Positions 1 to 64,000 of a stretch of 64,000 bases of DNA are shown here, one piece after another; within the stretch, counting starts at the first letter, position 1, and every line of letters starts with the position of its first letter. Below the pieces are notes generated by a model. The model did not search any database. It was not told where the DNA came from and saw only the letters and a list, made by a program, of their open reading frames with translations. Source of the stretch: Kribbella sp. ALI-6-A (GTDB lineage: Bacteria > Actinomycetota > Actinomycetes > Propionibacteriales > Kribbellaceae); assembly GCF_001984195.1 (NCBI RefSeq), contig NZ_MTQN01000009.1, positions 558,001-622,000 on the forward strand, given 5' to 3'. The translations under genes and the position numbers were made by a program.

Positions 1-2
1 GG

Positions 3-749
3 GACTATGCGAACGATCGCTTGTTCTCCCGCGGTCTCGAGGACCGGTTCCCCGACTTCGCGAAGTACGCCGCGGCCAACCACCGCGAGTACGGCCTGGG
101 CCGCACCCCGGCGCAGGTGACCGCGAAGTACTTCGAGCTCGCCGGCCGGCTGGACAAGAAGCCCCTCAAGACGATCGACGGCTCGACGTTCCGGCTGCTC
201 AATTTCGTCTTCCTGTACGGCGGGCAGCAGTTCCCGATGCTGGCCGGCATCTGGCGAGCCGTGAACGCGAACCAGGAACCGCCGGTCCCCGAGGACACCA
301 CGACGCAGAACGTGGAGAACCTGGTCTCGGCTCGGTACTACACGATCTGCAACGACTCCCGCTGGCCGAGGTCGGTCCAGACCTACCAGCGCAACGTCGC
401 CGTCGACCGGATCCGCTACCCCCTGTTCGGCGCGGCCGGAGCCAACGTCCAGCCCTGTGCGTACTGGCCCGACCCGACGGAGCCGCCGGTTCGCATCACC
501 GACCGGGGTCCGGCGAACGTGCTCCTCGTACAGAACCTCCGCGACCCCGCGACGCCGCTGGTCGGTGCCCAGAAGCTACTGCGGGCCTTCGGCAACCGTG
601 CCACCATGGTCACGGCCGATCAGGGCGGCCACGGCGTCTATCCGGGCAGCAAGAACCAGTGCGCGAAGCACGCGGTCACATCGTTCCTGTTGACGGGTGA
701 CCGCCCCGACCGCAGCTACCACTGCTCGGCCGAGGCAGAGCCTCGCTGA
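3..749 (+). CDS. Alpha/beta hydrolase, TAP-like C-terminal part (5' truncated)
   Basis: The frame is open to the window edge (Asp-Tyr-Ala-Asn-Asp-Arg precede the first possible TTG at 21), so the gene starts upstream. About 248 residues are visible. The C-terminal half has the TAP-like lid/C-terminal domain of actinobacterial secreted tripeptidyl aminopeptidases: a strand ending in RDPATP, which should carry the catalytic Asp, and later GGHG, which should carry the catalytic His. The nucleophile Ser would lie before the window. Proteins of this family are usually exported and cleave N-terminal tripeptides or hydrolyse esters. Cysteines in the last 35 residues (KNQCAKH, YHCSAE) fit an extracytoplasmic disulfide. 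Family assignment is fairly sure; substrate is unknown. Confidence 0.8.
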   Translation, partial: DYANDRLFSRGLEDRFPDFAKYAAANHREYGLGRTPAQVTAKYFELAGRLDKKPLKTIDGSTFRLLNFVFLYGGQQFPMLAGIWRAVNANQEPPVPEDTTTQNVENLVSARYYTICNDSRWPRSVQTYQRNVAVDRIRYPLFGAAGANVQPCAYWPDPTEPPVRITDRGPANVLLVQNLRDPATPLVGAQKLLRAFGNRATMVTADQGGHGVYPGSKNQCAKHAVTSFLLTGDRPDRSYHCSAEAEPR

Positions 750-753
750 TACT

Positions 754-767
754 GGGCCGACCGGCCC
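754..767 (+). terminator. Possible short hairpin terminator
   Basis: GGGCC-GACC-GGCCC lies four bases after the stop of the hydrolase gene and 60 bases before the next start. There is no T-run, as is common in high-GC actinobacteria. The stem is short, so this is a weak call. Confidence 0.3.
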
Positions 768-828
768 GGGTGTGACAGTGTCGGCGCGTTGATGCCGCAC
801 TCCCAGCGACAGGAAGGACGACGACTCG

Positions 829-2034
829 GTGATCCTCGCCACCAACAGGCCGCTGCGCCGGGGCCTGTTCATCGCCGAAGTCGTCGTCCTGCTCGGTCTC
901 AACATCGAGCAGGTCGTCCGGCGTCTGATCCTGGACGACTCCCCCTCGCCGGGCGAGATCCTGTACTTCGGCTCCGGTGCGGCGATCGGCGTACTCGCGG
1001 TGCTGCGACGCCGTCGGCCCGATCTTCTCGCGCAGCTCGCGACGGCCGCGATCGCGCTGTCGCTGCTGTGCAGCGCGGCCGGTTTTCTCACGAAGCCCGG
1101 TGGGAGACTCGCCGGCGACACCGAGACCCTCGCCTTGATCCTGCTGATCGGAGCGAGCTGCCATCGCTTGAGCCCGCGCCAGGCCGGCGGGGTTGCGGTG
1201 GCCGGCGGATTGACCGTCGTCGTCGCGCCCGTTCTGCGGTACGGCTTCGACTCGGTCAATCTGACCGTCTCGGTCCTGTGGGCTCTGCTGTGGGGTGTCG
1301 GGGTGGCGGTCGGGCTGATCCTGCGTGACGGCGACGCGCGCCGCGAGGCCGCGCAGATCGCCGCCCGGAACCGGGAACGGCTCGCCCTGGCCCGAGAGCT
1401 GCACGACCTGGTGGCCCATCACATCACCGGTGTCGTCGTCCGCACCCAGGCGGCGCAGCTCGTGCTCGCCGACGGCTCGGAGCGGGAGTTGCTCGGCGAC
1501 ATCGAGCGGGCCGGAGCCGAGGCGCTCAGCGCCGTACGCCGGTTGGTGGTGATGTTGCGCAGTCCCGATCAGCAGCCTCCGCTCTCCGCCGGAAGTCTGC
1601 TGGAGACGATCGAAGCGGTCGTCGACGGCGAGCCGGGCGTCACCGTGCGGTTGGCCCCCGAACTCGCGGACCTCGCGGTGACTCCGGAGACGGTGTCGAC
1701 GGTGCACCGCGTCCTGCTCGAAGCCCTGACCAACGTGCGCAAGCACGCGCCCGACGCGCGTCGAGTCGCCGTCACGGTGCGGCCCGTCGTCGAAACCGAA
1801 GGGCACTACCTCCGGGTCGAGGTGTGCAACGACGGGACGCGGCAGGGCCGCGGCCGCGCCCGCCAGACGGCGGACGGCTACGGACTGATCGGGATGAGCG
1901 AGCGGATCGACGCACTGGACGGACGACTGACCGTCGGGCAGCACGGCGAGCACGGATGGCGGGTGCTCGCCGAGCTTCCGTTGCCAGGCGGCGTGGTGGC
2001 GGCCCGGCCGCCGGACAAAGGAGCGGCACCATGA
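829..2034 (+). CDS. Sensor histidine kinase, NarL/DesK type
   Basis: 401 residues from a GTG start preceded by AGGAAGGA at 811-818. The N-terminal 165 residues hold several hydrophobic segments (about 12-30, 45-60, 68-85, 100-115, 120-135, 145-165), a membrane sensor. A HisKA_3 dimerisation domain follows with the phospho-accepting His at about residue 192 (ARELHDLVAHH). The HATPase_c domain shows an N-box (NVRKHAPDA) and a glycine box (GYGLIGMSERI). It should autophosphorylate and pass phosphate to the response regulator, whose ATG overlaps its stop codon (ATGA at 2031-2034). The signal is unknown. Confidence 0.93.
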   Translation: MILATNRPLRRGLFIAEVVVLLGLNIEQVVRRLILDDSPSPGEILYFGSGAAIGVLAVLRRRRPDLLAQLATAAIALSLLCSAAGFLTKPGGRLAGDTETLALILLIGASCHRLSPRQAGGVAVAGGLTVVVAPVLRYGFDSVNLTVSVLWALLWGVGVAVGLILRDGDARREAAQIAARNRERLALARELHDLVAHHITGVVVRTQAAQLVLADGSERELLGDIERAGAEALSAVRRLVVMLRSPDQQPPLSAGSLLETIEAVVDGEPGVTVRLAPELADLAVTPETVSTVHRVLLEALTNVRKHAPDARRVAVTVRPVVETEGHYLRVEVCNDGTRQGRGRARQTADGYGLIGMSERIDALDGRLTVGQHGEHGWRVLAELPLPGGVVAARPPDKGAAP

Positions 2035-2678
2035 CTCTGCGCATCCTGCTCGCCGACGACCAGGCGATGGTCCGGGCCGGATTCCGGCTGATCCTGGAAC
2101 GCGAGCCCGGGATCGAGATCGTCGGCGAGGCCGAGGACGGCAAGCGTGCGGTCGAGCTGGCTCAGGAGCTGCGTCCGGACGTCACGCTGATGGACATCCG
2201 GATGCCGCTGATGGACGGCCTGACCGCCACCCGTCTGCTGGCGGGTCACGACGTCCCGCATCCGCTCCGGGTGCTGATCGTGACGACGTTCGACCTCGAC
2301 GAGCTCGTTCACGAAGCGCTGCGGTCCGGCGCGCACGGCTTTCTCCTGAAGGACGCCGGTCCGAGGCTGCTGGTGGAAGCGGTGCTCGCCGCGGCCAACG
2401 GCGAGTCGCTCGTCTCCCCCTCGATCACCACGCGGTTGCTGGCACACTTCAGCACCGCCGGCGGCCGTGCCCGCAGTCCCAGGCCGGCGCTGACCGACCG
2501 CGAACTGGACGCCGTCAAGGCCGTCGCCCGCGGCCGCACCAACGCCGAGATCAGCGCGGAACTGATGATCTCGCTGTCCACCGTCAAGTCCCATCTCGCC
2601 TCGATCCAACGCAAGATCGCCGCCCGGAACCGCACCGAGATCGCGGTCTGGGCCTGGGAGTACGGGCTGATGCGCTAG
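2031..2678 (+). CDS. Response regulator, NarL/FixJ (LuxR HTH) family
   Basis: 215 residues. The receiver domain has the acidic pair at 9-10 (LADD), phospho-acceptor Asp55 (LMDIRMP) and the conserved Lys of LLKDAG. After a short linker comes a LuxR-type HTH starting at LTDRELDAVKAVARGRTN and containing ISLSTVKSH. Translation is coupled to the upstream kinase by an ATGA overlap, so the two form a cognate pair. A longer in-frame reading beginning at 1824 lies inside the kinase gene and is not a plausible start. Targets are unknown. Confidence 0.95.
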   Translation: MTLRILLADDQAMVRAGFRLILEREPGIEIVGEAEDGKRAVELAQELRPDVTLMDIRMPLMDGLTATRLLAGHDVPHPLRVLIVTTFDLDELVHEALRSGAHGFLLKDAGPRLLVEAVLAAANGESLVSPSITTRLLAHFSTAGGRARSPRPALTDRELDAVKAVARGRTNAEISAELMISLSTVKSHLASIQRKIAARNRTEIAVWAWEYGLMR

Positions 2679-2693
2679 CCGCCGGAGCCACTT

Positions 2694-2711
2694 CTGTACC
2701 GAGGAGTACAG
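2694..2711. promoter_or_regulatory. Inverted repeat, probable TetR autoregulatory operator
   Basis: CTGTAC-CGAGGA-GTACAG is a perfect 6-6-6 inverted repeat ending 7 bases before the ATG of the tetR gene. The position fits autorepression. The regulator-site link is inferred. Confidence 0.55.
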
Positions 2712-2718
2712 TGAGGGT

Positions 2719-3324
2719 ATGGATGGTTCCCGGAGCACTGTCCTGGGCCGGCCCAGGGGTTTCGACGTCGACGAGGCGCTCGAGCGCGCCATGCGAGTGT
2801 TCTGGGAGCAGGGGTACGAGGGCGCGAGCCTGTCCGACCTGACCGGCGCCATGGGAATCACCAAAACCAGCATGTACGCCGCCTTCGGCAACAAGGAGCA
2901 ACTGTTCCGCAAGGCGCTGGAGCGCTACAAGGAGGGCCCGGCCGCCTACGCGACGCGTGCCCTGGAGGAGCCGACCGCCCGAGCCGTCGCCGAAGCACTT
3001 CTCCGGGGAGCCGCTCGCACGACGACCCTGCCCGAGACGTTCGCCGGATGCCTGGCCGTGCAGGGCGCGCTGGCATCGAGCGACAGCAACCGATCGGCGC
3101 ACGACGTACTCGTTGACTGGCGCAACGGAGTAGGCGTTCAACTCGAGGAACGCTTCCAGCGCGCCGTCGACGAGGGCGACCTGCCGTCGGACAAGGACCC
3201 GAAGCAACTCGCCCGCTATCTCCTCACGGTGGCGTTCGGCATCGCCGTCCAGGCGGCCAACGGCCTCGGACACGACGAACTGCAGGAGATCGTCGACACG
3301 ACCCTGCGCACCTGGCAGAGCTGA
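2719..3324 (+). CDS. TetR/AcrR family transcriptional regulator
   Basis: 201 residues. The N-terminal TetR HTH covers roughly residues 14-62, with the recognition-helix region ITKTSMYAAFGNKEQLF. The protein resembles the ComR/YxaF-like branch (GRPRGFDVDEALERAM opening). The C-terminal ligand domain includes LPETFAGCLAVQGAL; the Cys here is common in that branch. An inverted repeat sits directly before the start codon. No obvious co-transcribed target follows, since the next gene is on the opposite strand 25 bp away. The ligand is unknown; candidate targets are itself and genes elsewhere. Confidence 0.9.
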   Translation: MDGSRSTVLGRPRGFDVDEALERAMRVFWEQGYEGASLSDLTGAMGITKTSMYAAFGNKEQLFRKALERYKEGPAAYATRALEEPTARAVAEALLRGAARTTTLPETFAGCLAVQGALASSDSNRSAHDVLVDWRNGVGVQLEERFQRAVDEGDLPSDKDPKQLARYLLTVAFGIAVQAANGLGHDELQEIVDTTLRTWQS

Positions 3325-3349
3325 ACCTCTTCCTGATTCCTCCCGGTCG

Positions 3350-3994
3350 TCACTGCTGCAGCCAAGCGAGCACAGCCAGTACTCGGCGGTGGTCGTCGCC
3401 CTGAGGCGGCAGCTCCAGCTTCGTGAGGATGCTGCCGATGTGGCTCTCGACGGTTTTGGGGTTCAGGACCAACTGCCGGCAGATCGCGGCGTTCGAGCGG
3501 CCCTGGGCCATCAGCCCCAGCACATCCCGTTCACGTTCGGTCAGGACGCCGAGCTGGTCCCGGGTGGTCCGTCTGCCGAGCAGATATCCGACCACCTCCG
3601 GATCGAGCACGGTTCCTCCGGCGGCCACTCGGGTCACCGCGTCCACCAACGTCGCCACGTCCACCACGCGGTCCTTCAGCAAGTACCCGAAGCCCCGAGG
3701 CGCAGCGCGCGCGAGCTCAGCGGCGTACCGGCTCTCCAGCGACTGCGACAGGAGCAGGATCCCGAGGCTCGCGTCCCCGTCGCGGAGGTGGATCGCCGCG
3801 CGGGCCCCTTCGTGCGTGTACGTCGGCGGCATCCGGATGTCCACCAGCACCACGTCGGGCCGGTGTGCCTCGACCGCTTTCTCGAGCGCCTCGGCGTCGC
3901 CGACCATGGCGCACGTCTCGATCCCCGCCTCCCCCAGGAGCCGCGCCAGGCCTTCCCGTAGCAGGACCGAGTCGTCCGCGATCACTACTCGCAC
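3350..3994 (-). CDS. Response regulator, NarL/LuxR family
   Basis: 214 residues. The receiver domain has acidic residues at 7-8 (IADDS), phospho-acceptor Asp52 (LVDIRMPP) and the Lys in LLKDRV. The LuxR HTH starts at LTERERDVLGLMAQGRSN and includes ICRQLVLNPKTVESH. The start codon lies ten bases inside the end of the upstream kinase gene, so the pair is translationally coupled. The PPTYTHEG loop after the phospho-acceptor is typical of actinobacterial regulators paired with large multi-TM DegS-like kinases. Confidence 0.94.
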   Translation of the reverse strand: MRVVIADDSVLLREGLARLLGEAGIETCAMVGDAEALEKAVEAHRPDVVLVDIRMPPTYTHEGARAAIHLRDGDASLGILLLSQSLESRYAAELARAAPRGFGYLLKDRVVDVATLVDAVTRVAAGGTVLDPEVVGYLLGRRTTRDQLGVLTERERDVLGLMAQGRSNAAICRQLVLNPKTVESHIGSILTKLELPPQGDDHRRVLAVLAWLQQ

Positions 3995-5874
3995 GGCAGT
4001 TCCCCTGTCACGATCGTTCCGCCACCTGCGCGATCAGTCACGCGAAGCGAACCCCCGAGAGCCTCCGCCCGATCGGCGATCCCCCGCAGCCCGCTGCCGT
4101 CGGCGTCGGCTCCGCCACGCCCGTCATCACCTACCCGTACGACGAGTACGCCCGCCGCCGCGGTCAGGTCGACGTCGACCCGGGTGGCGTCGGCGTGCTT
4201 GACCGCATTGGTGATCGCCTCGCAGACGACGAACCAGGCGGTCGCCTCGATCGGCGCCGGGAATCGTTGGTCGGTGGCGTGCACCTCGACCGGTAGCGGC
4301 AACCGGGTGGCCAGGTCGTCGATCGCTGCGCCGAGCCCTGCGTCACTCAGCAAGGCCGGCTGGAGCCCGTTGGCAAGCTCCCTGAGCTCTCCAACCGCGC
4401 CTTGGAGCTCGGCGATGGCCCGGTCCACCGCCTCGGGCAGCGCCCGCCCGTTGAGCTGGGCCGCGCGAAGGTTCAACGCCAGCGCGAGCAAACGCTGCTG
4501 AGCGCCGTCGTGCAGGTCTCGTTCGATCCGCCGCCGCTCGGTGAGCTGGGCCGCCGCTATCCGCGCTCGCGACTCCTGGACCTCCACCAGCTGCAGGCTG
4601 ATCGCCGCCCGGAGCCCGGCGTTCTCCAGCTCGGGGAGGGCTTGCCCGCAGGCCGCCTCGGCCAGATCGCGATCCACCGCCGGCCCCACGGCGACTCGGG
4701 CCACCGCCCGACCTGGCCGCCGTACTTCGATCTCGTCCGGCCCGGTGTCGACGGGCTGACCGGCCTGCGTCACCCACTGCTCCCGGTCGTCCACCCAGTA
4801 CGCCGCGCGCAGACCGGGATCGCCGAGCGCCCCACGCAGCACCTCTTCCACCCCCTGGGAGGTCGGCTCGCGAACGTAGTCGCGCACCACCCGCAAGGTG
4901 TCGAACCGGCGGCGGTTGAACCGCCGGTCGACCGCCTCCTGGAACGACCGGTACGCCGGGCCCGCGAGGACGACGGCCACCGCCGTCCCGAGCACCGCCG
5001 GAATCGCGGAGTCCGTCCGGCCACCGATCACTCGGCCGGCCGTGATCACCACCGCCGCGAACGCGAAGACCAGCACTCCGGACACGAGCAAATAGGTGAC
5101 TGCTCGGCTGAGGACGCGCTCCACGTCGTACAGGTGGTACTTCACGACCGACAGCCCGGCCGCGATCGGGATCAGTACGACGAACCCGCTGGTCGCGATC
5201 GCCAGCAGCACCGGGTGGTCGTCGGCGGCGTAGAACGCCAGGGCAACAAAAACCGGCAGCGGGACGACCGCGACGGCCAGCCACAACAACTGGCGGCGTT
5301 CGGTGCCCTGCGAGCGCCGGAACCTCACCAGCAAGGAGAACCCGCCCGCCACCAGTCCGGCCGCGGTGAGCTCACCCAGCACTGCTTGACCGGGAATCCC
5401 GGGAGCGAGCAGGGAGGCCGTGAACCACAAGGTGCCGACGGCAACCGTCAGGGCGGCCACCCGCGGCCACAGCGGTCTGCCGGTCGGGGTGAGCTGCAGG
5501 ATGAGCGCCAGCAGAACGAACCAGGGAATGAACAGTTCCTCGCTGACAGCGATCACCTGAGCTGTGGCCGGCCAGTTTCGGAGCCCGCCGTACGACGCGT
5601 AACCCTCCAGCAACCCACTGAGCGCGATGGATCCACCCAGGGCGAGGAACAACCAGCCCACCGGATGTGAAGGCCGCTTGAAGGCGAGTACCGTCCCGAC
5701 GGACGACGCGCTGGCGAAGGCGACGACGAACGACAGGTCGTTCACTCCGAACAACCCGAGATCGTTGCGCCCGGCCCCGGCCAGCAGGCGGTCGAGCACC
5801 ACCACGCCGGCCACCACCGCTGCGGTCAACCCGCAGGCAGCCGCAGCGAAGTAGCGACTCGAGGTCCTCTCCAC
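3985..5874 (-). CDS. Multi-TM sensor histidine kinase, DegS/NarX-like
   Basis: 629 residues from a GTG at 5874; the frame stays open upstream but the GTG (VERTSSRYF) lies directly before the first membrane helix. About ten hydrophobic segments occupy residues 8-310. A GAF-like region follows, containing the actinobacterial motif FNRRRFDTLRV. The HisKA_3 helix carries the phospho-accepting His455 in RDLHDGAQQRL, followed by HATPase_c with the N-box ITNAVKHA and glycine box GDDGRGGAD...GLRGIADR. It overlaps the downstream response regulator. The divergent membrane-protein gene 135 bp away is a plausible target or sensor partner. Confidence 0.93.
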   Translation of the reverse strand: MERTSSRYFAAAACGLTAAVVAGVVVLDRLLAGAGRNDLGLFGVNDLSFVVAFASASSVGTVLAFKRPSHPVGWLFLALGGSIALSGLLEGYASYGGLRNWPATAQVIAVSEELFIPWFVLLALILQLTPTGRPLWPRVAALTVAVGTLWFTASLLAPGIPGQAVLGELTAAGLVAGGFSLLVRFRRSQGTERRQLLWLAVAVVPLPVFVALAFYAADDHPVLLAIATSGFVVLIPIAAGLSVVKYHLYDVERVLSRAVTYLLVSGVLVFAFAAVVITAGRVIGGRTDSAIPAVLGTAVAVVLAGPAYRSFQEAVDRRFNRRRFDTLRVVRDYVREPTSQGVEEVLRGALGDPGLRAAYWVDDREQWVTQAGQPVDTGPDEIEVRRPGRAVARVAVGPAVDRDLAEAACGQALPELENAGLRAAISLQLVEVQESRARIAAAQLTERRRIERDLHDGAQQRLLALALNLRAAQLNGRALPEAVDRAIAELQGAVGELRELANGLQPALLSDAGLGAAIDDLATRLPLPVEVHATDQRFPAPIEATAWFVVCEAITNAVKHADATRVDVDLTAAAGVLVVRVGDDGRGGADADGSGLRGIADRAEALGGSLRVTDRAGGGTIVTGELPCE

Positions 5875-6009
5875 AGCTCGATGGTGACACCGAAACCCCC
5901 GCACGTCTTGGGGGCAGGCCCTGACCCGAAGACCCGGGGTCGCCCCGAGGTGCCCGGCCACACCGGGGGCGCAGAGTCGAGGGACCAACTTGCCCGAAGG
6001 AGAACCACC

Positions 6010-6672
6010 ATGAAACCGTCGATGGCGATCTACCTCGTCAGCGCTCCCCTGGTCGCCGTTGCGGCCCGCGCGCTGATGACGCCGCAGTACCAGGATCGAG
6101 CCGACAAACTCGACACCACGCGCTATCTCGGCGCACTGGCCGAGGCCGGCACACGCAACGACATCGGAGCGATGCTGGGACTGCTCGGCGCCGTCCTGTA
6201 CGTCGGGGCCGCGCTGGCGCTCGCACGCATCGTCAGAACCCGCTCAGCAAGGATCGGCGCCGCGCTCACGATCGCCGGAGCCTTCGGGCTCTGGACGAAC
6301 TCGGTGTTCGTCCTGCTGGTCGGTCGTCTCGCCGAGGAGCAGGACCGGCAGGCCACCGTCGCCCTGCTGGACCGGGTGAACAGCGCTCCCGTCTTCGCAG
6401 TGTTCTTCCTCGCTCTGATCATCGGTGCCGTCGGATCCGTCGTCCTGGCCGTCGCGCTCTACCGCAGCCGGCTGGTCTCGCGTGCCGCTGCGGTGACCGC
6501 CGGCGTCGGCGGTGCGAGTCTCATGATCACGGCCCCAGGACCGTTGCTGTCGTTCGTCCTGGGCGGCGCCGTGCTCGCTCTGGTCGGCCTCACCTGGGTC
6601 GCTGCCTCGACGACGTTTCCGTACGACCGATCGGCCCGTGGACGTGCGCCGGCTGAGCGGCGCGTGTCATGA
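6010..6672 (+). CDS. Integral membrane protein of unknown function
   Basis: 220 residues from an ATG preceded by AAGGAGA. Six hydrophobic stretches are visible: about residues 5-20, 52-72, 78-100, 125-150, 152-175 and 180-200. A periplasm- or cytoplasm-facing loop after the first helix (residues 22-48) is rich in charged residues. I do not recognise catalytic motifs; the layout resembles small DUF4386-type membrane proteins, but this is not certain. It is divergent from the kinase/regulator pair, suggesting phosphorelay control. Its stop overlaps the convergent DUF2461 gene by 6 bp. Confidence 0.72.
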   Translation: MKPSMAIYLVSAPLVAVAARALMTPQYQDRADKLDTTRYLGALAEAGTRNDIGAMLGLLGAVLYVGAALALARIVRTRSARIGAALTIAGAFGLWTNSVFVLLVGRLAEEQDRQATVALLDRVNSAPVFAVFFLALIIGAVGSVVLAVALYRSRLVSRAAAVTAGVGGASLMITAPGPLLSFVLGGAVLALVGLTWVAASTTFPYDRSARGRAPAERRVS

Positions 6673-7305
6673 CAGTGACACGTTCTTGACCATCCACTGC
6701 GTCAGCGGACGGAGCTGCGAGAAGGCGGCCTGCACCCTGTGGGCCGCCTCCGCGGTGTGAAGCCAGTCCTCACACCCGAGCGGCCGGGTCGCGATCACCG
6801 ATTTGTGCCGCAGCAGCGTCGCCCGTGGATGGTCGGCCGGATACCCACGCAGCGGCCGCTTCAGCAGGTCGCCCGAGATCACGAACCCCTCGCGCTCGAG
6901 CCTGCGCAGAATAGCGACCAGCCGCCGTCCGGAGCCGGCATCCGCCACCGCGGCCCGGTAACGCTCGATCTGCTCCGACGGCGCATACCACCAGGCGACA
7001 CCGACCTCCAGCCCGTCGAGATCGAACCGGACGCTCAGCTCGACGTTCCGAGCCATCCGGACGATCGCGTGCTGCCGCTGCCACGCCTGCATCAGCACCT
7101 CGCCGTAGCCCCAGACGGCGAAGTCCTCGTACTGCGGATCCGCGTCGGCGACCGCATGCAGCAACTCGATCATCGGCCGGCGAACCAGGTCTTCCCGGTC
7201 CCGCCTGCACCGCCGCCTGACCTCGGCCGATGGATCGCCGTCGAGCTGCAGCAGCACATCGAACGCCGACCTCGGCCACCCCTCGAAGACGTCGGTCACG
7301 ATCAC
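6667..7305 (-). CDS. DUF2461-like protein
   Basis: 212 residues. The C-terminal half matches the DUF2461 pattern: a region reading VAWWYAPSEQIERYR, then ERYR...GRRLVAIL, then LKRPLRGYPADHPRATLL and RHKSVIATRPL. The N-terminal third is more divergent than usual (FEGWPRSAFDVLLQL in place of the typical W/F-rich opening). Function of the family is unknown. Its ATG overlaps the stop of the upstream GntR-LacI regulator gene (4 bp), so the two are translated as an operon; why a DUF2461 protein should be coupled to a sugar-type repressor is not clear. Confidence 0.75.
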   Translation of the reverse strand: MIVTDVFEGWPRSAFDVLLQLDGDPSAEVRRRCRRDREDLVRRPMIELLHAVADADPQYEDFAVWGYGEVLMQAWQRQHAIVRMARNVELSVRFDLDGLEVGVAWWYAPSEQIERYRAAVADAGSGRRLVAILRRLEREGFVISGDLLKRPLRGYPADHPRATLLRHKSVIATRPLGCEDWLHTAEAAHRVQAAFSQLRPLTQWMVKNVSLS

Positions 7306-8333
7306 ACCGGACCGGTCGACTCGCGCACGACGAGGTTGGGCACCAGCGAGATCTGGCGACGTGGTGAGTCCGGGTCGGCGAGGCGTGCTCGAAGAGTTTC
7401 GACGGCGAGCCGGCCGACGTCGAGTTTGGCCGGCGAGACCGCGGTCAGGGGGATCTCGGACAGATCGGCGACCTCGTCGTCGTAGCTGATCACCGACAGC
7501 TCACCGGGCACCGAGATGCCCTTCGCGATCGCCGCGTTGAGCAGCAACGTCGCCTCGCGGTCGGCGAAGCAGATGACAGCGGTCGCCTTCTTGCGCAGCA
7601 GCGCGGTGAGGAATCGGTCGGCGTCCGCAGTCGTCCATCGCTCGCGCGACTCGATCAGGACGGGCACGTCGCCGAGTCCCGCCCGGAGCTGCGGAGCCGT
7701 GTGGGGGCTGATGCGCTCCAGATAACCGATGCGGGTGTGCCCCAGGCCGCGCAGGTGCTCCAGCGCCGTACGCGCTCCCGCAGCGTGGTTCGAAGCGACG
7801 AACTCGTGCAGCGTGTTCGGATCCTCCAGCCCTCGCTCCACCAGGACGACCGGTACGTCGACGTCTTCCAGACCGGCCATGTTCGGCCCCTCGGTGGCGA
7901 GGATCAGCCCGGCCGCTCCGGCGTTCACCAGTCCGTCCACGGCCTGCCGCTCTTCGACGGAGTTCCACTCCGTACTGCGCAGCAGCATCTGCGCGCCGTG
8001 TTTGGCCAGCTCGCGCTCGATGCCGACGATGATGCGCGGGAAGTAGTACGTCATCGACGGCACGGCGACGCCGATCAGCGGTCCGGTGTCAGCGTTCGCG
8101 ATGTACATCCCCGAACCTTGCCGCCGGTACACGAGGCCGTCCTGGACGAGCAGGTCCACGGCCCGCCGGACCGTGTTGAGACTGACGCCCTGCTCGCGGG
8201 CCAACTGCTGCTCGGTCGGCAGCTTGCCGCCGGGCCACCTGAGCTCGGCGATCCCGCGGCGCAGTTCACCGGCCAGATGCCGTGCCTTCTGCCCGCGCCC
8301 CACCTCAGCCGCAGGTACCTGAGATGCGCTCAC
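7302..8333 (-). CDS. GntR-LacI hybrid transcriptional regulator
   Basis: 343 residues. A GntR winged helix occupies about residues 14-80 (KLPTEQQLAREQGVSLNTVRRAVDLL, then GLVYRRQGSGMYIA). A periplasmic-binding-protein-like sensor domain of the LacI class follows to the C-terminus (IGVAVPSMTYYFPRIIVGIERELAKHG; later LSVISYDDEVADL; ending NLVVRESTGPV). This domain order is that of AraR-like sugar repressors. It is divergent from the polysaccharide lyase gene, and an inverted repeat lies between them, so it most likely represses the lyase until a saccharide product binds. The effector is unknown. Confidence 0.92.
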   Translation of the reverse strand: MSASQVPAAEVGRGQKARHLAGELRRGIAELRWPGGKLPTEQQLAREQGVSLNTVRRAVDLLVQDGLVYRRQGSGMYIANADTGPLIGVAVPSMTYYFPRIIVGIERELAKHGAQMLLRSTEWNSVEERQAVDGLVNAGAAGLILATEGPNMAGLEDVDVPVVLVERGLEDPNTLHEFVASNHAAGARTALEHLRGLGHTRIGYLERISPHTAPQLRAGLGDVPVLIESRERWTTADADRFLTALLRKKATAVICFADREATLLLNAAIAKGISVPGELSVISYDDEVADLSEIPLTAVSPAKLDVGRLAVETLRARLADPDSPRRQISLVPNLVVRESTGPV

Positions 8334-8363
8334 GCGCCGACTCTACCGCCCGGCGCTTGGGAA

Positions 8364-8379
8364 ATTCATTCGTATCAAT
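8364..8379. promoter_or_regulatory. Candidate operator of the GntR-LacI regulator
   Basis: ATTCATTCGTATCAAT is an imperfect 8+8 inverted repeat (6 of 8 pairs) and is strikingly AT-rich for this genome. It sits immediately before a TTGACC -35 box of the lyase promoter. Binding by the divergent regulator is inferred. Confidence 0.5.
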
Positions 8380-8382
8380 CCG

Positions 8383-8411
8383 TTGACCGAGCAGATGACT
8401 TGGCGCAGACT
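8383..8411 (+). promoter_or_regulatory. Putative sigma-70 type promoter of the lyase gene
   Basis: TTGACC at 8383-8388, a 17-base spacer, then CAGACT at 8406-8411, a weak -10 box. It lies 36 bases before the GTG start codon of the lyase gene. Confidence 0.45.
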
Positions 8412-8447
8412 CGTGCGAACCAGCCCTGACCCGCCTCAGGAGACCCC

Positions 8448-10772
8448 GTGAAACGACGCACCTTCCTGGCCGGTACGACGGCCGCCGCCACAGCGCTCAC
8501 TCTGGACCTTCCGGCCCTCGCCGCTCCCGCCGATTTCGCCGCGCTCCGGGCGAAGTGGGCCGCCGATCTGACCGCAAGCGCGGCGATCGACCCCGCCGAT
8601 CCGGACTACGCGGCCGCACTGCGCCGACTGGACGCCGCGGTGACGTCGTCGCTGACGAAGCTCGACCGCGGTCCCGGCAGGACGCTCGTGTTCACCGACC
8701 AGCCGCTGACCGCGGATCCGTCGATCCCGAACACCTACGTCCGGCTCGAGCAATGGGCGACCGCCTGGGCCACGCCCGGTTCGCAGTACCACGCCGATCC
8801 CGCGCTGCTGGCCGACGTACAGGCTGCCCTGGAGTCGATGGATCAACTGGTCTACAACCCGTCCAGGGCCGAGTTCGGCAACTGGTGGTCCTGGGAGATC
8901 GGCGCGACCCGGCCGCTGGCCAACCTCATGGTCCTGCTGTACGACGAACTGCCGGCCGAGACCCGGGAGCGGTACTGCGCGGCCATCGACCACTTTGTGC
9001 CCGACCCGTACCTGATGTTCCCGCCAGAGCGTGGCCCGATCGTCTCGACCGGCGCCAACCGGGTCGACCTGTGCCAGGCGATCATCGTCCGGTCTCTCGT
9101 CACCGATGACGAAGCGAAACTCGTGCACGCCCGGGACGGCCTCAGCGACACCTGGCAGTACGTCACCAGCGGCGACGGCTTCTACCGCGACGGTTCGTTC
9201 GTGCAGCACACCTGGGTCGCCTACACCGGCACCTACGGTCATGTCCTGCTCAGCGGCATCGGCAAACTGCTCGCGCTGCTGGCGAACTCGCCCTGGGCGG
9301 TGACGGACCCGAAGCGGCAGATCCTGTTCGACGCGGTCGCGAAGGCGTACCTCCCGGTCGTCCACGACGCCCGCATGATGGACTTCGTCCGCGGCCGCGC
9401 GATCTCCCGCCACAACGCGTCCGACCACAACGACGGTTACACCGCCATGGAGGCGATCCTTCGTCTGGCGCAGGGCGTTGACGCCGCCCTGGCGGCCCAG
9501 TGGCGATCCGCGGTCGCCGGCTGGGTGCAGCGCGACACCTTCGGGAACGTGTTGTCCGGGGCAACACTCCCCCGGGTCGGCCTGATCAAGAGCCTGCAAG
9601 GCGTCACACCGGCGCCGGAGCGCGACGGCCACACGCTCTTCGCGAGCATGGACCGCTCCGTGCACCGCCGCGCCGGCTGGGCGTATTCGATCTCGATGGC
9701 CAGCAGGCGGATCGCGTACTACGAGTGCGGCAACGGCGAGAACGACCAGGGCTTCCACACCGGTTCCGGGATGACCTACCTCTACGACCAGGACAACGGA
9801 CAGTACGCCGACGCGTTCTGGCCGACCGTCGATCGCTACCGGCTTCCCGGCACCACCGTCGACAAGTTGCCGCTGGCACCTAAGGCCGGCGGCGAGTGGG
9901 GCGCGGCCCGGCCCACCACCACCTGGGTGGGCGGCTCCACACTCGACGGCTATGCGGCAGTCGGGCAGGACCTGCAGGGCCCGGTGTCGCCGATGCGCGC
10001 CCGGAAGTCCTGGTTCTGCCTCGACGAGTACGTCGTGGCGCTCGGCGCCGGGATCACCGGCAGCAGCGGGCACTCGGTCGAGACGATCGTCGAGAACCGC
10101 AACCTGCACAGCACGGGCACCAACGTCGTGACGGTGAACGGATCCCCACAGGTCTCCGCGCTCGGCGATTCGGCGACCGTCGACGCAAACTGGGCCCACC
10201 TCGACGGCGTGGCCGGCTACGTCTTCCTGAACGGCAGCACACCCCTGCAGCTACGGCGCGAGGCACGAACGGGCTCCTGGCGCGACATCAACACCGGCGG
10301 CCCCACGACACCGATCACCCGCCGCTATCTGACGATGTGGCTGGACCATGGCGTGAACCCGACGAACGCCACGTACAGCTATCTCGTCGCGCCAGGCGCA
10401 TCCGTCGGGCGGACCAAGCAGCTCGCCCGGCACTCCGAACTGCTCGTCCTTCGCAACACCGCGAACGTGCAGGCGCTACTTCGCGGTCAACTCCTGCTGG
10501 CCAACTTCTGGACTCCTGACCGGGTCGCCGAGCTCGCCGCGCACACGCCCTGTTCGGTGATCCGACGGAGCCGCGGGCGCGAGATCGACGTGGCCATCTC
10601 CGACCCGACCCAGCTCGCCACCGCCGTGCGACTCGCAATGTTGTTGCCCACGGCAAAGGTCGTCCGGGCCGACGAGGGGGTGACCGTACGCCGTACCTCG
10701 CTCGGACTCGACATCACCGTCGACACGACCGCCGCGGCCGGCGCCGGCAAACACCTGACGGTTCGAATCTGA
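8448..10772 (+). CDS. Polysaccharide lyase family 8 (hyaluronate/chondroitin/xanthan lyase-like)
   Basis: 774 residues from a GTG with CAGGAG at 8437-8442. A twin-arginine signal (MKRRTFLAGT) predicts Tat export. The alpha-toroid catalytic domain has the PL8 residues at the expected spacing: Asn204 (TGANRVD), His254 and Tyr263 (QHTWVAYTGTYGHV); Asn-to-His is 50 and His-to-Tyr 9, as in pneumococcal hyaluronate lyase (349, 399, 408). The C-terminal half is the beta-sandwich region. It should cleave uronic-acid-containing polysaccharide by beta-elimination outside the cell. Hyaluronan, chondroitin and xanthan cannot be told apart by eye. The divergent GntR-LacI protein is the probable regulator. 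Confidence 0.93.
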   Translation: MKRRTFLAGTTAAATALTLDLPALAAPADFAALRAKWAADLTASAAIDPADPDYAAALRRLDAAVTSSLTKLDRGPGRTLVFTDQPLTADPSIPNTYVRLEQWATAWATPGSQYHADPALLADVQAALESMDQLVYNPSRAEFGNWWSWEIGATRPLANLMVLLYDELPAETRERYCAAIDHFVPDPYLMFPPERGPIVSTGANRVDLCQAIIVRSLVTDDEAKLVHARDGLSDTWQYVTSGDGFYRDGSFVQHTWVAYTGTYGHVLLSGIGKLLALLANSPWAVTDPKRQILFDAVAKAYLPVVHDARMMDFVRGRAISRHNASDHNDGYTAMEAILRLAQGVDAALAAQWRSAVAGWVQRDTFGNVLSGATLPRVGLIKSLQGVTPAPERDGHTLFASMDRSVHRRAGWAYSISMASRRIAYYECGNGENDQGFHTGSGMTYLYDQDNGQYADAFWPTVDRYRLPGTTVDKLPLAPKAGGEWGAARPTTTWVGGSTLDGYAAVGQDLQGPVSPMRARKSWFCLDEYVVALGAGITGSSGHSVETIVENRNLHSTGTNVVTVNGSPQVSALGDSATVDANWAHLDGVAGYVFLNGSTPLQLRREARTGSWRDINTGGPTTPITRRYLTMWLDHGVNPTNATYSYLVAPGASVGRTKQLARHSELLVLRNTANVQALLRGQLLLANFWTPDRVAELAAHTPCSVIRRSRGREIDVAISDPTQLATAVRLAMLLPTAKVVRADEGVTVRRTSLGLDITVDTTAAAGAGKHLTVRI

Positions 10773-10786
10773 GGTGATTCACGATC

Positions 10787-11206
10787 TCAGTCCGGTTGGA
10801 CGGCACGGTTCAGCAAGACCATGAGTTGCTTCAGTTCGCTGCGGGTCAGCACAGCCAGCGGAGTCTTCTCCAGCGCCGTGGCGACCAGCTCCTCGCGGAC
10901 CTCGAGGCCCTTCGCCGTCAGAACCAGGACGCGGAACCGGCGGTCGGACGGATCCACCGCACGCTCCACCAGACCCTGCTTGACGAGCTGGTCGGTGATG
11001 AAGGTCAGGTTCCCGGCGTTGCAGTACAGGCGCTCGGCCATCACCTTCATCGAGGGCGGTGACTCGTCCGGATCGATCGCCCACAGCGCTTGGAACGTCG
11101 CCGGAGTCAGCCGATGCCGGGCCAGCGACTTCTCGATCAGGTCGTTGGTCCGCATCCAGATCTCGTGGGTCGCGGCGACCACTGCGGTGAGCTCGGACGT
11201 GGTCAT
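10787..11206 (-). CDS. MarR family transcriptional regulator
   Basis: 139 residues. The winged helix is visible around residues 50-100: MKVMAERLYCNAGNLTFITDQLVKQGLVER, then the wing ending VDPSDRRFRVLVLTAKG. The C-terminal helices would form the dimer with the N-terminus. It is divergent from the SDR gene across an 81-bp gap that contains two perfect 15-bp palindromes, so self-regulation and control of the SDR gene are likely. The inducing ligand is unknown. Confidence 0.92.
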   Translation of the reverse strand: MTTSELTAVVAATHEIWMRTNDLIEKSLARHRLTPATFQALWAIDPDESPPSMKVMAERLYCNAGNLTFITDQLVKQGLVERAVDPSDRRFRVLVLTAKGLEVREELVATALEKTPLAVLTRSELKQLMVLLNRAVQPD

Positions 11207-11224
11207 ACCGACATCCTACCGATG

Positions 11225-11239
11225 CTTCAAGTCTTGAAG
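11225..11239. promoter_or_regulatory. MarR operator copy 1
   Basis: CTTCAAGTCTTGAAG is a perfect 7-1-7 palindrome. It begins 19 bases before the marR start codon and overlaps a TTGAAG -35-like hexamer (11234-11239) of the SDR promoter, whose TACTTC -10 box is at 11257-11262. Confidence 0.8.
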
Positions 11240-11258
11240 GATTCTGCTAGCGTCAATA

Positions 11259-11273
11259 CTTCAAGACTTGAAG
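11259..11273. promoter_or_regulatory. MarR operator copy 2
   Basis: CTTCAAGACTTGAAG repeats the first site with only the central base changed. Its start is 34 bases from the start of copy 1, and it overlaps the likely -10 region of the SDR gene. Two identical half-site pairs strongly suggest a dimer bound at each. Confidence 0.8.
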
Positions 11274-11287
11274 CACATGGAGGATCT

Positions 11288-12100
11288 GTGAACGACGACT
11301 ATCGAGGTGTCACCGCGCTCGTCACCGGCGCATCCAAGGGCCTCGGCCGGGCGTACGCGCTGGAGCTGGCGCGCCGGGGAGCTCGGGTGATCCTGCTGGC
11401 CCGCTCGGAGGCCGAGCTGCGCAAGGTCGCCGTACAGATCGAGGAGCAGCACGGCAGGACCGACACCGAGGTGATCACCGGCGACCTCGCCGCCGCGGAC
11501 GGTCCGGAGCGGATCCTGCGGGAGTTGCGCGACCGCGGCCTGACCGTCGACCTGCTGCTCAACAACGCCGGCGCGGGCAGCGTGGGCCCGTTCCTCGACC
11601 GCCCGCTCGAGCCGCAACTGCGCACGCTCGACCTGAACGTCGGCGGACTGCTCGCCCTGACCCACGCGATCGGGAACGAGATGGTCGCGCGCGGTTCCGG
11701 CGGCATCATCAACGTGTCGTCGACGGCGGCCTTCCAGCCTCTGCCCTATCAAGCCAGCTATGCCGCGACCAAGGCCTTTGTGCTGTCCTTCACCGAGGCG
11801 CTGGCCGAGGAACTGCGCGGCACCGGCGTTCGCGTGATGGCCGCGCACCCCGGCGCGGTCGCCACCGGCTTCTTCGACGGCACGACGGCCACGATGGACC
11901 CCAACGCCGACACCCCGGACACCGTCGCGGCCGACACCCTCGACGACTACGCCCGACGGCGCGCGGCGTCCTACCCAGGCCGGACTGTGAACCGGGTCCT
12001 CACCTGGCCCGCGCGCCTGCTGCCGCGGGCCGCCCTCGTGCGGATCGCCGCGGCGTTCAACCGCCGGCTGCGGTTGCACGAGGCAACCGATCTGGCGTAG
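11288..12100 (+). CDS. Short-chain dehydrogenase/reductase
   Basis: 270 residues from a GTG preceded by GGAGG at 11279-11283. Classical SDR features are present: the nucleotide-binding TGASKGLG at residues 13-20, NNAG at 92-95, the catalytic Ser in NVSS (144-145) and YxxxK (Tyr158, Lys162). The C-terminal extension (residues 235-270) is basic and hydrophobic, as in DltE/acyl-reductase-like members. It should oxidise or reduce a hydroxyl/carbonyl with NAD(P)H. The divergent MarR regulator and two palindromes suggest induction by a small lipophilic or phenolic compound. The substrate is unknown. Confidence 0.92.
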   Translation: MNDDYRGVTALVTGASKGLGRAYALELARRGARVILLARSEAELRKVAVQIEEQHGRTDTEVITGDLAAADGPERILRELRDRGLTVDLLLNNAGAGSVGPFLDRPLEPQLRTLDLNVGGLLALTHAIGNEMVARGSGGIINVSSTAAFQPLPYQASYAATKAFVLSFTEALAEELRGTGVRVMAAHPGAVATGFFDGTTATMDPNADTPDTVAADTLDDYARRRAASYPGRTVNRVLTWPARLLPRAALVRIAAAFNRRLRLHEATDLA

Positions 12101-12171
12101 CTGCAACACCAGGGATACAGCCTCGGCGGTTTCCTCCGCCCAGACCTCACTCCGTGGGACAGTGTCCAACG

Positions 12172-12876
12172 ATGACGATCTTCACGTTCCACCTCGCGGA
12201 GCTCCGTCCGGCGACGACGGCGGGGGCATTGTGGAAGCCGCCGGCCGTGCCTTCCACGCCCGGATTGCGGTACGCCGAATGCCTGGCGCTGATGCGCCTC
12301 GGTGCCCCGACCGTCTCGCCGGACCGGATGCAGCTGCGTCGGATGGCGATGTTCGCGCGATGGGAGGACGAGGCGGCGGTCACGGCCTTCCTGGCGGACC
12401 ACCCACTGGGCAGGCAGCTCGCGGCGGGCTGGCACGTGCGCATGCAGTTCCTGCGCCGCTGGTCACGGCTCGCAGCGCTGCCCGACCTGCCGGCACGAGC
12501 CGGCGAGTGGGACCCCGCCGAACCCGTCGTCGCGGTCACGGTGGCCCGGATGCGCCTCCTGGAGGTGCCGAGGTTCCTCAAGTGGGGCAAGCCCGTGGAG
12601 CGGCTGGTTCGCGACCATCCGGGAACCACGCTGGCGCTGGCCGCGATGCGCCCGCCGCGAACGATCTCCACGTTCTCGATCTGGCGGTCGGTGCGAGAGA
12701 TGGAGGAGATGGTGCACGGCCACAGCACCGTCCCCGACCCCGACCGTCACGCCGACGCCATGACCGAACGCCGGCGCAGGGACTTCCACCACGAGTTCGC
12801 CACCCTGCGGTTCCGGCCACTGTCGGAACACGGCTCGTGGCAGGGGCGGAGCGGAATCGTTCCCTGGGGAGAATGA
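12172..12876 (+). CDS. Spheroidene monooxygenase (CrtA)-like protein
   Basis: 234 residues. An in-frame GTG lies 18 bases upstream, but neither start has a strong ribosome binding site; the ATG was chosen. The pattern resembles the CrtA-like family: an N-terminal strand followed by TPGLRYAECL, a middle MAMFARWEDEAAVTAFL and a C-terminal FSIWRSVREMEEMVH. The family contains dimeric alpha/beta-barrel-like proteins, some of them haem carotenoid oxygenases. No carotenoid genes are nearby, so a carotenoid role is doubtful. It ends three bases before the haloalkane dehalogenase gene and is probably co-transcribed. Confidence 0.6.
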   Translation: MTIFTFHLAELRPATTAGALWKPPAVPSTPGLRYAECLALMRLGAPTVSPDRMQLRRMAMFARWEDEAAVTAFLADHPLGRQLAAGWHVRMQFLRRWSRLAALPDLPARAGEWDPAEPVVAVTVARMRLLEVPRFLKWGKPVERLVRDHPGTTLALAAMRPPRTISTFSIWRSVREMEEMVHGHSTVPDPDRHADAMTERRRRDFHHEFATLRFRPLSEHGSWQGRSGIVPWGE

Positions 12877-12879
12877 GCC

Positions 12880-13746
12880 ATGCCCACCGCTGAGACTCCC
12901 GAGCTGTTTCCCGTACTGGATCTGCGGCTCGCGTGCAGAATCATCGGCGAGGGCCGACCGGTCGTGTTCGTCCACGGCAACCCGACCTCGTCGTACCTGT
13001 GGCGACACGTGATGAGCCCACGACTCGGGCGCTGCCTCGCACTCGACCTGCCCGGCATGGGCGACTCCGACCCGGTGCCGGGCACCGACCCTCACCGGTA
13101 CCGGTTCACCACCCACCAGCGGTACTTCGACGCGTTTCTCGACAGCCTGCAGCTGGATCAGCCGGTCGTGCTGGTCGGGCACGACTGGGGCGGCGTACTC
13201 GCGACCGACTGGGCCCGTCGCCATCCGCACGACGTCGCCGGAATCGCCTACCTCGAAACGCTCGTCGCGCCAGTCACCTGGGACAGCCCCAACGCACCCA
13301 GCCCAGACCTCTTCAAGCCACTGCGCAGCGAAGCAGGCGAACAACTGGTACTCACCGACAACATCTTCATCGAGCAGATCCTCCAGGCCGGCACGCTGCG
13401 ACAGCTGGACGACCGAGACCTCGCCGCGTACCGGCATCCGTACCTCCAGGCCGGCGAATCCCGACGCCCGATGCTCACCTGGGCCCGACAGATCCCGATC
13501 GACGGCGATCCAGCCGACGTCCACGAGATCGTCACCGCGAACGCCGATTGGATGGCCACCTGCGACGTACCCAAGCTCTTCGTCAACGGCTCCCCCGGCG
13601 CGCTGCTCACCGGCCCGCTGCGCGATCTCTGCCGGAACTGGCCCGCTCAGCAAGAAGTGACCGTCAGCGGCTCCCACTTCCTGCCAGAGGACTCCCCGAC
13701 CGAGATCGAGGCCGCGCTGGCCCGCTGGATCCCGACGCTGGACTGA
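12880..13746 (+). CDS. Haloalkane dehalogenase
   Basis: 288 residues, normal for the family. The alpha/beta hydrolase core shows HGNPTSSYLWR (residues 32-42; Asn34 as halide-stabilising residue), nucleophile Asp102 followed by Trp103 in VGHDWGG, a likely catalytic Glu126 in AYLETLVAP (LinB-type position) and His266 in SGSHFLPED. These are the HLD-II features, so hydrolysis of a carbon-halogen bond in the cytoplasm is the best prediction. A GGGAG Shine-Dalgarno lies in the end of the upstream gene. Natural substrates of such enzymes are often unknown. Confidence 0.9.
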   Translation: MPTAETPELFPVLDLRLACRIIGEGRPVVFVHGNPTSSYLWRHVMSPRLGRCLALDLPGMGDSDPVPGTDPHRYRFTTHQRYFDAFLDSLQLDQPVVLVGHDWGGVLATDWARRHPHDVAGIAYLETLVAPVTWDSPNAPSPDLFKPLRSEAGEQLVLTDNIFIEQILQAGTLRQLDDRDLAAYRHPYLQAGESRRPMLTWARQIPIDGDPADVHEIVTANADWMATCDVPKLFVNGSPGALLTGPLRDLCRNWPAQQEVTVSGSHFLPEDSPTEIEAALARWIPTLD

Positions 13747-13800
13747 TCGACGGGCGGCGCGAGGATCTCCGCTCAAGCGGGCGGCTGAGACGATGTAGTC

Positions 13801-14532
13801 ATGCAACTGTTCGCGGGCCCCGTAGATGACGCGGCGATGGACCTGGCCGTGTCCAACGCCCTGGTCCGGCGAGCCTCCAGTGGTGAGGTGACCGACGCAA
13901 TCCGCATCTATCGGCCCGCCGGCCCCGTGCTCGTCTTCGGACGCCGGGACACACGCCATCCCGGATTCCAGGCCGCCGTACAGGCCGGGCGCGACGCCGG
14001 CTTCCAGCCGCTCGTCCGCGCCGTCGGCGGGCGGCCGGTCGCCTACACCTCCGAAGCGATCGTGGTCGACCATGTCCGGCACGACCTCCGGGCGACCGAA
14101 GACCACCAGCGGCGCTTCGCCAGCTTCGGAATCCAGTACGCCGAAGCGCTGCGAGCGCTCGGCGTCGACGCGCGGGTCGGCGAGGTTCCTGGAGAGTACT
14201 GTCCTGGCGCGCAGAGCATCAACGCTCGCGGTGCTGTCAAGCTCGTCGGCACCGCCCAGCGAGTCGTCCAGCACGCCTGGCTCTTCAGTTCCCTGACCGT
14301 CATCGGCGACGACGACCGGATCCGCTCACTCCTGGTCAAGGTCTACGCCCACCTCGAACTACCACTCGACCCCGCCACCGTAGGATCCCTGACGACCGAA
14401 CGCCCCGACCTCACGGCAACCACCGTCGAGCAGCACTTCCACGCTGTTTTCGCTCCCGACGTCACACCCTCCGCCCTGGACCAGCCAACCCTCGAACTGG
14501 CCGCCTCGTACGCACCCGATCACCGAGTCTGA
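13801..14532 (+). CDS. Lipoate-protein ligase A / octanoyltransferase-like protein
   Basis: 243 residues of the BPL/LplA/LipB fold. The family motifs are RAVGGRPVAY (residues 73-82; usually RxxGGGxVxH in active ligases) and GEYCPGAQSINARGAVKLVGTAQRV (131-155), where Lys147 is the likely lipoyl-adenylate-binding lysine. The usual C-terminal accessory domain of full LplA is absent, making it like LipM/LipL transferases. It should attach lipoate or octanoate to carrier proteins or an unrelated acyl substrate. No lipoate pathway genes are adjacent. Confidence 0.82.
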   Translation: MQLFAGPVDDAAMDLAVSNALVRRASSGEVTDAIRIYRPAGPVLVFGRRDTRHPGFQAAVQAGRDAGFQPLVRAVGGRPVAYTSEAIVVDHVRHDLRATEDHQRRFASFGIQYAEALRALGVDARVGEVPGEYCPGAQSINARGAVKLVGTAQRVVQHAWLFSSLTVIGDDDRIRSLLVKVYAHLELPLDPATVGSLTTERPDLTATTVEQHFHAVFAPDVTPSALDQPTLELAASYAPDHRV

Positions 14533-14621
14533 CGACCCGGCGGCCGAGCTGTCCTCAGCGGACTCTCAGCAGCAGATCGGGATGATCGAGATGTCTGTCT
14601 CCCCCCGCCGTCCGGGAAGCG

Positions 14622-14783
14622 ATGCTGATGAGCCTTCTGCAAGGTGTACTTCTTCTTGACGTCCTCGTTCTGTTCGGGCTGAGCGCGCTGGCCGAGGTCC
14701 GCGCCGCCCGGGCTCGGCGCCGAGCCGCCGAGGTCGACGACGCGCTGCTGCGGTCCTGGCTCGACGAGGTTCCGGCCCGGTGA
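14622..14783 (+). CDS. Small membrane protein candidate, 53 aa
   Basis: An open frame of 53 residues, MLMSLLQGVLLL... to ...SWLDEVPAR, with one hydrophobic helix (about residues 3-25) followed by an Arg/Ala-rich amphipathic stretch. Codon third positions are mostly G or C, and GGGAA lies about 5 bases before the ATG. It is alone in the gap between the lipoate-ligase-like gene and the end of the RND operon. No family is recognised; it may be a real small protein or chance. Confidence 0.4.
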   Translation: MLMSLLQGVLLLDVLVLFGLSALAEVRAARARRRAAEVDDALLRSWLDEVPAR

Positions 14784-14816
14784 CGATCGCTGCTGAGCGG
14801 CAGCTCTCTCCGACCG

Positions 14817-17800
14817 TCAAACCGGCGTGGGTTCGGACTCGGCTCGGCGTTGCCGGCGAGACCTGGCGAAGCGCAGATAGAACGCCGGCACCACGAACAG
14901 GTTCAGCAAGGTCGCGGTGATCAGCCCGCCCAGGATCACGACCGCCATCGGGTGCTCGATCTCCTGACCGGGGATCGAGCCGGACACCAGCAGCGGGATC
15001 AGCGCCAGACCGGTGGTCAGCACGGTCATCAGGATCGGGACCAGCCGCTCCTTGGCGCCGCGGATGACCAGGTCCGGGCCGAACGGCACGCCCTCCTCGC
15101 GTTCCAGATGCTGGCAATGGCTGATCAGCATGATGCCGTTGCGCGCGACGATGCCGAAGACGGTCAGGAAGCCGACCAGCGAGCCCAGCGAGATCACCCG
15201 GGAGCCGGCGTACGCGGCGATCACCCCGCCGACGAGCGCGACCGGCAGCGTCACGAACGTCATCACCGCCAGCCGCCAGCTCCGGTACGACGCCTGGAGC
15301 AGCAGCAAGATCCCGACCGCCGCGGCGATCGCGTAGATCAGCAGCCGTTGCTGGGCGGACTGCCGCTCGGTGTACTCGCCGAGCATCTCGGCGCGGAACT
15401 CCAGTGGCATCTGTACCTGCTCCAGCCGGTCCTCGATGTCCGCGACGACCGACCCCAGGTCCCGGGAGCCGTCGAGCTCGGCGCCGACGTCGATGTTGCG
15501 GAACAGGTCCTCGTGCTGCACCACGTTCGGAACCGACACGATGCTGATGTCGGTGACCTCCTTCAGCCGGACCTGGCCACCGCCCGGCTTGTCGATCAGC
15601 AGGTTCTCCAGGTCGGTGACGCTGCGCCGCTTCTCCGGCGGCGTCCACAACTGGACGTCGTACGCCTTGCCCTCGGTGTAGATGTCGCCGGCCTCCTCGC
15701 CGGCCATCAGCCAGGCAGCCGCGCGGCGGACGTCGCCGGGCTTGAGGCCGTGCCGCTGGGCGGCGTCCAGGTCGACCTCGACGCGGATCTGCGGGATCGC
15801 GTCCTGGAAGTCCACCGAGTGCTTGCCCACCCCCGGCACGTCACCGACGATCCGGTTGATCTCCTCGGCCTTCGCCCGCAACTGCTCCAGGTCCTGGCCG
15901 AAGATCCGGATCGTGATCGGGTCGCTGGATCCGGTCAGCACCTCGCGGATCCGCTCCTTGAGGTACGTGAGCACGTCGCGGAACACCCCGGGATAACCGT
16001 CGACGACACCGCGGACGGACGCGACCGTCTCGTCGTAGTCGACCGAGGGGTCCACGCTGATCCAGTTCTCCCCGAAGTACACGCCGTGCGGCTCGTCACC
16101 GAGCAGTGCGTTGCCGATGTGTGAACCGGCGTTGCGGACGCCGGGGATGGTGAGCAGTTCGGCGTTGACCGCCTTGCTGGTGCGAACCTCTTCCTGCAGC
16201 GAGATGTCGGGCTTGCCGAGCCAGTGCATGAGGAAGTCGCGTTCCTTGAAGTTCGGCAGCAGCGACTGACCGAGCAGCGGCAGCAGGACCAGGCCGAGCG
16301 CGGTGGTGAGCGCGACCGCCAGGTACCCGAGCCGAGGCCGCTTCACCAACCGGGTGAGGATCCACTCGTAGCCGCGCTTGAGCGGTGGAACCACCGGGGA
16401 CTCACGGTGCTCGAGCGACCTGGGGTTGCGGAAGAAGATCAGCGCGAGGGCCGGCGTGACGGTCAGCGCGACCAGCATCGACGCGAGCAGCGCCAGCGCG
16501 TACGACAGCGCCAGCGGCCGGAAGAAGGATCCGGACAGCCCGGCCAGCATGAAGATCGGCAGGATCGCGACGACCTCGATCAGCGTCGCGTAGACGATCG
16601 CGCTGCGCACCTCCAGCACCGCCTCCAGGATGATCCTGGCGGTCGACCGGGTACTGCCCTCGCTGCGGTACTGGCGGAGCCGGCGAACGATGTTCTCGAC
16701 CCCGATGATCGCGTCGTCGACGATGTCACCCAGCGCTATCACGAAGCCGGCCAGGACCATCGTGTTGATCGTGGTACCCCGCGCGGTGAGGATCAGCAGC
16801 GCGGCCAGCAGCGACAGCGGGATCGCGACCACGCTGATCACCGCGGTCCGCCACGAGTACAGGAACAGCGCGAGCATCGCGATCATCAGCAGCGCGCCGA
16901 GGATCAGCGACCGGGTCAGGTTGTCGATCGCGTCCTCGATGAAGGTGGCCGGACGGAAGATCGTCGAGTCGATCGCGATGCCCTGCAGGCCGGGACGCAG
17001 CTCGGCGAGCGCTTCCTCGACTCCTCGGGTGACGTCCAGGGTGTTGGCCCAGGGCAACTTCTCGACGATCAGCATCAGACCGTCGCCCTGGTTGATCACG
17101 GCGTCACCGATCAGCGGCTGATGGTCGCGCCTGAGGTCGGCGACGTCGCGCAGCCGGATCTGCCGGCCGTCGTTGGTGACGATCGGTACGCCGGCCAGCT
17201 GGTCGTGATCGACGATCGGCGTCATGTGCCGGATCCCGAGCCGCTGCTGCGGACCGTCGAGGAAGCCGCCCCGGCCGATGAAGTTGCCGTCGGAGTACTG
17301 CTGCAGCCCGGCGTCGAGGGCGTCGGCGGTGGCGGTCATCACCTGTTCGAGGCTGACCTTCTGCTGGGCCATCCGGGCCGGGTCGGCCTGCACCTGGAGC
17401 ATCTCCAGCCGCTCGCCCCAGATCGGGACGTTGGCCACGCCGGGCACCTGCAGCAGCCGGGCCCGGATCTTCCAGTACGCCGTCATCGACAGATCCATCA
17501 TGTCGATGTCCGGATCGGCCGGCGACAGCCCGATCTTCAGCACCCGGCTGGTGGCCGACAGCGGCTGCAGCATCACCGGCGGCGCCGCCCAGGTCGGCAG
17601 CGTCGGGGTGATCGAGGCCAGCCGTTCGGCGACGAGCTGGCGGGCCTCGAGCAGGTCGGTGCCTTCGGCGAACAGCAGGACGACCTGGGACAGCTGCTCG
17701 ACCGAGCGCGATCGAACGGTCTCGACACCCGGGATCGCGTTCAGCGACTGCTCCATCGGGACCGTGATCAGCTCTTCCACCTCGGTCGGGCCCAGCCCGA

Positions 17801-17957
17801 TCGCGATCGTGTGCACCTCCACCTTCGGCGGCGCGAACTCGGGAAAGACGTCGACCGCCGACTTGCCCAGCTGCTGCACGCCGAAGAACATCAAGAAGGC
17901 GGTCAGCGCGACGATCAGGAAGCGGAACTTCAGACTCGATGCGACGATCCAGCGCAT
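14817..17957 (-). CDS. RND efflux pump, heavy-metal (CusA/CzcA-like) clade
   Basis: 1046 residues, full RND length. An N-terminal helix (residues 10-30) is followed by a first large extracytoplasmic domain with the clade motif DVFPEFAPPKVEV (36-48), then about five helices to residue 550, a second periplasmic-type domain, and the final helices to about 1035. The proton-relay helix TM4 carries GDIVDDAIIGVEN: Asp414 and Glu421 align with CusA Asp405 and Glu412. It should export metal ions or small cations using the proton gradient. It is the last gene of the block, 24 bp after the mini-adaptor lipoprotein. The substrate is not determined. Confidence 0.9.
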   Translation of the reverse strand: MRWIVASSLKFRFLIVALTAFLMFFGVQQLGKSAVDVFPEFAPPKVEVHTIAIGLGPTEVEELITVPMEQSLNAIPGVETVRSRSVEQLSQVVLLFAEGTDLLEARQLVAERLASITPTLPTWAAPPVMLQPLSATSRVLKIGLSPADPDIDMMDLSMTAYWKIRARLLQVPGVANVPIWGERLEMLQVQADPARMAQQKVSLEQVMTATADALDAGLQQYSDGNFIGRGGFLDGPQQRLGIRHMTPIVDHDQLAGVPIVTNDGRQIRLRDVADLRRDHQPLIGDAVINQGDGLMLIVEKLPWANTLDVTRGVEEALAELRPGLQGIAIDSTIFRPATFIEDAIDNLTRSLILGALLMIAMLALFLYSWRTAVISVVAIPLSLLAALLILTARGTTINTMVLAGFVIALGDIVDDAIIGVENIVRRLRQYRSEGSTRSTARIILEAVLEVRSAIVYATLIEVVAILPIFMLAGLSGSFFRPLALSYALALLASMLVALTVTPALALIFFRNPRSLEHRESPVVPPLKRGYEWILTRLVKRPRLGYLAVALTTALGLVLLPLLGQSLLPNFKERDFLMHWLGKPDISLQEEVRTSKAVNAELLTIPGVRNAGSHIGNALLGDEPHGVYFGENWISVDPSVDYDETVASVRGVVDGYPGVFRDVLTYLKERIREVLTGSSDPITIRIFGQDLEQLRAKAEEINRIVGDVPGVGKHSVDFQDAIPQIRVEVDLDAAQRHGLKPGDVRRAAAWLMAGEEAGDIYTEGKAYDVQLWTPPEKRRSVTDLENLLIDKPGGGQVRLKEVTDISIVSVPNVVQHEDLFRNIDVGAELDGSRDLGSVVADIEDRLEQVQMPLEFRAEMLGEYTERQSAQQRLLIYAIAAAVGILLLLQASYRSWRLAVMTFVTLPVALVGGVIAAYAGSRVISLGSLVGFLTVFGIVARNGIMLISHCQHLEREEGVPFGPDLVIRGAKERLVPILMTVLTTGLALIPLLVSGSIPGQEIEHPMAVVILGGLITATLLNLFVVPAFYLRFARSRRQRRAESEPTPV

Positions 17958-17981
17958 GGTGGTGGCCCCTTCACCGGTGCC

Positions 17982-18407
17982 TCAGTGCCCGACTTCTTCT
18001 TCGACGCCGTACAGCGTCGGGACGCCGACGGTGGCGACCTCGGTCCCGGCGGGTGGTCCGCTGGTCAGGTACGCGAGTCCGCCGGCCTGGCGCTGAATCT
18101 TGATCGCGTGCCGCAAGTAGACGTTGGGTTCGGGATTGGTGTAGACCCACCAGCCGCCGGCCGGATCCACGAACACCGCCGCCCCGGGGACGACGAGCAG
18201 GTTCGCCTGCCGGCGTACCGGGGTGGACCGGATCGACAGCCTGCGGACCGCCTCCGGTTCGAGCACGATCCTCGGATGGTTGCTGCCGGCCACGGTCTCC
18301 AGGTGGGCCGGCTCGTGCTCGATCTCGTAGGAGTCCGCGACCGTGCCGGCGCAGCCACCGAGGGCGGCCGTCAGGACGAGCACCGGCACAACGCAGCGCC
18401 GCCTCAT
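17982..18407 (-). CDS. Small lipoprotein resembling the C-terminal end of a CusB-type adaptor
   Basis: 141 residues with a lipobox (LGGC, Cys19), so it should be anchored on the outer face of the membrane. Residues 45-141 resemble only the C-terminal part of RND membrane fusion proteins: LVVPGAAVFVDPAGGWWVY, then LRHAIKIQRQAGGLAYLTSGPPAGTEVATVGVPTLYGVEEEVGH. The alpha-hairpin and the lipoyl/barrel-sandwich domains of a normal adaptor (about 350-400 residues) are missing. The ATG overlaps the stop of the upstream RND gene (ATGA), so it is made together with the pumps. A Gram-positive envelope has no outer membrane channel to reach, which may explain the small size. Confidence 0.8.
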   Translation of the reverse strand: MRRRCVVPVLVLTAALGGCAGTVADSYEIEHEPAHLETVAGSNHPRIVLEPEAVRRLSIRSTPVRRQANLLVVPGAAVFVDPAGGWWVYTNPEPNVYLRHAIKIQRQAGGLAYLTSGPPAGTEVATVGVPTLYGVEEEVGH

Positions 18408-21400
18408 GACGAGACTCCCCGCTCCCCCGCCTTGGCCGGAACCAGTTCCGGCGCCGGCCGCTCGGTGGGCGGCTGCTCGTCGGACCACAGGTCCGGCTCG
18501 GAGGCGAAGCCGAACCGCAGGTACAGCACCGGTACGACGAACAGCGTGACCAGCGTCGTCGTCACCAGCCCGCCCAGCACGACCACCGCCATGGCGTGCA
18601 CGATCTCGAATCCGGATATGTTGCCCACCACAACGATCGGCACCATCACGGCCGCGATCGCCAGCACCGTGACCAGCGTCGGGTCCAGCACGTCCCGGGT
18701 CCCCCGCACGACGCCGTCGGGTCCGAACTCCGTCTCCTGCCGGTACCGGCGGATCAGCAGCACGATCACCCGGCTCGCGATCCCGAAGACGCCGAGCAGT
18801 CCGGCCACTGATCCCAGCCCGAACGTCCCGCCGGCGATCACTGCCGCCACCACCCCACCACTCAGCGTCAGTGGTAACGCCACGAAGGCGAGCAGCGCGA
18901 GCCGCCAGCTCCCGAACGCTGCCTGCAGCAACAACAGGACCGTGATCGCCGCGGCCACCGACACCGCGATCGTCCGCAGCTGCGCGGCCTGCTCCTCCTC
19001 GTACTCACCGAGCAGCGCGGCGTGATACTCCAGCGGGAACTGCACCTGACCGAGGTGTTCGCGGACGTCGCCGGCCACCGCGTCGACGTCCCGTCCGCCC
19101 ACGTCGGCGACCACATCGAGGTACGGCGCGATCGCCTCGTGCCGGATCGCCACCTGGTTCGGCACGACCTGGACGTCGGCGACGTCACCGAGCCGGACGT
19201 GGCCGCCGGCCGGCTTGTCGATCAACAGGTTCTCGACCCCGGCCGCGTTCTGCCGGATCGCGGGCGTGCCCCAGACGACCACGTCGAACACCTTCTGCTG
19301 CTCGAAGAGGTTGCCGACCGTGATGCCGCCCATCAGCGCGGTCGCGGCGCGCCGTACGTCGCCGGGCTTCACGCCGGCGGCCTGGGCCCGGGTCAGGTCG
19401 ACCTGCACCTGGACCGTCGGCTCGGTCAGCGCGCGGTCGACGGTCACGCCGGTGACGCCGTCGATGCCCGCCATCCGTCCGCGCAGTTCCTCGGCCGTGC
19501 GGTCCAGCTGCGCGGGGTCGTCGCCGTAGACGCGGACGACGAGGCCGTCACGGCTGCGGTCGAGCACGTCGGTGACCCGCTCACCGGAGTACGTCAGCAC
19601 CTCCGTCCGTACGCCGGTGATGCCGCGCGCGGCGTCCCGGATCGCGGCGAGCGTCGGGTCGTACTCGGCGTCGGCGCCCACCTTGACCCACACCTCGCCG
19701 GAGTTGACGTTGACGATCTGGTCCGAGGCGATCGCGCGTCCGACCTGACCGCCCGCGTTCTCGACCCCTGGCACGGATCGCAGACTCTCGACCGCTTGCT
19801 CGGTGAGCTCGGTCATCTTGGGCAACGACGTTCCGGCTGGCGCCTCGAGGTGAACCAGTACGTCGCGTTCCTTGAGGGCCGGGCTCATTGAGGTGTCGAG
19901 GAACGGCACCGCCGCCAGACCGATCAGCGCCACGACTGCCGCAACGACGAGGGCGGACCGGGTGCGGCCGGCCAGCCCGGGTGCCCGACGGTCGTACCCG
20001 TCACTCAACTTGCGGACGACGCCGCCCCTGCGCGGCTCACGGTGGTCACCGGACAACAGCATGGCCGCGACGACCGGCGTGAGGACGAGGGCCACGAGCA
20101 TCGACGCCGCCACTGCGAGCAGGTACGACAAGACCAGCGGCGGCAGGAAGGCGTCGCCGATTCCAGTCAGGAAGAACAGCGGCAGGGCGGCCGCTGCCAC
20201 GATCAGACCGGCGTACAGCATGCCGCCGCGGGTTTCGGCCGCCGTCGCCGCCACCGTGACGGCCGGATCCTCGTCGCCGCGCCGGGCACGCATCCGCGCG
20301 GTGAGGCCGTGCGCGTCGGTGATCGCGTCGTGCAGGATCACGGTCAGGCCGAGCACGAGACCGGCGACGACCATGAAGTTCACCGAGGTGTCGCGCAGGT
20401 ACAGCACGACGGCCGCGACCGCGAGCGGAACCGGAATGGCGACCAGGGTGATCAGCGCGCGGCGCCAGTCCCGCAGCAACAGCAGCAGGACCAGCAACAG
20501 CAAGATGCCTCCGGCAACCAGTGCCCACCGCAGGTCGGCGAACGACGACTCGACGAACGATGCCGGCCGGTAGAGCGACGTGTCGATCCGCAGGCCTCCG
20601 AGTCCCGGTTGCATCGCGGCCAGCGCGGCCTCGACGTTCTTGGTCACCTCGACCGTGTCCGCGCCGGGAAACTTCTCCACCACGAGCAGCAGGCATCGTT
20701 CGCCGCCCGGGCAGATCGCGTCGCCGATCAGCGGCTGATGGTTCTCCACGATCTGCGCCACGTCGCCGAGGGTGCGCGCGGTCGCGCCGGCCGGCTGGCC
20801 CTCGAGCGGGACGCGGGCCAGTTCCTGCGGCGTCGAGATGGCCTGTTCGTGGAAGATACCGAGTCGCTGGTTGACCGTGTCGATGAATCCGCCGGTCCCG
20901 GGCGACGACGCCTCCAGGAAGGACAACGGCGACACCTCGAGCGCGTTACCGGTGGTCCGGATCACCTGCGGCAGCGTGGCACCGCTGCTGCGCAACCGCT
21001 GCGGATCCACCAGGACCTGCAACTGCCGGTCCCGGAAGCCCCAGACGGTCACGTTGGCCACGCCCTGCACCGACATCAGCCGCGGCGTGATCACCCACCG
21101 GGCCAGAACCGACTGATCGATCGGCGTGAGTGTGTCCGAGGAGAGCTTGATCATCGACAGCCGGCTGGTCGACGACAACGGCTGGATCATCTGCGGCAGC
21201 TTGGACACGTGCGGCAGGCCCGCCACAGCAGTTGCCTGGGACAACCGTTCCTGGACCACCTGGCGGGCGTCGAGCAGATCGGTGCCCTCTTCGAACGTCA
21301 TCACCACCGAGGACAGGCCGGGCAGCGACACCGACTCGATGGTGTCGAGAAAAGCCACGCCGGCCAGCAGATCCTGCTCCAGCGGGACCGTGATCATTTG

Positions 21401-21583
21401 CTCGACCTCTTCGGCCGACAGCCCCAGCGCCTCGGTCTGGACCTCGACGGTGGTCGGGGTGAACTCCGGCAGCGCGTCGATCCGCGCCCGGTCCACTTGA
21501 ACGATGCCGATGATCAGCGCCCCGATGGCCAGCGCCACCACGAGCCGGCTGAACCTGATGCTCGATGCCACGATCCAACGCAT
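18404..21583 (-). CDS. RND efflux protein paralogue with altered TM4 relay residues
   Basis: 1059 residues from ATG 21583 (an open frame runs 28 codons further up but the start MRWIVASS matches the paralogue). Same architecture as the downstream RND protein, and the two share the opening MRWIVASS and LPEFTPTTVEV. In TM4, however, the relay segment reads LTVILHDAITDAHG: the positions of Asp414 and Glu421 of the paralogue are His418 and His425 here, while the neighbouring Asp419 is kept. This could change ion coupling, or make the protein a non-pumping partner in a mixed trimer. A promoter is visible in front of it. Confidence 0.88.
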   Translation of the reverse strand: MRWIVASSIRFSRLVVALAIGALIIGIVQVDRARIDALPEFTPTTVEVQTEALGLSAEEVEQMITVPLEQDLLAGVAFLDTIESVSLPGLSSVVMTFEEGTDLLDARQVVQERLSQATAVAGLPHVSKLPQMIQPLSSTSRLSMIKLSSDTLTPIDQSVLARWVITPRLMSVQGVANVTVWGFRDRQLQVLVDPQRLRSSGATLPQVIRTTGNALEVSPLSFLEASSPGTGGFIDTVNQRLGIFHEQAISTPQELARVPLEGQPAGATARTLGDVAQIVENHQPLIGDAICPGGERCLLLVVEKFPGADTVEVTKNVEAALAAMQPGLGGLRIDTSLYRPASFVESSFADLRWALVAGGILLLLVLLLLLRDWRRALITLVAIPVPLAVAAVVLYLRDTSVNFMVVAGLVLGLTVILHDAITDAHGLTARMRARRGDEDPAVTVAATAAETRGGMLYAGLIVAAAALPLFFLTGIGDAFLPPLVLSYLLAVAASMLVALVLTPVVAAMLLSGDHREPRRGGVVRKLSDGYDRRAPGLAGRTRSALVVAAVVALIGLAAVPFLDTSMSPALKERDVLVHLEAPAGTSLPKMTELTEQAVESLRSVPGVENAGGQVGRAIASDQIVNVNSGEVWVKVGADAEYDPTLAAIRDAARGITGVRTEVLTYSGERVTDVLDRSRDGLVVRVYGDDPAQLDRTAEELRGRMAGIDGVTGVTVDRALTEPTVQVQVDLTRAQAAGVKPGDVRRAATALMGGITVGNLFEQQKVFDVVVWGTPAIRQNAAGVENLLIDKPAGGHVRLGDVADVQVVPNQVAIRHEAIAPYLDVVADVGGRDVDAVAGDVREHLGQVQFPLEYHAALLGEYEEEQAAQLRTIAVSVAAAITVLLLLQAAFGSWRLALLAFVALPLTLSGGVVAAVIAGGTFGLGSVAGLLGVFGIASRVIVLLIRRYRQETEFGPDGVVRGTRDVLDPTLVTVLAIAAVMVPIVVVGNISGFEIVHAMAVVVLGGLVTTTLVTLFVVPVLYLRFGFASEPDLWSDEQPPTERPAPELVPAKAGERGVSS

Positions 21584-21723
21584 GATCGTCAAGACCTCCC
21601 CCAGAGGAGGCAATGCCTCAGGGCAGCACGACGCAGTACGCCGTCCGGCCGAACCCCGTGGCCACACCCCCTCGCTCGCCCCGCGCGAACTGTGGCTCGA
21701 CTCGCGCGGTCCCCTTCCTTCGG

Positions 21724-21752
21724 AGAGTAGGTCGGTGCCGAACCCGCGTCAA
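21724..21752 (-). promoter_or_regulatory. Putative promoter of the RND operon
   Basis: Reading the minus strand: TTGACG (21752-21747), exactly 17 bases, TACTCT (21729-21724). It lies in the 180-bp gap between the kinase gene and the first RND gene, about 140 bases before the RND start codon, so the pumps can be transcribed separately from the kinase/regulator genes. Confidence 0.6.
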
Positions 21753-21763
21753 CGCGCCGGGTC

Positions 21764-23149
21764 TCAGCACTTTCTCAGGTCCTCCGTGAGCGGCAGCCTG
21801 AGCCGGAAACGAGCCCCGCCGAGCGGTGACTCACAGACCTCGACCCGGCCGTCGTGGGCACGGGTGATGTCGGCAACGATCGCCAGCCCGAGGCCCGCAC
21901 CGCCGTGGTCGCGATCGCGTGCGGCGTCGAGCCGGGTGAAGCGTTCGAAGATCTCCTGGCGTCGCTCGCGCGGGATCCCCGGTCCGTCGTCGTCGACCGT
22001 GAGCACCGCCTCGCTGTCGGTGACGGTGAGCCCGATCCGGACCTGCCGGTCGGCATGGGCGACGGCGTTGCCGACCACGTTGCGCACCGCCTGTTCCAGC
22101 AGTATCGGATCACCACTCACCTGGACCGGTTCGACGCCCCGGGTGTCCAGCCGGACCGCGGGATCGACGACCAGGCGAGCGCTGACCAGGTCGACCACGT
22201 CGTCGAGGTCGACGGCGACCTTGGTCCGTCCCAGAGTTCCCGCATCGGCCCGTGCCAGCAGGAGCAGTTGCTCGGCGAGCACCTGCATCCGCACGGTCTC
22301 GTCGAGCAGGTCCGCACTCACCTGGTCCCAGTGGACCGGCCGTGTGCTGTCACGGGCGGTCTCCAGTTGTGTGCGCAGGCTGGCGATCGGGCTGCGCAAC
22401 TCGTGCGCGGTGTCGGCGACGAATCGGCGCTGCCGCACCGCGCTGTCCTGCAACCGGGACAACATCGCGTTGACCGTTCGGGCCAGCCGGCCGAGCTCGT
22501 CGTGCTGCTCGGGTTCGAAGACCCGGCGGTCGAGGTGCTGGGCGGTGATCGCGTCGGCCTCCCGCCGGATCCGCTCGACCGGAGCGAGCGTCCGCCCCAG
22601 CACGGTCCACATCACGACCGACAGCAGAACCACGAACAGCGGGGTCGCGGCCAGTCCCACTTGACCGACCAGGGCGACGGTCTCGTCGATCTCCTCGATC
22701 GAGACGCCGACGTACACGGTGACCGCGCCGTCCGGCGTACTGATGCCATGGGCAACCACCCGGTAGGCGCCCGAGTCGGCGATCGGGATCCGGTCGACCC
22801 GATGGACCACGGTGGTCCCCGGCGGCTGCGCGGGCAGGGTGAGCGGTGCCCCACCGGCAACGTTGCGGCTGGCGGCGAGGATCCGGCCGCCGTCGCCGAC
22901 GACCTGCACCAAATCGCTGTCACGCACCGGTGGGTCCGGCGGGAGCTCAGCGGCGGCCGCGAGCGCACCGAGGTCACGGGCCCGGAGTCGAGCGGTGTCC
23001 ATCGCGTCGTCGATCAGCACCATGCGCACGGTCGCCGAGAGCAGCACGCCGCCGAGGATCAGCACCGCCGTCGTCGCGACCGCGGCGATCAGGACCATCC
23101 GCGTCCGCAGCGACGGCGTACGTCGCCGTGACAGTCGCATCTCACCCAT
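21764..23149 (-). CDS. Sensor histidine kinase, OmpR-partner type
   Basis: 461 residues. A helix at 18-40, an extracytoplasmic sensor of about 120 residues, a second helix at 160-185, then HAMP (to about residue 235), HisKA with His249 in DTAHELRSP, and HATPase_c with N-box RNVVGNAVAHA, DDDGPGIP and GAGLGLAIV. It overlaps the upstream response regulator gene by 8 bp. With the RND pumps downstream it is probably a metal- or envelope-stress sensor like CusS/CzcS. No metal-binding residue cluster stands out in the sensor loop. Confidence 0.94.
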   Translation of the reverse strand: MGEMRLSRRRTPSLRTRMVLIAAVATTAVLILGGVLLSATVRMVLIDDAMDTARLRARDLGALAAAAELPPDPPVRDSDLVQVVGDGGRILAASRNVAGGAPLTLPAQPPGTTVVHRVDRIPIADSGAYRVVAHGISTPDGAVTVYVGVSIEEIDETVALVGQVGLAATPLFVVLLSVVMWTVLGRTLAPVERIRREADAITAQHLDRRVFEPEQHDELGRLARTVNAMLSRLQDSAVRQRRFVADTAHELRSPIASLRTQLETARDSTRPVHWDQVSADLLDETVRMQVLAEQLLLLARADAGTLGRTKVAVDLDDVVDLVSARLVVDPAVRLDTRGVEPVQVSGDPILLEQAVRNVVGNAVAHADRQVRIGLTVTDSEAVLTVDDDGPGIPRERRQEIFERFTRLDAARDRDHGGAGLGLAIVADITRAHDGRVEVCESPLGGARFRLRLPLTEDLRKC

Positions 23150-23852
23150 CGCCGGTCGCGGCCGGCTCAGGCCGGCCGGAGTCGTCGTCGCCCATCAGGT
23201 AGCCGTGCCCTCGCACGGTCCGGATGCTGCCGGTGCCGAACGGCTGGTCGATCTTGCGCCGCAGGTAGCCGACGTACACCTCGACGACGTTCGGCTCGCG
23301 GTCGAAGTCGGCTCCCCAGACGTGGTCGAGGATCTCCGCCTTCGAGCGGGTACGGCCGGCGTTGCGCATCAGGTACTCCAGCAGCGAGAACTCCCGCCGG
23401 GTGAGCTCGATCGGCGTGGTTCCGCGCCGGACGGCACGCCTGGCCGGGTCGAGCACCAGATCGCCGACGACCAGGTCCACGGGCCGGGCCGGCGCGGTAC
23501 GCCGCAGCAGGGCGTTGAGCCGTGCGATCAGCACCCGGTACGAGAACGGTTTGCGCAGGTAGTCGTCGGCTCCGAAGTCCAACCCGCCGGCCTCGGCCTC
23601 CGCACCGCCTCGCGCGGTCAGGATCAGGATCGGCACCCAGCAGCCATCGGCCCGGAGCTGCCGGCAGACCTGTTCACCGGACAGCACGGGCAGCATCAGA
23701 TCGAGAACAACGCAGTCGTAGTCCTGCTCACGGGCTTTCCACAGGCCGGTTTCACCGTCGTGCGCCAGCTCGACGGTGAAACCGTGGTCCTCCAGGCCGT
23801 GGCCGATCGCGCGGGCCAGCCGGCGCTCGTCCTCGACCACCAGGATCCGCAC
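23142..23852 (-). CDS. Response regulator, OmpR/PhoB family
   Basis: 236 residues. The receiver has Glu/Asp at 7-8 (VVEDER), phospho-acceptor Asp51 (VVLDLMLP) and a Lys in LRKPFSYRVL. The C-terminal winged helix includes LTRREFSLLEYLMRNAG, SKAEILDHVWG and VVEVYVGYLRRKID. It precedes and overlaps the kinase gene and most likely activates the RND genes. OmpR-type regulators bind direct repeats; I did not find a convincing pair near the RND promoter. Confidence 0.95.
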   Translation of the reverse strand: MRILVVEDERRLARAIGHGLEDHGFTVELAHDGETGLWKAREQDYDCVVLDLMLPVLSGEQVCRQLRADGCWVPILILTARGGAEAEAGGLDFGADDYLRKPFSYRVLIARLNALLRRTAPARPVDLVVGDLVLDPARRAVRRGTTPIELTRREFSLLEYLMRNAGRTRSKAEILDHVWGADFDREPNVVEVYVGYLRRKIDQPFGTGSIRTVRGHGYLMGDDDSGRPEPAATGDG

Positions 23853-23870
23853 GTCACCTCCCGATCGCGG

Positions 23871-24872
23871 TCACCGCAACGGCGGCGTCCGCCCGTAGAC
23901 GTCCTTGCTGCGCTGGTAGGCGCTCTTCTCCAGTTTCAGCGCCCCGGCCCGTGCCTCGGCCAGGTCGGCCGCACTCAGCATCCGGGCGCTGGTGAGCTCG
24001 AGCGTCTCCTTGGTCGGGTCGTTGCCGTAGAACCCCACCCGGACGTTGCCGACACCCGGCGCGTAGTACTTCAGCTGATGGGCACCCGGCTCGTCCTGGC
24101 TGTACTCGTCGGTGACCAGGACACCGGTGAAGCACCCGGCTGCGACACACGTGCGCTGGTTGGTGCGGTACGTCTTGGCCCGGTCCGACCAGCCGACCGC
24201 CGGCCCCCAGCCCTGTGAGTAGCTTGGTCCACCGACGACCGGATTCGCCGTGACCGTGATTCCCGCCCGGGCGCCCTTCACGCCGTGGATCCAGGCCGGG
24301 CTCTCGACCACTTTCCCTTCCTCGTACACCTCGGGGTACTGGCCGAAATGCCAGACGTCGCCGTTGTCGGCCTGCGCGAAGTACGCCAGTTCGGCCTCTT
24401 CGAGTACGCCGTCGCTGTAGTCGCGTTCCCAGATCGCCACGGTGCGGACGCCGTCGATGACCTTGGTCAGGTCCGTGACGATGAACGTGACGGAGTGCCG
24501 GATCACTTCGCCGTCCTCGATCGTCTGGCCGCGGAACGTCATCCGCATCCCCGGCCGCAGCGGGAACCACTTGTTGGTGACAGCGGTGGAGCGGGCGAAG
24601 GCGGACCGGTTGTACCCAGGTTGCGGAACGAACTCGGTCGTCGGTTTCGGTGCAGGCGTCCGGGACGCCGGCGTGGTCGGCACCGAGGCCGTGGAATCGT
24701 CCGGCGGCGAGGTGCTGACGGGTGCGCTGCTGACTGGTGAGGTGGGCGGCGCGACCGACGGCGAGGGCGCTTGGCCACCCGCCGGATCGTCGGAGCTGCA
24801 GGCCACGAGGGCCCCGGGACCGGCGAGACCGGCCGTGAGCAACAGAACGTGTGTGATGCGAAGACGCCGCAT
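23871..24872 (-). CDS. Lipoprotein of unknown function
   Basis: 333 residues from ATG 24872 with GGGAGGGAT before it. A lipobox (ALVAC, Cys25) is followed by a Pro/Ser/Thr-rich linker (26-75) typical of wall-spanning tethers. The globular part begins at FVPQPGYNRSAFARSTAVTN and contains strands rich in Trp/Tyr (VWHFGQYPEVYEEGK; SYSQGWGPAVGW) and two Cys (TCVAAGC) that may pair. It is the first gene of the block, 18 bp before the response regulator. It could be a periplasm-side sensor or binding component of the pump system. I do not recognise the family. Confidence 0.7.
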   Translation of the reverse strand: MRRLRITHVLLLTAGLAGPGALVACSSDDPAGGQAPSPSVAPPTSPVSSAPVSTSPPDDSTASVPTTPASRTPAPKPTTEFVPQPGYNRSAFARSTAVTNKWFPLRPGMRMTFRGQTIEDGEVIRHSVTFIVTDLTKVIDGVRTVAIWERDYSDGVLEEAELAYFAQADNGDVWHFGQYPEVYEEGKVVESPAWIHGVKGARAGITVTANPVVGGPSYSQGWGPAVGWSDRAKTYRTNQRTCVAAGCFTGVLVTDEYSQDEPGAHQLKYYAPGVGNVRVGFYGNDPTKETLELTSARMLSAADLAEARAGALKLEKSAYQRSKDVYGRTPPLR

Positions 24873-24924
24873 CCGGATCCCTCCCCCATGCGGCACCGCG
24901 GTCGCAGGCCTGATGGCCTGTCCC

Positions 24925-24946
24925 CCAACCAGGTGCCTTTGGTTGG
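24925..24946. repeat. Perfect 7-8-7 inverted repeat upstream of the lipoprotein gene
   Basis: CCAACCA-GGTGCCTT-TGGTTGG starts 52 bases before the lipoprotein start codon, on the promoter side of the two-component/RND block. It may be an operator or a hairpin. Apart from this repeat nothing clear is seen in the 284-bp gap 24873-25156. Confidence 0.5.
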
Positions 24947-25156
24947 AGTGTCGCGCGCCGGAGCCGCGACGAGAAGAGGTCCCGGCGAATTGCGACGTTC
25001 GGTGCGATCGAGCTCTTGCCGATCAGGGAAGGCTGTGCTCACCATGACAGGAAGGCGCACGGACAACGGAACACGTCGTACGGCCGTGGGGTGCGCCGGT
25101 CAGGGGGCGTTCATGGGGGACGTGGGAGTCGTCGCGTCCGGGCAGGGCGGCTGATC

Positions 25157-26110
25157 ATGGCCGCCGGTCCGGCGCTCGTGGCGTCGGAACTGCGCAAGAC
25201 GTACGGCCGGATCGTCGCGGTGGAGTCGCTCGATCTCGAGGTCGCCGCCGGAACCGTGCTGGGCTTTCTGGGCCCCAACGGTGCGGGCAAGACGACCGCG
25301 ATCCGCATGCTCACCACGATCCTCCCCGCTGACGGTGGGTCGTTCACGGTCGCCGGTGTGCCGCACAGCCGGCCCGCGAAGATCCGTCGCCGGGTCGGGG
25401 TGCTGCCGGAGAGCGCCGGCTATCCCCCGGCGCAGTCCGGTGAGGAATGGTTGTGCTACCACGCCGAGCTGTACGGACACAGCCGCGCCGATGCCCGCCG
25501 TACGGCGCGCCGATTGCTGGCCGACGTCGGCCTGGCCGAGCGCGGGTCCACGCTGATCTCGGCGTACAGCAGGGGCATGAAGCAACGACTCGGAATCGCT
25601 CGGGCCCTCGTGAACGACCCGGACGTGGTGTTCCTCGACGAACCCGCGCTCGGCCTGGACCCGATGGGCCAGGCGCAGGTGCTGGAGCTGATCGGCGGGA
25701 TCGCGCGTGAACGCGGGGCGACGGTGCTGCTCAGCACCCACGTGCTGGCCGACGTCGAACAGGTCTGCGACCGGGTGGTGATCCTGAACCGGGGCAAGAT
25801 CGTTGCCGAGGGCACGGTCGCCGAAGTGGTCCGCAAGGCCGCGGCGGCCAGACACGGACGGGTTCGGGTGCCGCCGGAGCAGGTCGAGCGGGCACTCACC
25901 GCACTGGCCGGCACCGACGTGCTCGCTCACGGCCAGGGGCGTGGGGCGCTTGGCGAGCTCGAGCTGAGCCTGCCGGCCGGGGTCGAGGTGGAGACCGCGG
26001 CGACGACAGCGATCTCCAGGCTGATCGCCGCCGGCGTACCGGTGCTGGGATTCTCGCTGGACGGCGGTCGGCTGAGCGACGCCTTCCTCGCCGTGACCGA
26101 GGACGCCTGA
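25157..26110 (+). CDS. ABC transporter ATP-binding protein
   Basis: 317 residues. Walker A GPNGAGKT at 39-46, signature region YSRGMKQRLGIARAL, Walker B VVFLDEPALGLDP and the H-loop STH of LLSTHVLADVEQ. A C-terminal extension of about 80 residues after the ATPase core is as in DrrA/CcmA-like export ATPases. A longer frame extends to 25016 but this start gives a normal N-terminus. It overlaps the permease gene by one base (TGATG). It is likely part of an ABC-2 exporter with the next two genes; the substrate is unknown. Confidence 0.9.
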   Translation: MAAGPALVASELRKTYGRIVAVESLDLEVAAGTVLGFLGPNGAGKTTAIRMLTTILPADGGSFTVAGVPHSRPAKIRRRVGVLPESAGYPPAQSGEEWLCYHAELYGHSRADARRTARRLLADVGLAERGSTLISAYSRGMKQRLGIARALVNDPDVVFLDEPALGLDPMGQAQVLELIGGIARERGATVLLSTHVLADVEQVCDRVVILNRGKIVAEGTVAEVVRKAAAARHGRVRVPPEQVERALTALAGTDVLAHGQGRGALGELELSLPAGVEVETAATTAISRLIAAGVPVLGFSLDGGRLSDAFLAVTEDA

Positions 26111-26970
26111 TGGCCGTCGACGCGAGCGGCGGAGCGGCGCGGGTGGAGGCCGGCAAGCCTCGCCCCGAAGCGCCGGCAGGGGACGCGGCCCGGCGCAGCC
26201 GTCCTGCTTGGCTGGTGGTGACCGGCCGGGAGTTGCGCGACCTGTGGCTGGGCGGACGGGCGCTCGTGCTGCTGTTCGCCTACTCCGTCACGCTCAGCGT
26301 GACGACGTACCTGACCGCGACCAACGAGGCACTCAACTTCCTCGAGCAGCGGGAAGCGGTCAGCCTCACCCTCCAGGTGGCCGTCGCGATCGGCGTCCTG
26401 CTCACGCTGCTGGCGGCCGCTGACGCGATCAGCGGCGAACGCGAACGAGGCAGCCTCGAGTCGTTGCTGCTGGCACCGATCCCGCGATGGTCGCTCACCG
26501 TCGGGAAGGGACTGGCCGCGCTCTCGTTGTGGCTGGCCGCCTTCGTCGTGTCCGCGCCGTACGTCTGGTACCTCGGCCGCGGTGTACGCGTGGTGACCAC
26601 GTCCCTGCTCAACGGCTTGCTGGTCGGCAGCCTGCTCGCGCTGGCGATGACCGGTCTGGGGCTCGTGATCAGCACCTTCGCGTCGTCGAACCGGGTCAGT
26701 CTGTCGGTGAGCGTGTTCGTGCTGCTCGCCCTGTTCGCGCCGACCCAGATGCCGTCGTCGGCGCAGCGTGGCTGGTTCGGTGACCTGCTGCTGCGCGTCG
26801 ACCCGTTCACCGCGGGCCTTCGCTACCTCGGCCGGATCATCGTCAACGCACGCACCTTCGCCCAGGAAGGTCACTGGCTGATCGGACCCGCGATCGTCGC
26901 GGGGGTCCTGGTCGTCGCCGCAGTGGCCGTCTCGACGCGGCTGCGACTGCGGACCGGAGGCCGGGGATGA
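26110..26970 (+). CDS. ABC-2 type permease
   Basis: 286 residues. After a polar, Ala/Gly-rich N-terminus of about 45 residues come six membrane segments (about 53-75, 95-113, 140-160, 172-192, 200-220, 262-278). The cytoplasmic loop SGERERGSLESLLLAPIPRW (about 117-136) is the coupling-helix motif of ABC-2 permeases that act with DrrA/NatA-type ATPases. It overlaps the following gene by 4 bp (ATGA). It should form the export channel of a dimer with the ATPase. Confidence 0.88.
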   Translation: MAVDASGGAARVEAGKPRPEAPAGDAARRSRPAWLVVTGRELRDLWLGGRALVLLFAYSVTLSVTTYLTATNEALNFLEQREAVSLTLQVAVAIGVLLTLLAAADAISGERERGSLESLLLAPIPRWSLTVGKGLAALSLWLAAFVVSAPYVWYLGRGVRVVTTSLLNGLLVGSLLALAMTGLGLVISTFASSNRVSLSVSVFVLLALFAPTQMPSSAQRGWFGDLLLRVDPFTAGLRYLGRIIVNARTFAQEGHWLIGPAIVAGVLVVAAVAVSTRLRLRTGGRG

Positions 26971-27509
26971 AGGCGTACCTGCGGTTGACCGCCTCGATCG
27001 CCGTCGTGCTGGCGACCGGATCGGCCCCGGCCACCGTCGGGGCGGATCCGGTTGCCGTCACGCTGGACCGGGCCGAGGCGAGTATCGGACTCGGCCAGAC
27101 CCTGCGCTTCACCTCGCAGGTGCGCAATCCGGGTGAGCAGGACGCGGCCGGCATCATCGCGCACCTCAACGTCTTCGCCACCGACCCGGGCGTCTACGTC
27201 GACCCGGAGGACTGGTCAGGCGAGCGCACGCAGTACCTCGATCCGATCGCCGGCGGCGAGACGGAGACACTCGAGTGGGAGCTGCAGGCGGTGAACTCCG
27301 GGCGCTTCGTCGTGTACGTCGCGCTCAGCACCGACCAAGCCGCCGCCCCGGTGACCTCGAGCAAGTCGCTGCAACTGAGTGTGGCTCAGGAACGGACACT
27401 CGACACCGGCGGAGCCGCTCCAGTCGCCGCCGGCGTCCCGGCGGTGGTCGCGCTGCTGATGGGCGTCGCGATCTTGCGCCGCCGACGTCGGCGACCCGCT
27501 AACAGCTGA
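26967..27509 (+). CDS. Secreted, membrane-anchored protein with a CARDB/DUF11-like domain
   Basis: 180 residues. A signal peptide (1-26, ending GADP), one Ig-like beta domain (about 28-140: VTLDRAEASIGLGQTLRFTSQVRNPGEQDAAGI, VFATDPGVYVDPEDW), then a C-terminal hydrophobic helix (150-168) and an Arg-rich stop-transfer tail. The domain resembles CARDB/DUF11 modules of cell-surface proteins. It is translationally coupled to the ABC permease, so it is probably an extracytoplasmic accessory or the exported partner of that transporter. No LPXTG sorting motif is seen before the helix. Confidence 0.72.
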   Translation: MKAYLRLTASIAVVLATGSAPATVGADPVAVTLDRAEASIGLGQTLRFTSQVRNPGEQDAAGIIAHLNVFATDPGVYVDPEDWSGERTQYLDPIAGGETETLEWELQAVNSGRFVVYVALSTDQAAAPVTSSKSLQLSVAQERTLDTGGAAPVAAGVPAVVALLMGVAILRRRRRRPANS

Positions 27510-27510
27510 G

Positions 27511-27560
27511 ATGCGGTCAACGGCTCTTCCCGGACACCTTGTTCGACGTGGTGACCGCAT
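27511..27560. repeat. Long-loop inverted repeat after the ABC operon
   Basis: ATGCGGTCA (27511-27519) is exactly repeated in inverted form as TGACCGCAT (27552-27560), loop 32 bases, starting two bases after the stop of the ABC operon. It may form a weak terminator or be a regulatory site. The rest of the 296-bp gap to phoD (27510-27805) holds a short open stretch ending at 27646 that may be a relic C-terminus, but nothing recognisable. Confidence 0.35.
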
Positions 27561-27805
27561 CCTCAACGCGCGCTCGCCGAATGCCGTTCGGCATCGGCCC
27601 GCTCACCCCGGACTACGTCGACGGGCTGGTCGACCGATTGCTGTGACCTGACCGACCCTTCGGAGCAGAACCCACTGTTTCCGGAATGGTGGCCTGCTCG
27701 TTCCTGCCCCGTGACTTTCTCCCGACATGCTCGCAGGATCGGTCAAGACCTGACATGCAAACCCCTGTGCTTTCGCCACAGGCCGCCACCGGAGAGGTTC
27801 TTCCC

Positions 27806-29386
27806 ATGTCGCAGTTGTCTTCCCATCTGCCGCGCCGCCGCTTCCTCGCCCTCGGCGGGATCGCCGCGGGGTCGGCGATCCTGGCCGCCGAGCCGGCCTC
27901 GGCGCGGTTGGTCGAGCCGGCCGGACAGGTCGTGCTGCCCAGCTACGCGTTCACCCTGGGGGTCGCCTCCGGGGACCCGAAGCCCGACGGGGTGGTGCTC
28001 TGGACGCGGTTGGCACCGGAGCCGCTGGCGCTGGACGGGCGCGGCGGTATGCCCGACCGCTCGGTGAACGTTCGCTGGGAGGTCGCTGAGGACGAGCGCT
28101 TCCGCCGGATCGTCCGCCGCGGTGTCGAGCGGGCCACCCCTGCCTGGGGCCACTCGGTGCACGCCGAAGTCCACGGTCTCCGGCCGGATCGCGTGTACTG
28201 GTACAGGTTCCGCATCGCGGACCAGGTGAGCCCGGTGGGCCGCACCCGTACGGCGCCGCGACCCTCGAGCGCGCTCCAGTCGATGAGCTTCGCGTTCGTG
28301 AGCTGCCAGGCGTACACCGATGGCTTCTTCACCGCGTACGACCATCTGGCCGCGGAGGACCTCGATCTCGTCGTGCACCTCGGCGACTACATCTACGAGG
28401 GCGCTGGGGCGGGGTCGATCGGGCGGGCGCACCTGCCGGCCGCGGAGACCTTCTCACTGACGGACTACCGGATCCGCTACGCGCAGTACAAGCTCGACCC
28501 GGCACTGCAGGCCGCGCACGCGGCGGCCCCTTGGGTGGTCGCGCCCGATGACCACGACGTGGAGAACAACTGGGCCGGCGACCACTCGCAGCCCGACACC
28601 GAGCCGGACCAGGACCCAGCGGTGTTCCGGCTCCGGCGGGCCGCGGCGTACCAGGCGTACTACGAGAACCTGCCGCTGCGTGCGTCGTCGATTCCGCGCG
28701 GCCCGGAGATGCAGGTGTACCGGCGGCTCCAGTTCGGCGACCTGTTGCAGCTCAACGTGCTCGACACCCGGCGGTTCCGCGACCGGCAGCTGACCGACCA
28801 GTCCCTGCGCTGGGACCCGAACCGGCAGATGCTGGGTGCCGAGCAGGAGGCGTGGCTGCTCGACGGCCTCGGCTCGTCCACCGCACGCTGGAACGTGCTG
28901 GGCAACCAGACCTTCGCGATGGAAGCCGACCACACCGCCGGTCCGGCTGAGACCTTCGGAATGGACCCCTGGGACGGGTACGCCGCCGCCCGCCAGCGGC
29001 TCTTCGACGGAGTGGCGGCGCGGAGTGTCGACAACTTCCTCATCGTCACCGGCGACGCGCACCGCAGCGTGGCCGCGGACCTCAAGCTGAACTTCGCCGA
29101 CCCGGCGTCCCGCACGGTCGGCACCGAGTTCCTCGGTACGTCGATCAGCTCCGGAGGCAACGGCACCGCGATGGACGCCCTCGGCGTGACCTGGCTGGCG
29201 GAGAACCCGCACATGAAGTTCCACAACTCCCAGCGCGGCTACCAGGTCTGCCACCTCGGCCGGCACGAGATGCGCACCGACTATCGCGTCGTGCCGTTCG
29301 TCAACGCCCCGGGCGCCCCGGTGAAGACGCAGGCCAGCGTCTACGTGGAGAACGGCCGCGCCGGCGTGGCTCACGTGACGACGTAG
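27806..29386 (+). CDS. phoD: Alkaline phosphatase D (PhoD family)
   Basis: 526 residues from an ATG preceded by GGAGAGG (27791-27797). A twin-arginine signal (LPRRRFLALGG) predicts Tat export. An N-terminal PhoD_N beta domain (ASGDPKPDGVVLWTRL) is followed by the metallophosphatase domain with HLGDYIYEG, APDDHDVENNW, LGNQTFAME and TGDAHRS, which hold the metal ligands. It should hydrolyse phosphodiesters and monoesters outside the cell, normally under phosphate limitation through PhoP. No clear PHO-box repeat was found upstream. Its last 16 bases overlap the convergent methyltransferase gene. Confidence 0.94.
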   Translation: MSQLSSHLPRRRFLALGGIAAGSAILAAEPASARLVEPAGQVVLPSYAFTLGVASGDPKPDGVVLWTRLAPEPLALDGRGGMPDRSVNVRWEVAEDERFRRIVRRGVERATPAWGHSVHAEVHGLRPDRVYWYRFRIADQVSPVGRTRTAPRPSSALQSMSFAFVSCQAYTDGFFTAYDHLAAEDLDLVVHLGDYIYEGAGAGSIGRAHLPAAETFSLTDYRIRYAQYKLDPALQAAHAAAPWVVAPDDHDVENNWAGDHSQPDTEPDQDPAVFRLRRAAAYQAYYENLPLRASSIPRGPEMQVYRRLQFGDLLQLNVLDTRRFRDRQLTDQSLRWDPNRQMLGAEQEAWLLDGLGSSTARWNVLGNQTFAMEADHTAGPAETFGMDPWDGYAAARQRLFDGVAARSVDNFLIVTGDAHRSVAADLKLNFADPASRTVGTEFLGTSISSGGNGTAMDALGVTWLAENPHMKFHNSQRGYQVCHLGRHEMRTDYRVVPFVNAPGAPVKTQASVYVENGRAGVAHVTT

Positions 29387-30159
29387 CGGCGCCCCGTTCC
29401 GATCACCGAATCGGCGACGAGCTCCCAAGCCTCTTGGCGGTCGAGAAACTCAACCAGTCGGCGTTTGACAACTTGGACCGCGTCACCGGTCAATGTCGAC
29501 AGCAACGCCCGCAGACCCGTGCCAGTGACGAACGCCCACGCCGTCTCCTCAGTCAGATCCACTCGATGCGTCACGGTCCGGAGTTCGACCTCCTGCAAAC
29601 CGATGCGTTCGAGCCAGTCCGCCAGCAACTCCGGGCTGTCGAGCCACCGATCGGTTCGCACCGGCGAGGTCACCTCCGGCCGGACGGTTCGCACCGCCTC
29701 GTACACCAGCCCCACGAATCCCATCGCACCGCGGTTCCAGGTCGAGGCCGCGAACCGGCCTCCTGGTCGCAACTGGGAGACCAGATGCCGACCGTCGCGG
29801 TCGGGCTCGGGCAGGAAGAAGGCGCCGTAGCCGCAGAGCACGACGTCGTACGGGCGATCAGACCTCCACGTAGTCACATCTGCCACATGTGCGTGCAGGT
29901 GGTGGAGACCGGCGTGGTCCGCAGCGACCTCCAGCCGTCGCACCAGCTGCTCGGTCAGGTCCACGGCGTCGACGTGCCCCGTCCTTCCGACGCTACGCGC
30001 TGCTGGGAGGGCAGAACCGCCCGCGCCTGAGCAGGCATCGAGTACGCGATCACCGGGCCGGGGTGACGCGGTTTCGGCCAGTTCGGCGCCCAGCGGTGCC
30101 CACAGGAGAGGTGACCACCGGAGGAAGTCGTCGGCATCCGCGTCGTAGACGGGTGACAT
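29371..30159 (-). CDS. Class I SAM-dependent methyltransferase
   Basis: 262 residues. Motif I is DACSGAGGSA (41-50), followed by the acidic residue ending strand 2 in DAVDLTEQLV, and the motif-IV region VVLCGYGAFFLPEPDRDG. The C-terminal part has an insert rich in Thr/Leu (TEETAWAFVTGTGLRALL). It starts 14 bases from the AT-rich palindrome at 30173-30189 and faces another methyltransferase gene. The substrate is unknown; co-location with the metal-type importer suggests modification of a metallophore or an enzyme in the same response. The 3' end overlaps phoD in antisense. Confidence 0.85.
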   Translation of the reverse strand: MSPVYDADADDFLRWSPLLWAPLGAELAETASPRPGDRVLDACSGAGGSALPAARSVGRTGHVDAVDLTEQLVRRLEVAADHAGLHHLHAHVADVTTWRSDRPYDVVLCGYGAFFLPEPDRDGRHLVSQLRPGGRFAASTWNRGAMGFVGLVYEAVRTVRPEVTSPVRTDRWLDSPELLADWLERIGLQEVELRTVTHRVDLTEETAWAFVTGTGLRALLSTLTGDAVQVVKRRLVEFLDRQEAWELVADSVIGTGRRYVVT

Positions 30160-30172
30160 GCGGCGACTCTAC

Positions 30173-30189
30173 ATGATAATGATTATCAT
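30173..30189. promoter_or_regulatory. Zur-like box (perfect 8-1-8 palindrome)
   Basis: ATGATAAT-G-ATTATCAT is extremely AT-rich against the background. It fits the TGAnAAT-n-ATTnTCA pattern of actinobacterial Zur operators; IdeR/DmdR boxes look different (TTAGGTTAGG-type). It lies between two divergent methyltransferase genes and could control both. A Fur-family protein other than Zur could bind it. No regulator gene is in the window. Confidence 0.7.
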
Positions 30190-30259
30190 TTCATAGACTG
30201 CGGCGCAGAGCCCCCACCACGCTGTCGAAGTGTTCTCGAACGATCACGAGGTCGAATGG

Positions 30260-31015
30260 ATGACAGACCCACCCGATTGGCAGGACTGGCAACGGCGCTG
30301 GGATCGCCAGCAAAGCAACTACCTGCCTCAGCGCGAGCACACTATGAGCCTGATGCTCGACATCGTCGAGAAGACGACCGGCCCGATCCCTCGGTTGCTC
30401 GACCTCGGCTGCGGCCCGGGGTCGCTTCTCACCCGGGCCGCTCGCCGCTTCCCCGGCAGCGATCTGGTCGGCGTCGATCTCGATCCGTTCCTGCTCGAGA
30501 TCGCACAGAACGTCGTCCGCAACCGCAGCGTGTTCCTCCAGGCGGACTTCTGTCAGGACGGGTGGGACCTTCAGCTCGGGCCACGGCGATTCGACGCCGT
30601 GTGCTCGGCCAGCGTGATCCACTATCTCCACCGACGCCAGCTGGGCCCGCTGATGGAGACGCTCGCCCGGCGCCTCCGTCCTGGTGGGGTGCTCATCATC
30701 GCCGACACGTTCCGGCTCGGTCCCCAGAATCGACCTCGCCTGGATCAGCTCGCCGTGGATCTTCGCCGGCACCTGTGGGACGGCGACTGCGATGCCGGCA
30801 CCGAGACCTGGACGCAGTGGTGGGAGTCGGCCCGAGCCGAACCGGCGTTCGATGAACTGTTCCGCCAACGCGAGCAGGCGGTCGCCGGCCTCGCCGACCA
30901 CGAGGACGAACTGACGCTGGACTTGGTGACCGCCGCACTGGAACAGGCCGGTTTCAGCGAAGTAGCCACAGTCGACCAGACAGCCGACCACCACTTGATC
31001 GCAGCGGTCGGCTGA
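30260..31015 (+). CDS. Class I SAM-dependent methyltransferase (paralogue of the importer-embedded one)
   Basis: 251 residues from ATG 30260 with GAGGT about 7 bases before it; an earlier in-frame GTG at 30230 has no better site. Motif I is LDLGCGPGS (47-55), followed by VGVDLDPFLLEIA and SASVIHYLHR. The N-terminus WQRRWDRQQSNYLPQRE (10-26) is shared with the methyltransferase inside the importer operon (VQRWDDQQAAYINHRE) but absent from typical methyltransferases, so the two are paralogues. The Zur-like palindrome is 70 bases upstream. The methyl acceptor is unknown. Confidence 0.87.
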   Translation: MTDPPDWQDWQRRWDRQQSNYLPQREHTMSLMLDIVEKTTGPIPRLLDLGCGPGSLLTRAARRFPGSDLVGVDLDPFLLEIAQNVVRNRSVFLQADFCQDGWDLQLGPRRFDAVCSASVIHYLHRRQLGPLMETLARRLRPGGVLIIADTFRLGPQNRPRLDQLAVDLRRHLWDGDCDAGTETWTQWWESARAEPAFDELFRQREQAVAGLADHEDELTLDLVTAALEQAGFSEVATVDQTADHHLIAAVG

Positions 31016-31100
31016 ACCAGCGACAGGTCAAACACCTGCCCCATCAGGTCACGCGCACTCTCCGCAAGTGTCGGGAGCTCGCCAGGTGGACTCGTTGACC

Positions 31101-31922
31101 CTAAGCACCGAACAATCCTGAATCGTTGGGTGCGGCAATGAATCGAGGCGGTGAAGATGGTGCGAGGTAGGTCGCGCTCGGGGCTCCGGTGTGCGGGGAC
31201 AGTTCGACCACTGCGTCAACGGCGTAAACCTGCTGGATCAGGGTCGCGGTCAAGACATCCGCCGGAATGCCAGTCGCGACGACTCGGCCCTGGGCGAGAA
31301 CCGCGAGGCGATCGCAGAACCGCGCGGCGAGGTTGAGGTCGTGCAGAGCCGTGACGACCGTGAGCCCGACGCCACGCAGGACGGCAAGCGTTTCGAGTTG
31401 ATAGCGGATGTCGAGGTGGTTCGTCGGCTCGTCGAGCACGATGGTTTCCGGTTCCTGAGCCAGCGCCCGGGCAAGCTGGGCGCGTTGCCGTTCGCCGCCG
31501 GACAAGGTCTGCCAAGTGCGAGTCCGGTAGTCGCTCATTCCGGTGACCGCGAGCGCATACTCGATCGCAGCGTGGTCGGCCCGGCCGAGCGGCGCGAAAG
31601 TCCCTCGGTACGGCGTACGGCCGAGGGCGACGGTCTCGTCCACCGTGATGTCGGAGTGGACCTCCGGGGACTGCTCGACGATGGCCAGCCGGCGTGCGAC
31701 AGTACGCCGGGCAGCACCCCGCACAGGCTGTCCGCCGAGCAGAACGGTCCCCCGGTCCGGACGCCGAAGGCCGGCCAGGATGCGAAGCAGCGAGGTCTTG
31801 CCCGCGCCGTTGGGACCGAGGATGCCGAGCACCTCCCCCGCCCGCGCTTCGAGGTCCACTCCGTCGAGGATGCGGACGCCGCCCGCCGTCCAATCGATGC
31901 CGGAGGCAATCAAAGCGGTCAC
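31101..31922 (-). CDS. ABC importer ATPase, FecE/BtuD-like
   Basis: 273 residues from a GTG that overlaps the permease stop (GTGA). Walker A is GPNGAGKT (36-43), signature LSGGERQRAQLARAL, Walker B TIVLDEPTNHLD and switch His in VTALHDLNLAARFCDR. This is the metal-chelate/cobalamin class of ATPases. The C-terminus (after about residue 235) is a variable tail ending SGLFGA. It is the last gene of the operon binding protein, methyltransferase, permease, ATPase. It energises uptake of the chelate bound by the lipoprotein. Confidence 0.92.
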   Translation of the reverse strand: MTALIASGIDWTAGGVRILDGVDLEARAGEVLGILGPNGAGKTSLLRILAGLRRPDRGTVLLGGQPVRGAARRTVARRLAIVEQSPEVHSDITVDETVALGRTPYRGTFAPLGRADHAAIEYALAVTGMSDYRTRTWQTLSGGERQRAQLARALAQEPETIVLDEPTNHLDIRYQLETLAVLRGVGLTVVTALHDLNLAARFCDRLAVLAQGRVVATGIPADVLTATLIQQVYAVDAVVELSPHTGAPSATYLAPSSPPRFIAAPNDSGLFGA

Positions 31923-33018
31923 TGCCGGGCCGCCTTGCGGAGGACGAGCGCGAACACCGGTGCACCGATCAGCGCGGTGATCACCCCGACCGGTACCTCG
32001 CGCGGCGAGAAGGCCGTCCGGGCGAACGCGTCGACCCAGATCAGGAAGATCGCCCCGCCGAGACCGGTCAGCGGCAACAGGAGCCGATGCGTTCCACCGG
32101 TGAGCAGCCGCACGATGTGCGGCACCAGCAGCCCGATGAACCCGATCGCGCCGGACGCGGCCACCGCCGCCGCGGTCATGACGGCGGTGAGGACCATCAA
32201 AACGACCCTGACCTTGGTGACATCGATTCCCAGCGAGGCCGCGGTGTCCCAGCCGAAAATGAATGCGTCCAGCGCTGGAGCGAAGAACAGGCAACACACT
32301 GCGCCGACCAGGATGACCACGGCCGCAACGGTCAGCGACGGCCATCGCGCACCACCGAGCGAGCCGAGCAACCAGTAGGTGAAGGCCCGGGTGGCATCCG
32401 CGTCACCGTCGAGCATGAGCACCAGCGAGGTGAGCGCCGAGAAGAACTGCGACACCAGTACGCGGTCAGCACCACCCGCGCAGGGTTGGACACCCGTCCA
32501 CCCCCGATCAGCAGCAAAACGATCGCAAACGCGCTCAACGCTCCGGCGAAGGCGCCCACGGACAACGTGACAGCACCCGATCCGAGGCCGAGGATCATCA
32601 CCGACACCGCACCCGTCGAGGCCCCCGAGGAGACCCCGAGCAGGTACGGCTCGGCGAGCGGGTTCCGCGTGATCGACTGCAACACCGCTCCACACACCGA
32701 CAGGCCCAACCCGATCACCCCCGCGAGCAGCACCCGCGGCAGCCGCGACTCCCAGATCAGCGCGTCGATCAGTGGGGACGGCGCCGGAACAGGCGCCAGG
32801 CCGCCAAGCCGGAGATGGCGCAGGATGATGCCCAGTACGTCGGCAGCGCCGATGTTCGCCGTACCGACGAAGGCCGCTACGACGATCGTGACCACCAGGG
32901 CGCCGGCAAAGGAACTGACGAGCAGAGTCGAGCGAACCAGGCCGGTGGATCCGCGTCGTCCAGCGACCGGCTCCGGGGCCGCAGTGTCGGCCGTAGGCGG
33001 ATCCAGGAGCTTCGTCAT
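31919..33018 (-). pseudogene. ABC importer permease, FecCD family, interrupted by a frameshift
   Basis: Two overlapping frames together give one FecCD permease of about 366 residues. The N-terminal part (from ATG 33018) has WESRLPRVLLAGVIGLGLSVCGAVLQSITRNPLAEPYLLGVSSGAS and ends sensibly at NPARVVLTA. The rest, in the -1 frame, starts at VLVSQFFSALTSLVLML and contains ASGAIGFIGLLVPHIVR and FSPREVPVGVITALIGAP. The break is near 32461, where one missing G in the gene strand would restore reading. It could be a real inactivation or a sequencing error; the other three operon genes look intact. No slippery sequence for programmed frameshifting is seen. Confidence 0.85.
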
Positions 33019-33809
33019 CGCCGCGCGAACACAACGACGTCGTCGTAGTGCCGCCAGATGGTCCCGGTCTCGCTGAACCCCGCAGCCCTGAGCGCCTCCA
33101 GGTGCAGCCCGAGCGACGCATGCGGCGTCGGTGGCCGATCCGCGAACCTGCGTTCACGCTCGGGCAATCGCTGCCCGAGCTCGGGAATCTCGACGGCGTC
33201 GGCCCACCATTCGTCCCAGGTCTGCGCTCCACCGGCGTGGGCCAGGGCCTGGGTCTGCACGTCGTCCAACGCGGCGATTTCGGTGAGGAACGGCTGGGAC
33301 CGCGGGTCGTAGCGGAGATGATCGGCGTTCATGAACACGCCCTCCGCAGGCAACAGCTCCCCGAGGGCCGCATAAACCGCTACGAGCTCGGCCGGCTTCA
33401 GCCAGTGCAGAGCGGTCGACGACACGGCGGCGTGCACCGGTCCGGCCGGGAGTTGCTGGATCCAAGCCGCTCCGGCCAGATCAGCATCGACCGCGGTGAA
33501 GCGGTCGCCGTACCGGCCGGTGAGCCAGGTGCCGGCGAGGGTGAGCAGGACCGGATCGTAGTCGAGGCCGATCACGCGAGCGCCGGGAAAGCGCTCCAGG
33601 ATCCGCCCGCCGAGACTTCCCGGACCGCACGCGAGGTCGAGCACGGTCAGCCCCGTGCCGTCGTCGGTGAAGTCGTCCGAGCCGGCACAAAGCCGCGCCA
33701 GGACGTCGCCGATGATCGCGAAGCGCTGCTCACGATGGTTGATGTAGGCGGCCTGCTGGTCGTCCCAGCGCTGGACGAGCCGCTCGATCGCCTTCGGCGT
33801 ACCGGTCAT
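33015..33809 (-). CDS. Class I SAM methyltransferase embedded in the importer operon
   Basis: 264 residues. Motif I LDLACGPGSLGG (57-68), then VIGLDYDPVLL and a motif-IV-like region AAVSSTALHWLKPAELV. The N-terminal VQRWDDQQAAYINHRE (12-27) is shared with the methyltransferase at 30260-31015. Both ends overlap its neighbours by 4 bp: ATG with the binding-protein stop and stop with the permease ATG, so it is an integral operon member. It most likely methylates the transported ligand or a processing intermediate; this is inference. Methylation of an unrelated target cannot be excluded. Confidence 0.87.
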   Translation of the reverse strand: MTGTPKAIERLVQRWDDQQAAYINHREQRFAIIGDVLARLCAGSDDFTDDGTGLTVLDLACGPGSLGGRILERFPGARVIGLDYDPVLLTLAGTWLTGRYGDRFTAVDADLAGAAWIQQLPAGPVHAAVSSTALHWLKPAELVAVYAALGELLPAEGVFMNADHLRYDPRSQPFLTEIAALDDVQTQALAHAGGAQTWDEWWADAVEIPELGQRLPERERRFADRPPTPHASLGLHLEALRAAGFSETGTIWRHYDDVVVFARR

Positions 33810-34840
33810 CGCGGCGCCCCCAGCTTCACGAGTCCCTGCGCGACCGCGGAGATCGCCTCCACACTGTGGATCGACGGATCCATCGCCTGCCCGGGTACGA
33901 CGATGAACCGGTCGTTGCGCACGGCATCCATCTTGTTCGTCAACGGGTCACGCTTGAGGAACGCGATCTTCTCCTTGGCCGTGTCGCCCGGGTAACCACG
34001 GGTCAGGTCGGCCAGCACGATCACGTCCGGTTTTCGCGCCGCGATCTCGTCCCAGCTGACCTCGGGCCACTTGGTCGAGGCGTCGTCGAACAGATTCTCG
34101 GCCCCGAGCATCTCGGTCACCGTCTGCGGCAGGCCGCCCGGGCCTGCCACCGATGGGGTGGCCGACGACGCCGCGGTCGAGTAGAACCACACCAGCTTGG
34201 GCTTGCCGACGACCTGCTCCGCGAGCTTCTGCCCCTTGTCCACCACGGCCTGCTGATCCGCGACCAGCTTCTCGCCCGCTTCCCGGACACCGAACACCTT
34301 CGCGATCGCCCGGAACTCGTCGAACAGCATCTCGAACTTCGCACCGCCCGCCACGGACGCGTGATAGGTGCAGTCGAACTCGGTCAGGTACGTCGGAACC
34401 CCGAGTTTGTGCAGCTCGGCCCGCTCCCCCGCGTTCTGCGCGGTCAGGAACGACGCGAACGACGAGTAGACGAAGTCCGGCTGCGCCTCGAGCAACGTCT
34501 CGTGCTTGAGCAATCCCTTGTTGAGCAGGGGAATTTTCCGGTACGCCGCCGCGATGTCGGCAGGCACCGGATCGGTCTCGTACGCCGTACCGACCATCCG
34601 GTCACCGAGCCCCAGCCGAATCATGATCTCCGTCGCGGACTGGTTGAGCGACACCGCACGCGTAGGCGCCCGAGGCACGATCACCTGCGCCCCGCAGTTG
34701 TCGAAACTGAGCGGGTAGGAGGTCGTCGAGTCCTTCCCGCCGGCAGCGCCAACGGGCGCCGGGCCCTCCGTCCCGCCGCATGCCGTGACCGCGAGTAGCG
34801 CACCGCTGACTATGCTAATGATAGTCGTTTTCATTTTCAC
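33806..34840 (-). CDS. ABC importer substrate-binding lipoprotein, FecB/BtuF-like
   Basis: 344 residues from a GTG (a second start, ATG, is two codons later). Lipobox LAVTAC with Cys21 predicts membrane anchoring. The Peripla_BP_2 fold is shown by SLNQSATEIMIRLGLGDRMVGTAYETDPVPADIAAAY, EAQPDFVYSSFASF, SWDEIAARKPDVIVLADL and NDRFIVVPG. The family binds siderophores, haem, cobalamin or other chelates. It also resembles the actinobacterial cassette annotated as a possible F420-0 transporter, but no cofE partner is seen here. A Zur-like site overlaps the start region. First gene of the operon. Confidence 0.88.
   Translation of the reverse strand: MKMKTTIISIVSGALLAVTACGGTEGPAPVGAAGGKDSTTSYPLSFDNCGAQVIVPRAPTRAVSLNQSATEIMIRLGLGDRMVGTAYETDPVPADIAAAYRKIPLLNKGLLKHETLLEAQPDFVYSSFASFLTAQNAGERAELHKLGVPTYLTEFDCTYHASVAGGAKFEMLFDEFRAIAKVFGVREAGEKLVADQQAVVDKGQKLAEQVVGKPKLVWFYSTAASSATPSVAGPGGLPQTVTEMLGAENLFDDASTKWPEVSWDEIAARKPDVIVLADLTRGYPGDTAKEKIAFLKRDPLTNKMDAVRNDRFIVVPGQAMDPSIHSVEAISAVAQGLVKLGAPR
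34819..34833. promoter_or_regulatory. Second, weaker Zur-like site at the binding-protein start
   Basis: TGATAGTCGTTTTCA matches 12 of 15 bases of the Zur-type consensus TGAAAATCATTTTCA. It lies inside the first codons of the binding-protein gene, which would suit a leaderless or very short-leader transcript. The codons themselves (Lys, Thr, Ile) also contribute AT-richness, so chance is possible. Confidence 0.45.
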
Positions 34841-34976
34841 GCCCGGAGCTTAGCTGCCAGGCCCACCACTTCGTCAAGGCCGCGTAGCGGAGCTCACGGG
34901 CGTGGGCCTGATCCCCGCCTGGGCACGGCGTGAGCTCGGCCACGACGGCTGACTTGATGGCTCAGGCAGGATGGAC

Positions 34977-35501
34977 TCACTGTGTACGGCGGCCATCCTC
35001 GAGAGATCGTGTCTGACGTTCTTCCCTTCCGGACCAATCGCCGGCCATCAGAACCAGTTCCTGGTGAGTGATCTCCTCGATGCTCCAACCGGCGAAGTTG
35101 TCATCGCGTCGCCACGCCAGTGCACATTCTTCGGTGAAAAGCATCAACGTGACCTCAGTCAGGTGAACGACCCCCAGACCGGGAGCGATCCGGACCTCCG
35201 CCGTCCTCATGCCATGATCCGCGTCGCGTCGAAGATGAATGGCCGGGAACAAGTCTTCGCCGCGTTCGAGGTCGTACGACACCACTGAGTCCCCTGCATA
35301 CGGGAGATACAGAAGTCGGCCGAGCTCGTCGTTCAGGAGCAGTACCCCAGCGGTGATGTCGGCGTCCACATCCAGCGGTAGTTCGAGGTCTTCGCTCCTT
35401 GCCAGTCGCAGGATCGCTGGCGACCCGCCGCTGAGCACGACCGACCCCCAACACCCGAGGCTGGCTGTGCCGGCTGTGAGCGGCACTATGTGCAGTGGCA
35501 C
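34977..35501 (-). CDS. Hypothetical protein, beta-rich, 174 aa
   Basis: Start chosen at GTG 35501 because AGGAGG sits 6 bases before it; longer starts exist at 35531 and 35567. The protein begins VPLHIVPLTAGTASLGCWG and is rich in Leu, Asp and Glu, with no membrane segment or known motif. C-terminal part: LVLMAGDWSGREERQTRS. The GTG is one base after the stop of a relic PIN-domain frame, so the two were probably one operon. Function unknown; it may be the former partner of that gene. Confidence 0.6.
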   Translation of the reverse strand: MPLHIVPLTAGTASLGCWGSVVLSGGSPAILRLARSEDLELPLDVDADITAGVLLLNDELGRLLYLPYAGDSVVSYDLERGEDLFPAIHLRRDADHGMRTAEVRIAPGLGVVHLTEVTLMLFTEECALAWRRDDNFAGWSIEEITHQELVLMAGDWSGREERQTRSLEDGRRTQ

Positions 35502-35502
35502 G

Positions 35503-35652
35503 TCATCCTCCTGGCCGGAACCATCGGGCATCGCCGCCGAGTTCGGAAACGGCGTTCCACAGGGCACGGTCGCCGGCGATCAACGGGATACCTCGTTCCA
35601 GTGTTCGGGCGGCCCCCAACGACTTTACTGCCGACGTATCCAGCAGTACGTC
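35503..35652 (-). pseudogene. Relic PIN-domain gene with internal deletion
   Basis: In one minus-strand frame the residues DVLLDTSAV, typical of the N-terminus of a PIN nuclease (first catalytic Asp), are followed after only about ten residues by RGIPLIAGDRALWNAVSELGG, which matches the PIN C-terminus (last catalytic Asp). The roughly 70 residues normally in between are missing, and no start codon is present upstream before a stop. It reads as the remains of a toxin-like PIN gene. The stop codon abuts the GTG of the hypothetical gene that follows. Confidence 0.55.
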
Positions 35653-35768
35653 AGCCGCGCGCCGTTGCCCGACGGCGTCGTAGGCTCTGCACCGCCATCC
35701 GCAACCGGCTCACCTGTCGTGAACTCGCGGCTTGACCTAGAGCGCACTCCAGCAGCGAGGCTGGGGCA

Positions 35769-36707
35769 ATGGACACCCCCACGATGGCTCTCGGGACCAT
35801 GTACTTCGGCACCAGGGTCGACGAACGGACCGCTTTCTCGATCCTCGACCGGTACGCCGAACTGGGCGGAGCCTTCATCGACACTTGCAACAACTACACC
35901 TTCTGGACCTCCGAGACGGGCTTCGGCGGGCAGAGCGAGGCGCTGCTGGGCCGTTGGCTGGCGTCCAATCCCGGGGTACGCGTCCGCCTCAGCACCAAGG
36001 TTGGCGCCCAGCCCACGCGGGTCGGCGGGTTCCCCGACCACCTCGAAGGCCTGCGCGAGGACGTCGTACGCGCAGCCATGGCACAAAGCTTGGAGCGGCT
36101 GGGCGTGGATGGTGTGGACCTGTACTGGGCGCACGTCGAAGACCCGGCTGTTCCAGTGGAGGATCTGGTCGAGACGTTCGGCGGCCTGGTCCGTGACGGC
36201 CTGACCGCTCGCTGGGGCGTGTCGAACCACCCGTCCTGGCTGCTCGAACGGATCCGGGCCACTGCCGAACGCGCCGGCCACCCGCAGCCAAGCGCCTACC
36301 AGGAGCGGTACTCCTACCTTCAGCCCGCCGGCGGCATGGCCGTGGAGGGCCAGCCGATCCCGCTGGGAATGCTGTCACCGGACGGCCTCGACTTCCTGCG
36401 ACGCAACCCGTCGTTCGACGGTTGGGTCTACACCGCCACCCTTCAGGGCCGGTACGACCGCAACGACCGTCCACTCGAGACCGAGTACCGCCACCCCGGC
36501 ACCGAACGACGGCTGGCGGCGCTGGACCGTGTCGCCACTGCGCGCGGACTCCGACCGGGCCAGGTGGTGCTCGCGTGGCTGACCTCCGGGAAACCGACCC
36601 TGACGCCGATCGTCGGAGTCAGCAGCGTCGAACAGGTCGAGCAGGCCATGGAAGGCGCGTCCACCCTCCTCACCGAGGATGAACTGGCAGCGCTCGACGC
36701 CGCATAG
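35769..36707 (+). CDS. Aldo/keto reductase
   Basis: 312 residues of the AKR barrel. The catalytic tetrad is readable: Asp38 and Tyr43 (FIDTCNNY), Lys77 (LSTKVG), His122 (YWAHVEDP). The C-terminal NADPH-binding region includes LTPIVGVSSVEQVEQAM. The region between strands has VSNHPSWLLERI. It should reduce aldehydes or ketones with NADPH. It is a single gene, convergent with the secreted-protein gene 11 bp downstream. Substrate unknown. Confidence 0.92.
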   Translation: MDTPTMALGTMYFGTRVDERTAFSILDRYAELGGAFIDTCNNYTFWTSETGFGGQSEALLGRWLASNPGVRVRLSTKVGAQPTRVGGFPDHLEGLREDVVRAAMAQSLERLGVDGVDLYWAHVEDPAVPVEDLVETFGGLVRDGLTARWGVSNHPSWLLERIRATAERAGHPQPSAYQERYSYLQPAGGMAVEGQPIPLGMLSPDGLDFLRRNPSFDGWVYTATLQGRYDRNDRPLETEYRHPGTERRLAALDRVATARGLRPGQVVLAWLTSGKPTLTPIVGVSSVEQVEQAMEGASTLLTEDELAALDAA

Positions 36708-36718
36708 GCGACGACGAT

Positions 36719-38026
36719 TCAGCGGACGGTGAGGGTGAAGACTCCGCTGTAGGTGGCGTCGGCGGTCGCGGTGGCGGGGATCCACCACCGGAACTGCGTC
36801 GCGCCGCGCTTGTTCCACGGGAAAGCGAGGAGGCCTCGGCCGGCGTACAAGGTCTTGTACGCGACGCCCTGCCAAGCGCCGGAGGCGTTCTTGAACTGCA
36901 GAGCCGCCTTCTGAGTGCCGGCCGGGTCGACCCAGAGGTAGGCCTGCGGCTGGGTGCCGAACGTGATCACCGGGTTGATGAACTTGGCCGACACCACCCG
37001 AGTGGTCGCCCGGACCGACGTGCTGCCGCCGATCACCCCGTACGACGCGCGGCCGTCGCTCGCCGAATTGAGCCGGAGCACCCGGTACTCGCGGTGGCCG
37101 GGGTTCTTCACAATGGCGGTGTACTTGCCGGAGGCATCGGTCTTGGTGGAGCCGACCGTCGTCCAGGCCGCGGCCGGTGACGTCCGCTGCTGGATGACCA
37201 CCGGCTGGTTCTGCACCGGCCCGGTGATCTCCTCGCACATCTGCGGCCTGCCCTGCTCGCGCAGCGTCGACCCGGTCATCACACCGGTCAGCGTCGTGGT
37301 CTCGCCGTACTTGGTCGCGGTCGGCCCCGCGATCGTGATGCTCTTGGTCGTTTCGCCGCGAGGGATCGGGCCGAAGGTAGTCCCCCACTCGTTGCGGACT
37401 TCGATGTGCACGTTGTACGGCTTGGCCGGGTTCGGCACCGTGCCGGTTGGGGCGGTGGTCTGCGGAAGGTCGACCGCGTCGCAGGCGGCGGTGGTGCTCG
37501 AGCTGTCGGCGGTCCGCAGCTGCGGCGCGTAGGTGTAGATCCTCGGCAGGTCGAGCGGATCGTCCGGCGTCGGGTCGGTGGTGGTGTCGGCCGGCAGCGT
37601 CCACCGGACCGTGTCGCCGGCGGTGAACGCCACGGTCACGCCACCGCCGGCGTAGTTGAACCGGTCGAAGTCCTTCGACCGGCCCGGCGTTGCGGAACCG
37701 TCCGTCACCTCGATCCAGTTCGTCTCCGCCCGCTCCGTGGTGACGGCGAAGACGGCCGAGTCGAGCAGGTACTCGTTGTTTTGCCCGATGGTGGTGTGTC
37801 CGAACACGAAGACGTCCGGACTACTGTTGCTGTGCAGCACCAGCGTGTTCGCGGCCGGCGCGGACTCGGTCCAGGTGATCCGGATGGTGGTGTGCTCGGC
37901 GTCGGCCCACGCGATCTGGACATTCGCCACGCCCCCGGCCCGTACAGATCCGGCGGACGCGGTCTGCGCCCCCAGCACGGTCACCAGCGCCGCCGCCCCC
38001 GCGAGCGCGATCGATCTCTTCAGCAT
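36719..38026 (-). CDS. Secreted protein with Ig-like repeats
   Basis: 435 residues from ATG 38026 with GGAGGGGG upstream. A signal peptide ends near residue 25 (TASA). The mature protein is all-beta in pattern: an N-terminal domain (VQIAWADAEHTTIRITWTES), a middle domain starting about ETTKSITIAGPTATKYGETTTLTG that resembles bacterial Ig-like/sugar-binding modules, and a C-terminal domain (FGTQPQAYLWVDPAGTQKAALQFKN to the last strand FTLTVR). Two conserved Cys pairs may form. It probably sits at the cell surface or medium; no enzymatic motif is seen. Confidence 0.72.
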   Translation of the reverse strand: MLKRSIALAGAAALVTVLGAQTASAGSVRAGGVANVQIAWADAEHTTIRITWTESAPAANTLVLHSNSSPDVFVFGHTTIGQNNEYLLDSAVFAVTTERAETNWIEVTDGSATPGRSKDFDRFNYAGGGVTVAFTAGDTVRWTLPADTTTDPTPDDPLDLPRIYTYAPQLRTADSSSTTAACDAVDLPQTTAPTGTVPNPAKPYNVHIEVRNEWGTTFGPIPRGETTKSITIAGPTATKYGETTTLTGVMTGSTLREQGRPQMCEEITGPVQNQPVVIQQRTSPAAAWTTVGSTKTDASGKYTAIVKNPGHREYRVLRLNSASDGRASYGVIGGSTSVRATTRVVSAKFINPVITFGTQPQAYLWVDPAGTQKAALQFKNASGAWQGVAYKTLYAGRGLLAFPWNKRGATQFRWWIPATATADATYSGVFTLTVR

Positions 38027-38188
38027 TGTGGCCCCCTCCGTACCAGTCACGATGCACTCGCCGGCCGGAAAGTTGCGACGTCACCGGACGGTCATGACGT
38101 GGGCCAAGGACCCGGCGCCAAGTCACCGCTCAGCGGCATCACCGACGGAAGCACCCGCGGGTGCGCCGCCGATTCGATGGCAGGGGCA

Positions 38189-38214
38189 GCCGGGCCACCG
38201 ACAGGTGGCCCGGC
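38189..38214 (-). terminator. Strong hairpin terminator of the manganese catalase gene
   Basis: GCCGGGCCACC-GACA-GGTGGCCCGGC is a perfect 11-bp stem with a 4-base loop, 13 bases after the catalase stop codon on the minus strand. No U-tract follows, consistent with actinobacterial terminators. Confidence 0.8.
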
Positions 38215-38226
38215 CAGACGCGTCCC

Positions 38227-39210
38227 TCAGCGCTTGCGCGCGCTCTTCGAAGCCTTCTTGGCACCGGCCTTCTTCGCCGTGGTGGTCTTGCCGGTCGACT
38301 TCTTCGCCGGCGACTTCTTGGCCGTCGCCTTCTTCGTGACACTGGCCGACACGTTCTTCTTGACCGCCTGCGCCGTCGCCTTCACCGTGCCCTTCACGTC
38401 CTGCACAGTCGAATAAGTGCCGAACAACGCAGGGTCGGGCGGCGGCGCAGTACCAGGACCACCGAGCGGCTCAGGATCAAGCAGATACTCCAACGGATCA
38501 TCGCCCTCGGTCCAGCCACCACTCGGACCATCGGTACCGTCCGACAGACCCCAAATGGTGCGATTGTGCACCTGGTCCTCCTCGTCGAAGAACGCATTCG
38601 GCACGATCGCAGTCTCCAAACCGTCAGCCTCCAGCTCCTCGATCGCCTTCAGCCACTGCTTCTGATGAACAGTGTCCCGCGCGAGATTGAACTGCAACAT
38701 CGCCTTCACACCAGGATCATCGGTCATGTTGTACAAGCGAGCGGTCTGCAACCGGCCCTGCGCCTCCGCAGCCGCATTCGCCCGGAAATCCGCCAACAGA
38801 TTGCCGCTGGCAACAATGTAGCCACCGTTCCACGGAACACCCTGACAATTGGCCGGCAGCGCCCCACCACCGGCCATGATCGCCTGCAACGGATCCATCC
38901 CGCCCAGCACAGCCGCCATCACCGGATCCTCCACCGCCTCCGCCGTCATCGTGGCCGGCGCCCCCTCGAGCAACCGGGCAACCATCGTGGCGAGCATCTC
39001 CACATGACCGATCTCCTCGGTCGCCGTGTCCATCAACAAATCCTTGTACTTGCCCTCCATCCGGCAGTTCCAGCCCTGGAACAAGTACTGCATCGTCACA
39101 CTCATCTCGCCGTACGCACCCCCCACCAGCTCCTGCAGCTTGCGCGCGTACACCGGATCAGGACGCTCAGGCTTGGCCTCGAACTGCAATCGCTTGGTAT
39201 GCCGGAACAT
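38227..39210 (-). CDS. Manganese catalase with a histone-like C-terminal tail
   Basis: 327 residues from ATG 39210 with AGGAG upstream. Metal ligands fall at the Mn-catalase positions: Glu35, Glu66 and His69 (ATEEIGHVE), Glu149 and His182 (DTVHQKQW). The enzyme disproportionates hydrogen peroxide in the cytoplasm with a di-Mn centre. After about residue 275 comes a tail rich in Lys and Ala with repeated KK(A/S)xxKK and KSTGK-like units, similar to histone H1 or actinobacterial HupS tails. Such a tail could bind DNA. A strong terminator follows. Confidence 0.93.
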   Translation of the reverse strand: MFRHTKRLQFEAKPERPDPVYARKLQELVGGAYGEMSVTMQYLFQGWNCRMEGKYKDLLMDTATEEIGHVEMLATMVARLLEGAPATMTAEAVEDPVMAAVLGGMDPLQAIMAGGGALPANCQGVPWNGGYIVASGNLLADFRANAAAEAQGRLQTARLYNMTDDPGVKAMLQFNLARDTVHQKQWLKAIEELEADGLETAIVPNAFFDEEDQVHNRTIWGLSDGTDGPSGGWTEGDDPLEYLLDPEPLGGPGTAPPPDPALFGTYSTVQDVKGTVKATAQAVKKNVSASVTKKATAKKSPAKKSTGKTTTAKKAGAKKASKSARKR

Positions 39211-39317
39211 GCCAACTCCTTCGTCGACGGTCACTACCACCACGGACAGAACGCGTCCCGGTACCCACGCCCCGCAGCGAAACACAGCTCGCCTTCTGCA
39301 CTCCGGAAAACATCTTG

Positions 39318-39335
39318 TCGAACACTGTTGTACGA
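39318..39335. promoter_or_regulatory. Inverted repeat TCGAAC-N6-GTACGA
   Basis: TCGAAC-ACTGTT-GTACGA, one mismatch between the arms. It lies between the Mn-catalase gene and the 55-aa gene, 38 bases from a second, perfect copy with the same 6-base spacer. The N6 spacing differs from the N4 of LexA boxes. Confidence 0.45.
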
Positions 39336-39355
39336 GTTACGGTATCGCCAAGTAC

Positions 39356-39373
39356 TCGAACAGAGGTGTTCGA
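39356..39373. promoter_or_regulatory. Inverted repeat TCGAAC-N6-GTTCGA (perfect)
   Basis: TCGAAC-AGAGGT-GTTCGA, perfect, and extended by one further C/G pair on each side. It ends 18 bases before the ATG of the 55-aa gene. Together with the upstream copy it suggests one regulator for the catalase and the divergent operon. Confidence 0.55.
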
Positions 39374-39391
39374 GTTGTCAGGGAGGCGGCC

Positions 39392-39559
39392 ATGATCGAG
39401 GAAGCGAAAGGAACCCCACCGGCCGGCCCAGCCGCGCCATCTGCAACCCCGGCGCCGAGCAGAGTCAAGCGGGCCGGCTGGTTGGCCGCCCCGCCGAGTA
39501 CGCCGCGAAACACACTCACTGACGCGGCCTTCATGGACGGAGAAAGGAAGACACGGTGA
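39392..39559 (+). CDS. Small Pro/Ala-rich protein, 55 aa
   Basis: ATG preceded at 5 bases by GGGAGG (39381-39386), a strong ribosome binding site. The peptide MIEEAKGTPPAGPAAP... is low in complexity with a basic middle (SRVKRAGW) and ends DGERKTR. Its stop overlaps the GTG of the next gene (GTGA), so translation is coupled. No family recognised. The signals upstream support a real gene although the sequence itself is not conserved to my knowledge. Confidence 0.55.
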   Translation: MIEEAKGTPPAGPAAPSATPAPSRVKRAGWLAAPPSTPRNTLTDAAFMDGERKTR

Positions 39560-40122
39560 CGAAGCCGAACACCACGACTGAAGCCAACGCGCGGCGGCGG
39601 CCCGTGCTGGGCTATTGGCCGGTCGCCCTGGGGGTGGCGGCCGCGACCTTCCAAATCCTGACCGGAGTGGTCGCCGAGGCGGTGGCCATGACGGTCGCGG
39701 TCGCCGCCAGTTGCTATCTGGCCGCGGCAGCCGTAGGCCTGCCCTGGATCGCCTGGGCCGGCGTGCTCACCGGCTCGCTCGTGGTCACCGTCAGCGAGTT
39801 CGCCGCCGTTCCTTGGTGGCTGGGGCTGTCCGTCTACGCTGCCGTCCTCGTCCTGGTCGGTATCGCGCGCCACGTCTCGGCCCGCCCCCTCACCGCACAG
39901 GGACTCGCGATGCTCGGGTTCGGCGGCCTGGCCGTCGTCGCGGTCCTGGTATCGCCGCGCCTTGGACTGGCCTTGGCGGGCGCCTCGCTGACCACCCATG
40001 CCCTGTGGGACTACATCCACTGGCGTCGCAACGAGGTGGTCCCTCGATCTCTGGCCGAGTTCTGCATCGTCCTGGACATTCCCTTCGGTGTCGCTGCCAT
40101 CGTGTTGGCATTCACGAGCTGA
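39556..40122 (+). CDS. Integral membrane protein of unknown function
   Basis: 188 residues from a GTG with AGGAAG at 39545-39550. Six hydrophobic segments are seen: roughly 22-38, 42-60, 62-80, 85-102, 115-135 and 165-187. The conserved-looking stretch HALWDYIHWRRNEVVPRSLAEFC (about 146-168) between the last helices has His, Trp and Arg residues that may form a functional site. Translated together with the 55-aa protein, divergent from Mn-catalase. Function unknown. Confidence 0.75.
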   Translation: MTKPNTTTEANARRRPVLGYWPVALGVAAATFQILTGVVAEAVAMTVAVAASCYLAAAAVGLPWIAWAGVLTGSLVVTVSEFAAVPWWLGLSVYAAVLVLVGIARHVSARPLTAQGLAMLGFGGLAVVAVLVSPRLGLALAGASLTTHALWDYIHWRRNEVVPRSLAEFCIVLDIPFGVAAIVLAFTS

Positions 40123-40136
40123 CCCGGTACGCAGAA

Positions 40137-41357
40137 TTAGCGCAGGGGCCGGAAGGTGGCGCGGATGTCTTCGATGACTGCTTCGGGGTTCTCCCAGGGA
40201 GAGAAGTGGCCGCCGTGGTCGTGGGCCTTGAGGTAGACGGGGTTGTACCAGCCCTGGTGAGCGGGGTTGTCGAGGAAGTGCTGAACCCTGTTCTCGGTGG
40301 TGACCCCTGGCGGGTTCTCGTAGCCCAGGAAGGTGATGCCGGTCGGGACCTCGATGATCGGGGTCCGGTCGTGGGACGGCTGCCAGGGGTAGCGATTCGC
40401 GTTCACGTAGGACCGCAGGGAACTGGTGATGGAGTTCGTCACCCACCAGATCGTGGCGTTGGTCAGTAGATGCTCGCGCGGGAAGACGCTCTCGACGTCG
40501 CCGTTGGACTCACTCCACTTGGTCCAGCGCCGCAGGATCCACGACAGCATGCCGACCGGCGAGTCGGCCAGCCCGTAGGCGAGGTTCTGGTTGTCCAGCA
40601 GGTGTACCGCGACGTGGGCCGCGAACCGCTGTTGCAGGCCGATCGCTTCGGTACGAATCGGGTCGGGCAGTTCGGCGGGCAACACCGCGCCGCCGGTGAT
40701 GTCCCAGGGGCGATCGCCTTGGAAGATGTCGAGGTGGATGGTCTGCCCGAGCCACAGGCCGTACAGCTTGTCGGCGTACTTGTGCCCGAGCTGGCTGCTG
40801 ACCAGGGCTCCATAGTCCGCGCCGGCCGCGCCGTACTTGGGGTAGCCGAGGTGCTCGGTCATCAGCTGATGCCACAACTCGGCCATCTTCCAGAAGTTCA
40901 TGTCCGGGCGTCCGGTCGGCGTGGAGAACGCGAAGCCGGCCAGTGAGGGCACGATCACGTCGAAGGCGTCGGCCGGGTCACCGCCGTACGCAGCCGGGTC
41001 GGTGAGCGGTCCGATCACCTTGCTCCACTCGCGGTAGCTCCAGGGCCAGCCGTGGCTCATGATCAGCGGGATCGGCGCCGGGCCTTCGCCGGCCTCCTTG
41101 ACGAAGTGGATCGGCGTACCGTCGACGGTGACCCGGTACTGGTTCCACTCGTTCAGCTTCTGCTCGGCGGCGCGCCAGTCGAACTCGTTGGCCCAGTAGT
41201 CGACCAGTTCCTTCATGTACGCCGTACTGGTGCCGTAGTACTCGTCGGTGTCGTCGATGTCGGTAGGCCAGCGGGTGGCGAGCAGCCGGGTGCGGAGATC
41301 GTCGATTGTCTCCTGCGGGATCGAGACGTGGAACCTGTGTTTTTCCAGGTCGTTCAT
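40137..41357 (-). CDS. Epoxide hydrolase, microsomal-type (EHN domain)
   Basis: 406 residues. The N-terminal EHN domain (about 8-115) contains LRTRLLATRWP and WRAAEQKLNEWNQY. The hydrolase core has the oxyanion HGWPWS (102-107), nucleophile Asp181 in GADYGALV and catalytic His384 in HDHGGHFSPWENP. It should open epoxides, or act on esters. It is the last gene of a three-gene minus-strand operon (MFS, SnoaL-like, epoxide hydrolase). A paralogue with the same motifs lies at 50727-51959. Confidence 0.92.
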   Translation of the reverse strand: MNDLEKHRFHVSIPQETIDDLRTRLLATRWPTDIDDTDEYYGTSTAYMKELVDYWANEFDWRAAEQKLNEWNQYRVTVDGTPIHFVKEAGEGPAPIPLIMSHGWPWSYREWSKVIGPLTDPAAYGGDPADAFDVIVPSLAGFAFSTPTGRPDMNFWKMAELWHQLMTEHLGYPKYGAAGADYGALVSSQLGHKYADKLYGLWLGQTIHLDIFQGDRPWDITGGAVLPAELPDPIRTEAIGLQQRFAAHVAVHLLDNQNLAYGLADSPVGMLSWILRRWTKWSESNGDVESVFPREHLLTNATIWWVTNSITSSLRSYVNANRYPWQPSHDRTPIIEVPTGITFLGYENPPGVTTENRVQHFLDNPAHQGWYNPVYLKAHDHGGHFSPWENPEAVIEDIRATFRPLR

Positions 41358-41386
41358 GGTGCGCGTACTCCTTGTGTGGATGAGGC

Positions 41387-41842
41387 TCAGTGGGTGAATT
41401 CGAGCCGGGTGCGGGTCAGGGTGCGGGTGGCGATCAGCCAGTGGCCGTCGATCTTGCGGTAGGTGACGTGGTAATGGCCCCAGCCGCGCATCGTCCGGAA
41501 CGGTGCGGGCTCGGCCTCGGTGCCCTCGCCGCGGTGGATGAGGTCGGCCATCGCCCAGACCGCCTTCGCCGAGGTTGGCGATTCGATCTCGATCTCGTGG
41601 GTGAACAGCTGGTGGATCGGCTGCACGTCCCCACTGTTGCGGGCCGAGAGCAGTTCGGCGATCGCCGCGCGACCGTTCATCATGATCACCTCGTTGCCCT
41701 CGGCATCCATCGGACGGAACCAGCCGTCCGCGGTGAACAGGGCGGCCAGGTCGGTCCAGCGCCGGTGGTCGGCGTACCGGGCGTAGCGGGCTTCGAGGTT
41801 GCGGATGTCTTCGATCGCCGTCAGCGTCTCGAGGTCGAGCAT
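41387..41842 (-). CDS. SnoaL-like (NTF2 fold) protein, copy 1
   Basis: 151 residues. The pattern of the SnoaL_4 group is visible: EDIRNLEARYARYADHRRWTDLAALFTADGWF, a middle MMNGRAAIAELL and the C-terminal RGWGHYHVTYRKIDGHWLIATRTLTRTRLEF. These folds act as cyclases, isomerases, dehydratases or epoxide hydrolases (limonene-epoxide-hydrolase-like), or as binding proteins. It sits between the exporter and the epoxide hydrolase, so a step in the same pathway is likely. Copy 2 at 51990-52448 is clearly related. Confidence 0.85.
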   Translation of the reverse strand: MLDLETLTAIEDIRNLEARYARYADHRRWTDLAALFTADGWFRPMDAEGNEVIMMNGRAAIAELLSARNSGDVQPIHQLFTHEIEIESPTSAKAVWAMADLIHRGEGTEAEPAPFRTMRGWGHYHVTYRKIDGHWLIATRTLTRTRLEFTH

Positions 41843-41871
41843 CAGTTCGTCCTTTCAGGTGGGGGTGTGAG

Positions 41872-43221
41872 TCAGGCCGGCGCCGTGACAGCGGCGGTAC
41901 GGTCGCGAACGGAGATGGCACCGATGGCGATGACGAGGAAGATCGCGGCGGCGAGCAGCGCGCCGGCCGTCCCGCTGAACGACTGGACCAGCACCAGGAC
42001 GGCGATGCCGACCGAGGCACCGAGCTGCACCGAAGTCTGGACCAGGCCGGAGGCCGCGCCGGCGAAGTGCGGCTCGACGGTCGACATCACCGTGAGGTTC
42101 ACTCCGAGGTAGACGACACCGGCTCCCAGACCGGTCAGCGCCATCGCGACGATCAGCAGCGCCGAGATTTCGGCCGTCCGGGCGGCCTCGGCGAGCAGGA
42201 CCAGACCGACGATCGAGAAGCTCAGGCCAGCGGTCACCAGTCGCCGTACGCCGAATGCGCGCACCAGCCTGCTGGCTGACAACGCGCTCGCCAGCTGAGG
42301 CGCCGTGAAGACCAGGAACAGGGCGCCGACTCCCAGTGGAGCCAGACCCAGGCTGCCGCTGAACAGTTGCGAGAGGAAGAACACCACGCCGGTCATCGCA
42401 CCTGCCTGCAACGCGTTGGCGACATAGGCGCCGACAGCGCTGGGACGGGTGAACAGTGCCGGCGGGATCAACGGTTCAGCCGCGCGCCGTAGCCGGAGGA
42501 CGAGTCCGGCCAGGCCGACGATCGCGACGGCCAGACTGACGCCGATCGTCACGTCAAAGGTGTGAGCTCCCGCGATCTGCACGAAGGCCAGCACCAGCCC
42601 GACGGTGCTCACGGTGGTCAACGTTGCACCGAGCAGGTCGAGACGATGACGCTGGTGAGCGCGCATCGGGGGGACGGCACCGAGGATCAGGGCGAACAGA
42701 GCTGCGCCGACCGGGACGTTGAGCCAGAAGATCCACCGCCAACTGAGCCACTGCAGCACCGCGCCGCCGGCGATCATCCCGAGCGACAAGCCGACGCCGA
42801 GGACGACGCTGAACCAGCTGAGCGCCTTGGCGCGCGCACGTCCGTCGTACAGATGAGTGATGATCGCCAGCACGGCCGGCGCCGCGAGTGCGCCGCCGAC
42901 TCCCTGGATCACCCGGGCCGCGATCAGACCCGACGGATTCCAGGCGAACCCGGCGAACGCGGAGGCGATGGTGAAGACAGCGAGCCCGGACAGCATCGCG
43001 CGACGTCGGCCGATGACGTCGCCCAGGCGTCCACCGACGATCAGCAGCCCGCCGTACGTGAGCAGGTAGCCGTTGACGACCCAGGACACGGTCGCGGCCG
43101 TGAAGCCGAGGTCTGCGCGGATTCCGGTGAGCGCGACGTTCACGATCGCGGTGTTGATCGTGGTGAGCAGCGTGGTGGTGAGGACCACCGGAAGCGTGAG
43201 CTTCGAGGGATGAGTGGGCAC
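41872..43221 (-). CDS. MFS exporter, DHA2 type (EmrB/QacA), cassette 1
   Basis: 449 residues from a GTG with AGGAAGG before it. About 14 hydrophobic segments. The A motif GGRLGDVIGRRRAM (after the second helix) and the drug:H+ antiporter C-motif region LGVGLSLGMIAGGAVL identify a 14-TM drug exporter. The divergent TetR gene and two identical operators in the 82-bp gap indicate ligand-induced expression. It heads an operon with the SnoaL-like and epoxide hydrolase genes, so it may export the substrate or product of those enzymes. Confidence 0.92.
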   Translation of the reverse strand: MPTHPSKLTLPVVLTTTLLTTINTAIVNVALTGIRADLGFTAATVSWVVNGYLLTYGGLLIVGGRLGDVIGRRRAMLSGLAVFTIASAFAGFAWNPSGLIAARVIQGVGGALAAPAVLAIITHLYDGRARAKALSWFSVVLGVGLSLGMIAGGAVLQWLSWRWIFWLNVPVGAALFALILGAVPPMRAHQRHRLDLLGATLTTVSTVGLVLAFVQIAGAHTFDVTIGVSLAVAIVGLAGLVLRLRRAAEPLIPPALFTRPSAVGAYVANALQAGAMTGVVFFLSQLFSGSLGLAPLGVGALFLVFTAPQLASALSASRLVRAFGVRRLVTAGLSFSIVGLVLLAEAARTAEISALLIVAMALTGLGAGVVYLGVNLTVMSTVEPHFAGAASGLVQTSVQLGASVGIAVLVLVQSFSGTAGALLAAAIFLVIAIGAISVRDRTAAVTAPA

Positions 43222-43239
43222 GAGCCTTCCTAACCGAAG

Positions 43240-43254
43240 TGGACGGTGCGTCCG
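43240..43254. promoter_or_regulatory. TetR operator copy 1
   Basis: TGGACG-GTG-CGTCCG, a near-perfect 6-3-6 inverted repeat (outermost pair mismatched), between the MFS and tetR genes. Confidence 0.65.
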
Positions 43255-43266
43255 GATTTGAATATA

Positions 43267-43281
43267 TGGACGCTCCGTCCA
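43267..43281. promoter_or_regulatory. TetR operator copy 2
   Basis: TGGACG-CTC-CGTCCA, a perfect 6-3-6 inverted repeat, 27 bases from copy 1. It is preceded by an AT-rich GAATATAT that may be the -10 region of the MFS or tetR promoter. It ends 22 bases before the tetR ATG. Confidence 0.75.
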
Positions 43282-43303
43282 CTTGTCAAGGTACGATGGC
43301 AGC

Positions 43304-43870
43304 ATGACCACGGATCGCCCGCTTCGCGCGGATGCCCGCCGCAACGCTCTGGCCGTGATCGCGGCTGCCCGCGAGCTGTTCGCCGAAGGAGGGGTGGACG
43401 TGCCGATGGAGGAGATCGGCAAAGCCGCCGGCGTCGGCAAGGGGACGTTGTATCGCCATTTCCCGACCCGCGATCACCTGTTCGCTGCGGTCAGCCGTGA
43501 CCGTTTCGATCGGCTCGCGGCCGAGGCGGAGGCGAGCCTGGCGGAGGCGGGCGATTACCGGGCTGCCTTGATCGCCTGGCTGCGCGACTTCGACCGCAGT
43601 GCTCAGCAGTACCGCGGACTCCGGGGCGTGGTGAGTGCGGGGATCGCGGACGAAGGGTCGGCGATCTTCACCGACTGCGCACAGATGAAAGCGCGTGCCG
43701 GGAGTCTGCTGGAGCGGGCCCAGGAAGCGCGCCTGATCCGCTCCGACATAGACATCACTGAACTGCTGAGCCTGGTGGCCGCCCTGCCTGACCGATTCCG
43801 TGACGCCGACGGCTCGAGCCGGCTGCTGGAGATCGTCATCCGCGGAATCGCGATCGATCCGGGTGACTGA
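43304..43870 (+). CDS. TetR family regulator of the MFS/epoxide hydrolase operon
   Basis: 188 residues. TetR HTH about residues 10-55 with the recognition region GVGKGTLYRHFPTRDHLF. The C-terminal part (SGIADEGSAIF... to LLEIVIRGIAI) belongs to the SACE_7040-like/SbtR-type C-terminal domains. A second in-frame start is at 43283 but M-T-T-D after a spacing from the operator is preferred. It is divergent from the MFS operon, with two copies of one palindrome between. Its ligand is likely to be a compound exported by the MFS protein. Confidence 0.91.
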   Translation: MTTDRPLRADARRNALAVIAAARELFAEGGVDVPMEEIGKAAGVGKGTLYRHFPTRDHLFAAVSRDRFDRLAAEAEASLAEAGDYRAALIAWLRDFDRSAQQYRGLRGVVSAGIADEGSAIFTDCAQMKARAGSLLERAQEARLIRSDIDITELLSLVAALPDRFRDADGSSRLLEIVIRGIAIDPGD

Positions 43871-43880
43871 CGTGTCGGCG

Positions 43881-44906
43881 TCAGAGGTGGTCGGCTTCGA
43901 TGACAGCGGCGGCGAAGTCCGCCGGAGCCTCCTGGGGAAGGTTGTGTCCGACGTCCAGGGTGTGGTGCCGGTACTTGCCGGTGAACATGCTCCGGTACGT
44001 CGAGCCGTCCCCCGGGGCGGTGAACGGGTCGCGGGCCGGGTCGAGGGTGACGGTGGGGACCGTGATGAGCGGCTTGGTCTGCAGGACGTTTTCGTAATGG
44101 TCGTAACGCCTCTCGCCAGGTACAAGGCCCAGACGCCAGCGGTAATTGCCGATCACGATGGCCGGGTAGTCGGGATTCTCGAACGCGGCTGCGGTTCGTT
44201 CGAAGGTGGCGTCGTCGAAGTCCCAGGTGGGTGAGACAACGTCCCAGACCAGCCGCGCCAGGTCGTGCCGGTTCTGCTGGAGGTTCATGGCGAGTTCGCC
44301 GCGCTCGGTGGCGAAGTAGTACTGGTACCACCAGGCATACTCGGACTTCGGCGGCAGCGGGGTCTTCTGCGCCTCGAGGTTGGTGATCAGGTATCCGCTC
44401 ACCGACACCAGTGCCTTGACCCGGTGCGGCCAGAGCGCGGCGATGCAGTCGGCCGTGCGCGAGCCCCAGTCGAAGCCGGCCAGGACGGCCTTCTTGATCC
44501 GCAGGGCGTCCATCAAGGCGATGATGTCGAGGGCGAACGTCGACTGCTGGGCATTGCGGGCGGTACCGGCGGACAGGAAGCGGGTCGTACCGTGACCGCG
44601 CAGGTAGGGCACGATCACCCGGTAGCCCTCGGCGGCGAGCAGCGGGGCGACGTCGACAAAACTGTGGATGTCGTACGGCCAGCCGTGCAGACAGATGACC
44701 ACCGGACCGTGCGCGGGGCCGAGTTCGGCGTAGCCGACATTGAGCAGGCCGGCCTTGACCTGCTTGAGGCCGGTGAAGGATTTGCCGGGATTGCCCGGCA
44801 AGCCGCTGGGGGCCGCGGCAGCAGCGGGACCCCCGAGCCCGGTCATGGAAACCGCGGCGGCGCCCAGGCCAATGGTTTTGCCGAAGGTGCGTCGGTCGAT
44901 CGTCAT
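43881..44906 (-). CDS. Tat-exported alpha/beta hydrolase (epoxide hydrolase / haloalkane dehalogenase-like)
   Basis: 341 residues. A twin-arginine signal (DRRTFGKTIGLGAAA) predicts export. The core has HGWPYDIHSF (74-83), nucleophile Asp146 in GFDWGSR, and His321 in VGHNLPQEAP. Asp instead of Ser as nucleophile, together with DWG, puts it with epoxide hydrolases and haloalkane dehalogenases rather than esterases. It follows the SRPBCC gene in the same direction with a 55-bp gap, so they may be an operon. Acts outside the cytoplasm, unlike the two EHN-type paralogues. Confidence 0.88.
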   Translation of the reverse strand: MTIDRRTFGKTIGLGAAAVSMTGLGGPAAAAAPSGLPGNPGKSFTGLKQVKAGLLNVGYAELGPAHGPVVICLHGWPYDIHSFVDVAPLLAAEGYRVIVPYLRGHGTTRFLSAGTARNAQQSTFALDIIALMDALRIKKAVLAGFDWGSRTADCIAALWPHRVKALVSVSGYLITNLEAQKTPLPPKSEYAWWYQYYFATERGELAMNLQQNRHDLARLVWDVVSPTWDFDDATFERTAAAFENPDYPAIVIGNYRWRLGLVPGERRYDHYENVLQTKPLITVPTVTLDPARDPFTAPGDGSTYRSMFTGKYRHHTLDVGHNLPQEAPADFAAAVIEADHL

Positions 44907-44961
44907 CAGAAACCTTTCGTGAAGTTGGCTGAGTTCGTACTGCGTAGCGCGGCCGGACAGG

Positions 44962-45417
44962 TCACGCCGGCGACAGCTGGTTGCGCTCCTCGATGACCTT
45001 GATCGTGTTCTTGAACGCCTTCTTCAGCACGCCCTGGCCGACGCCTCCGAGCAGCAGCCCGGCGACGCGGCCCTTGAGGTTCTTGCCCTCGCGGACCACC
45101 ACGACGTCCAGTTGCGTCGTGCCGTCGGGCAAAGGGGTGAAGGTGTAGGTGTGGCCCGATCGGCCGCCCCAGAGGTTGGAGTCGACGGTCGTCAGCCTCA
45201 CGCGGCCCCGGTCGGACCAGTCGTAGTGCAGTCGTTCCCAGACGCCGCCCGAGCCCTCGGTGACATCTGCCGTGTCGGTGCCCTTCGCGTGCACCACCAG
45301 GTAGTCGTCGGAGCTGTTGCCGAACAGTTGCTGGCGGCCCGGGCCGAAGTCGGTGAGGCCGGCCAAGAACTGTTCCGGCGTCGCGCTCGTCTTCTCGGAG
45401 AAGTGGATGGTTGTCAT
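44962..45417 (-). CDS. SRPBCC family protein (START/Bet v1-like fold)
   Basis: 151 residues from an ATG with CAGGAGT before it. Pattern of a small SRPBCC protein: MTTIHFSEKTSATPEQFLAGL, WERLHYDWSDRGRVRLTTV, HTYTFTPLPDGTTQLDVVVV and the C-terminal helix GRVAGLLLGGVGQGVLKKAFKNTIK. Such proteins bind hydrophobic ligands. A CCAGGG-N5-CCCTGG palindrome lies 138 bases before the start. The C-terminal helix recurs in a truncated copy at 46273-46410. Likely in an operon with the downstream hydrolase. Confidence 0.83.
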   Translation of the reverse strand: MTTIHFSEKTSATPEQFLAGLTDFGPGRQQLFGNSSDDYLVVHAKGTDTADVTEGSGGVWERLHYDWSDRGRVRLTTVDSNLWGGRSGHTYTFTPLPDGTTQLDVVVVREGKNLKGRVAGLLLGGVGQGVLKKAFKNTIKVIEERNQLSPA

Positions 45418-45555
45418 GGTGACTCCTGTGTTCTTCGGATCGGTGATGCACCGAGACTGCCCGGCCGGCTGCCCCCGCGGAGCCCGTGCCGAACCCTGGG
45501 TCGTCCACGGGCCGAACGCCGTGCCCGGCCTGCGGGACCCCGCGCCGGGCACGGG

Positions 45556-45572
45556 CCAGGGTTCACCCCTGG
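45556..45572. promoter_or_regulatory. Palindrome CCAGGG-N5-CCCTGG, copy A
   Basis: CCAGGG-TTCAC-CCCTGG, perfect 6-5-6, upstream of the SRPBCC gene (minus strand). A further CCCTGG half-site is at 45494-45499. It shares arms with copies B and C but not the spacer. The 365-bp gap 45418-45782 holds copies A and B and no gene that I can see. Confidence 0.65.
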
Positions 45573-45691
45573 AGCGAGGCCAAGGTGGGTGATCGGACGG
45601 TTGTCAGGGGGCGCCGAACGGCATCCGCTGAGACGAAGGAGTGACGATGGTGGACGGTCCGCGACGCGTTCTTCTGTGACCAGGGCGGCAC

Positions 45692-45708
45692 CCAGGGTGA
45701 CTCCCTGG
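45692..45708. promoter_or_regulatory. Palindrome CCAGGG-N5-CCCTGG, copy B
   Basis: CCAGGGTGACTCCCTGG, identical base for base to copy C at 52523-52539, and extended by one C/G pair on each side. The gap to the glyoxalase start codon is 74 bases. GTGACC and GGTCAC flank it as an outer inverted repeat. Confidence 0.75.
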
Positions 45709-45782
45709 GGTCACGGGTCCTCGCGAACGCGATCGTCGGTGACGGATGCCGGACGGTGTCCGCGAACCGCCGAGGAGGGCGC

Positions 45783-46229
45783 ATGGTGGAGTACAAGCTC
45801 GAGGTGCTCGTGCTGCCGGTTGCCGATGTGGACCGGGCCAAGGAGTTCTACCGCCGGATCGGGTTCCGCGAGGACCTCGACCACTGCGACGGGGAGGACT
45901 TCCGGGTCGTGCACTTCACCCCGCCCGGGTCGCAGTGCTCGATCGTCTTCGGCACCGGGATCGGGCACGCCGAGCCGGGGGCGGTGGAGAACGTCTGCTT
46001 CGTCGTCGGCGACATCGAGCAGGCCCGCGCCGACCTGATCGCGCGCGGCGTCGACGTCAGCGAGATCTTCCACGACCGGGGCGGGGTCTTCCCGCACGCC
46101 GGCACCGACCAGCGGGTGCCGGGGCTCTATCCCGGACGCCGGTCGTACGGCTCGTTCGCCGCGTTCAGCGACCCGGACGGCAACAGCTTCCTGCTCCAGG
46201 AAGTGGCCGAGCGACTGCCGGGCCGGTAG
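45783..46229 (+). CDS. Glyoxalase/bleomycin-resistance-fold protein
   Basis: 148 residues. Start at ATG 45783 because GAGGAGG lies just before it; an earlier in-frame start at 45756 has no such site. Vicinal-oxygen-chelate pattern: LVLPVADVDRAKEFYRRIGFREDLD, VENVCFVVGDIEQARADLIARGVDV, RRSYGSFAAFSDPDGNSFLLQEV. Metal-ligand His/Glu residues are present in part. It could be an isomerase, dioxygenase or binding protein. It follows palindrome copy B with the same spacing as the SnoaL operon follows copy C, and precedes the LAL regulator gene. Confidence 0.83.
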   Translation: MVEYKLEVLVLPVADVDRAKEFYRRIGFREDLDHCDGEDFRVVHFTPPGSQCSIVFGTGIGHAEPGAVENVCFVVGDIEQARADLIARGVDVSEIFHDRGGVFPHAGTDQRVPGLYPGRRSYGSFAAFSDPDGNSFLLQEVAERLPGR

Positions 46230-46272
46230 GCGTCCGCGACCCGGGCACCGCCTCGATCCGCACCGGATCGTG

Positions 46273-46410
46273 ATGCGGACCGTCAAGAATCTCTTCGGTA
46301 GGATGGTCGGGTCCCTGCTCGGCATGGTTGCCAAGGGCCCGCTCGACAAGGCGCTGGGCCACACGATCGAGGCGATCAAGACCCGCGGCGCCGGCCGCCT
46401 CGACGCGTGA
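46273..46410 (+). pseudogene. Truncated SRPBCC gene, C-terminal fragment
   Basis: A 45-residue frame, MRTVKNLFGRMVGSLLG..., ends with MVAKGPLDKALGHTIEAIKTRG, which follows the C-terminal helix pattern of the SRPBCC protein at 44962-45417 (about half of residues identical by eye). The same frame upstream reads HRLDPHRIV before the ATG, also SRPBCC-like, but the N-terminal 100 residues are missing. It is probably a relic of a duplicated gene rather than a functional small protein. Confidence 0.5.
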
Positions 46411-46470
46411 GCACAGGGTCGTTGTCCGCACAACCGAGGCCCCCGCCGCACAGCGGGCCGGGAGGTCACC

Positions 46471-49197
46471 GTGGTGAAGAGCGAGAGTCCGGTACTGCGG
46501 GGCCGGCGGCAGGAGTGCGCGGCGCTCGACGACGTGCTCCGCGACCTGCGAGCCGGGCAGAGCCGAGTGCTGGTGCTGCGCGGCGAAGCGGGCGCCGGCA
46601 AGACGGCGCTGCTGGACTACCTGGCCGACGCCGCGCCGGCCGGCCGGACGACCCGCGCCGCCGGCGTGGAGCCGGAGGCGGAGATCGCGTACTCGGCGCT
46701 GCAGCAGCTCTGCTCTCCGTTGCTGGCCCACCTCGACCGGTTGCCGCAACCGCAGCGGGACGCCCTGAGTACGGCGTTCGGGATGAGCCCCGGGCAACCA
46801 CCCGAACCACTGGTGCTCGGGATGGCGGTGCTCGGGCTGCTGGCCGAGGCGGCGGCCGGCGAACCGCTGATCTGCATAGTCGACGACGTGCAGTGGATGG
46901 ACCGGGCGTCCGAAGTCATCCTCACCTTCGTCGCCCGCCGACTGCACGCCGAGTCGGTCGCGCTGGTGCTGGCCGCCCGTACTCCCGGTGACGAGCAGCT
47001 GTTCGGTGGCCTGCCCGAGCTGCGGATCGAGGGCCTGCCCGAGGCCGAGGCGCGGGCGCTGCTCGAGTCCGTTCTGCCGGGACCGATCGAGGACCGGGTC
47101 CGGGAGCGGATCGTCGCCGAGACCCGGGGGAACCCGCTCGCTCTGCTCGAGCTGCCCCGCGGCCTGTCCGCGACGGAACTGGCCTTCGGGTTCGGGCTGC
47201 CTGGATCGGCTCCGTTGGCCGGCCGCCTGGAGGAGAGCTTTCGGCGACGGATCGCGGAACTGCCGTCCGGGAGCCGCCTGGTGCTGCTCACCGCGGCTGT
47301 CGAGCCGGTCGGTGACCTGCCGCTGCTGTGGCGCGCTCTCGACGTACTCGGCGTCGGTCCGGAGGCGGCCGGAGCCGTCGAGGACGCGCGGCTGGTCGAG
47401 TTCGGGGCCACGGTCCGCTTCCGGCACCCGCTGGTGCGTTCGGCGAGCTGGCGTGCTGCTGATGCCGCCGAGCTGCGCGCGGTGCACGGTGCTCTCGCCG
47501 CGGTGACCGACCCGGTGCACGACCCCGACCGTCGTGCCTGGCACCGGGCGCATGCCGCGGTCGGGCCGGACGCGCTGGTCGCCGCCGAGCTGGAGCAGTC
47601 GGCCGACCGGGCACTGGCCCGGGGTGGCCGGGCCGCGGCCGCGGCCTTCCTGCAGCGCGCCGCCGAGCTCACGCCCGATTCGAAGCAGCGCGCTGGACGG
47701 GCGCTGGCGGCGGCGCGCGCTCAGCTGGTCTCGGGTGCCCCCGAACTGGTCCTCGAGCTGTTGGCCGCCGCCGAGCTGGGCCCGCTCGACCCGCCACAGC
47801 GGGCCGAGGCCGACCGGCTCAGAGCCCACTTGGCCTTCGCCCGCAACGACGGGCGGGACGCCGCTCCTGCACTGCTCGAGGTCGCTCGCCGGCTCGAGGA
47901 CCTCGACCCTGGCGCCGCCCGGCAGACCTACCTGGAGGCGATGGGTTCGGCGCTCAACGCCGGTGAGGCCGGCGCCCCCGACCTGCGCCACGCCGCGCAG
48001 GCCGCCGGTGCGCTGCCGATGGGCGAGGACGTCACCAGTTTGCTGCTGCAGGGATTCGTCGCGCGCACCGTGGACGGGTACGCCGCCTCCGTGCCGTGGT
48101 TCGCCCGGGCGCTGGCGATGCCGGCCGAGGAACGCGATCTGGCTCAGCTGTGGCTCGCGGTGCCGGTGGCGTTCGAGGTGTTCGACGACGCAGCGCTGCA
48201 TCGCCTCACCGAGCACGCGGTGCGCTCCGCGCGCGCGACCGGCACGCTGGCGGTCCTGCCGTCGGCGTTGTTCTTCCGCGCCGGTGCGCTGATGTTCGCC
48301 GGCCGGTTCGCCGACGCCTCGGACATGTTCGAGGAGGCCGACGCGCTCGGGCAGACGACCGGGCTCGCACCGCATCCGTCCGCCGCGCTGGCCCTGTTCG
48401 CCCTGCAGGGCAAGGAAGATTTGGTGCACGCCAGGGTGACTGCTATGACGACAGGTGCCGAGGTGGGGGACGCCCGCCGGCTGCTGAGCAACGCGGCGTA
48501 CGGCCGAGCGGTGTTGCACAACGGGCTCGGCAACTACGCGGCGGCCGCGTCGGCGGCTCGCACCGCGGTCGAGCACGAGAACATCGGGTTGTCGATGCTG
48601 GCGGTTCCCGAGTTGGTCGAAGCTGCGGCGCGCAGCGGCAACACCGCGCTGGCTGAGTGGGCCCGGGCACACCTCGAGGAGCGGACCCGCGCAGCCGGTA
48701 CGCCGTGGGCGCTCGGCGTACAGGCCTTGGCCGACGCACTGGCCGGGCCCGCCGAGCAGGCCGACGAGCGGTACCGGGAGGCGATCGCGCATCTGGGCAC
48801 CGGCCGGCTCGCACTCCTGCAGGCCCGTGCGCGCCTGCTGCACGGCGAGTTCTTGCGTCGGGACAATCGCAGAGGAGCGGCTCGCGAGGCTCTTCGGATG
48901 GCGCACGAGGCGCTGGTCGCGATGGGTGCTGACGGGTTCGCCGAGCGGGCCGGCCGCGAGCTGGTGGCCACCGGGGAGACGGTGCGCCGGCGGGCGCCCG
49001 GCCTGCCGGGGGACCTGACCTCACAGGAAACTCAGATCGCGCGGCTCGCGGTCGCGGGCCGGTCCAATCCCGAGATCGGGGCGACGCTGTTCCTGAGTCC
49101 CCGCACCGTTGAGTGGCACCTGCGCAAGGTGTTCATGAAACTGGGCATCACGTCCCGGCGGGAGTTGGGCGCGGTTCTGCTGCAGCAGCCGCGGTGA
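46471..49197 (+). CDS. LAL-type LuxR family regulator (large ATP-binding regulator)
   Basis: 908 residues from a GTG with GGAGG at 46461-46465. N-terminal AAA-like ATPase: Walker A GEAGAGKT (38-45) and Walker B LICIVDDVQW (133-142). A long central region of TPR-like helices follows, and a C-terminal LuxR HTH (about 845-905) begins LTSQETQIARLAVAGRSN and contains FLSPRTVEWHLRKVF. This is the MalT/LAL layout. It sits amid the hydrolase island, so it is the best candidate to bind the CCAGGG-N5-CCCTGG palindromes. Its last 50 bases overlap the convergent MFS gene. Confidence 0.94.
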   Translation: MVKSESPVLRGRRQECAALDDVLRDLRAGQSRVLVLRGEAGAGKTALLDYLADAAPAGRTTRAAGVEPEAEIAYSALQQLCSPLLAHLDRLPQPQRDALSTAFGMSPGQPPEPLVLGMAVLGLLAEAAAGEPLICIVDDVQWMDRASEVILTFVARRLHAESVALVLAARTPGDEQLFGGLPELRIEGLPEAEARALLESVLPGPIEDRVRERIVAETRGNPLALLELPRGLSATELAFGFGLPGSAPLAGRLEESFRRRIAELPSGSRLVLLTAAVEPVGDLPLLWRALDVLGVGPEAAGAVEDARLVEFGATVRFRHPLVRSASWRAADAAELRAVHGALAAVTDPVHDPDRRAWHRAHAAVGPDALVAAELEQSADRALARGGRAAAAAFLQRAAELTPDSKQRAGRALAAARAQLVSGAPELVLELLAAAELGPLDPPQRAEADRLRAHLAFARNDGRDAAPALLEVARRLEDLDPGAARQTYLEAMGSALNAGEAGAPDLRHAAQAAGALPMGEDVTSLLLQGFVARTVDGYAASVPWFARALAMPAEERDLAQLWLAVPVAFEVFDDAALHRLTEHAVRSARATGTLAVLPSALFFRAGALMFAGRFADASDMFEEADALGQTTGLAPHPSAALALFALQGKEDLVHARVTAMTTGAEVGDARRLLSNAAYGRAVLHNGLGNYAAAASAARTAVEHENIGLSMLAVPELVEAAARSGNTALAEWARAHLEERTRAAGTPWALGVQALADALAGPAEQADERYREAIAHLGTGRLALLQARARLLHGEFLRRDNRRGAAREALRMAHEALVAMGADGFAERAGRELVATGETVRRRAPGLPGDLTSQETQIARLAVAGRSNPEIGATLFLSPRTVEWHLRKVFMKLGITSRRELGAVLLQQPR

Positions 49198-50632
49198 CCT
49201 CGTCGCGCTGAGCACGAGTCAGGCGGGCGTTGACCAGCAGCCCGGCGACCACGGCAGCCGCGACCAGGAAGCCGGCCGCCCAGACGTAGGCGGTCCGGAA
49301 GCCGTACACCAGCCCCGCGTTCTGTGCGGCGGACTCGTGCTCTACGAGGTACGCGACCGTGGCGCTCGTCGCGATCGTGTTGAGCAACGCGATGCCGATG
49401 GACCCACCGACCTGCTGGGAGATGTTGATCATCGCGGAGGCCACGCCGGCGTCCTGCGGGCCGACGCCGTACGTCGCGAGGCTGCTGGCCGGCAGCAGGG
49501 CGGCGCCGATCCCCAGACCCAGGCCGGTCTGGCTGAGCAGCACCAAGGGAAAGAACGCTGTGCCGGTGCCGAGCATCACCATCAGGAGCACCGACGCGGC
49601 GGCGACGAGATAGCCGCCGACCATCACGGCCCGGGAGGACAGACGCGTCATCAGCCATGTGCCCAGCACGGAAGCACCGATGACCTGGGCGACAGCCAAT
49701 GGCAGGAAAGCGACTCCGGTCAGGGCTGGTGAGTACCCCTTGACCACCTGCAGGTAGTAGGTCAGGAACAGCGTGACGGCGAAAAGGCTCAGCAGACCCA
49801 GCAGGGCGGACAGGTAGGCGCCGCCCCGGTTGCGTTCGGTCAGGATGCGCAGTGGTAGCAGGGGTTCGCGGGCGCGGGCCTGGACGAGGACGAAGACCGC
49901 CAGGAACACGAGGCCGGCGGCGATCGACCCGAGTGTCAGGGCACTACCCCACCCGTGGCTGTCGGCCAGCGTGAATCCGTAGACCAAGGCGACCAGGCCG
50001 ACGGTCGCGAACACCGTGCCGGGAAGATCCAGCCGGGTGCGGTGCTCGCGGTCGGCGTCCCTCGGCAGGAACAGCACCGAGCCGACGAGCGGCACGAGGC
50101 CGAGCGGGACGTTGACGAACAACGCCCACCGCCAGCTGAAGTACTCGGTCAGCAGACCGCCCAGCAGGAGTCCGATCGCACCTCCGGACGTGGTGATCGC
50201 CGCGAAGACACCGAAGGCCTTGGCCCGGGCCTTGCCGTCCGGGAACGCCAGCGAGATCAGCGACAACGCGGCCGGTGCGAGCAGCGCACCGGAAACGCCC
50301 TGCAGGGCCCGCGCGGTCAGCAGGATCGCAGTGTTCGGTGCGGCCCCTCCCAGAGCGGAGGACAGGATCAGGCCCGCGAGCCCGATCAGGAAAACGCGCT
50401 TGCGGCCGAACAGGTCACCGAGGCGGCCACCGAGCAGCAGCAGGCCACCGAAGATCAGCGTGTACGACGTGAGGACCCACTGCCGGCCGCCGTCGGAGAT
50501 GTGCAGGTCCTGCTGAGCGGAAGGCAGTGCGACGTTGAGAATGGCCCCGTTGAAGACCAGTAGCAGCTGGGCCGTCGAGATGAAGATCAGCGCGAGAGAA
50601 CGGTGGCCGGTGGAAGCGGAGTGAGCGGGCAT
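49148..50632 (-). CDS. MFS exporter, DHA2 type, cassette 2
   Basis: 494 residues, about 14 hydrophobic segments. Motif A GGRLGDLFGRKRVF after helix 2, and TTSGGAIGLLLGG in helix 5, mark an EmrB/QacA-like drug:H+ antiporter. It is the last gene of the minus-strand operon SnoaL-like, epoxide hydrolase, MFS, whereas in cassette 1 the MFS gene is first. The 3' end overlaps the LAL regulator gene on the other strand by 50 bp. Substrate unknown. Confidence 0.92.
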   Translation of the reverse strand: MPAHSASTGHRSLALIFISTAQLLLVFNGAILNVALPSAQQDLHISDGGRQWVLTSYTLIFGGLLLLGGRLGDLFGRKRVFLIGLAGLILSSALGGAAPNTAILLTARALQGVSGALLAPAALSLISLAFPDGKARAKAFGVFAAITTSGGAIGLLLGGLLTEYFSWRWALFVNVPLGLVPLVGSVLFLPRDADREHRTRLDLPGTVFATVGLVALVYGFTLADSHGWGSALTLGSIAAGLVFLAVFVLVQARAREPLLPLRILTERNRGGAYLSALLGLLSLFAVTLFLTYYLQVVKGYSPALTGVAFLPLAVAQVIGASVLGTWLMTRLSSRAVMVGGYLVAAASVLLMVMLGTGTAFFPLVLLSQTGLGLGIGAALLPASSLATYGVGPQDAGVASAMINISQQVGGSIGIALLNTIATSATVAYLVEHESAAQNAGLVYGFRTAYVWAAGFLVAAAVVAGLLVNARLTRAQRDEVTAAAAAEPRPTPAGT

Positions 50633-50726
50633 GAGTGGTCCTACTTTTCGGGACAGGCGGCGTCGTCCGGACAGCCGGCGCCGGGTCCTCGCGGTCGAGC
50701 GCGGACCCGGCGGGTGCCGGAGCGGA

Positions 50727-51959
50727 TCAGCGCAGCGGGCGGAAGGTGTTGCGCAGATCGCCGATCCACGCCTCAGGGTTCTCGTACGGGCCGAAGTGAC
50801 CGCCGTCGGAGTGTGCGTTGACGTTCACCGCGTTGAACGCGGAGCGGGTCGGTCCGTTCTCGAACGCCGCGATCCGCTCCGCGGGGGTCCGCACCCCGGG
50901 CGGGAAGGTGTCGCCGACCAGGAAGGTGAAACCGGCCGGCACTTCGATCAGCGGCTGGCGGTCGTGCGACGGCTGCCAGGGGTGACGTACCGAGTTGCGG
51001 TAGACCCGGATCGACGAGCCCAGCGCCTGGTTGACCCAGTAGACCGTGGCGGCACCCAGGATCGCGTCGCGCGGGAAGACCTTCTCGAAGTCGCCCCACC
51101 GGTCGCTCCAGGTCTTCCACTTGCGCACCAGCCAGGCGAGCATTCCGGCGGGACTGTCGTTGAACCCGTGGGTGATCGACTGCGCGTCCAGCATGTGTAC
51201 GGCGACGTGCGAGACCAGGGTCTCGTTCATGTGCAGCACGTCGTCGCGCAGCCGGCCCGGCTCAGTCGGGACCGCGGCACCTCCGGTGAGATCCCAGAAC
51301 CGGTCGTTCTGGAAGATCCCGGGGGTCATCTCGTGGCCCAGGTGCACGCCGTACAGGTTCTTGGCGTACTTGTGGCCCAGCTGCGTCGTGACCAGCGCGC
51401 CGTAGTCGGCGCCGCCGACGGCGAACTTCTCGTAGCCCAGGACGTCGGTCATCAGCTCGTGGAAGAGGTCGGCCATCTTCCAGTAGTTCAGGTCACCACG
51501 GCCCACCGGCGTGGAGTGGGCGAAGCCCGGCAGATCGGCGACGACGACATCGAACGCGTCGGCGGGGTCGCCGCCGTAGGCCGCGGGGTCGGTCAGCGGA
51601 CCGATCATCGCGTGATAGGACTGCGGCGGCCAGGGCCAGCCGTGCAGCAGGAGCAGCGGGACCGGGTTCGGGCCCTTGCCGGGTTCGTGGATGAACTGGA
51701 TCGGGGTGCCGCCGAGCTCGACGCGGTAGCGGGCGAAGGAGTTGAACTCCTTCTCGACCGCGCGCCAGTCGAAGTCGGTGGCCCAGTACTCAACCAGGGG
51801 CTTGAGGTAGGCCGTACTGAGGCCGTAGTACTCGTCCTCGTTGTCCAGGTCCTGCGCGAACCGCGTCGCCTTCAGGCGGTTCCGCAGGTCGTCGAGCACG
51901 TCCTGGGCGACGTCGATGGTGAACGGCTCGGGCCGGCGGTTCGGGGTGGTCTCGGTCAT
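50727..51959 (-). CDS. Epoxide hydrolase, microsomal-type, copy 2
   Basis: 410 residues. EHN domain with VLDDLRNRLKATRFAQDLDNEDEYYG and WRAVEKEFNSFARY; core with HGWPWPPQS (106-114), nucleophile Asp185 in GGADYGALV, and catalytic His388 in SDGGHFGPYENPEAW. The overall pattern is the same as the epoxide hydrolase at 40137-41357, including the terminal TFRPLR, so the two are paralogues. It lies 30 bp after the SnoaL gene and 94 bp before the MFS gene. Confidence 0.92.
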   Translation of the reverse strand: MTETTPNRRPEPFTIDVAQDVLDDLRNRLKATRFAQDLDNEDEYYGLSTAYLKPLVEYWATDFDWRAVEKEFNSFARYRVELGGTPIQFIHEPGKGPNPVPLLLLHGWPWPPQSYHAMIGPLTDPAAYGGDPADAFDVVVADLPGFAHSTPVGRGDLNYWKMADLFHELMTDVLGYEKFAVGGADYGALVTTQLGHKYAKNLYGVHLGHEMTPGIFQNDRFWDLTGGAAVPTEPGRLRDDVLHMNETLVSHVAVHMLDAQSITHGFNDSPAGMLAWLVRKWKTWSDRWGDFEKVFPRDAILGAATVYWVNQALGSSIRVYRNSVRHPWQPSHDRQPLIEVPAGFTFLVGDTFPPGVRTPAERIAAFENGPTRSAFNAVNVNAHSDGGHFGPYENPEAWIGDLRNTFRPLR

Positions 51960-51989
51960 GACGGTGTGCCTTTCGGATCAGCTGTGGGA

Positions 51990-52448
51990 TCAGTAGGTGA
52001 AATCGAGCTTCAAGCGGGTCTGGACGAGCTCGGCGATGGACCACGAGCCGCCGGCCCGCACGAAGTGGGCGTGGTAGTGCCCGTAGCCGTGCAGGGTCTT
52101 GAACGGCAGGTCCGCCGGGGGCTCGCTGTCGTCGGACCGGAAGATCAGGTCCTCCATCGCGAACACGCCGCGGGCCGAATCGGCTGTCTTCACGTCGATC
52201 TGGTCGGAGAACAGGTGATGAATCAGTACGTCGTCCGGCCGGTTGCCGGCCCCGAGGGTGGCGGCGATGTGGTCGCGGCCCGCCATCCGCAGCAGCACCG
52301 AGCCGTCCGGCTTGTACGGCGTGAACGTGCCGTCCGGCGTGAAGAGATCGGCCAGGTCCTGCCACTGGTGATGGTCGGCGTGCCGAACGTAGTCGGCCAT
52401 CAGCCGTCGGGTGTCCTCGACGATCTCCAGGCGCTCAACGATGTCCAT
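51990..52448 (-). CDS. SnoaL-like (NTF2 fold) protein, copy 2
   Basis: 152 residues. MDIVERLEIVEDTRRLMADYVRHADHHQWQDLADLFTPDGTF aligns with the start of copy 1 at 41387-41842, and the C-terminal HGYGHYHAHFVRAGGSWSIAELVQTRLKLDF aligns with its end. It heads the second cassette. Palindrome copy C is 74 bases before the ATG. Catalytic role unclear, as for copy 1; the paired occurrence with an epoxide hydrolase in both cassettes supports a shared pathway step. Confidence 0.85.
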   Translation of the reverse strand: MDIVERLEIVEDTRRLMADYVRHADHHQWQDLADLFTPDGTFTPYKPDGSVLLRMAGRDHIAATLGAGNRPDDVLIHHLFSDQIDVKTADSARGVFAMEDLIFRSDDSEPPADLPFKTLHGYGHYHAHFVRAGGSWSIAELVQTRLKLDFTY

Positions 52449-52522
52449 GGGGAGTCCTTCTTGTCTGGCGACGCAGGAGCGCGTCGTACGAGAAGAGTCA
52501 CCGGCACCTGACGGGCGGCGAG

Positions 52523-52539
52523 CCAGGGTGACTCCCTGG
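52523..52539. promoter_or_regulatory. Palindrome CCAGGG-N5-CCCTGG, copy C
   Basis: CCAGGGTGACTCCCTGG, the same 17 bases as copy B, located 74 bases before the SnoaL-2 ATG on the minus strand. The 338-bp gap 52449-52786 otherwise holds only the leader region of the methyltransferase gene on the plus strand. Confidence 0.75.
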
Positions 52540-52786
52540 CCGGATGCCCGGGGTGGCCCCCAGCGCCCCGGGACGGCACCGGCCTCCAGCTGGCGGAGTA
52601 ATTGCGGAGGGCAACCATGGCCGAATCTCGTCAAAACTTCACAACCCAGTCGAGGCTGGGCATATCGTCCTACCAGAGGTGATGAACAGTCGCCGGTCCG
52701 GCAGCGCTCAACGCGCGTATCCGGAAGGTCAGCTGGCGCTTACCGCTGCGGCTGGTCCCAAGCCGCCGTACTTCACAGGAGTAGAG

Positions 52787-53839
52787 ATGGATGAACAACG
52801 CCTTCAACAGTTTCTGGGGCAGGTGGTTGTCGACAGCGCAGCGGCGTTCGCCGGGTTGTCGACTTCGATCGGAGCTCGCCTCGGGCTGTACGAGGCGATG
52901 GCTGGCGCAGGGCCGTTGAGCTCCTCGGAGCTGGCCGAGCGCACCAACCTCGCCGAGGTTTATGTCAGGGAATGGCTTGCGTTGCAAGTAGCCAGCCAGT
53001 ACGTCGACTACCGGCCGAGCGACGGCAGCTATGAGTTGCCAGACGAACACGCGGCGGTGCTCGCGGACCGGGACTCGCCGGCCTACGCCGTGGGGTCGTT
53101 CCTGATGCTGAAGTCGTTGTACGAGACCGAGGACGAACTGGTCGAGGCGTTCCGGACGGGTCGAGGGGTCGGGTGGGGCGCCCACGGACCCGGCCTTTTC
53201 GAAGGCGTCGCAACGTTCTTCGAGCCTGGATACGCCGCATCGCTGGTCCAGGAGTGGTTGCCGGCGCTCAACGGCGTGGTGGACAAGCTCGAGCGGGGCG
53301 CAAGCGTGGCGGACGTGGGATGCGGCTACGGATCCTCGACGCTGTTGATGGCACAGGCTTATCCCAACTCCCGCTTTCACGGCTTCGACTTCCACGCGCC
53401 GTCCATCGATCAGGCACGAAAGAACGCAGCCGATGCCGGCCTCAGCGAGCGAGTGACCTTCGAAGTGGCGTCCGCCCAGGACTTCCCGGGTGGCAACTAC
53501 GACCTGATCACCTACTTCGACTGCCTGCACGATCTCGGAGATCCCACAGCAGCTTTCGCGCGCGCCGAGCAGGCGCTCGCGACCGACGGCAGCTGTTTGG
53601 TGGTCGAGCCGAACGCATCGTCCCAACCCGAGAAAAACATCAATCCGGTCGGCCGCGCGTACACGGCCACGTCAGTGGTCCTGTGTCTGCCGACTGCTCT
53701 GGCTCAGAACGGTCCCGTCGCACTGGGCAACCACGCCGGCCCAGACGCACTCCGCACACTCGCCGCAGACGCCGGCCTCCACGACTGGCGCCTGGCCACC
53801 GAAACCATCACCAACCGCATCTACCAAGTGAAGCGATGA
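52787..53839 (+). CDS. SAM-dependent methyltransferase with N-terminal winged helix (Rv2258c-like)
   Basis: 350 residues from an ATG with AGGAGTAGAG upstream; a longer frame to 52544 has no support. An N-terminal helical/winged-helix dimerisation domain (GLSTSIGARLGLYEAM, SSSELAERTNLAEVYVREWL) is followed by a Rossmann methyltransferase domain with motif I VADVGCGYGSS (174-184), then FHGFDFHAPSIDQARKNA and YFDCLHDLGDP. This layout is that of O-methyltransferases that act on small molecules. Substrate unknown. It is divergent from the SnoaL/epoxide hydrolase operon. Confidence 0.88.
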   Translation: MDEQRLQQFLGQVVVDSAAAFAGLSTSIGARLGLYEAMAGAGPLSSSELAERTNLAEVYVREWLALQVASQYVDYRPSDGSYELPDEHAAVLADRDSPAYAVGSFLMLKSLYETEDELVEAFRTGRGVGWGAHGPGLFEGVATFFEPGYAASLVQEWLPALNGVVDKLERGASVADVGCGYGSSTLLMAQAYPNSRFHGFDFHAPSIDQARKNAADAGLSERVTFEVASAQDFPGGNYDLITYFDCLHDLGDPTAAFARAEQALATDGSCLVVEPNASSQPEKNINPVGRAYTATSVVLCLPTALAQNGPVALGNHAGPDALRTLAADAGLHDWRLATETITNRIYQVKR

Positions 53840-54050
53840 GACCTCGGTGACGTCGGCCCGGTCCGCACACATGTTGGGTGACACCTCAACGCTGCCCGAA
53901 GCAAGGACTCCGGCGAGCCAGTGCCGAATCCTGGTGTCTCACGCTGGGCCCTGGGCCAGTCCCGTCATGGCGCTGGACTCTCCGCCAGGGTGCTGCCCCA
54001 GTGGTCGACCCTGGGGTCAAACCGATCACTGCCAGGTCAGCATTGGCGGC

Positions 54051-55658
54051 ATGAAGCGACCCCTGATGATCTTCTTGGCTGCGGCGGTCCCAGTCGCCGC
54101 CGTCATCCTGCCCGCGGCGTCCAACGCCGCCACCAGCGACAGCGGCACGACCGCGACCGCCTGCGCCCCCCTTCCCCTCTCCGCGCCGTCCGGCACCACG
54201 GTGGTGTCGGTCACCGCGGAGACCAGGGCCGGAGGCACCTTCACCTTTCCCTCCGCCTTTCCGCCCGTCGCGCCGATCACCGACGTACCGGCCTGGTGCG
54301 ATCTGAAGGTCGTCGTCACCCACCCCGGAGTCAACGACACGGTCAACCTGCGCATCGCGCTCCCCCAGGACCCGATCAACTGGAACGGACGCTTCCAAGC
54401 CACCGGCGGCAGCGCCTACTCCGCCGGTGACGTCAGTGACCGCAGCCTGCCGCTGATCAGCGCCGTCAAGGGCGGGTACGTCGGCGCAGCCACCGACGCC
54501 GGGGTCAAGACCAGCCAGGACGCCAGCTGGGCGCTCACCGCCGACGGCGAGATCAACGCCGGGCTGCTGACCAACTTCGCCTCCCGCTCGGTGCACGACA
54601 TGGCGGTCATCGGCAAGGACGCGACCGCCAAGTTCTACCAGCGCGCCGCGAGCTACTCGTACTTCACCGGCTGCTCAACCGGCGGCCGCCAGGGCTACGC
54701 CGAGGCCCAGCAGTACCCCAACGACTTCCAAGGCATCCTGGCGAATGCGCCGGCGATCGACTGGAACCGGTTCGAGATCGCCACCTTGTGGTCGCAGGCG
54801 GTCTTCAACGAGGAGAAGGTCGCGCCCACCAAGTGCGAACTGGACGCTTTCAACACCGCCGCGGTCGCTGCCTGCGACACCCTCGACCGCGTCAAGGACG
54901 GCGTGATCGACAATCCGCGGGATTGCGCGTTCGACGCCCGCCGCCTGATCGGCCACAAGGTCCTGTGCGACGGCCAGGAACTCACCATCACCAAGGCGCT
55001 CGCCGTCGCCGTCAACAAGCTGTGGGCCGGCCCGACCACTCCGTCGGGCAAGAAGCTGTGGTACGGGCAGAACAAGGGCTCGATCTTCGACTACATCGCG
55101 GCGGCCGGCAAGCCGTTCAAGGTGCCTGAGCTCTGGGCCCAGTACTTCGTGACGAAGAACCCGGCGTTCGACGCGACCAAGCTGACCTACCAGTCGTTCG
55201 AGCAGCTGTTCAACTCCGCGACCAGCCAGTACGACGCTGTCATCGCCCACAACAACCCGAACCTGTCGAAGTTCGCCAGGGCAGGCGGCAAGCTGCTGAC
55301 CTGGCACGGCCAGTCCGACCAGCTCATCCCGACCCAAGGAACCGTCCACTACCGCAAGCGCGTCGACGCCCTCTTCGGCGGCACGAAGCGCGTCGACGAC
55401 TTCTACCGCGTGTTCCTGCTGCCCGGCGTGGACCACTGCGGGACCAAGTTCTTCAGCACCGGCCCTCTGATCAACTCCGGCGCCGACCTCAACGCCCTGG
55501 TCAACTGGGTGGAGAAGGGGCAGGCCCCGAACACCCTGCCGGCGACCTCGGCGGACGGTAGCGCCACCCGGGACATCTGCCGCTACCCGATGGTGACCCG
55601 CTACACCGGCCACGGCGACACCAAGTCGGCAACAAACTACCGCTGCGTCACCCCCTGA
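54051..55658 (+). CDS. Tannase/feruloyl esterase family enzyme, secreted
   Basis: 535 residues. A signal peptide (cleavage near residue 26, SNA) targets it outside. The tannase-family catalytic triad and flanking disulfide are visible: Ser209 in GCSTGGRQG (Cys208 before it), Asp423 in GQSDQLIP, His462 followed by Cys463 in GVDHCG. The family hydrolyses gallate, ferulate or related aromatic esters in plant material. Upstream, CCAGGG (53985) and CCCTGGGGTCA (54009-54019) resemble parts of palindrome copy B. A hairpin follows the stop. Confidence 0.92.
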   Translation: MKRPLMIFLAAAVPVAAVILPAASNAATSDSGTTATACAPLPLSAPSGTTVVSVTAETRAGGTFTFPSAFPPVAPITDVPAWCDLKVVVTHPGVNDTVNLRIALPQDPINWNGRFQATGGSAYSAGDVSDRSLPLISAVKGGYVGAATDAGVKTSQDASWALTADGEINAGLLTNFASRSVHDMAVIGKDATAKFYQRAASYSYFTGCSTGGRQGYAEAQQYPNDFQGILANAPAIDWNRFEIATLWSQAVFNEEKVAPTKCELDAFNTAAVAACDTLDRVKDGVIDNPRDCAFDARRLIGHKVLCDGQELTITKALAVAVNKLWAGPTTPSGKKLWYGQNKGSIFDYIAAAGKPFKVPELWAQYFVTKNPAFDATKLTYQSFEQLFNSATSQYDAVIAHNNPNLSKFARAGGKLLTWHGQSDQLIPTQGTVHYRKRVDALFGGTKRVDDFYRVFLLPGVDHCGTKFFSTGPLINSGADLNALVNWVEKGQAPNTLPATSADGSATRDICRYPMVTRYTGHGDTKSATNYRCVTP

Positions 55659-55672
55659 TCCATCCACTACAT

Positions 55673-55708
55673 CGCGGCGGCCAAGGACCACGGTCCAGGG
55701 CCGCCGCG
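55673..55708 (+). terminator. Probable terminator after the tannase-like gene
   Basis: CGCGGCGGCC (55673-55682) pairs perfectly with GGCCGCCGCG (55699-55708); the loop itself contains GGACC-AC-GGTCC. It starts 15 bases after the stop codon. No T-run follows. The 242-bp gap up to the DUF4142 gene shows nothing else recognisable. Confidence 0.65.
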
Positions 55709-55900
55709 CGACACTCACTTCAAGCAGGCATTGGGGCTGATCACAGGCACAACCTGGTGATCATCAGCCTGGGCACTAGCAGCGCGGTCAGCGGCTCGAA
55801 GGAGTAGCTCCGCGCCCCGTCCTCTCCCCGAACTTGTGCGCACGTGTGCAGCCGATTCGGCGGGGTACCCCGGGCCCCCCGAGAACGAGGAGAGATTCGG

Positions 55901-56569
55901 ATGAGACGGATGATGCGACGGGTGGCGGCCGGTGCCGTCGCGGCAGCGGTGGTCGTGCTGGGTGGAACGGCGTCCGCGCATGCGGCCGCCGGCGCTTTGT
56001 CGGAGCAGGACCGCGTGTTCCTGCGTGGCGCTCACCAGTCGAACCTGGCCGAGATCGCGACCGGCAAGCTGGCCCAGTCCAAGGGCAGCAGCGCCGAGGT
56101 CAAAGAGCTGGGCGCACTGCTGATCGCCGACCACACCAAGCTCGACGCCTCGCTGCGCAAGGTCGCCGCCGCGGCGAACGTCTCGTTGCCGCAGCAGCCG
56201 AACGCGGAGCAGAGGGCGCTGCAGGCGAAGTTGCAGGCGGCGAGTGGCGACGAATTCGACGCGATGTTCGTCGCCGGGCAGTTGGAGGGCCACGCGAAGG
56301 CGATGGCTCTGGGTGAGAAGGAGATCAGCGCCGGCAGCGAGCCTGCGGTGGTCAACGCCGCGAAGGCGTCGGCGCCGGTGATCGCTTCGCACCACGAGAA
56401 GTTCATGGCAGCGGCCAGAAGCCTGGGGCTGCCGGACAGCGTCGACTCCGGTACGTCGGGCGTCGCCGCCGCGGGCGACAACATGGTGGCGGCCGGGCTG
56501 GTCGGTCTTGGCGGCCTGCTGGTCCTGAGCGGTGCCGTCGTCGCACTCCGGAGACAACCCGCCCGGTGA
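55901..56569 (+). CDS. DUF4142 protein, secreted and membrane-anchored
   Basis: 222 residues from an ATG with GAGGAGAG upstream. A signal peptide (about 1-28) precedes a four-helix ferritin-like DUF4142 domain (SEQDRVFLRGAHQSNLAEIATGKLAQSKGSS, LIADHTKLDASL, GQLEGHAKAMALGEKEI, PVIASHHEKFMAAA). A C-terminal hydrophobic helix and RRQPAR tail anchor it. His/Glu residues could bind metal, as suggested for the family, but the function is unknown. The sortase start codon overlaps its stop (GTGA), so the two are coupled and it may be a substrate or partner, although no clear sorting motif is seen. Confidence 0.85.
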   Translation: MRRMMRRVAAGAVAAAVVVLGGTASAHAAAGALSEQDRVFLRGAHQSNLAEIATGKLAQSKGSSAEVKELGALLIADHTKLDASLRKVAAAANVSLPQQPNAEQRALQAKLQAASGDEFDAMFVAGQLEGHAKAMALGEKEISAGSEPAVVNAAKASAPVIASHHEKFMAAARSLGLPDSVDSGTSGVAAAGDNMVAAGLVGLGGLLVLSGAVVALRRQPAR

Positions 56570-57237
56570 GCCGCAGAACAGCGAGCGCAGTCCTGGTCAC
56601 CGCCGGCGCGATGCTGGCGGCGACCGGGGCTGCGTCGTTCCACGACTCGGTTCCGGACTCCTTCGGCCAGGTCCAGCAAGCGCACGTCCCGCAGGCCCCG
56701 GACTCCGAACCCCTGAACCCCCAGAGCCAGGCACCTCGAGCACCTCGTCAGCAACCGCCATCAAGGCCTCCCGCCCCACACCGGCCCCAAAACTCCGCGC
56801 GGCAATTCCCGACCCACCTCAGCATTCCCAGCCTCGACGCCGACGCCCCCGTCGTACCGACCGCTGTGTCCCGCGACCACCGCCTCCTGCTTCCCGATCC
56901 CAGCCGGCTCGGCTGGTGGGCCGGCGGCGCCACCCCCGGCGCGAACTCCGGCACGACCGTGCTCGCCGGCCACGTCGACACCCCGGACGGCGACCAGGGC
57001 GCCCTGTACGCCCTGTCAGCGATCCGCCCCGACGCGAAGGTGCTCGTCCGCACCCCGACCGGCGTCCGCACCTACCGGGTGATTGCCCTGCGCACCTATC
57101 CCCGCCAACACCTGCCACCCGAGGTGTTCCGCCGCGACGGTCCGCACCGCCTCGTCCTGATCACCTGCGGCGGCACCTACTCCCCGACCACGGGGTACGC
57201 GCGCAATGTCGTCGCCTACGCGATCCCTGATCGCTGA
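56566..57237 (+). CDS. Class F sortase
   Basis: 223 residues from a GTG. An N-terminal hydrophobic anchor (about 5-25), a Pro/Gln-rich linker (40-80), then the sortase barrel: IPSLDADAPVVPTAV, VLAGHVDTP (His136), LVLITCGG (Cys201), GYARNVVAYAIP (Arg213). The short length and the residues fit class F sortases of actinobacteria, which attach proteins to the cell wall. The DUF4142 protein upstream is its translation-coupled neighbour. No obvious LPXTG protein is in the window. Confidence 0.92.
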   Translation: MSRRTASAVLVTAGAMLAATGAASFHDSVPDSFGQVQQAHVPQAPDSEPLNPQSQAPRAPRQQPPSRPPAPHRPQNSARQFPTHLSIPSLDADAPVVPTAVSRDHRLLLPDPSRLGWWAGGATPGANSGTTVLAGHVDTPDGDQGALYALSAIRPDAKVLVRTPTGVRTYRVIALRTYPRQHLPPEVFRRDGPHRLVLITCGGTYSPTTGYARNVVAYAIPDR

Positions 57238-57350
57238 CCGGCTGAGGAGGTCACGAATCTGATGCTAAAGGCAACCATCGATCGCAGGATGCCGAGCGCA
57301 GCCGATCTCCGCTTCGATGAGTCGGATCCGCTTCGGCACCGGCACTGACG

Positions 57351-58133
57351 TCAGACCGCGGGCCGGTATCCGAGTTCGGCGCTGACGCCTGCCGCGGCCT
57401 CGAGAAGCAGCGGAACCGTCTCGGTCCGGAGCTTGTCCGGGACGAGGCGTCCGGCCGAGGTGGACGTGGCCAGCGCGGCAACGACCGCGCCCGTCCGGTC
57501 CCTGACCGGCGCGGACGCCGAGATCAGACCCTCTTCGAGCTCGCCGTCGACGATGCACCAGCCCTGCTCACGAACCTGCGCCAGCAACGCCCGCAGCTTC
57601 GCCGGATCCGTCACCGTCGCCGCGGTGCGCGGCCGGAGGTCCGCCTCTTCGAGGAACCGGCTGATCCGCTCCGGGCCGGCGTACGCGAGCAGTACCCGGC
57701 CCATCGACGTGGCGTGGGCGGGCACCCGGGTCCCGACAGCGACGTTGATGCTCATGATCCGCCGGACCGGGACGCGGGCGACGTACACGACGTCGTGACC
57801 GTCCAGCTCGGCCATCGAAGCGGACTCCGCGGTGCGCTCGGCCAGCCGCAGCAGGTACGGATGGGCGAGCTCGATCATCGCCTTCGTCGCGGTGTAGTGC
57901 TGACCGATGCTCAGGACTCGCGGCGTCAGGGACCAGCGCGTGCCCTCATTGGTCACGTAACCGAGCCGCTGCAACGTCAGCAGCAGTCGGCGGACAGCCG
58001 GGCGTGACAAACCGGTCGCCGCCGCCAGTTCCGCCAGCGTCGGGTTGGTCAGCTCCTGGTCGAACGCCAGCAGCACTGCGAAGCCGCGCTCGAGGCTTTG
58101 CACGTAGTCGCGCTCGTTGCCCTCCACCGTCAC
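57351..58133 (-). CDS. IclR family regulator of the phenol/catechol operon
   Basis: 260 residues from a GTG. N-terminal winged helix (about 10-70): VQSLERGFAVLLAFDQELTNPTLAELAAATGLSRPAVRRLLLTLQRLGYV. C-terminal IclR effector domain: HDVVYVARVPVRRIMSINVAVGTRVPAHATSMGRVLLA, then WCIVDGELEEGLISASAPVRD. PcaR/PobR/CatR-like proteins of this family respond to aromatic acids. It faces the catabolic operon across 118 bp, with a perfect inverted repeat near the promoter. Activation or repression cannot be decided from the sequence. Confidence 0.93.
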   Translation of the reverse strand: MTVEGNERDYVQSLERGFAVLLAFDQELTNPTLAELAAATGLSRPAVRRLLLTLQRLGYVTNEGTRWSLTPRVLSIGQHYTATKAMIELAHPYLLRLAERTAESASMAELDGHDVVYVARVPVRRIMSINVAVGTRVPAHATSMGRVLLAYAGPERISRFLEEADLRPRTAATVTDPAKLRALLAQVREQGWCIVDGELEEGLISASAPVRDRTGAVVAALATSTSAGRLVPDKLRTETVPLLLEAAAGVSAELGYRPAV

Positions 58134-58199
58134 ACCCCTATCACTTTCCGTCGCGTGAACCCTTGACCGGGCGCACGGCGTGAGGCACTCTCGATCTCA

Positions 58200-58228
58200 T
58201 TGACCGCACAGCGTGCATCTTGTACGCA
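58200..58228 (+). promoter_or_regulatory. Putative promoter of the phenol operon
   Basis: TTGACC (58200-58205), 17-base spacer, TACGCA (58223-58228). The -10 element lies within the inverted repeat that starts at 58222. Confidence 0.5.
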
Positions 58229-58236
58229 GAGCGTAC
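58222..58236. promoter_or_regulatory. Probable IclR-type operator
   Basis: GTACGC-AGA-GCGTAC is a perfect 6-3-6 inverted repeat that covers the -10 region and ends 15 bases before the flavin reductase start. The related segment GCAC-AGC-GTGC lies just upstream (58207-58217). Confidence 0.7.
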
Positions 58237-58251
58237 CTCAGGAGGTCCGAG

Positions 58252-58815
58252 ATGGCCATTCCGCCCCGAGAACTTCGCACCGCCTTCGGCCGCTTCGCCA
58301 CCGGCGTCACCGTGGTGACCTGCCGGACCAAGAGCGGCGCGCCGCACGGCGCCACGGTCAACGCGTTCACGGCGGTTTCGCTGGAGCCGGCCCTCTGCCA
58401 GGTGACCCTGACCCGGGAGTCGAAGGCGTGCGGGTACCTGAACGGCTCGTCGTTCGCAGTGAACGTGCTGGGCACCGGCCAGGTCGACACCGCGTGGCAC
58501 TTCGCCGGCCGGCCGAGCGACCCCGGGCCGCAGTGGGCCGACGGTCCGACCGCGCCCGTACTGGTCGGCGCCGCCGCCGTCTACTCCTGCCGCCCCTGGC
58601 GGACCTACGACGGCGGCGACCATCTGATCGTGGTCGGCGAGGTCGAACACGTCCACGTCACCGACGACGAACCGTTGCTGTTCTACTCCGGCGCCTTTCG
58701 CCACCTCGGCGCCCGCGAGACCGGTGTCCACTGGGGCGGTTCGCTCGACTGCCCCGACTCCGGCTGGTTCAACGCCTCCACCGTCTTCACCCCGCTCCGT
58801 CCGCACGCCGCCTGA
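58252..58815 (+). CDS. Flavin reductase of a two-component monooxygenase
   Basis: 187 residues from an ATG with AGGAGG at 58240-58245. The flavin-reductase-like domain is shown by LRTAFGRFATGVTVVTCRTKSGAPHGATVNAFTAVSLEPALCQVTL, SSFAVNVLGTGQ and HLIVVGEVEHVHV. It should supply FADH2 or FMNH2 to the monooxygenase encoded next, like PheA2/HpaC. First gene of the operon. Confidence 0.92.
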   Translation: MAIPPRELRTAFGRFATGVTVVTCRTKSGAPHGATVNAFTAVSLEPALCQVTLTRESKACGYLNGSSFAVNVLGTGQVDTAWHFAGRPSDPGPQWADGPTAPVLVGAAAVYSCRPWRTYDGGDHLIVVGEVEHVHVTDDEPLLFYSGAFRHLGARETGVHWGGSLDCPDSGWFNASTVFTPLRPHAA

Positions 58816-58887
58816 TCAACAGGCCTCCGCAGCCGGTGCCGCCGGGCCAACCGGGCCCTGACCATCGCAGCACAAGAAGGGCAGACC

Positions 58888-60456
58888 ATGACGATTCAGC
58901 AGGACCGTACGCCGCAGTCCACCCCGACCGCGACGGCCCCCATGACCGGGGACGAGTACATCGCGTCGATCCAGGACGGCCGGGAGGTGTGGATCTACGG
59001 CGAACGGGTCGCCGACGTCACCACCCACCCCGCGTTCCGCAACCCGGTCCGGATGACCGCCCGCCTGTACGACGCGCTGCACGATCCGGCCGTCAAGGAC
59101 AAGCTCACCGTGCCGACCGACACCGGCAGCGGCGGGGTGACCCATCCGTTCTTCCGCAGCCCGCACTCGGTCGACGATCTGCTCGCCGACCGCACGGCCA
59201 TCCAGACCTGGGCCCGGATGACGTACGGCTGGATGGGCCGCTCCCCCGACTACAAGGCCAGCTTCCTCGGCACGCTCGGCGCGAACTCGGAGTTCTACGC
59301 GCCGTTCGAGGACAACGCCCGCCGCTGGTACACCGAGTCGCAGGAGAAGGTCCTGTACTGGAACCACGCGATCATCAACCCGCCGGTCGACCGCAACCTG
59401 CCGCCGGACGAGGTCGGTGACGTGTTCATGAAGGTGGAGAAGGAGACCGACGCCGGCTTGATCGTGTCCGGTGCGAAGGTCGTCGCCACCGGCTCGGCGA
59501 TCACGAACTACAACTTCATCGCGCACTACGGCCTGCCGATCAAGAAGAAGGAGTTCGCTCTGATCTGCACGGTCCCGATGGATGCTCCGGGCATCAAGCT
59601 GATCTGCCGCACGTCGTACACCCAGCAGGCCGCCGTGATGGGCAGTCCGTTCGACTATCCGCTGTCGTCGCGGATGGACGAGAACGACACCATCTTCGTC
59701 TTCGACAAGGTGCTGGTGCCGTGGGAGAACGTCTTCCTGTACGGCGACATCGAGAAGATCAACGGCTTCTTCCCGGTGTCCGGCTTCATCCCGCGGTTCA
59801 CCTTCCACGGCTGCATCCGGCTGGCCACCAAGATCGACTTCATCGCCGGTCTGTTGCTCAAGGCACTCGAAATGACCGGCAGCAAGGACTTCCGCGGAGT
59901 CCAGACCCGGGTCGGCGAGGTGATCGGCTGGCGCAACACCTTCTACGCCCTGGCCGACGCGATGGCCCGCAACCCCGACGAGTGGACCGGTGGGGCGCTG
60001 CTGCCCAAGCTGGACTACGGCCTGACCTATCGCATGCTGATGATCCAGGCCTACCCGCGGATCAAGGAGATCATCGAGTCCGACGTCGCCAGCGGGCTGA
60101 TCTACCTGAACTCCCACTCGATCGACTTCAAGACGCCCGAGGTCCGGCCGTACCTGGACAAGTACGTCCGCGGCTCCAACGGGTACGACGCGGTCGACCG
60201 GGTGAAGGTGATGAAGGCGTTGTGGGACGCGGTCGGGTCGGAGTTCGGCGGCCGGCACGAGCTGTACGAGCGCAACTACTCCGGCAACCACGAGAACGTG
60301 AAGGCCGAGCTGCTCTTCGCGGCCGACGCCCAGGGCACCACGGCGGCGATGAAGGGCTTCGCCGACCAGTGCCTGGCGGAGTACGACCTGGACGGCTGGA
60401 CCGTACCGGACCTGATCGGCAACGACGACGTCTCCTTCCTGCGCCACCGCTCCTGA
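58888..60456 (+). CDS. FADH2-dependent phenol-type monooxygenase (HpaB/PheA1 family)
   Basis: 522 residues, full family length. The acyl-CoA-dehydrogenase-like fold of HpaB enzymes is shown by [23 protein letters not shown], a middle [21 protein letters not shown], and [25 protein letters not shown]. Substrate: no carboxyl-binding clues can be read, but the CatA/CatB/CatC genes directly downstream need catechol, so hydroxylation of phenol to catechol is the best guess. 4-hydroxyphenylacetate or chlorophenol hydroxylation are alternatives. Confidence 0.92.
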
Positions 60457-60481
60457 GCCCCTCGACCACAAGGACACCACC

Positions 60482-61342
60482 ATGAGCGCAACCCAGACAT
60501 CTCCCAGCGCCGCCGACGCCGGCGCGAACGCGTCCGACGCCTTCCGGGCCAGCGTTGCCCGCCGGCCCACCGCCGAGACCTCCCAGGAGCGGACCGATCG
60601 CCTCGTCCGCCGGACGCTCGACGCGATCTACGAGGTGATCCGAACCGAGGAGGTCAGCTACCCGGAGTTCCAGGCGGTGAAACGATGGTTGATGGACGTC
60701 GGCGAAGTCGGTGAGTGGCCGCTGTTCCTCGACGTGTTCGTCGAGCACGAGATCGAGAAGGTCGCGGCCAGGACGCAGCGCGGTACGACGGGAACGATCG
60801 AGGGACCGTACTACCTACCAGGCCAGCAGCGACTGCCGGCCACGGCGACGCTGCCGATGCGTCCGGACGAGCAGGGCGACCGGCTCGTGTTCAGCGGCCA
60901 GGTCCGGGCGCTGGACGGTACCGTGCTGGCCGGCGCCGAGGTCGACTTCTGGCAGGCCGATGCCGACGGCTACTACTCGGGCTTCGCACCGAACGTCCCG
61001 GCCGGCAACCTGCGCGGTGTGATCGTCACTGACACCGACGGCCGGTTCGCGATCACCACGATCAAACCGGCGCCGTACCAGATCCCGACGGACGGCCCGA
61101 CCGGCGCGATGATCGCGGCGGCCGGCTGGCACCCCTGGCGGCCTGCCCATCTGCACCTGATGGTCCGCGCCGAAGGACACCGCCAGGTCACCACCCAGCT
61201 GTACTTCGACCGCGGCGACTGGCTCGACTCCGACGTCGCCTCGGCGACCAAGGACGACCTCGTGCTCGCGCCACAGCGGCAGGACGACGGCGGTTACGCG
61301 GTCACTTACGACTTCGAGCTCGAGCCCGCCGCGACGTCCTGA
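60482..61342 (+). CDS. catA: Catechol 1,2-dioxygenase
   Basis: 286 residues. The N-terminal helical domain (WLMDVGEVGEWPLFLDVFVEHEIE) is followed by the beta-sandwich with Fe(III) ligands Tyr164 (DADGYYSGF), Tyr199 (PAPYQIP), His223 and His225 (RPAHLHLMV), almost the same numbering as Acinetobacter CatA (164, 200, 224, 226). It cleaves catechol between the hydroxyls to cis,cis-muconate. Directly upstream of catB. Hydroxyquinol dioxygenase is less likely because catB and catC follow. Confidence 0.95.
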   Translation: MSATQTSPSAADAGANASDAFRASVARRPTAETSQERTDRLVRRTLDAIYEVIRTEEVSYPEFQAVKRWLMDVGEVGEWPLFLDVFVEHEIEKVAARTQRGTTGTIEGPYYLPGQQRLPATATLPMRPDEQGDRLVFSGQVRALDGTVLAGAEVDFWQADADGYYSGFAPNVPAGNLRGVIVTDTDGRFAITTIKPAPYQIPTDGPTGAMIAAAGWHPWRPAHLHLMVRAEGHRQVTTQLYFDRGDWLDSDVASATKDDLVLAPQRQDDGGYAVTYDFELEPAATS

Positions 61343-61367
61343 TCCGTCCGCCCAGAAGGGATCCGTC

Positions 61368-62492
61368 GTGACCGACGACCTGCGCATAGACCACGTCGAG
61401 ACCATGCTGGTCGACGTTCCGCTGAAGCGCCCGCACCGTTTCGCCCGGGCCGTCATGGACGCTCAGCCGGTGATGTACGTCTTCGTCCGTACTGCCGGTG
61501 GGATCAGCGGTGTCGGCGAGGGCGTCGTGCCCGCAGGTCCTTGGTGGGGTGGGGAATCGGTCGAGACGATGCAGCTGGTCGTCGAGAAGTACATGGCGCC
61601 GGTTCTGCTCGGCCGCCGGGTCGACGACCTGCACGGCATCATGGGTGACATCGCCGACGTGATCGCGGCCAACCTGTTCGCCAAGGCCGCTGTCGAGGTC
61701 GCTTTGCACGATGCCTGGGCGCGCTGCCTCGACGTACCCGTGCACACCTTGCTCGGCGGGCTCGCCCGGACCTCGGTCCCGGTCACCTGGGCGCTCGGCA
61801 CCGAGCCCGCCCAGGTGGTCGTCGAGGAGGCGCTCAGCAAGCTGGACGCGGGGCTGCACCGTTCCTTCAAGCTGAAGATGGGAGCTCAGGACCCGGCAGC
61901 CGACGTCGCGCGGATCCAGGCCGTCGCCGAGAAGCTCGCCGGCGTCGCCGGGGTCCGCGTCGACCTGAACGCCCGCTGGGACCGGCTCACCTCACTCACC
62001 TACCTTTCCAGGATCGCCGAGGCGGGGGTCGAGATGGTGGAGCAACCAGTGCCCGGGTCCGAGATCGAGGCACTCGCCGAGATCAGCGCCGCACTGCCGA
62101 TCCCGGTGATGGCCGACGAGAGCCTGCGCACCCCGTCGGACGCCGTACGCCTGGCCCGGCTGCGCGCCGCGGACATCTTCGCGGTCAAGACGACCAAGTG
62201 CGGCGGTCTGCGCGCGAGCCTCGACATCGCCGCCATCGGCGCAGCCGCCGGCATCCCCACGCACGGCGCGACCTCCATCGAGTCACCCGTGGGTACCGCC
62301 GCCTCACTGCACTTCGCCTGCGCGGCTCCTGGAGTGACCTGGGGCAGTGAGCTGTTCGGACCACTGCTGATGGCGGAGGAGATGCTCACCGCGCCGCTGC
62401 ACTACGCCGACGGACACCTACACCTGCCCAGCGGACCCGGCCTGGGCATCGAACTGGATCCCGACAAGCTCCGCGCCTTCCGAAGGGACTGA
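61368..62492 (+). CDS. catB: Muconate cycloisomerase
   Basis: 374 residues of the enolase superfamily MLE group. The catalytic Lys pair is in SFKLKMG (Lys168, Lys170), metal-ligand acids in RVDLNARWD, VEQPV and MADESL, and the second catalytic Lys in AVKTTKCGG. It converts cis,cis-muconate to muconolactone. It is three bases before catC. Chloromuconate activity cannot be excluded from the sequence. Confidence 0.95.
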   Translation: MTDDLRIDHVETMLVDVPLKRPHRFARAVMDAQPVMYVFVRTAGGISGVGEGVVPAGPWWGGESVETMQLVVEKYMAPVLLGRRVDDLHGIMGDIADVIAANLFAKAAVEVALHDAWARCLDVPVHTLLGGLARTSVPVTWALGTEPAQVVVEEALSKLDAGLHRSFKLKMGAQDPAADVARIQAVAEKLAGVAGVRVDLNARWDRLTSLTYLSRIAEAGVEMVEQPVPGSEIEALAEISAALPIPVMADESLRTPSDAVRLARLRAADIFAVKTTKCGGLRASLDIAAIGAAAGIPTHGATSIESPVGTAASLHFACAAPGVTWGSELFGPLLMAEEMLTAPLHYADGHLHLPSGPGLGIELDPDKLRAFRRD

Positions 62493-62495
62493 TCG

Positions 62496-62771
62496 ATGCT
62501 GTTCCACGTCACGATGGACGTCGACCTTCCGCCCGACCTCGACCCGGCGACGAAGGCGGAGACTCTCAGCCGCGAGAAGGCGTACTGCCAGCGCCTGCAG
62601 GACCAGGGCAAGTGGGTGCACATCTGGCGGGTCGTCGGCCAGTACGCCAACGTCAGCATCTTCGACGTGGACTCCCCCGGCGAACTCCACGAGATCCTCT
62701 GGAATCTCCCCCTGTTCCCGTTCATGACCGTGACCGTCACGCCGCTGTGCCGGCATCCCTCGGCGCTGTGA
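62496..62771 (+). CDS. catC: Muconolactone delta-isomerase
   Basis: 91 residues, the usual size. MLFHVTMDVDLPPDLDPATKAETLSREKAYCQRLQDQGKWVHIWRVVGQYANVSIFDV shortened here to key parts: start MLFHVTMDVDLPP, core REKAYCQRLQDQGKW and ANVSIFDVDSPGELH. It isomerises muconolactone to 3-oxoadipate enol-lactone as a decamer. Its stop codon overlaps the GTG of the next gene (GTGA). Confidence 0.94.
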   Translation: MLFHVTMDVDLPPDLDPATKAETLSREKAYCQRLQDQGKWVHIWRVVGQYANVSIFDVDSPGELHEILWNLPLFPFMTVTVTPLCRHPSAL

Positions 62772-63544
62772 ACACCCTCGCCCCCAGGGTCGACGGACCA
62801 CTCGACGCGCCGACGCTGGTTCTCGGTCCGTCCCTCGGCACCGAGACCGGTCTGTTCGACGTACAGGTCGCCTCCTTGGCCGCGAAGTACCGGATCGTCC
62901 GCTTCGATCTGCCAGGTCATGGCCGCTCCCCCACCTGGCCGGAGCCGTTCCTCGTCGGGGATCTCGCCACCGCGGTGCTGCGAATGCTGGACCGAATCGG
63001 CGTCGACCGCTTCCACTACGCGGGCGTCTCGCTCGGTGGCGCCGTCGGCCAGCAACTCGCCGTCTCCAGCGACCGACTTGAATCCCTGACACTGATGGCC
63101 ACCGCGAGCCGGTTCCCGGACCCGGATTCCTGGCCCGCGCGCGCCGCGCTCGTCCTGACTTCCGGCACGGAGGCGTTGGTCCCGTCGCGCTACGGCACCT
63201 GGTTCACTCATGAGTACGCCGTCGCCCACCCGGCCGAAGCCGAGCGCTTGATCGCCATGCTCCGCTCGACCTCGCCGGTCGCCTATGCGGCCTGCTGCGA
63301 GGCCATCGCCGCCTTCGACCTGCGTGATCGTCTCGGCACGATCACCGTGCCCACGCTCGTGATCGCCGGCCAGGACGACACCGCCACCCCACCCGACACG
63401 GTCCGGTGCCTCGCAGCCGCCATTGCCCGGTCGTCCTTCGTCACCACGAAGGGAGCTCACCTCGTCAACATCGAGGCAGCGCCCACCGTCACCTGGTCAC
63501 TTGCCACCCATCTCGCAGCTCACCGAGGCAAGAGCGGTTGTTAG
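62768..63544 (+). CDS. pcaD: 3-oxoadipate enol-lactonase
   Basis: 258 residues from a GTG. Alpha/beta hydrolase with the PcaD pattern: VLGPSLGTETGLFDVQVASLAAKYRIVRFDLPGHGRS, nucleophile Ser in GVSLGGAVGQ, the acid in IAGQDDTATPP and His in KGAHLVNIEAAP. It hydrolyses 3-oxoadipate enol-lactone to 3-oxoadipate. Last gene of the operon; genes for 3-oxoadipate CoA-transferase and thiolase are not in the window, so the final steps are encoded elsewhere. Confidence 0.93.
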   Translation: MNTLAPRVDGPLDAPTLVLGPSLGTETGLFDVQVASLAAKYRIVRFDLPGHGRSPTWPEPFLVGDLATAVLRMLDRIGVDRFHYAGVSLGGAVGQQLAVSSDRLESLTLMATASRFPDPDSWPARAALVLTSGTEALVPSRYGTWFTHEYAVAHPAEAERLIAMLRSTSPVAYAACCEAIAAFDLRDRLGTITVPTLVIAGQDDTATPPDTVRCLAAAIARSSFVTTKGAHLVNIEAAPTVTWSLATHLAAHRGKSGC

Positions 63545-63610
63545 TCCCTGAGATCGGGCTCGTACGGACCCCAGGCCCGCCGTTGGTACTTGCAAACACC
63601 CCGCTCGCGG

Positions 63611-64000
63611 TCAGCGGGAGAAGTGAGTGACGACGCGGTCCAGACGCACCCCGTCGACGGTGAGGTCGACCTGCTCGTTCAGGAACGCGACCAGCCCCAT
63701 GACCGGGCGCAGCGCGACCGTGGGGAAGTCGTACGACCATGCGAGGTCGGGCTGGTCCCCCACCGACCAGTACTCGCTGGTGCGCCCCTTGTACGGGCAC
63801 TGCGTCCACGTCGGGCTCGCGGTCAGGTGCTCGAAGTTCACGGCGTGCCGGGGGAAGTAGTACCGAGTGGGCAGCCCCGTCTCGAAGACCATCACCGTCG
63901 CGTCGGACTCGGCCAGGACCTTCCCTTCGAGCTCTACCCGGACCCGTCGCGACGAGCGCATGGGGTCCACCCGGTGGTACGGGCTTCTGGGATGGACCCA
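63611..64000 (-). CDS. DUF427 domain protein (5' truncated)
   Basis: About 130 residues are visible; the frame is open at the window edge, and the residues before the internal Met (HPRSPYHRVDPMRSSRRVRVELEG) look like the linker and start of a DUF427 domain of a longer protein, so the true start is outside. Pattern: SSRRVRVELEGKVLAES, FETGLPTRYYFPRHAVNFEHL, CPYKGRTSEYWSV and DFPTVALRPVMGLVAFLNEQVDLTVDGVRLDR. The family is a small beta-fold of unknown function. It is convergent with the pcaD end; the 66-bp gap has no clear terminator. Confidence 0.82.
   Translation of the reverse strand, partial: WVHPRSPYHRVDPMRSSRRVRVELEGKVLAESDATVMVFETGLPTRYYFPRHAVNFEHLTASPTWTQCPYKGRTSEYWSVGDQPDLAWSYDFPTVALRPVMGLVAFLNEQVDLTVDGVRLDRVVTHFSR

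Follow-up and report, generated by a model that had tools for sequence, protein, structure and literature searches.

AlkS is an activator of the size of MalT, and MalT uses repeated boxes. LAL regulators are numerous in actinobacteria, and their operators are little known. The available part of PMC9628970 gives the MalT box as GGA[TG]GA and has its authors state that no consensus site is predictable for SCO6993, a footprinted LAL. For the PAS-LuxR regulators of the PimM type, the operator is CTVGGGAWWTCCCBAG in the accessible text of PMC9774167. In how the system works, the closest match to the locus described here appears to be AlkS, a LuxR/UhpA-like regulator of alkane-degrading Gram-negative bacteria, as far as an excerpt of PMC6921075 describes it.

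The window (the whole stretch of 64,000 nucleotides that was analysed) carries at 46471-49197, on the plus strand, a gene whose predicted product of 908 residues has the size, the ATP-binding domain and the C-terminal LuxR/GerE helix-turn-helix (HTH) of a LAL. AAA_16 is matched at residues 9-165 (E 3.1e-18), with the Walker A sequence GEAGAGKT, and GerE at residues 849-899 (E 1e-13); relatives in the PDB include GerE, VpsT and VraR. This layout of a large protein with an N-terminal ATP-binding domain and a C-terminal LuxR-type HTH is that of the LAL/MalT type, as outlined in an excerpt of PMC3282765. The palindromes CCAGGG-N5-CCCTGG near the gene are likely to be operators of this LAL, and their arrangement suggests a LAL-activated, self-amplifying regulon that works much like AlkS.

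The differences from AlkS lie in the bacteria, in the target genes and presumably in the operator letters, in a glyoxalase gene that sits between the island operator and the LAL gene, and in a third half-site. With the PAS-LuxR systems, so far as the same excerpt of PMC9774167 goes, the island shares a LuxR-type HTH, a palindrome with a GGGA...TCCC core and an operator at the -35 region. However, the island operators do not fit the PimM consensus, since the outer letters are CC/GG rather than CT/AG and one extra spacer base sets the half-sites wider apart (GGG-N5-CCC against GGG-N4-CCC). The clade of the island LAL also has the upstream third half-site, and its regulator is a 908-residue LAL with AAA_16, in which Pfam found no PAS domain, only AAA, NACHT and GerE families. 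What the third half-site suggests resembles the repeated boxes of MalT, although the repeat here is CCAGGG and not GGA[TG]GA; in contrast to SCO6993, a consensus emerges across genera. The literature search found no paper that pairs both half-sites with a LuxR binding site or with a regulator inverted repeat. The CCAGGG in the available parts of PMC6921075 and PMC13136126 belongs to a PCR primer, and PMC3367932, which in the portion available concerns a SARP operator, was set aside. A search on NarL contact residues found no paper either, and NarL contacts form no part of the evidence.

The same genome has a paralogous module (C4:385059-390912), with an exact palindrome at C4:385746, a glyoxalase gene 69 bases away, an MFS gene on the other side and a LAL paralogue (50% identity) 2.4 kb from the site. 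Unlike the island, it is without the third half-site, and the five neighbour genes that were scanned include no epoxide hydrolase, SnoaL or tannase gene.

Proposed operators and target genes of the island

The palindrome is found exactly at 45556-45572, 45692-45708 and 52523-52539, just as the preliminary description had it, and nowhere else in the window. Its further observations also hold: the last two copies are the same 17 bases, and each lies 74 bases from the ATG of its gene, glyoxalase (45783) or SnoaL (52448, minus strand), with leaders between that are unlike each other. When up to two mismatches are allowed, the window has 13 matches, where shuffled sequence gave 7.1 on average and 4 of 100 shuffles got as far as 13; this enrichment is mild, and the strength of the pattern is in the exact copies.

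The palindrome at 45692-45708 is part of a three-half-site operator, CCAGGG-N6-CCAGGG-N5-CCCTGG, at 45680-45708 on the plus strand. It is followed by the -10-like hexamer GATCGT (45731-45736, A at offset 40) and by the glyoxalase/VOC-family gene (45783-46229, plus strand; Glyoxalase, E 1.9e-7) that lies ahead of the LAL gene. Glyoxalase homologues make up 15 of the 48 target genes. On the minus strand, the operator at 52523-52539 has five of six third half-site letters 13 bases upstream, and its -10-like hexamer GACTCT places the A at offset 41. It faces a set of three genes: a SnoaL_4-family gene (51990-52448, E 2e-21), an epoxide hydrolase gene 30 bases past it (50727-51959; EHN with abhydrolase, EHN E 5.2e-30) and, 94 bases further on, an MFS transporter gene taken from the list of open reading frames (49148-50632, MFS_1 E 2.1e-46).

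The tannase operator (53985-54014, plus strand) confirms the related half-sites that had been noticed at this promoter: CCAGGG at 53985-53990, 13 bases upstream of a one-mismatch palindrome, CCAGTG-N5-CCCTGG, at 53998-54014. The ATG of the tannase/feruloyl-esterase-family gene (54051-55658, plus strand; Tannase, E 4e-87) is exactly 36 bases from the operator. In six tannase homologues, this one included, operators with at most one mismatch stand 35-36 bases from starts that were set by hand from a conserved MK(R/Q) beginning. At so short a distance the tannase mRNA is predicted to have no leader, and this spacing is open to a check.

The exact operator at 45556-45572 reads rightward on the plus strand, with GA at offset 20 and GACGGT with its A at offset 41; only four of six letters match the third half-site. 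Exactly 74 bases after it is the ATG of a 10-codon open reading frame with a ribosome-binding sequence (45647-45679, plus strand), which is either what remains of the start of a glyoxalase gene or a leader peptide. The leader is similar to Micromonospora glyoxalase leaders. This operator was considered for the gene on its other side (44962-45417, minus strand; no Pfam family at 0.001), which we take to be SRPBCC-like, and was dismissed because its minus strand is without AnnnT at the right offset and it is 138 bases away. A degenerate site with two mismatches, CCAGGG-N5-CACGGG at 45483-45499 on the minus strand, fits better at 65 bases from the ATG, with AnnnT at offset 41, and is the gene's predicted own operator. 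Taken alone, its score is inside the shuffled-DNA range. The SRPBCC-like homologue at a Micromonospora locus has CCAGGGTAGGACACGGG 66 bases from its start, three homologues in the window's genus have sites of up to two mismatches at 64-65 bases, and homologues of the gene are present at 5 of 32 site loci. It is probably co-transcribed with the alpha/beta hydrolase gene 3' of it (43881-44906, minus strand; Abhydrolase_1, E 2.2e-21), across a gap of 55 bases.

Promoter geometry and proposed mode of action

The commonest letters of the pooled operators are CCAGGG-A-N-T-N-T-CCCTGG. A -35-like GAC stands at offset 20 in 15 of 35 leaders and AnnnT at offset 40 or 41 in 28 of 35, and in 2000 shuffles neither peak was reached once. 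In the clade of the island LAL, the -10-like AnnnT is at a fixed offset in all 21 operators listed. The third half-site, 12-13 bases upstream, accompanies 20 of these 21 operators but 5 of 31 other operator-gene pairs, near-copies being retained in both sets. Judged from these alignments, it marks the clade.

This geometry suggests how the regulon may work. The GerE/NarL-type HTH dimer of the LAL would read the palindrome, and in the island LAL's clade would also read the third half-site, in direct orientation, to which an additional subunit may bind in an oligomer like that of MalT. The operator would end where the -35 element begins (GAC, offset 20-22), ahead of a weak -10 element, nAnnnT, at offset 39/40 to 44/45. 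These positions put the operator centre near -44 from the inferred transcription start, where LuxR-type activators contact RNA polymerase; for a class II activator the expectation is about -42, at the -35 element. In answer to any inducing signal, the bound LAL would activate four island promoters, those of the SRPBCC-hydrolase, glyoxalase-LAL, SnoaL-epoxide hydrolase-MFS and tannase units, with starts expected near 45447, 45744, 52487 and 54050, respectively. Activation of the glyoxalase-LAL promoter would amount to positive autoregulation of the LAL. A fifth promoter, at 45556, may have lost its gene.

The same LAL could instead repress from these sites, blocking RNA polymerase until a signal frees it. 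An operator that adjoins the GAC -35-like element would allow such a block, and the accessible part of PMC9628970 describes a LAL-type regulator, SCO6993, as a repressor of its targets. We nevertheless regard repression as rather unlikely: the -10 element often has no first T (GAnnnT or CAnnnT), as activator-dependent promoters would, and the operator stops upstream of the -35 element and does not span -35 to -10. In the available excerpts, the binding site of PAS-LuxR regulators is at the -35 region (PMC9774167), and that of AlkS is immediately upstream of this region (PMC6921075).

The activation reading can be extended, more tentatively, to a clade of MalT-like ATPases found in several actinobacterial families. 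Here a three-half-site operator, CCAGKG-N6-CCAGGG-N5-CCCTGG, might lock the oligomer on the -35 face and drive both leadered (74-base) and leaderless (36-base, tannase) promoters of one detoxification regulon of ester/epoxide/aldehyde type that includes the LAL's own gene. Paralogous LALs share the palindrome, and the third half-site might then set this regulon apart from theirs. A broad occurrence of the longer motifs across the class was ruled out, as 4 of 197 genomes, this one included, have the three-half-site pattern and 5 of 394 have CCAGGGANTNTCCCTGG. The matches to the three-half-site pattern in the three other genomes (two within predicted genes, one intergenic) have no LAL within their 3-kb loci, and no LAL is present at four of the five CCAGGGANTNTCCCTGG loci (15 kb around each); no full-length LAL was seen alongside any class-wide match outside this genome. 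The remaining CCAGGGANTNTCCCTGG locus (L183) has a LAL-like HTH (44% identity over 89 residues). It is 6.9 kb away from the site, next to the end of the fetched sequence, and might be part of a larger protein truncated there.

Association of the proposed operator with the LAL in other genomes

Nine orthologues of the LAL, with 60-71% identity, were found in Micromonospora, Herbidospora, Streptosporangium and Nocardioides. Exact intergenic copies of the operator flank eight of the nine (at least 60% identity), many of them 70-80 bases from a start codon; the flanks of the orthologue in Nocardioides sp. CER19 (60%) have no exact intergenic copy. Among 6-mer inverted repeats, CCAGGG-N5-CCCTGG ranked first at LAL loci outside the window's genus, in 8 of 13 loci with 15 occurrences. 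Within the genus, where a single genome may have up to 18 LAL-type matches, the palindrome is not enriched at 33 LAL loci picked by LAL score. The notion of a site common to all these LALs was therefore dropped in favour of sub-clades of LAL. Six of 72 listed exact sites in the genus nevertheless have a listed LAL paralogue no more than 5 kb away, where 0.43 are expected. When only loci picked without regard to the site are counted, 15 of 26 LALs that carry the recognition helix S[PAR]RTVEWH[LM]RK have a site within 5 kb, against none of 30 without the helix. For all loci, the count is 27 of 38 helix-bearing LALs against the same 0 of 30; the other 11 have no site within 5 kb. Corrected for kinship, the helix-site test is too small to reach significance: it has 4 to 7 independent pairs, none of which runs the other way, and a median p of 0.25.

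The sites could also be read by some other protein, such as a LAL paralogue, a LuxR-type protein encoded elsewhere or the TetR-type regulator of 43283-43870, and the LAL would then be close by through gene clustering. No LAL is present in the flanks fetched around several intergenic sites of the genus and, in this genome, around C4:340472 (locus C4:340472-342600), and the genome has five LAL paralogues of 49-52% identity. This alternative seems quite improbable: the LAL is the most recurrent family beside the sites, at 21 of 32 loci (17 were selected with the LAL in mind; the remaining 15 include 4 with a LAL), and among the top 22 clusters listed the sole other recognised regulator family is TetR-type, at four loci with shared neighbours. 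LALs with an altered recognition helix, such as a paralogue of the Y-H-L-G-N type, have no sites. The LAL named in the preliminary description thus remains the favoured binder, by its recurrence with orthologues in other families, with genus paralogues and with one recognition-helix type. Since the mark, the spacing and the genes recur beside the same LAL in other actinobacteria, the palindrome is very probably that LAL's on-switch. Several genera share one consensus, together with its promoter geometry and a recognition-helix sequence that goes with it, so the targets of some LAL sub-clades may be predictable from sequence, and the target list is a short list for testing what these LAL ATPases sense.

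The preliminary description had proposed a local regulon, and had held that a motif common throughout the genome would speak against it. The motif is uncommon, with 10 exact copies in 8.1 Mb against 2 of the reversed control pattern. Three of the ten are inside 7 kb of the island, where the density of the other seven predicts about 0.006. The proposal is supported, but the regulon is not purely local, because the same contig has further intergenic copies at distances of 218-263 kb, one of them beside the LAL paralogue and glyoxalase gene of the paralogous module; its suggested role in epoxide/ester metabolism is an annotation-level guess. Five of the ten copies are intergenic, each ahead of a gene of catabolic or detoxification type, and five are within predicted genes, the genes outside the window having been called by a simple G+C-pattern script that sets some starts wrongly. 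That the palindrome is a chance or non-regulatory sequence, such as a coding repeat or a terminator-like hairpin, deserves next to no credence: the genic copies, one of which (C1:180382) is found again in many of the genus's genomes, would suit it, but the clustering in the island, the constant spacing from start codons and the joint conservation of site and promoter elements across several families oppose it, and the conserved operator-promoter geometry already contradicts it. Across 38 genomes of the genus there are 127 copies of the palindrome, compared with 50 of the control pattern.

The palindrome in the window, the genome and the genus

The preliminary description reported three exact copies of the putative operator CCAGGG-N5-CCCTGG, and these are found at 45556, 45692 and 52523, with no further exact copy in the window. 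The palindromes at 45692 and 52523 are identical, as claimed, and the equal spacing is also confirmed: 74 bases separate the 45692 copy from the glyoxalase ATG (gene at 45783-46229, plus strand) and the 52523 copy from the SnoaL ATG (51990-52448, minus strand). When mismatches are allowed, the whole window contains 13 matches against 7.1 expected, a number equalled or exceeded in 4 of 100 shuffles. The case therefore depends not on this mild enrichment but on the exact copies and their conservation. A weak two-mismatch palindrome at 12109-12125, with a gene 46 bases further on (12172), scores within the range of shuffled DNA.

A genome-wide count (8,101,914 bases, 12 contigs) gave 10 exact copies against 2 for the reversed control pattern, and 93 one-mismatch copies against 68. 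Five of the ten exact copies lie inside predicted genes (loci L001 and L007-L010); the five intergenic copies are the three of the island and two on contig C4, at 340472 and 385746. The former sits between muconolactone-isomerase and enoyl-CoA-hydratase genes, and 2 kb from it one-mismatch copies at 342511 and 342584 lie between alpha/beta hydrolase and epoxide hydrolase genes; no large ATP-binding LuxR regulator (LAL) is present in the 14 kb fetched around these three operator-like sites (L027, 340472-342600). The 385746 copy has a glyoxalase gene 69 bases away, an adjoining MFS gene, and a paralogue of the island's LAL (50% identity) at 2.4 kb.

In the genus, the 38 genomes together contain 127 exact palindromes against 50 control copies. 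One copy, of a CGTCAC/GTGACG type, is common to many of these genomes among the matches listed and is intragenic in the loci inspected (L001 and L174, with a one-letter variant at L156). The L001 copy, at C1:180382, lies within a predicted gene and, like its relatives in many genomes of the genus, is probably a coding coincidence.

Association with the LAL regulator

The candidate binder is the 908-residue LAL encoded at 46471-49197 (plus strand), which has an AAA_16 domain and a C-terminal GerE domain. Orthologues with 60-71% identity were found at nine loci, in Micromonospora (five), Herbidospora (two), Streptosporangium and Nocardioides sp. CER19, and eight of these have an exact intergenic palindrome within the fetched flanks, the exception being Nocardioides. 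The copies precede glyoxalase genes by 77-79 bases (one being a one-mismatch copy) and DUF308-type membrane-protein genes by 70-80 bases, and tannase genes are also preceded by copies. When every 6-mer inverted repeat with a spacer of 0-12 was counted in the intergenic DNA of 13 LAL loci of other genera (L036-L048), CCAGGG-N5-CCCTGG ranked first, with 15 occurrences at 8 loci. Next came CCCAGG-N7-CCTGGG (5 loci), a reading of this palindrome that is one base wider, and all remaining repeats occurred at three loci or fewer.

Within the genus, the same kind of intergenic count around 33 loci picked by LAL score showed no enrichment of the palindrome. Nevertheless, among the sites and LALs listed, 6 of 72 exact copies lie within 5 kb of a LAL, against 0.43 expected, and four more sites (L158, L160, L167 and L171) have a LAL outside that listing about 2.3 kb away. 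This combination suggests that the site is used by certain LAL sub-clades only. The recognition helix was readable in 68 of 70 LALs surveyed: an intergenic CCAGKG-N5-CMCTGG lies within 5 kb of 27 of the 38 LALs with the helix S[PAR]RTVEWH[LM]RK and of none of the 30 with other helices. At loci not picked by the site the figures are 15 of 26 and 0 of 30 (Fisher 5e-7, the rows not being independent). The site label is clustered on a tree of the 68 LALs (11 changes against a shuffled mean of 21), and independent-pair tests of the helix-site link, with only 4 to 7 pairs, gave none opposed and a median p of 0.25.

LAL is the most recurrent family near sites, at 21 of 32 loci, although 17 of the 32 were picked with LAL in view; of the other 15, 4 have one. 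The sole other recognised regulator family among the clusters listed is of TetR type, at four loci with common neighbours.

Promoter geometry and the direction of control

Operator-to-start stretches with the gene start 54-100 bases off were aligned (44, or 35 after removal of near-copies); we chose this distance range ourselves, so how the distances are spread carries no independent weight. In offsets from the first base of the operator, GAC occupies 20-22 in 15 of the 35 leaders (GA in 20), and A-N3-T begins at offset 40 or 41 in 28, against at most 4 at every other offset examined; neither peak was matched in 2000 leader shuffles. We read GAC as a putative -35-like element abutting the operator and A-N3-T as a weak -10 at constant distance, which would place the operator centre at about -44 relative to the inferred transcription start.

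A third, direct half-site (at least five of six letters of CCAGKG) lies 12-13 bases upstream in 20 of 21 operators of the window's LAL clade, the exception being 45556, and A-N3-T is at 40/41 in all 21. This set was listed by hand, with at most one mismatch each and overlapping partner matches counted together; the SRPBCC-like operator was left out, as were the tannase operators at L040 and L041, and one site without a clear target gene (L039:7778) was included. In a further 31 operator-gene pairs from the genus, counting the window's own genome, the third half-site occurs in 5 (chance about 5% each) and A-N3-T at 40/41 in 22 among the rows listed. Near-copies were kept in both sets, and divergent sites of the latter were counted once per direction.

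Judged from this arrangement of sequence elements, LAL is most likely an activator of four island promoters: those of the SRPBCC-like gene (44962-45417, minus strand) with an alpha/beta hydrolase (43881-44906, minus); glyoxalase with LAL; SnoaL with epoxide hydrolase (50727-51959, minus) and MFS (49148-50632, minus); and tannase (54051-55658, plus). The main rival on the sign of control is that LAL represses them. As an activator, LAL probably also amplifies its own expression, since the glyoxalase and LAL genes share one direction with a gap of 241 bases, and in Micromonospora (L036-L038) glyoxalase is likewise the gene immediately preceding LAL.

The site of PAS-LuxR regulators, CTVGGGAWWTCCCBAG, is bound at the -35 region (PMC9774167); its core is similar to ours, whereas the outer letters, the spacing and the sensor differ. 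A study of SCO6993 gives bound palindromes from which a consensus was not derivable (PMC9628970), and in 2012 LALs were described as poorly studied (PMC3282765). A literature search that combined the two half-sites with LuxR-type or other regulators found no paper, which is little proof of absence since most subscription journals lay outside its scope.

Target genes and traces of rearrangement

Among 48 genes starting 30-100 bases behind a site of at most one mismatch, the biggest families are glyoxalase (15), pyridine-nucleotide oxidoreductase (6), MFS (5) and DUF308-type membrane proteins (5), the last three named from one scanned representative each.

Eight tannase homologues, the window's included, share at least 60% identity. 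In six (window, L036, L037, L039, L042 and L044) the conserved MK(R/Q) ATG lies 35 or 36 bases beyond the end of an operator of at most one mismatch, and L040 and L041 have a two-mismatch site at 36 and 35 bases, respectively. Two further homologues are distant (47% and 44%); the only match in one, with two mismatches, is elsewhere, and the other has none. The inferred transcription start coincides with the tannase ATG, and we thus predict a leaderless tannase mRNA; for the genes at 74 bases, a leader of some 39 bases is expected. The tannase signal-peptide start of L036 (Micromonospora tarensis, about 5920-6072) is one base out of frame with the rest, through a frameshift or a sequencing slip.

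Seven SRPBCC-like homologues were collected by a shared motif. Five have a site of at most two mismatches at 64-66 bases, one has a site at 143 bases and one has none; the window's candidate operator (45483-45499, at most two mismatches) is 65 bases from the start.

Between the SnoaL and tannase operators lies a methyltransferase gene (52787-53839) whose coding score is weak and whose product has an Rv2258c-like winged-HTH domain; it lacks an operator of its own and is possibly an insertion. A second SnoaL_4-epoxide hydrolase pair (40137-41842) follows an MFS gene, which in turn diverges from a gene read from its sequence as TetR type (43283-43870). The pair has no recognisable operator: the same two enzymes, apparently under different control.

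The 45556 operator points right, with GA at offset 20 and GACGGT at 40-45, and exactly 74 bases past it is an ATG (45647), preceded by GAAGGAG, that opens a 10-codon ORF (45647-45679). Its leader has a 16-base stretch in common with a Micromonospora glyoxalase leader (15/16 identical), and the site has the appearance of a promoter whose glyoxalase copy has been lost or truncated; alternatively, the ORF could encode a leader peptide. There is a second scrap at 46273-46410, an ORF of 45 codons whose translation is similar to the end of the SRPBCC-like protein (pairwise E 0.002, 50% over 38 residues). The two scraps suggest past duplications within the island. A degenerate two-mismatch site at 53918-53934 points left, has AnnnT at offset 41 and resembles the SRPBCC-like operator; no gene start was found in reach, and it is perhaps a relic.
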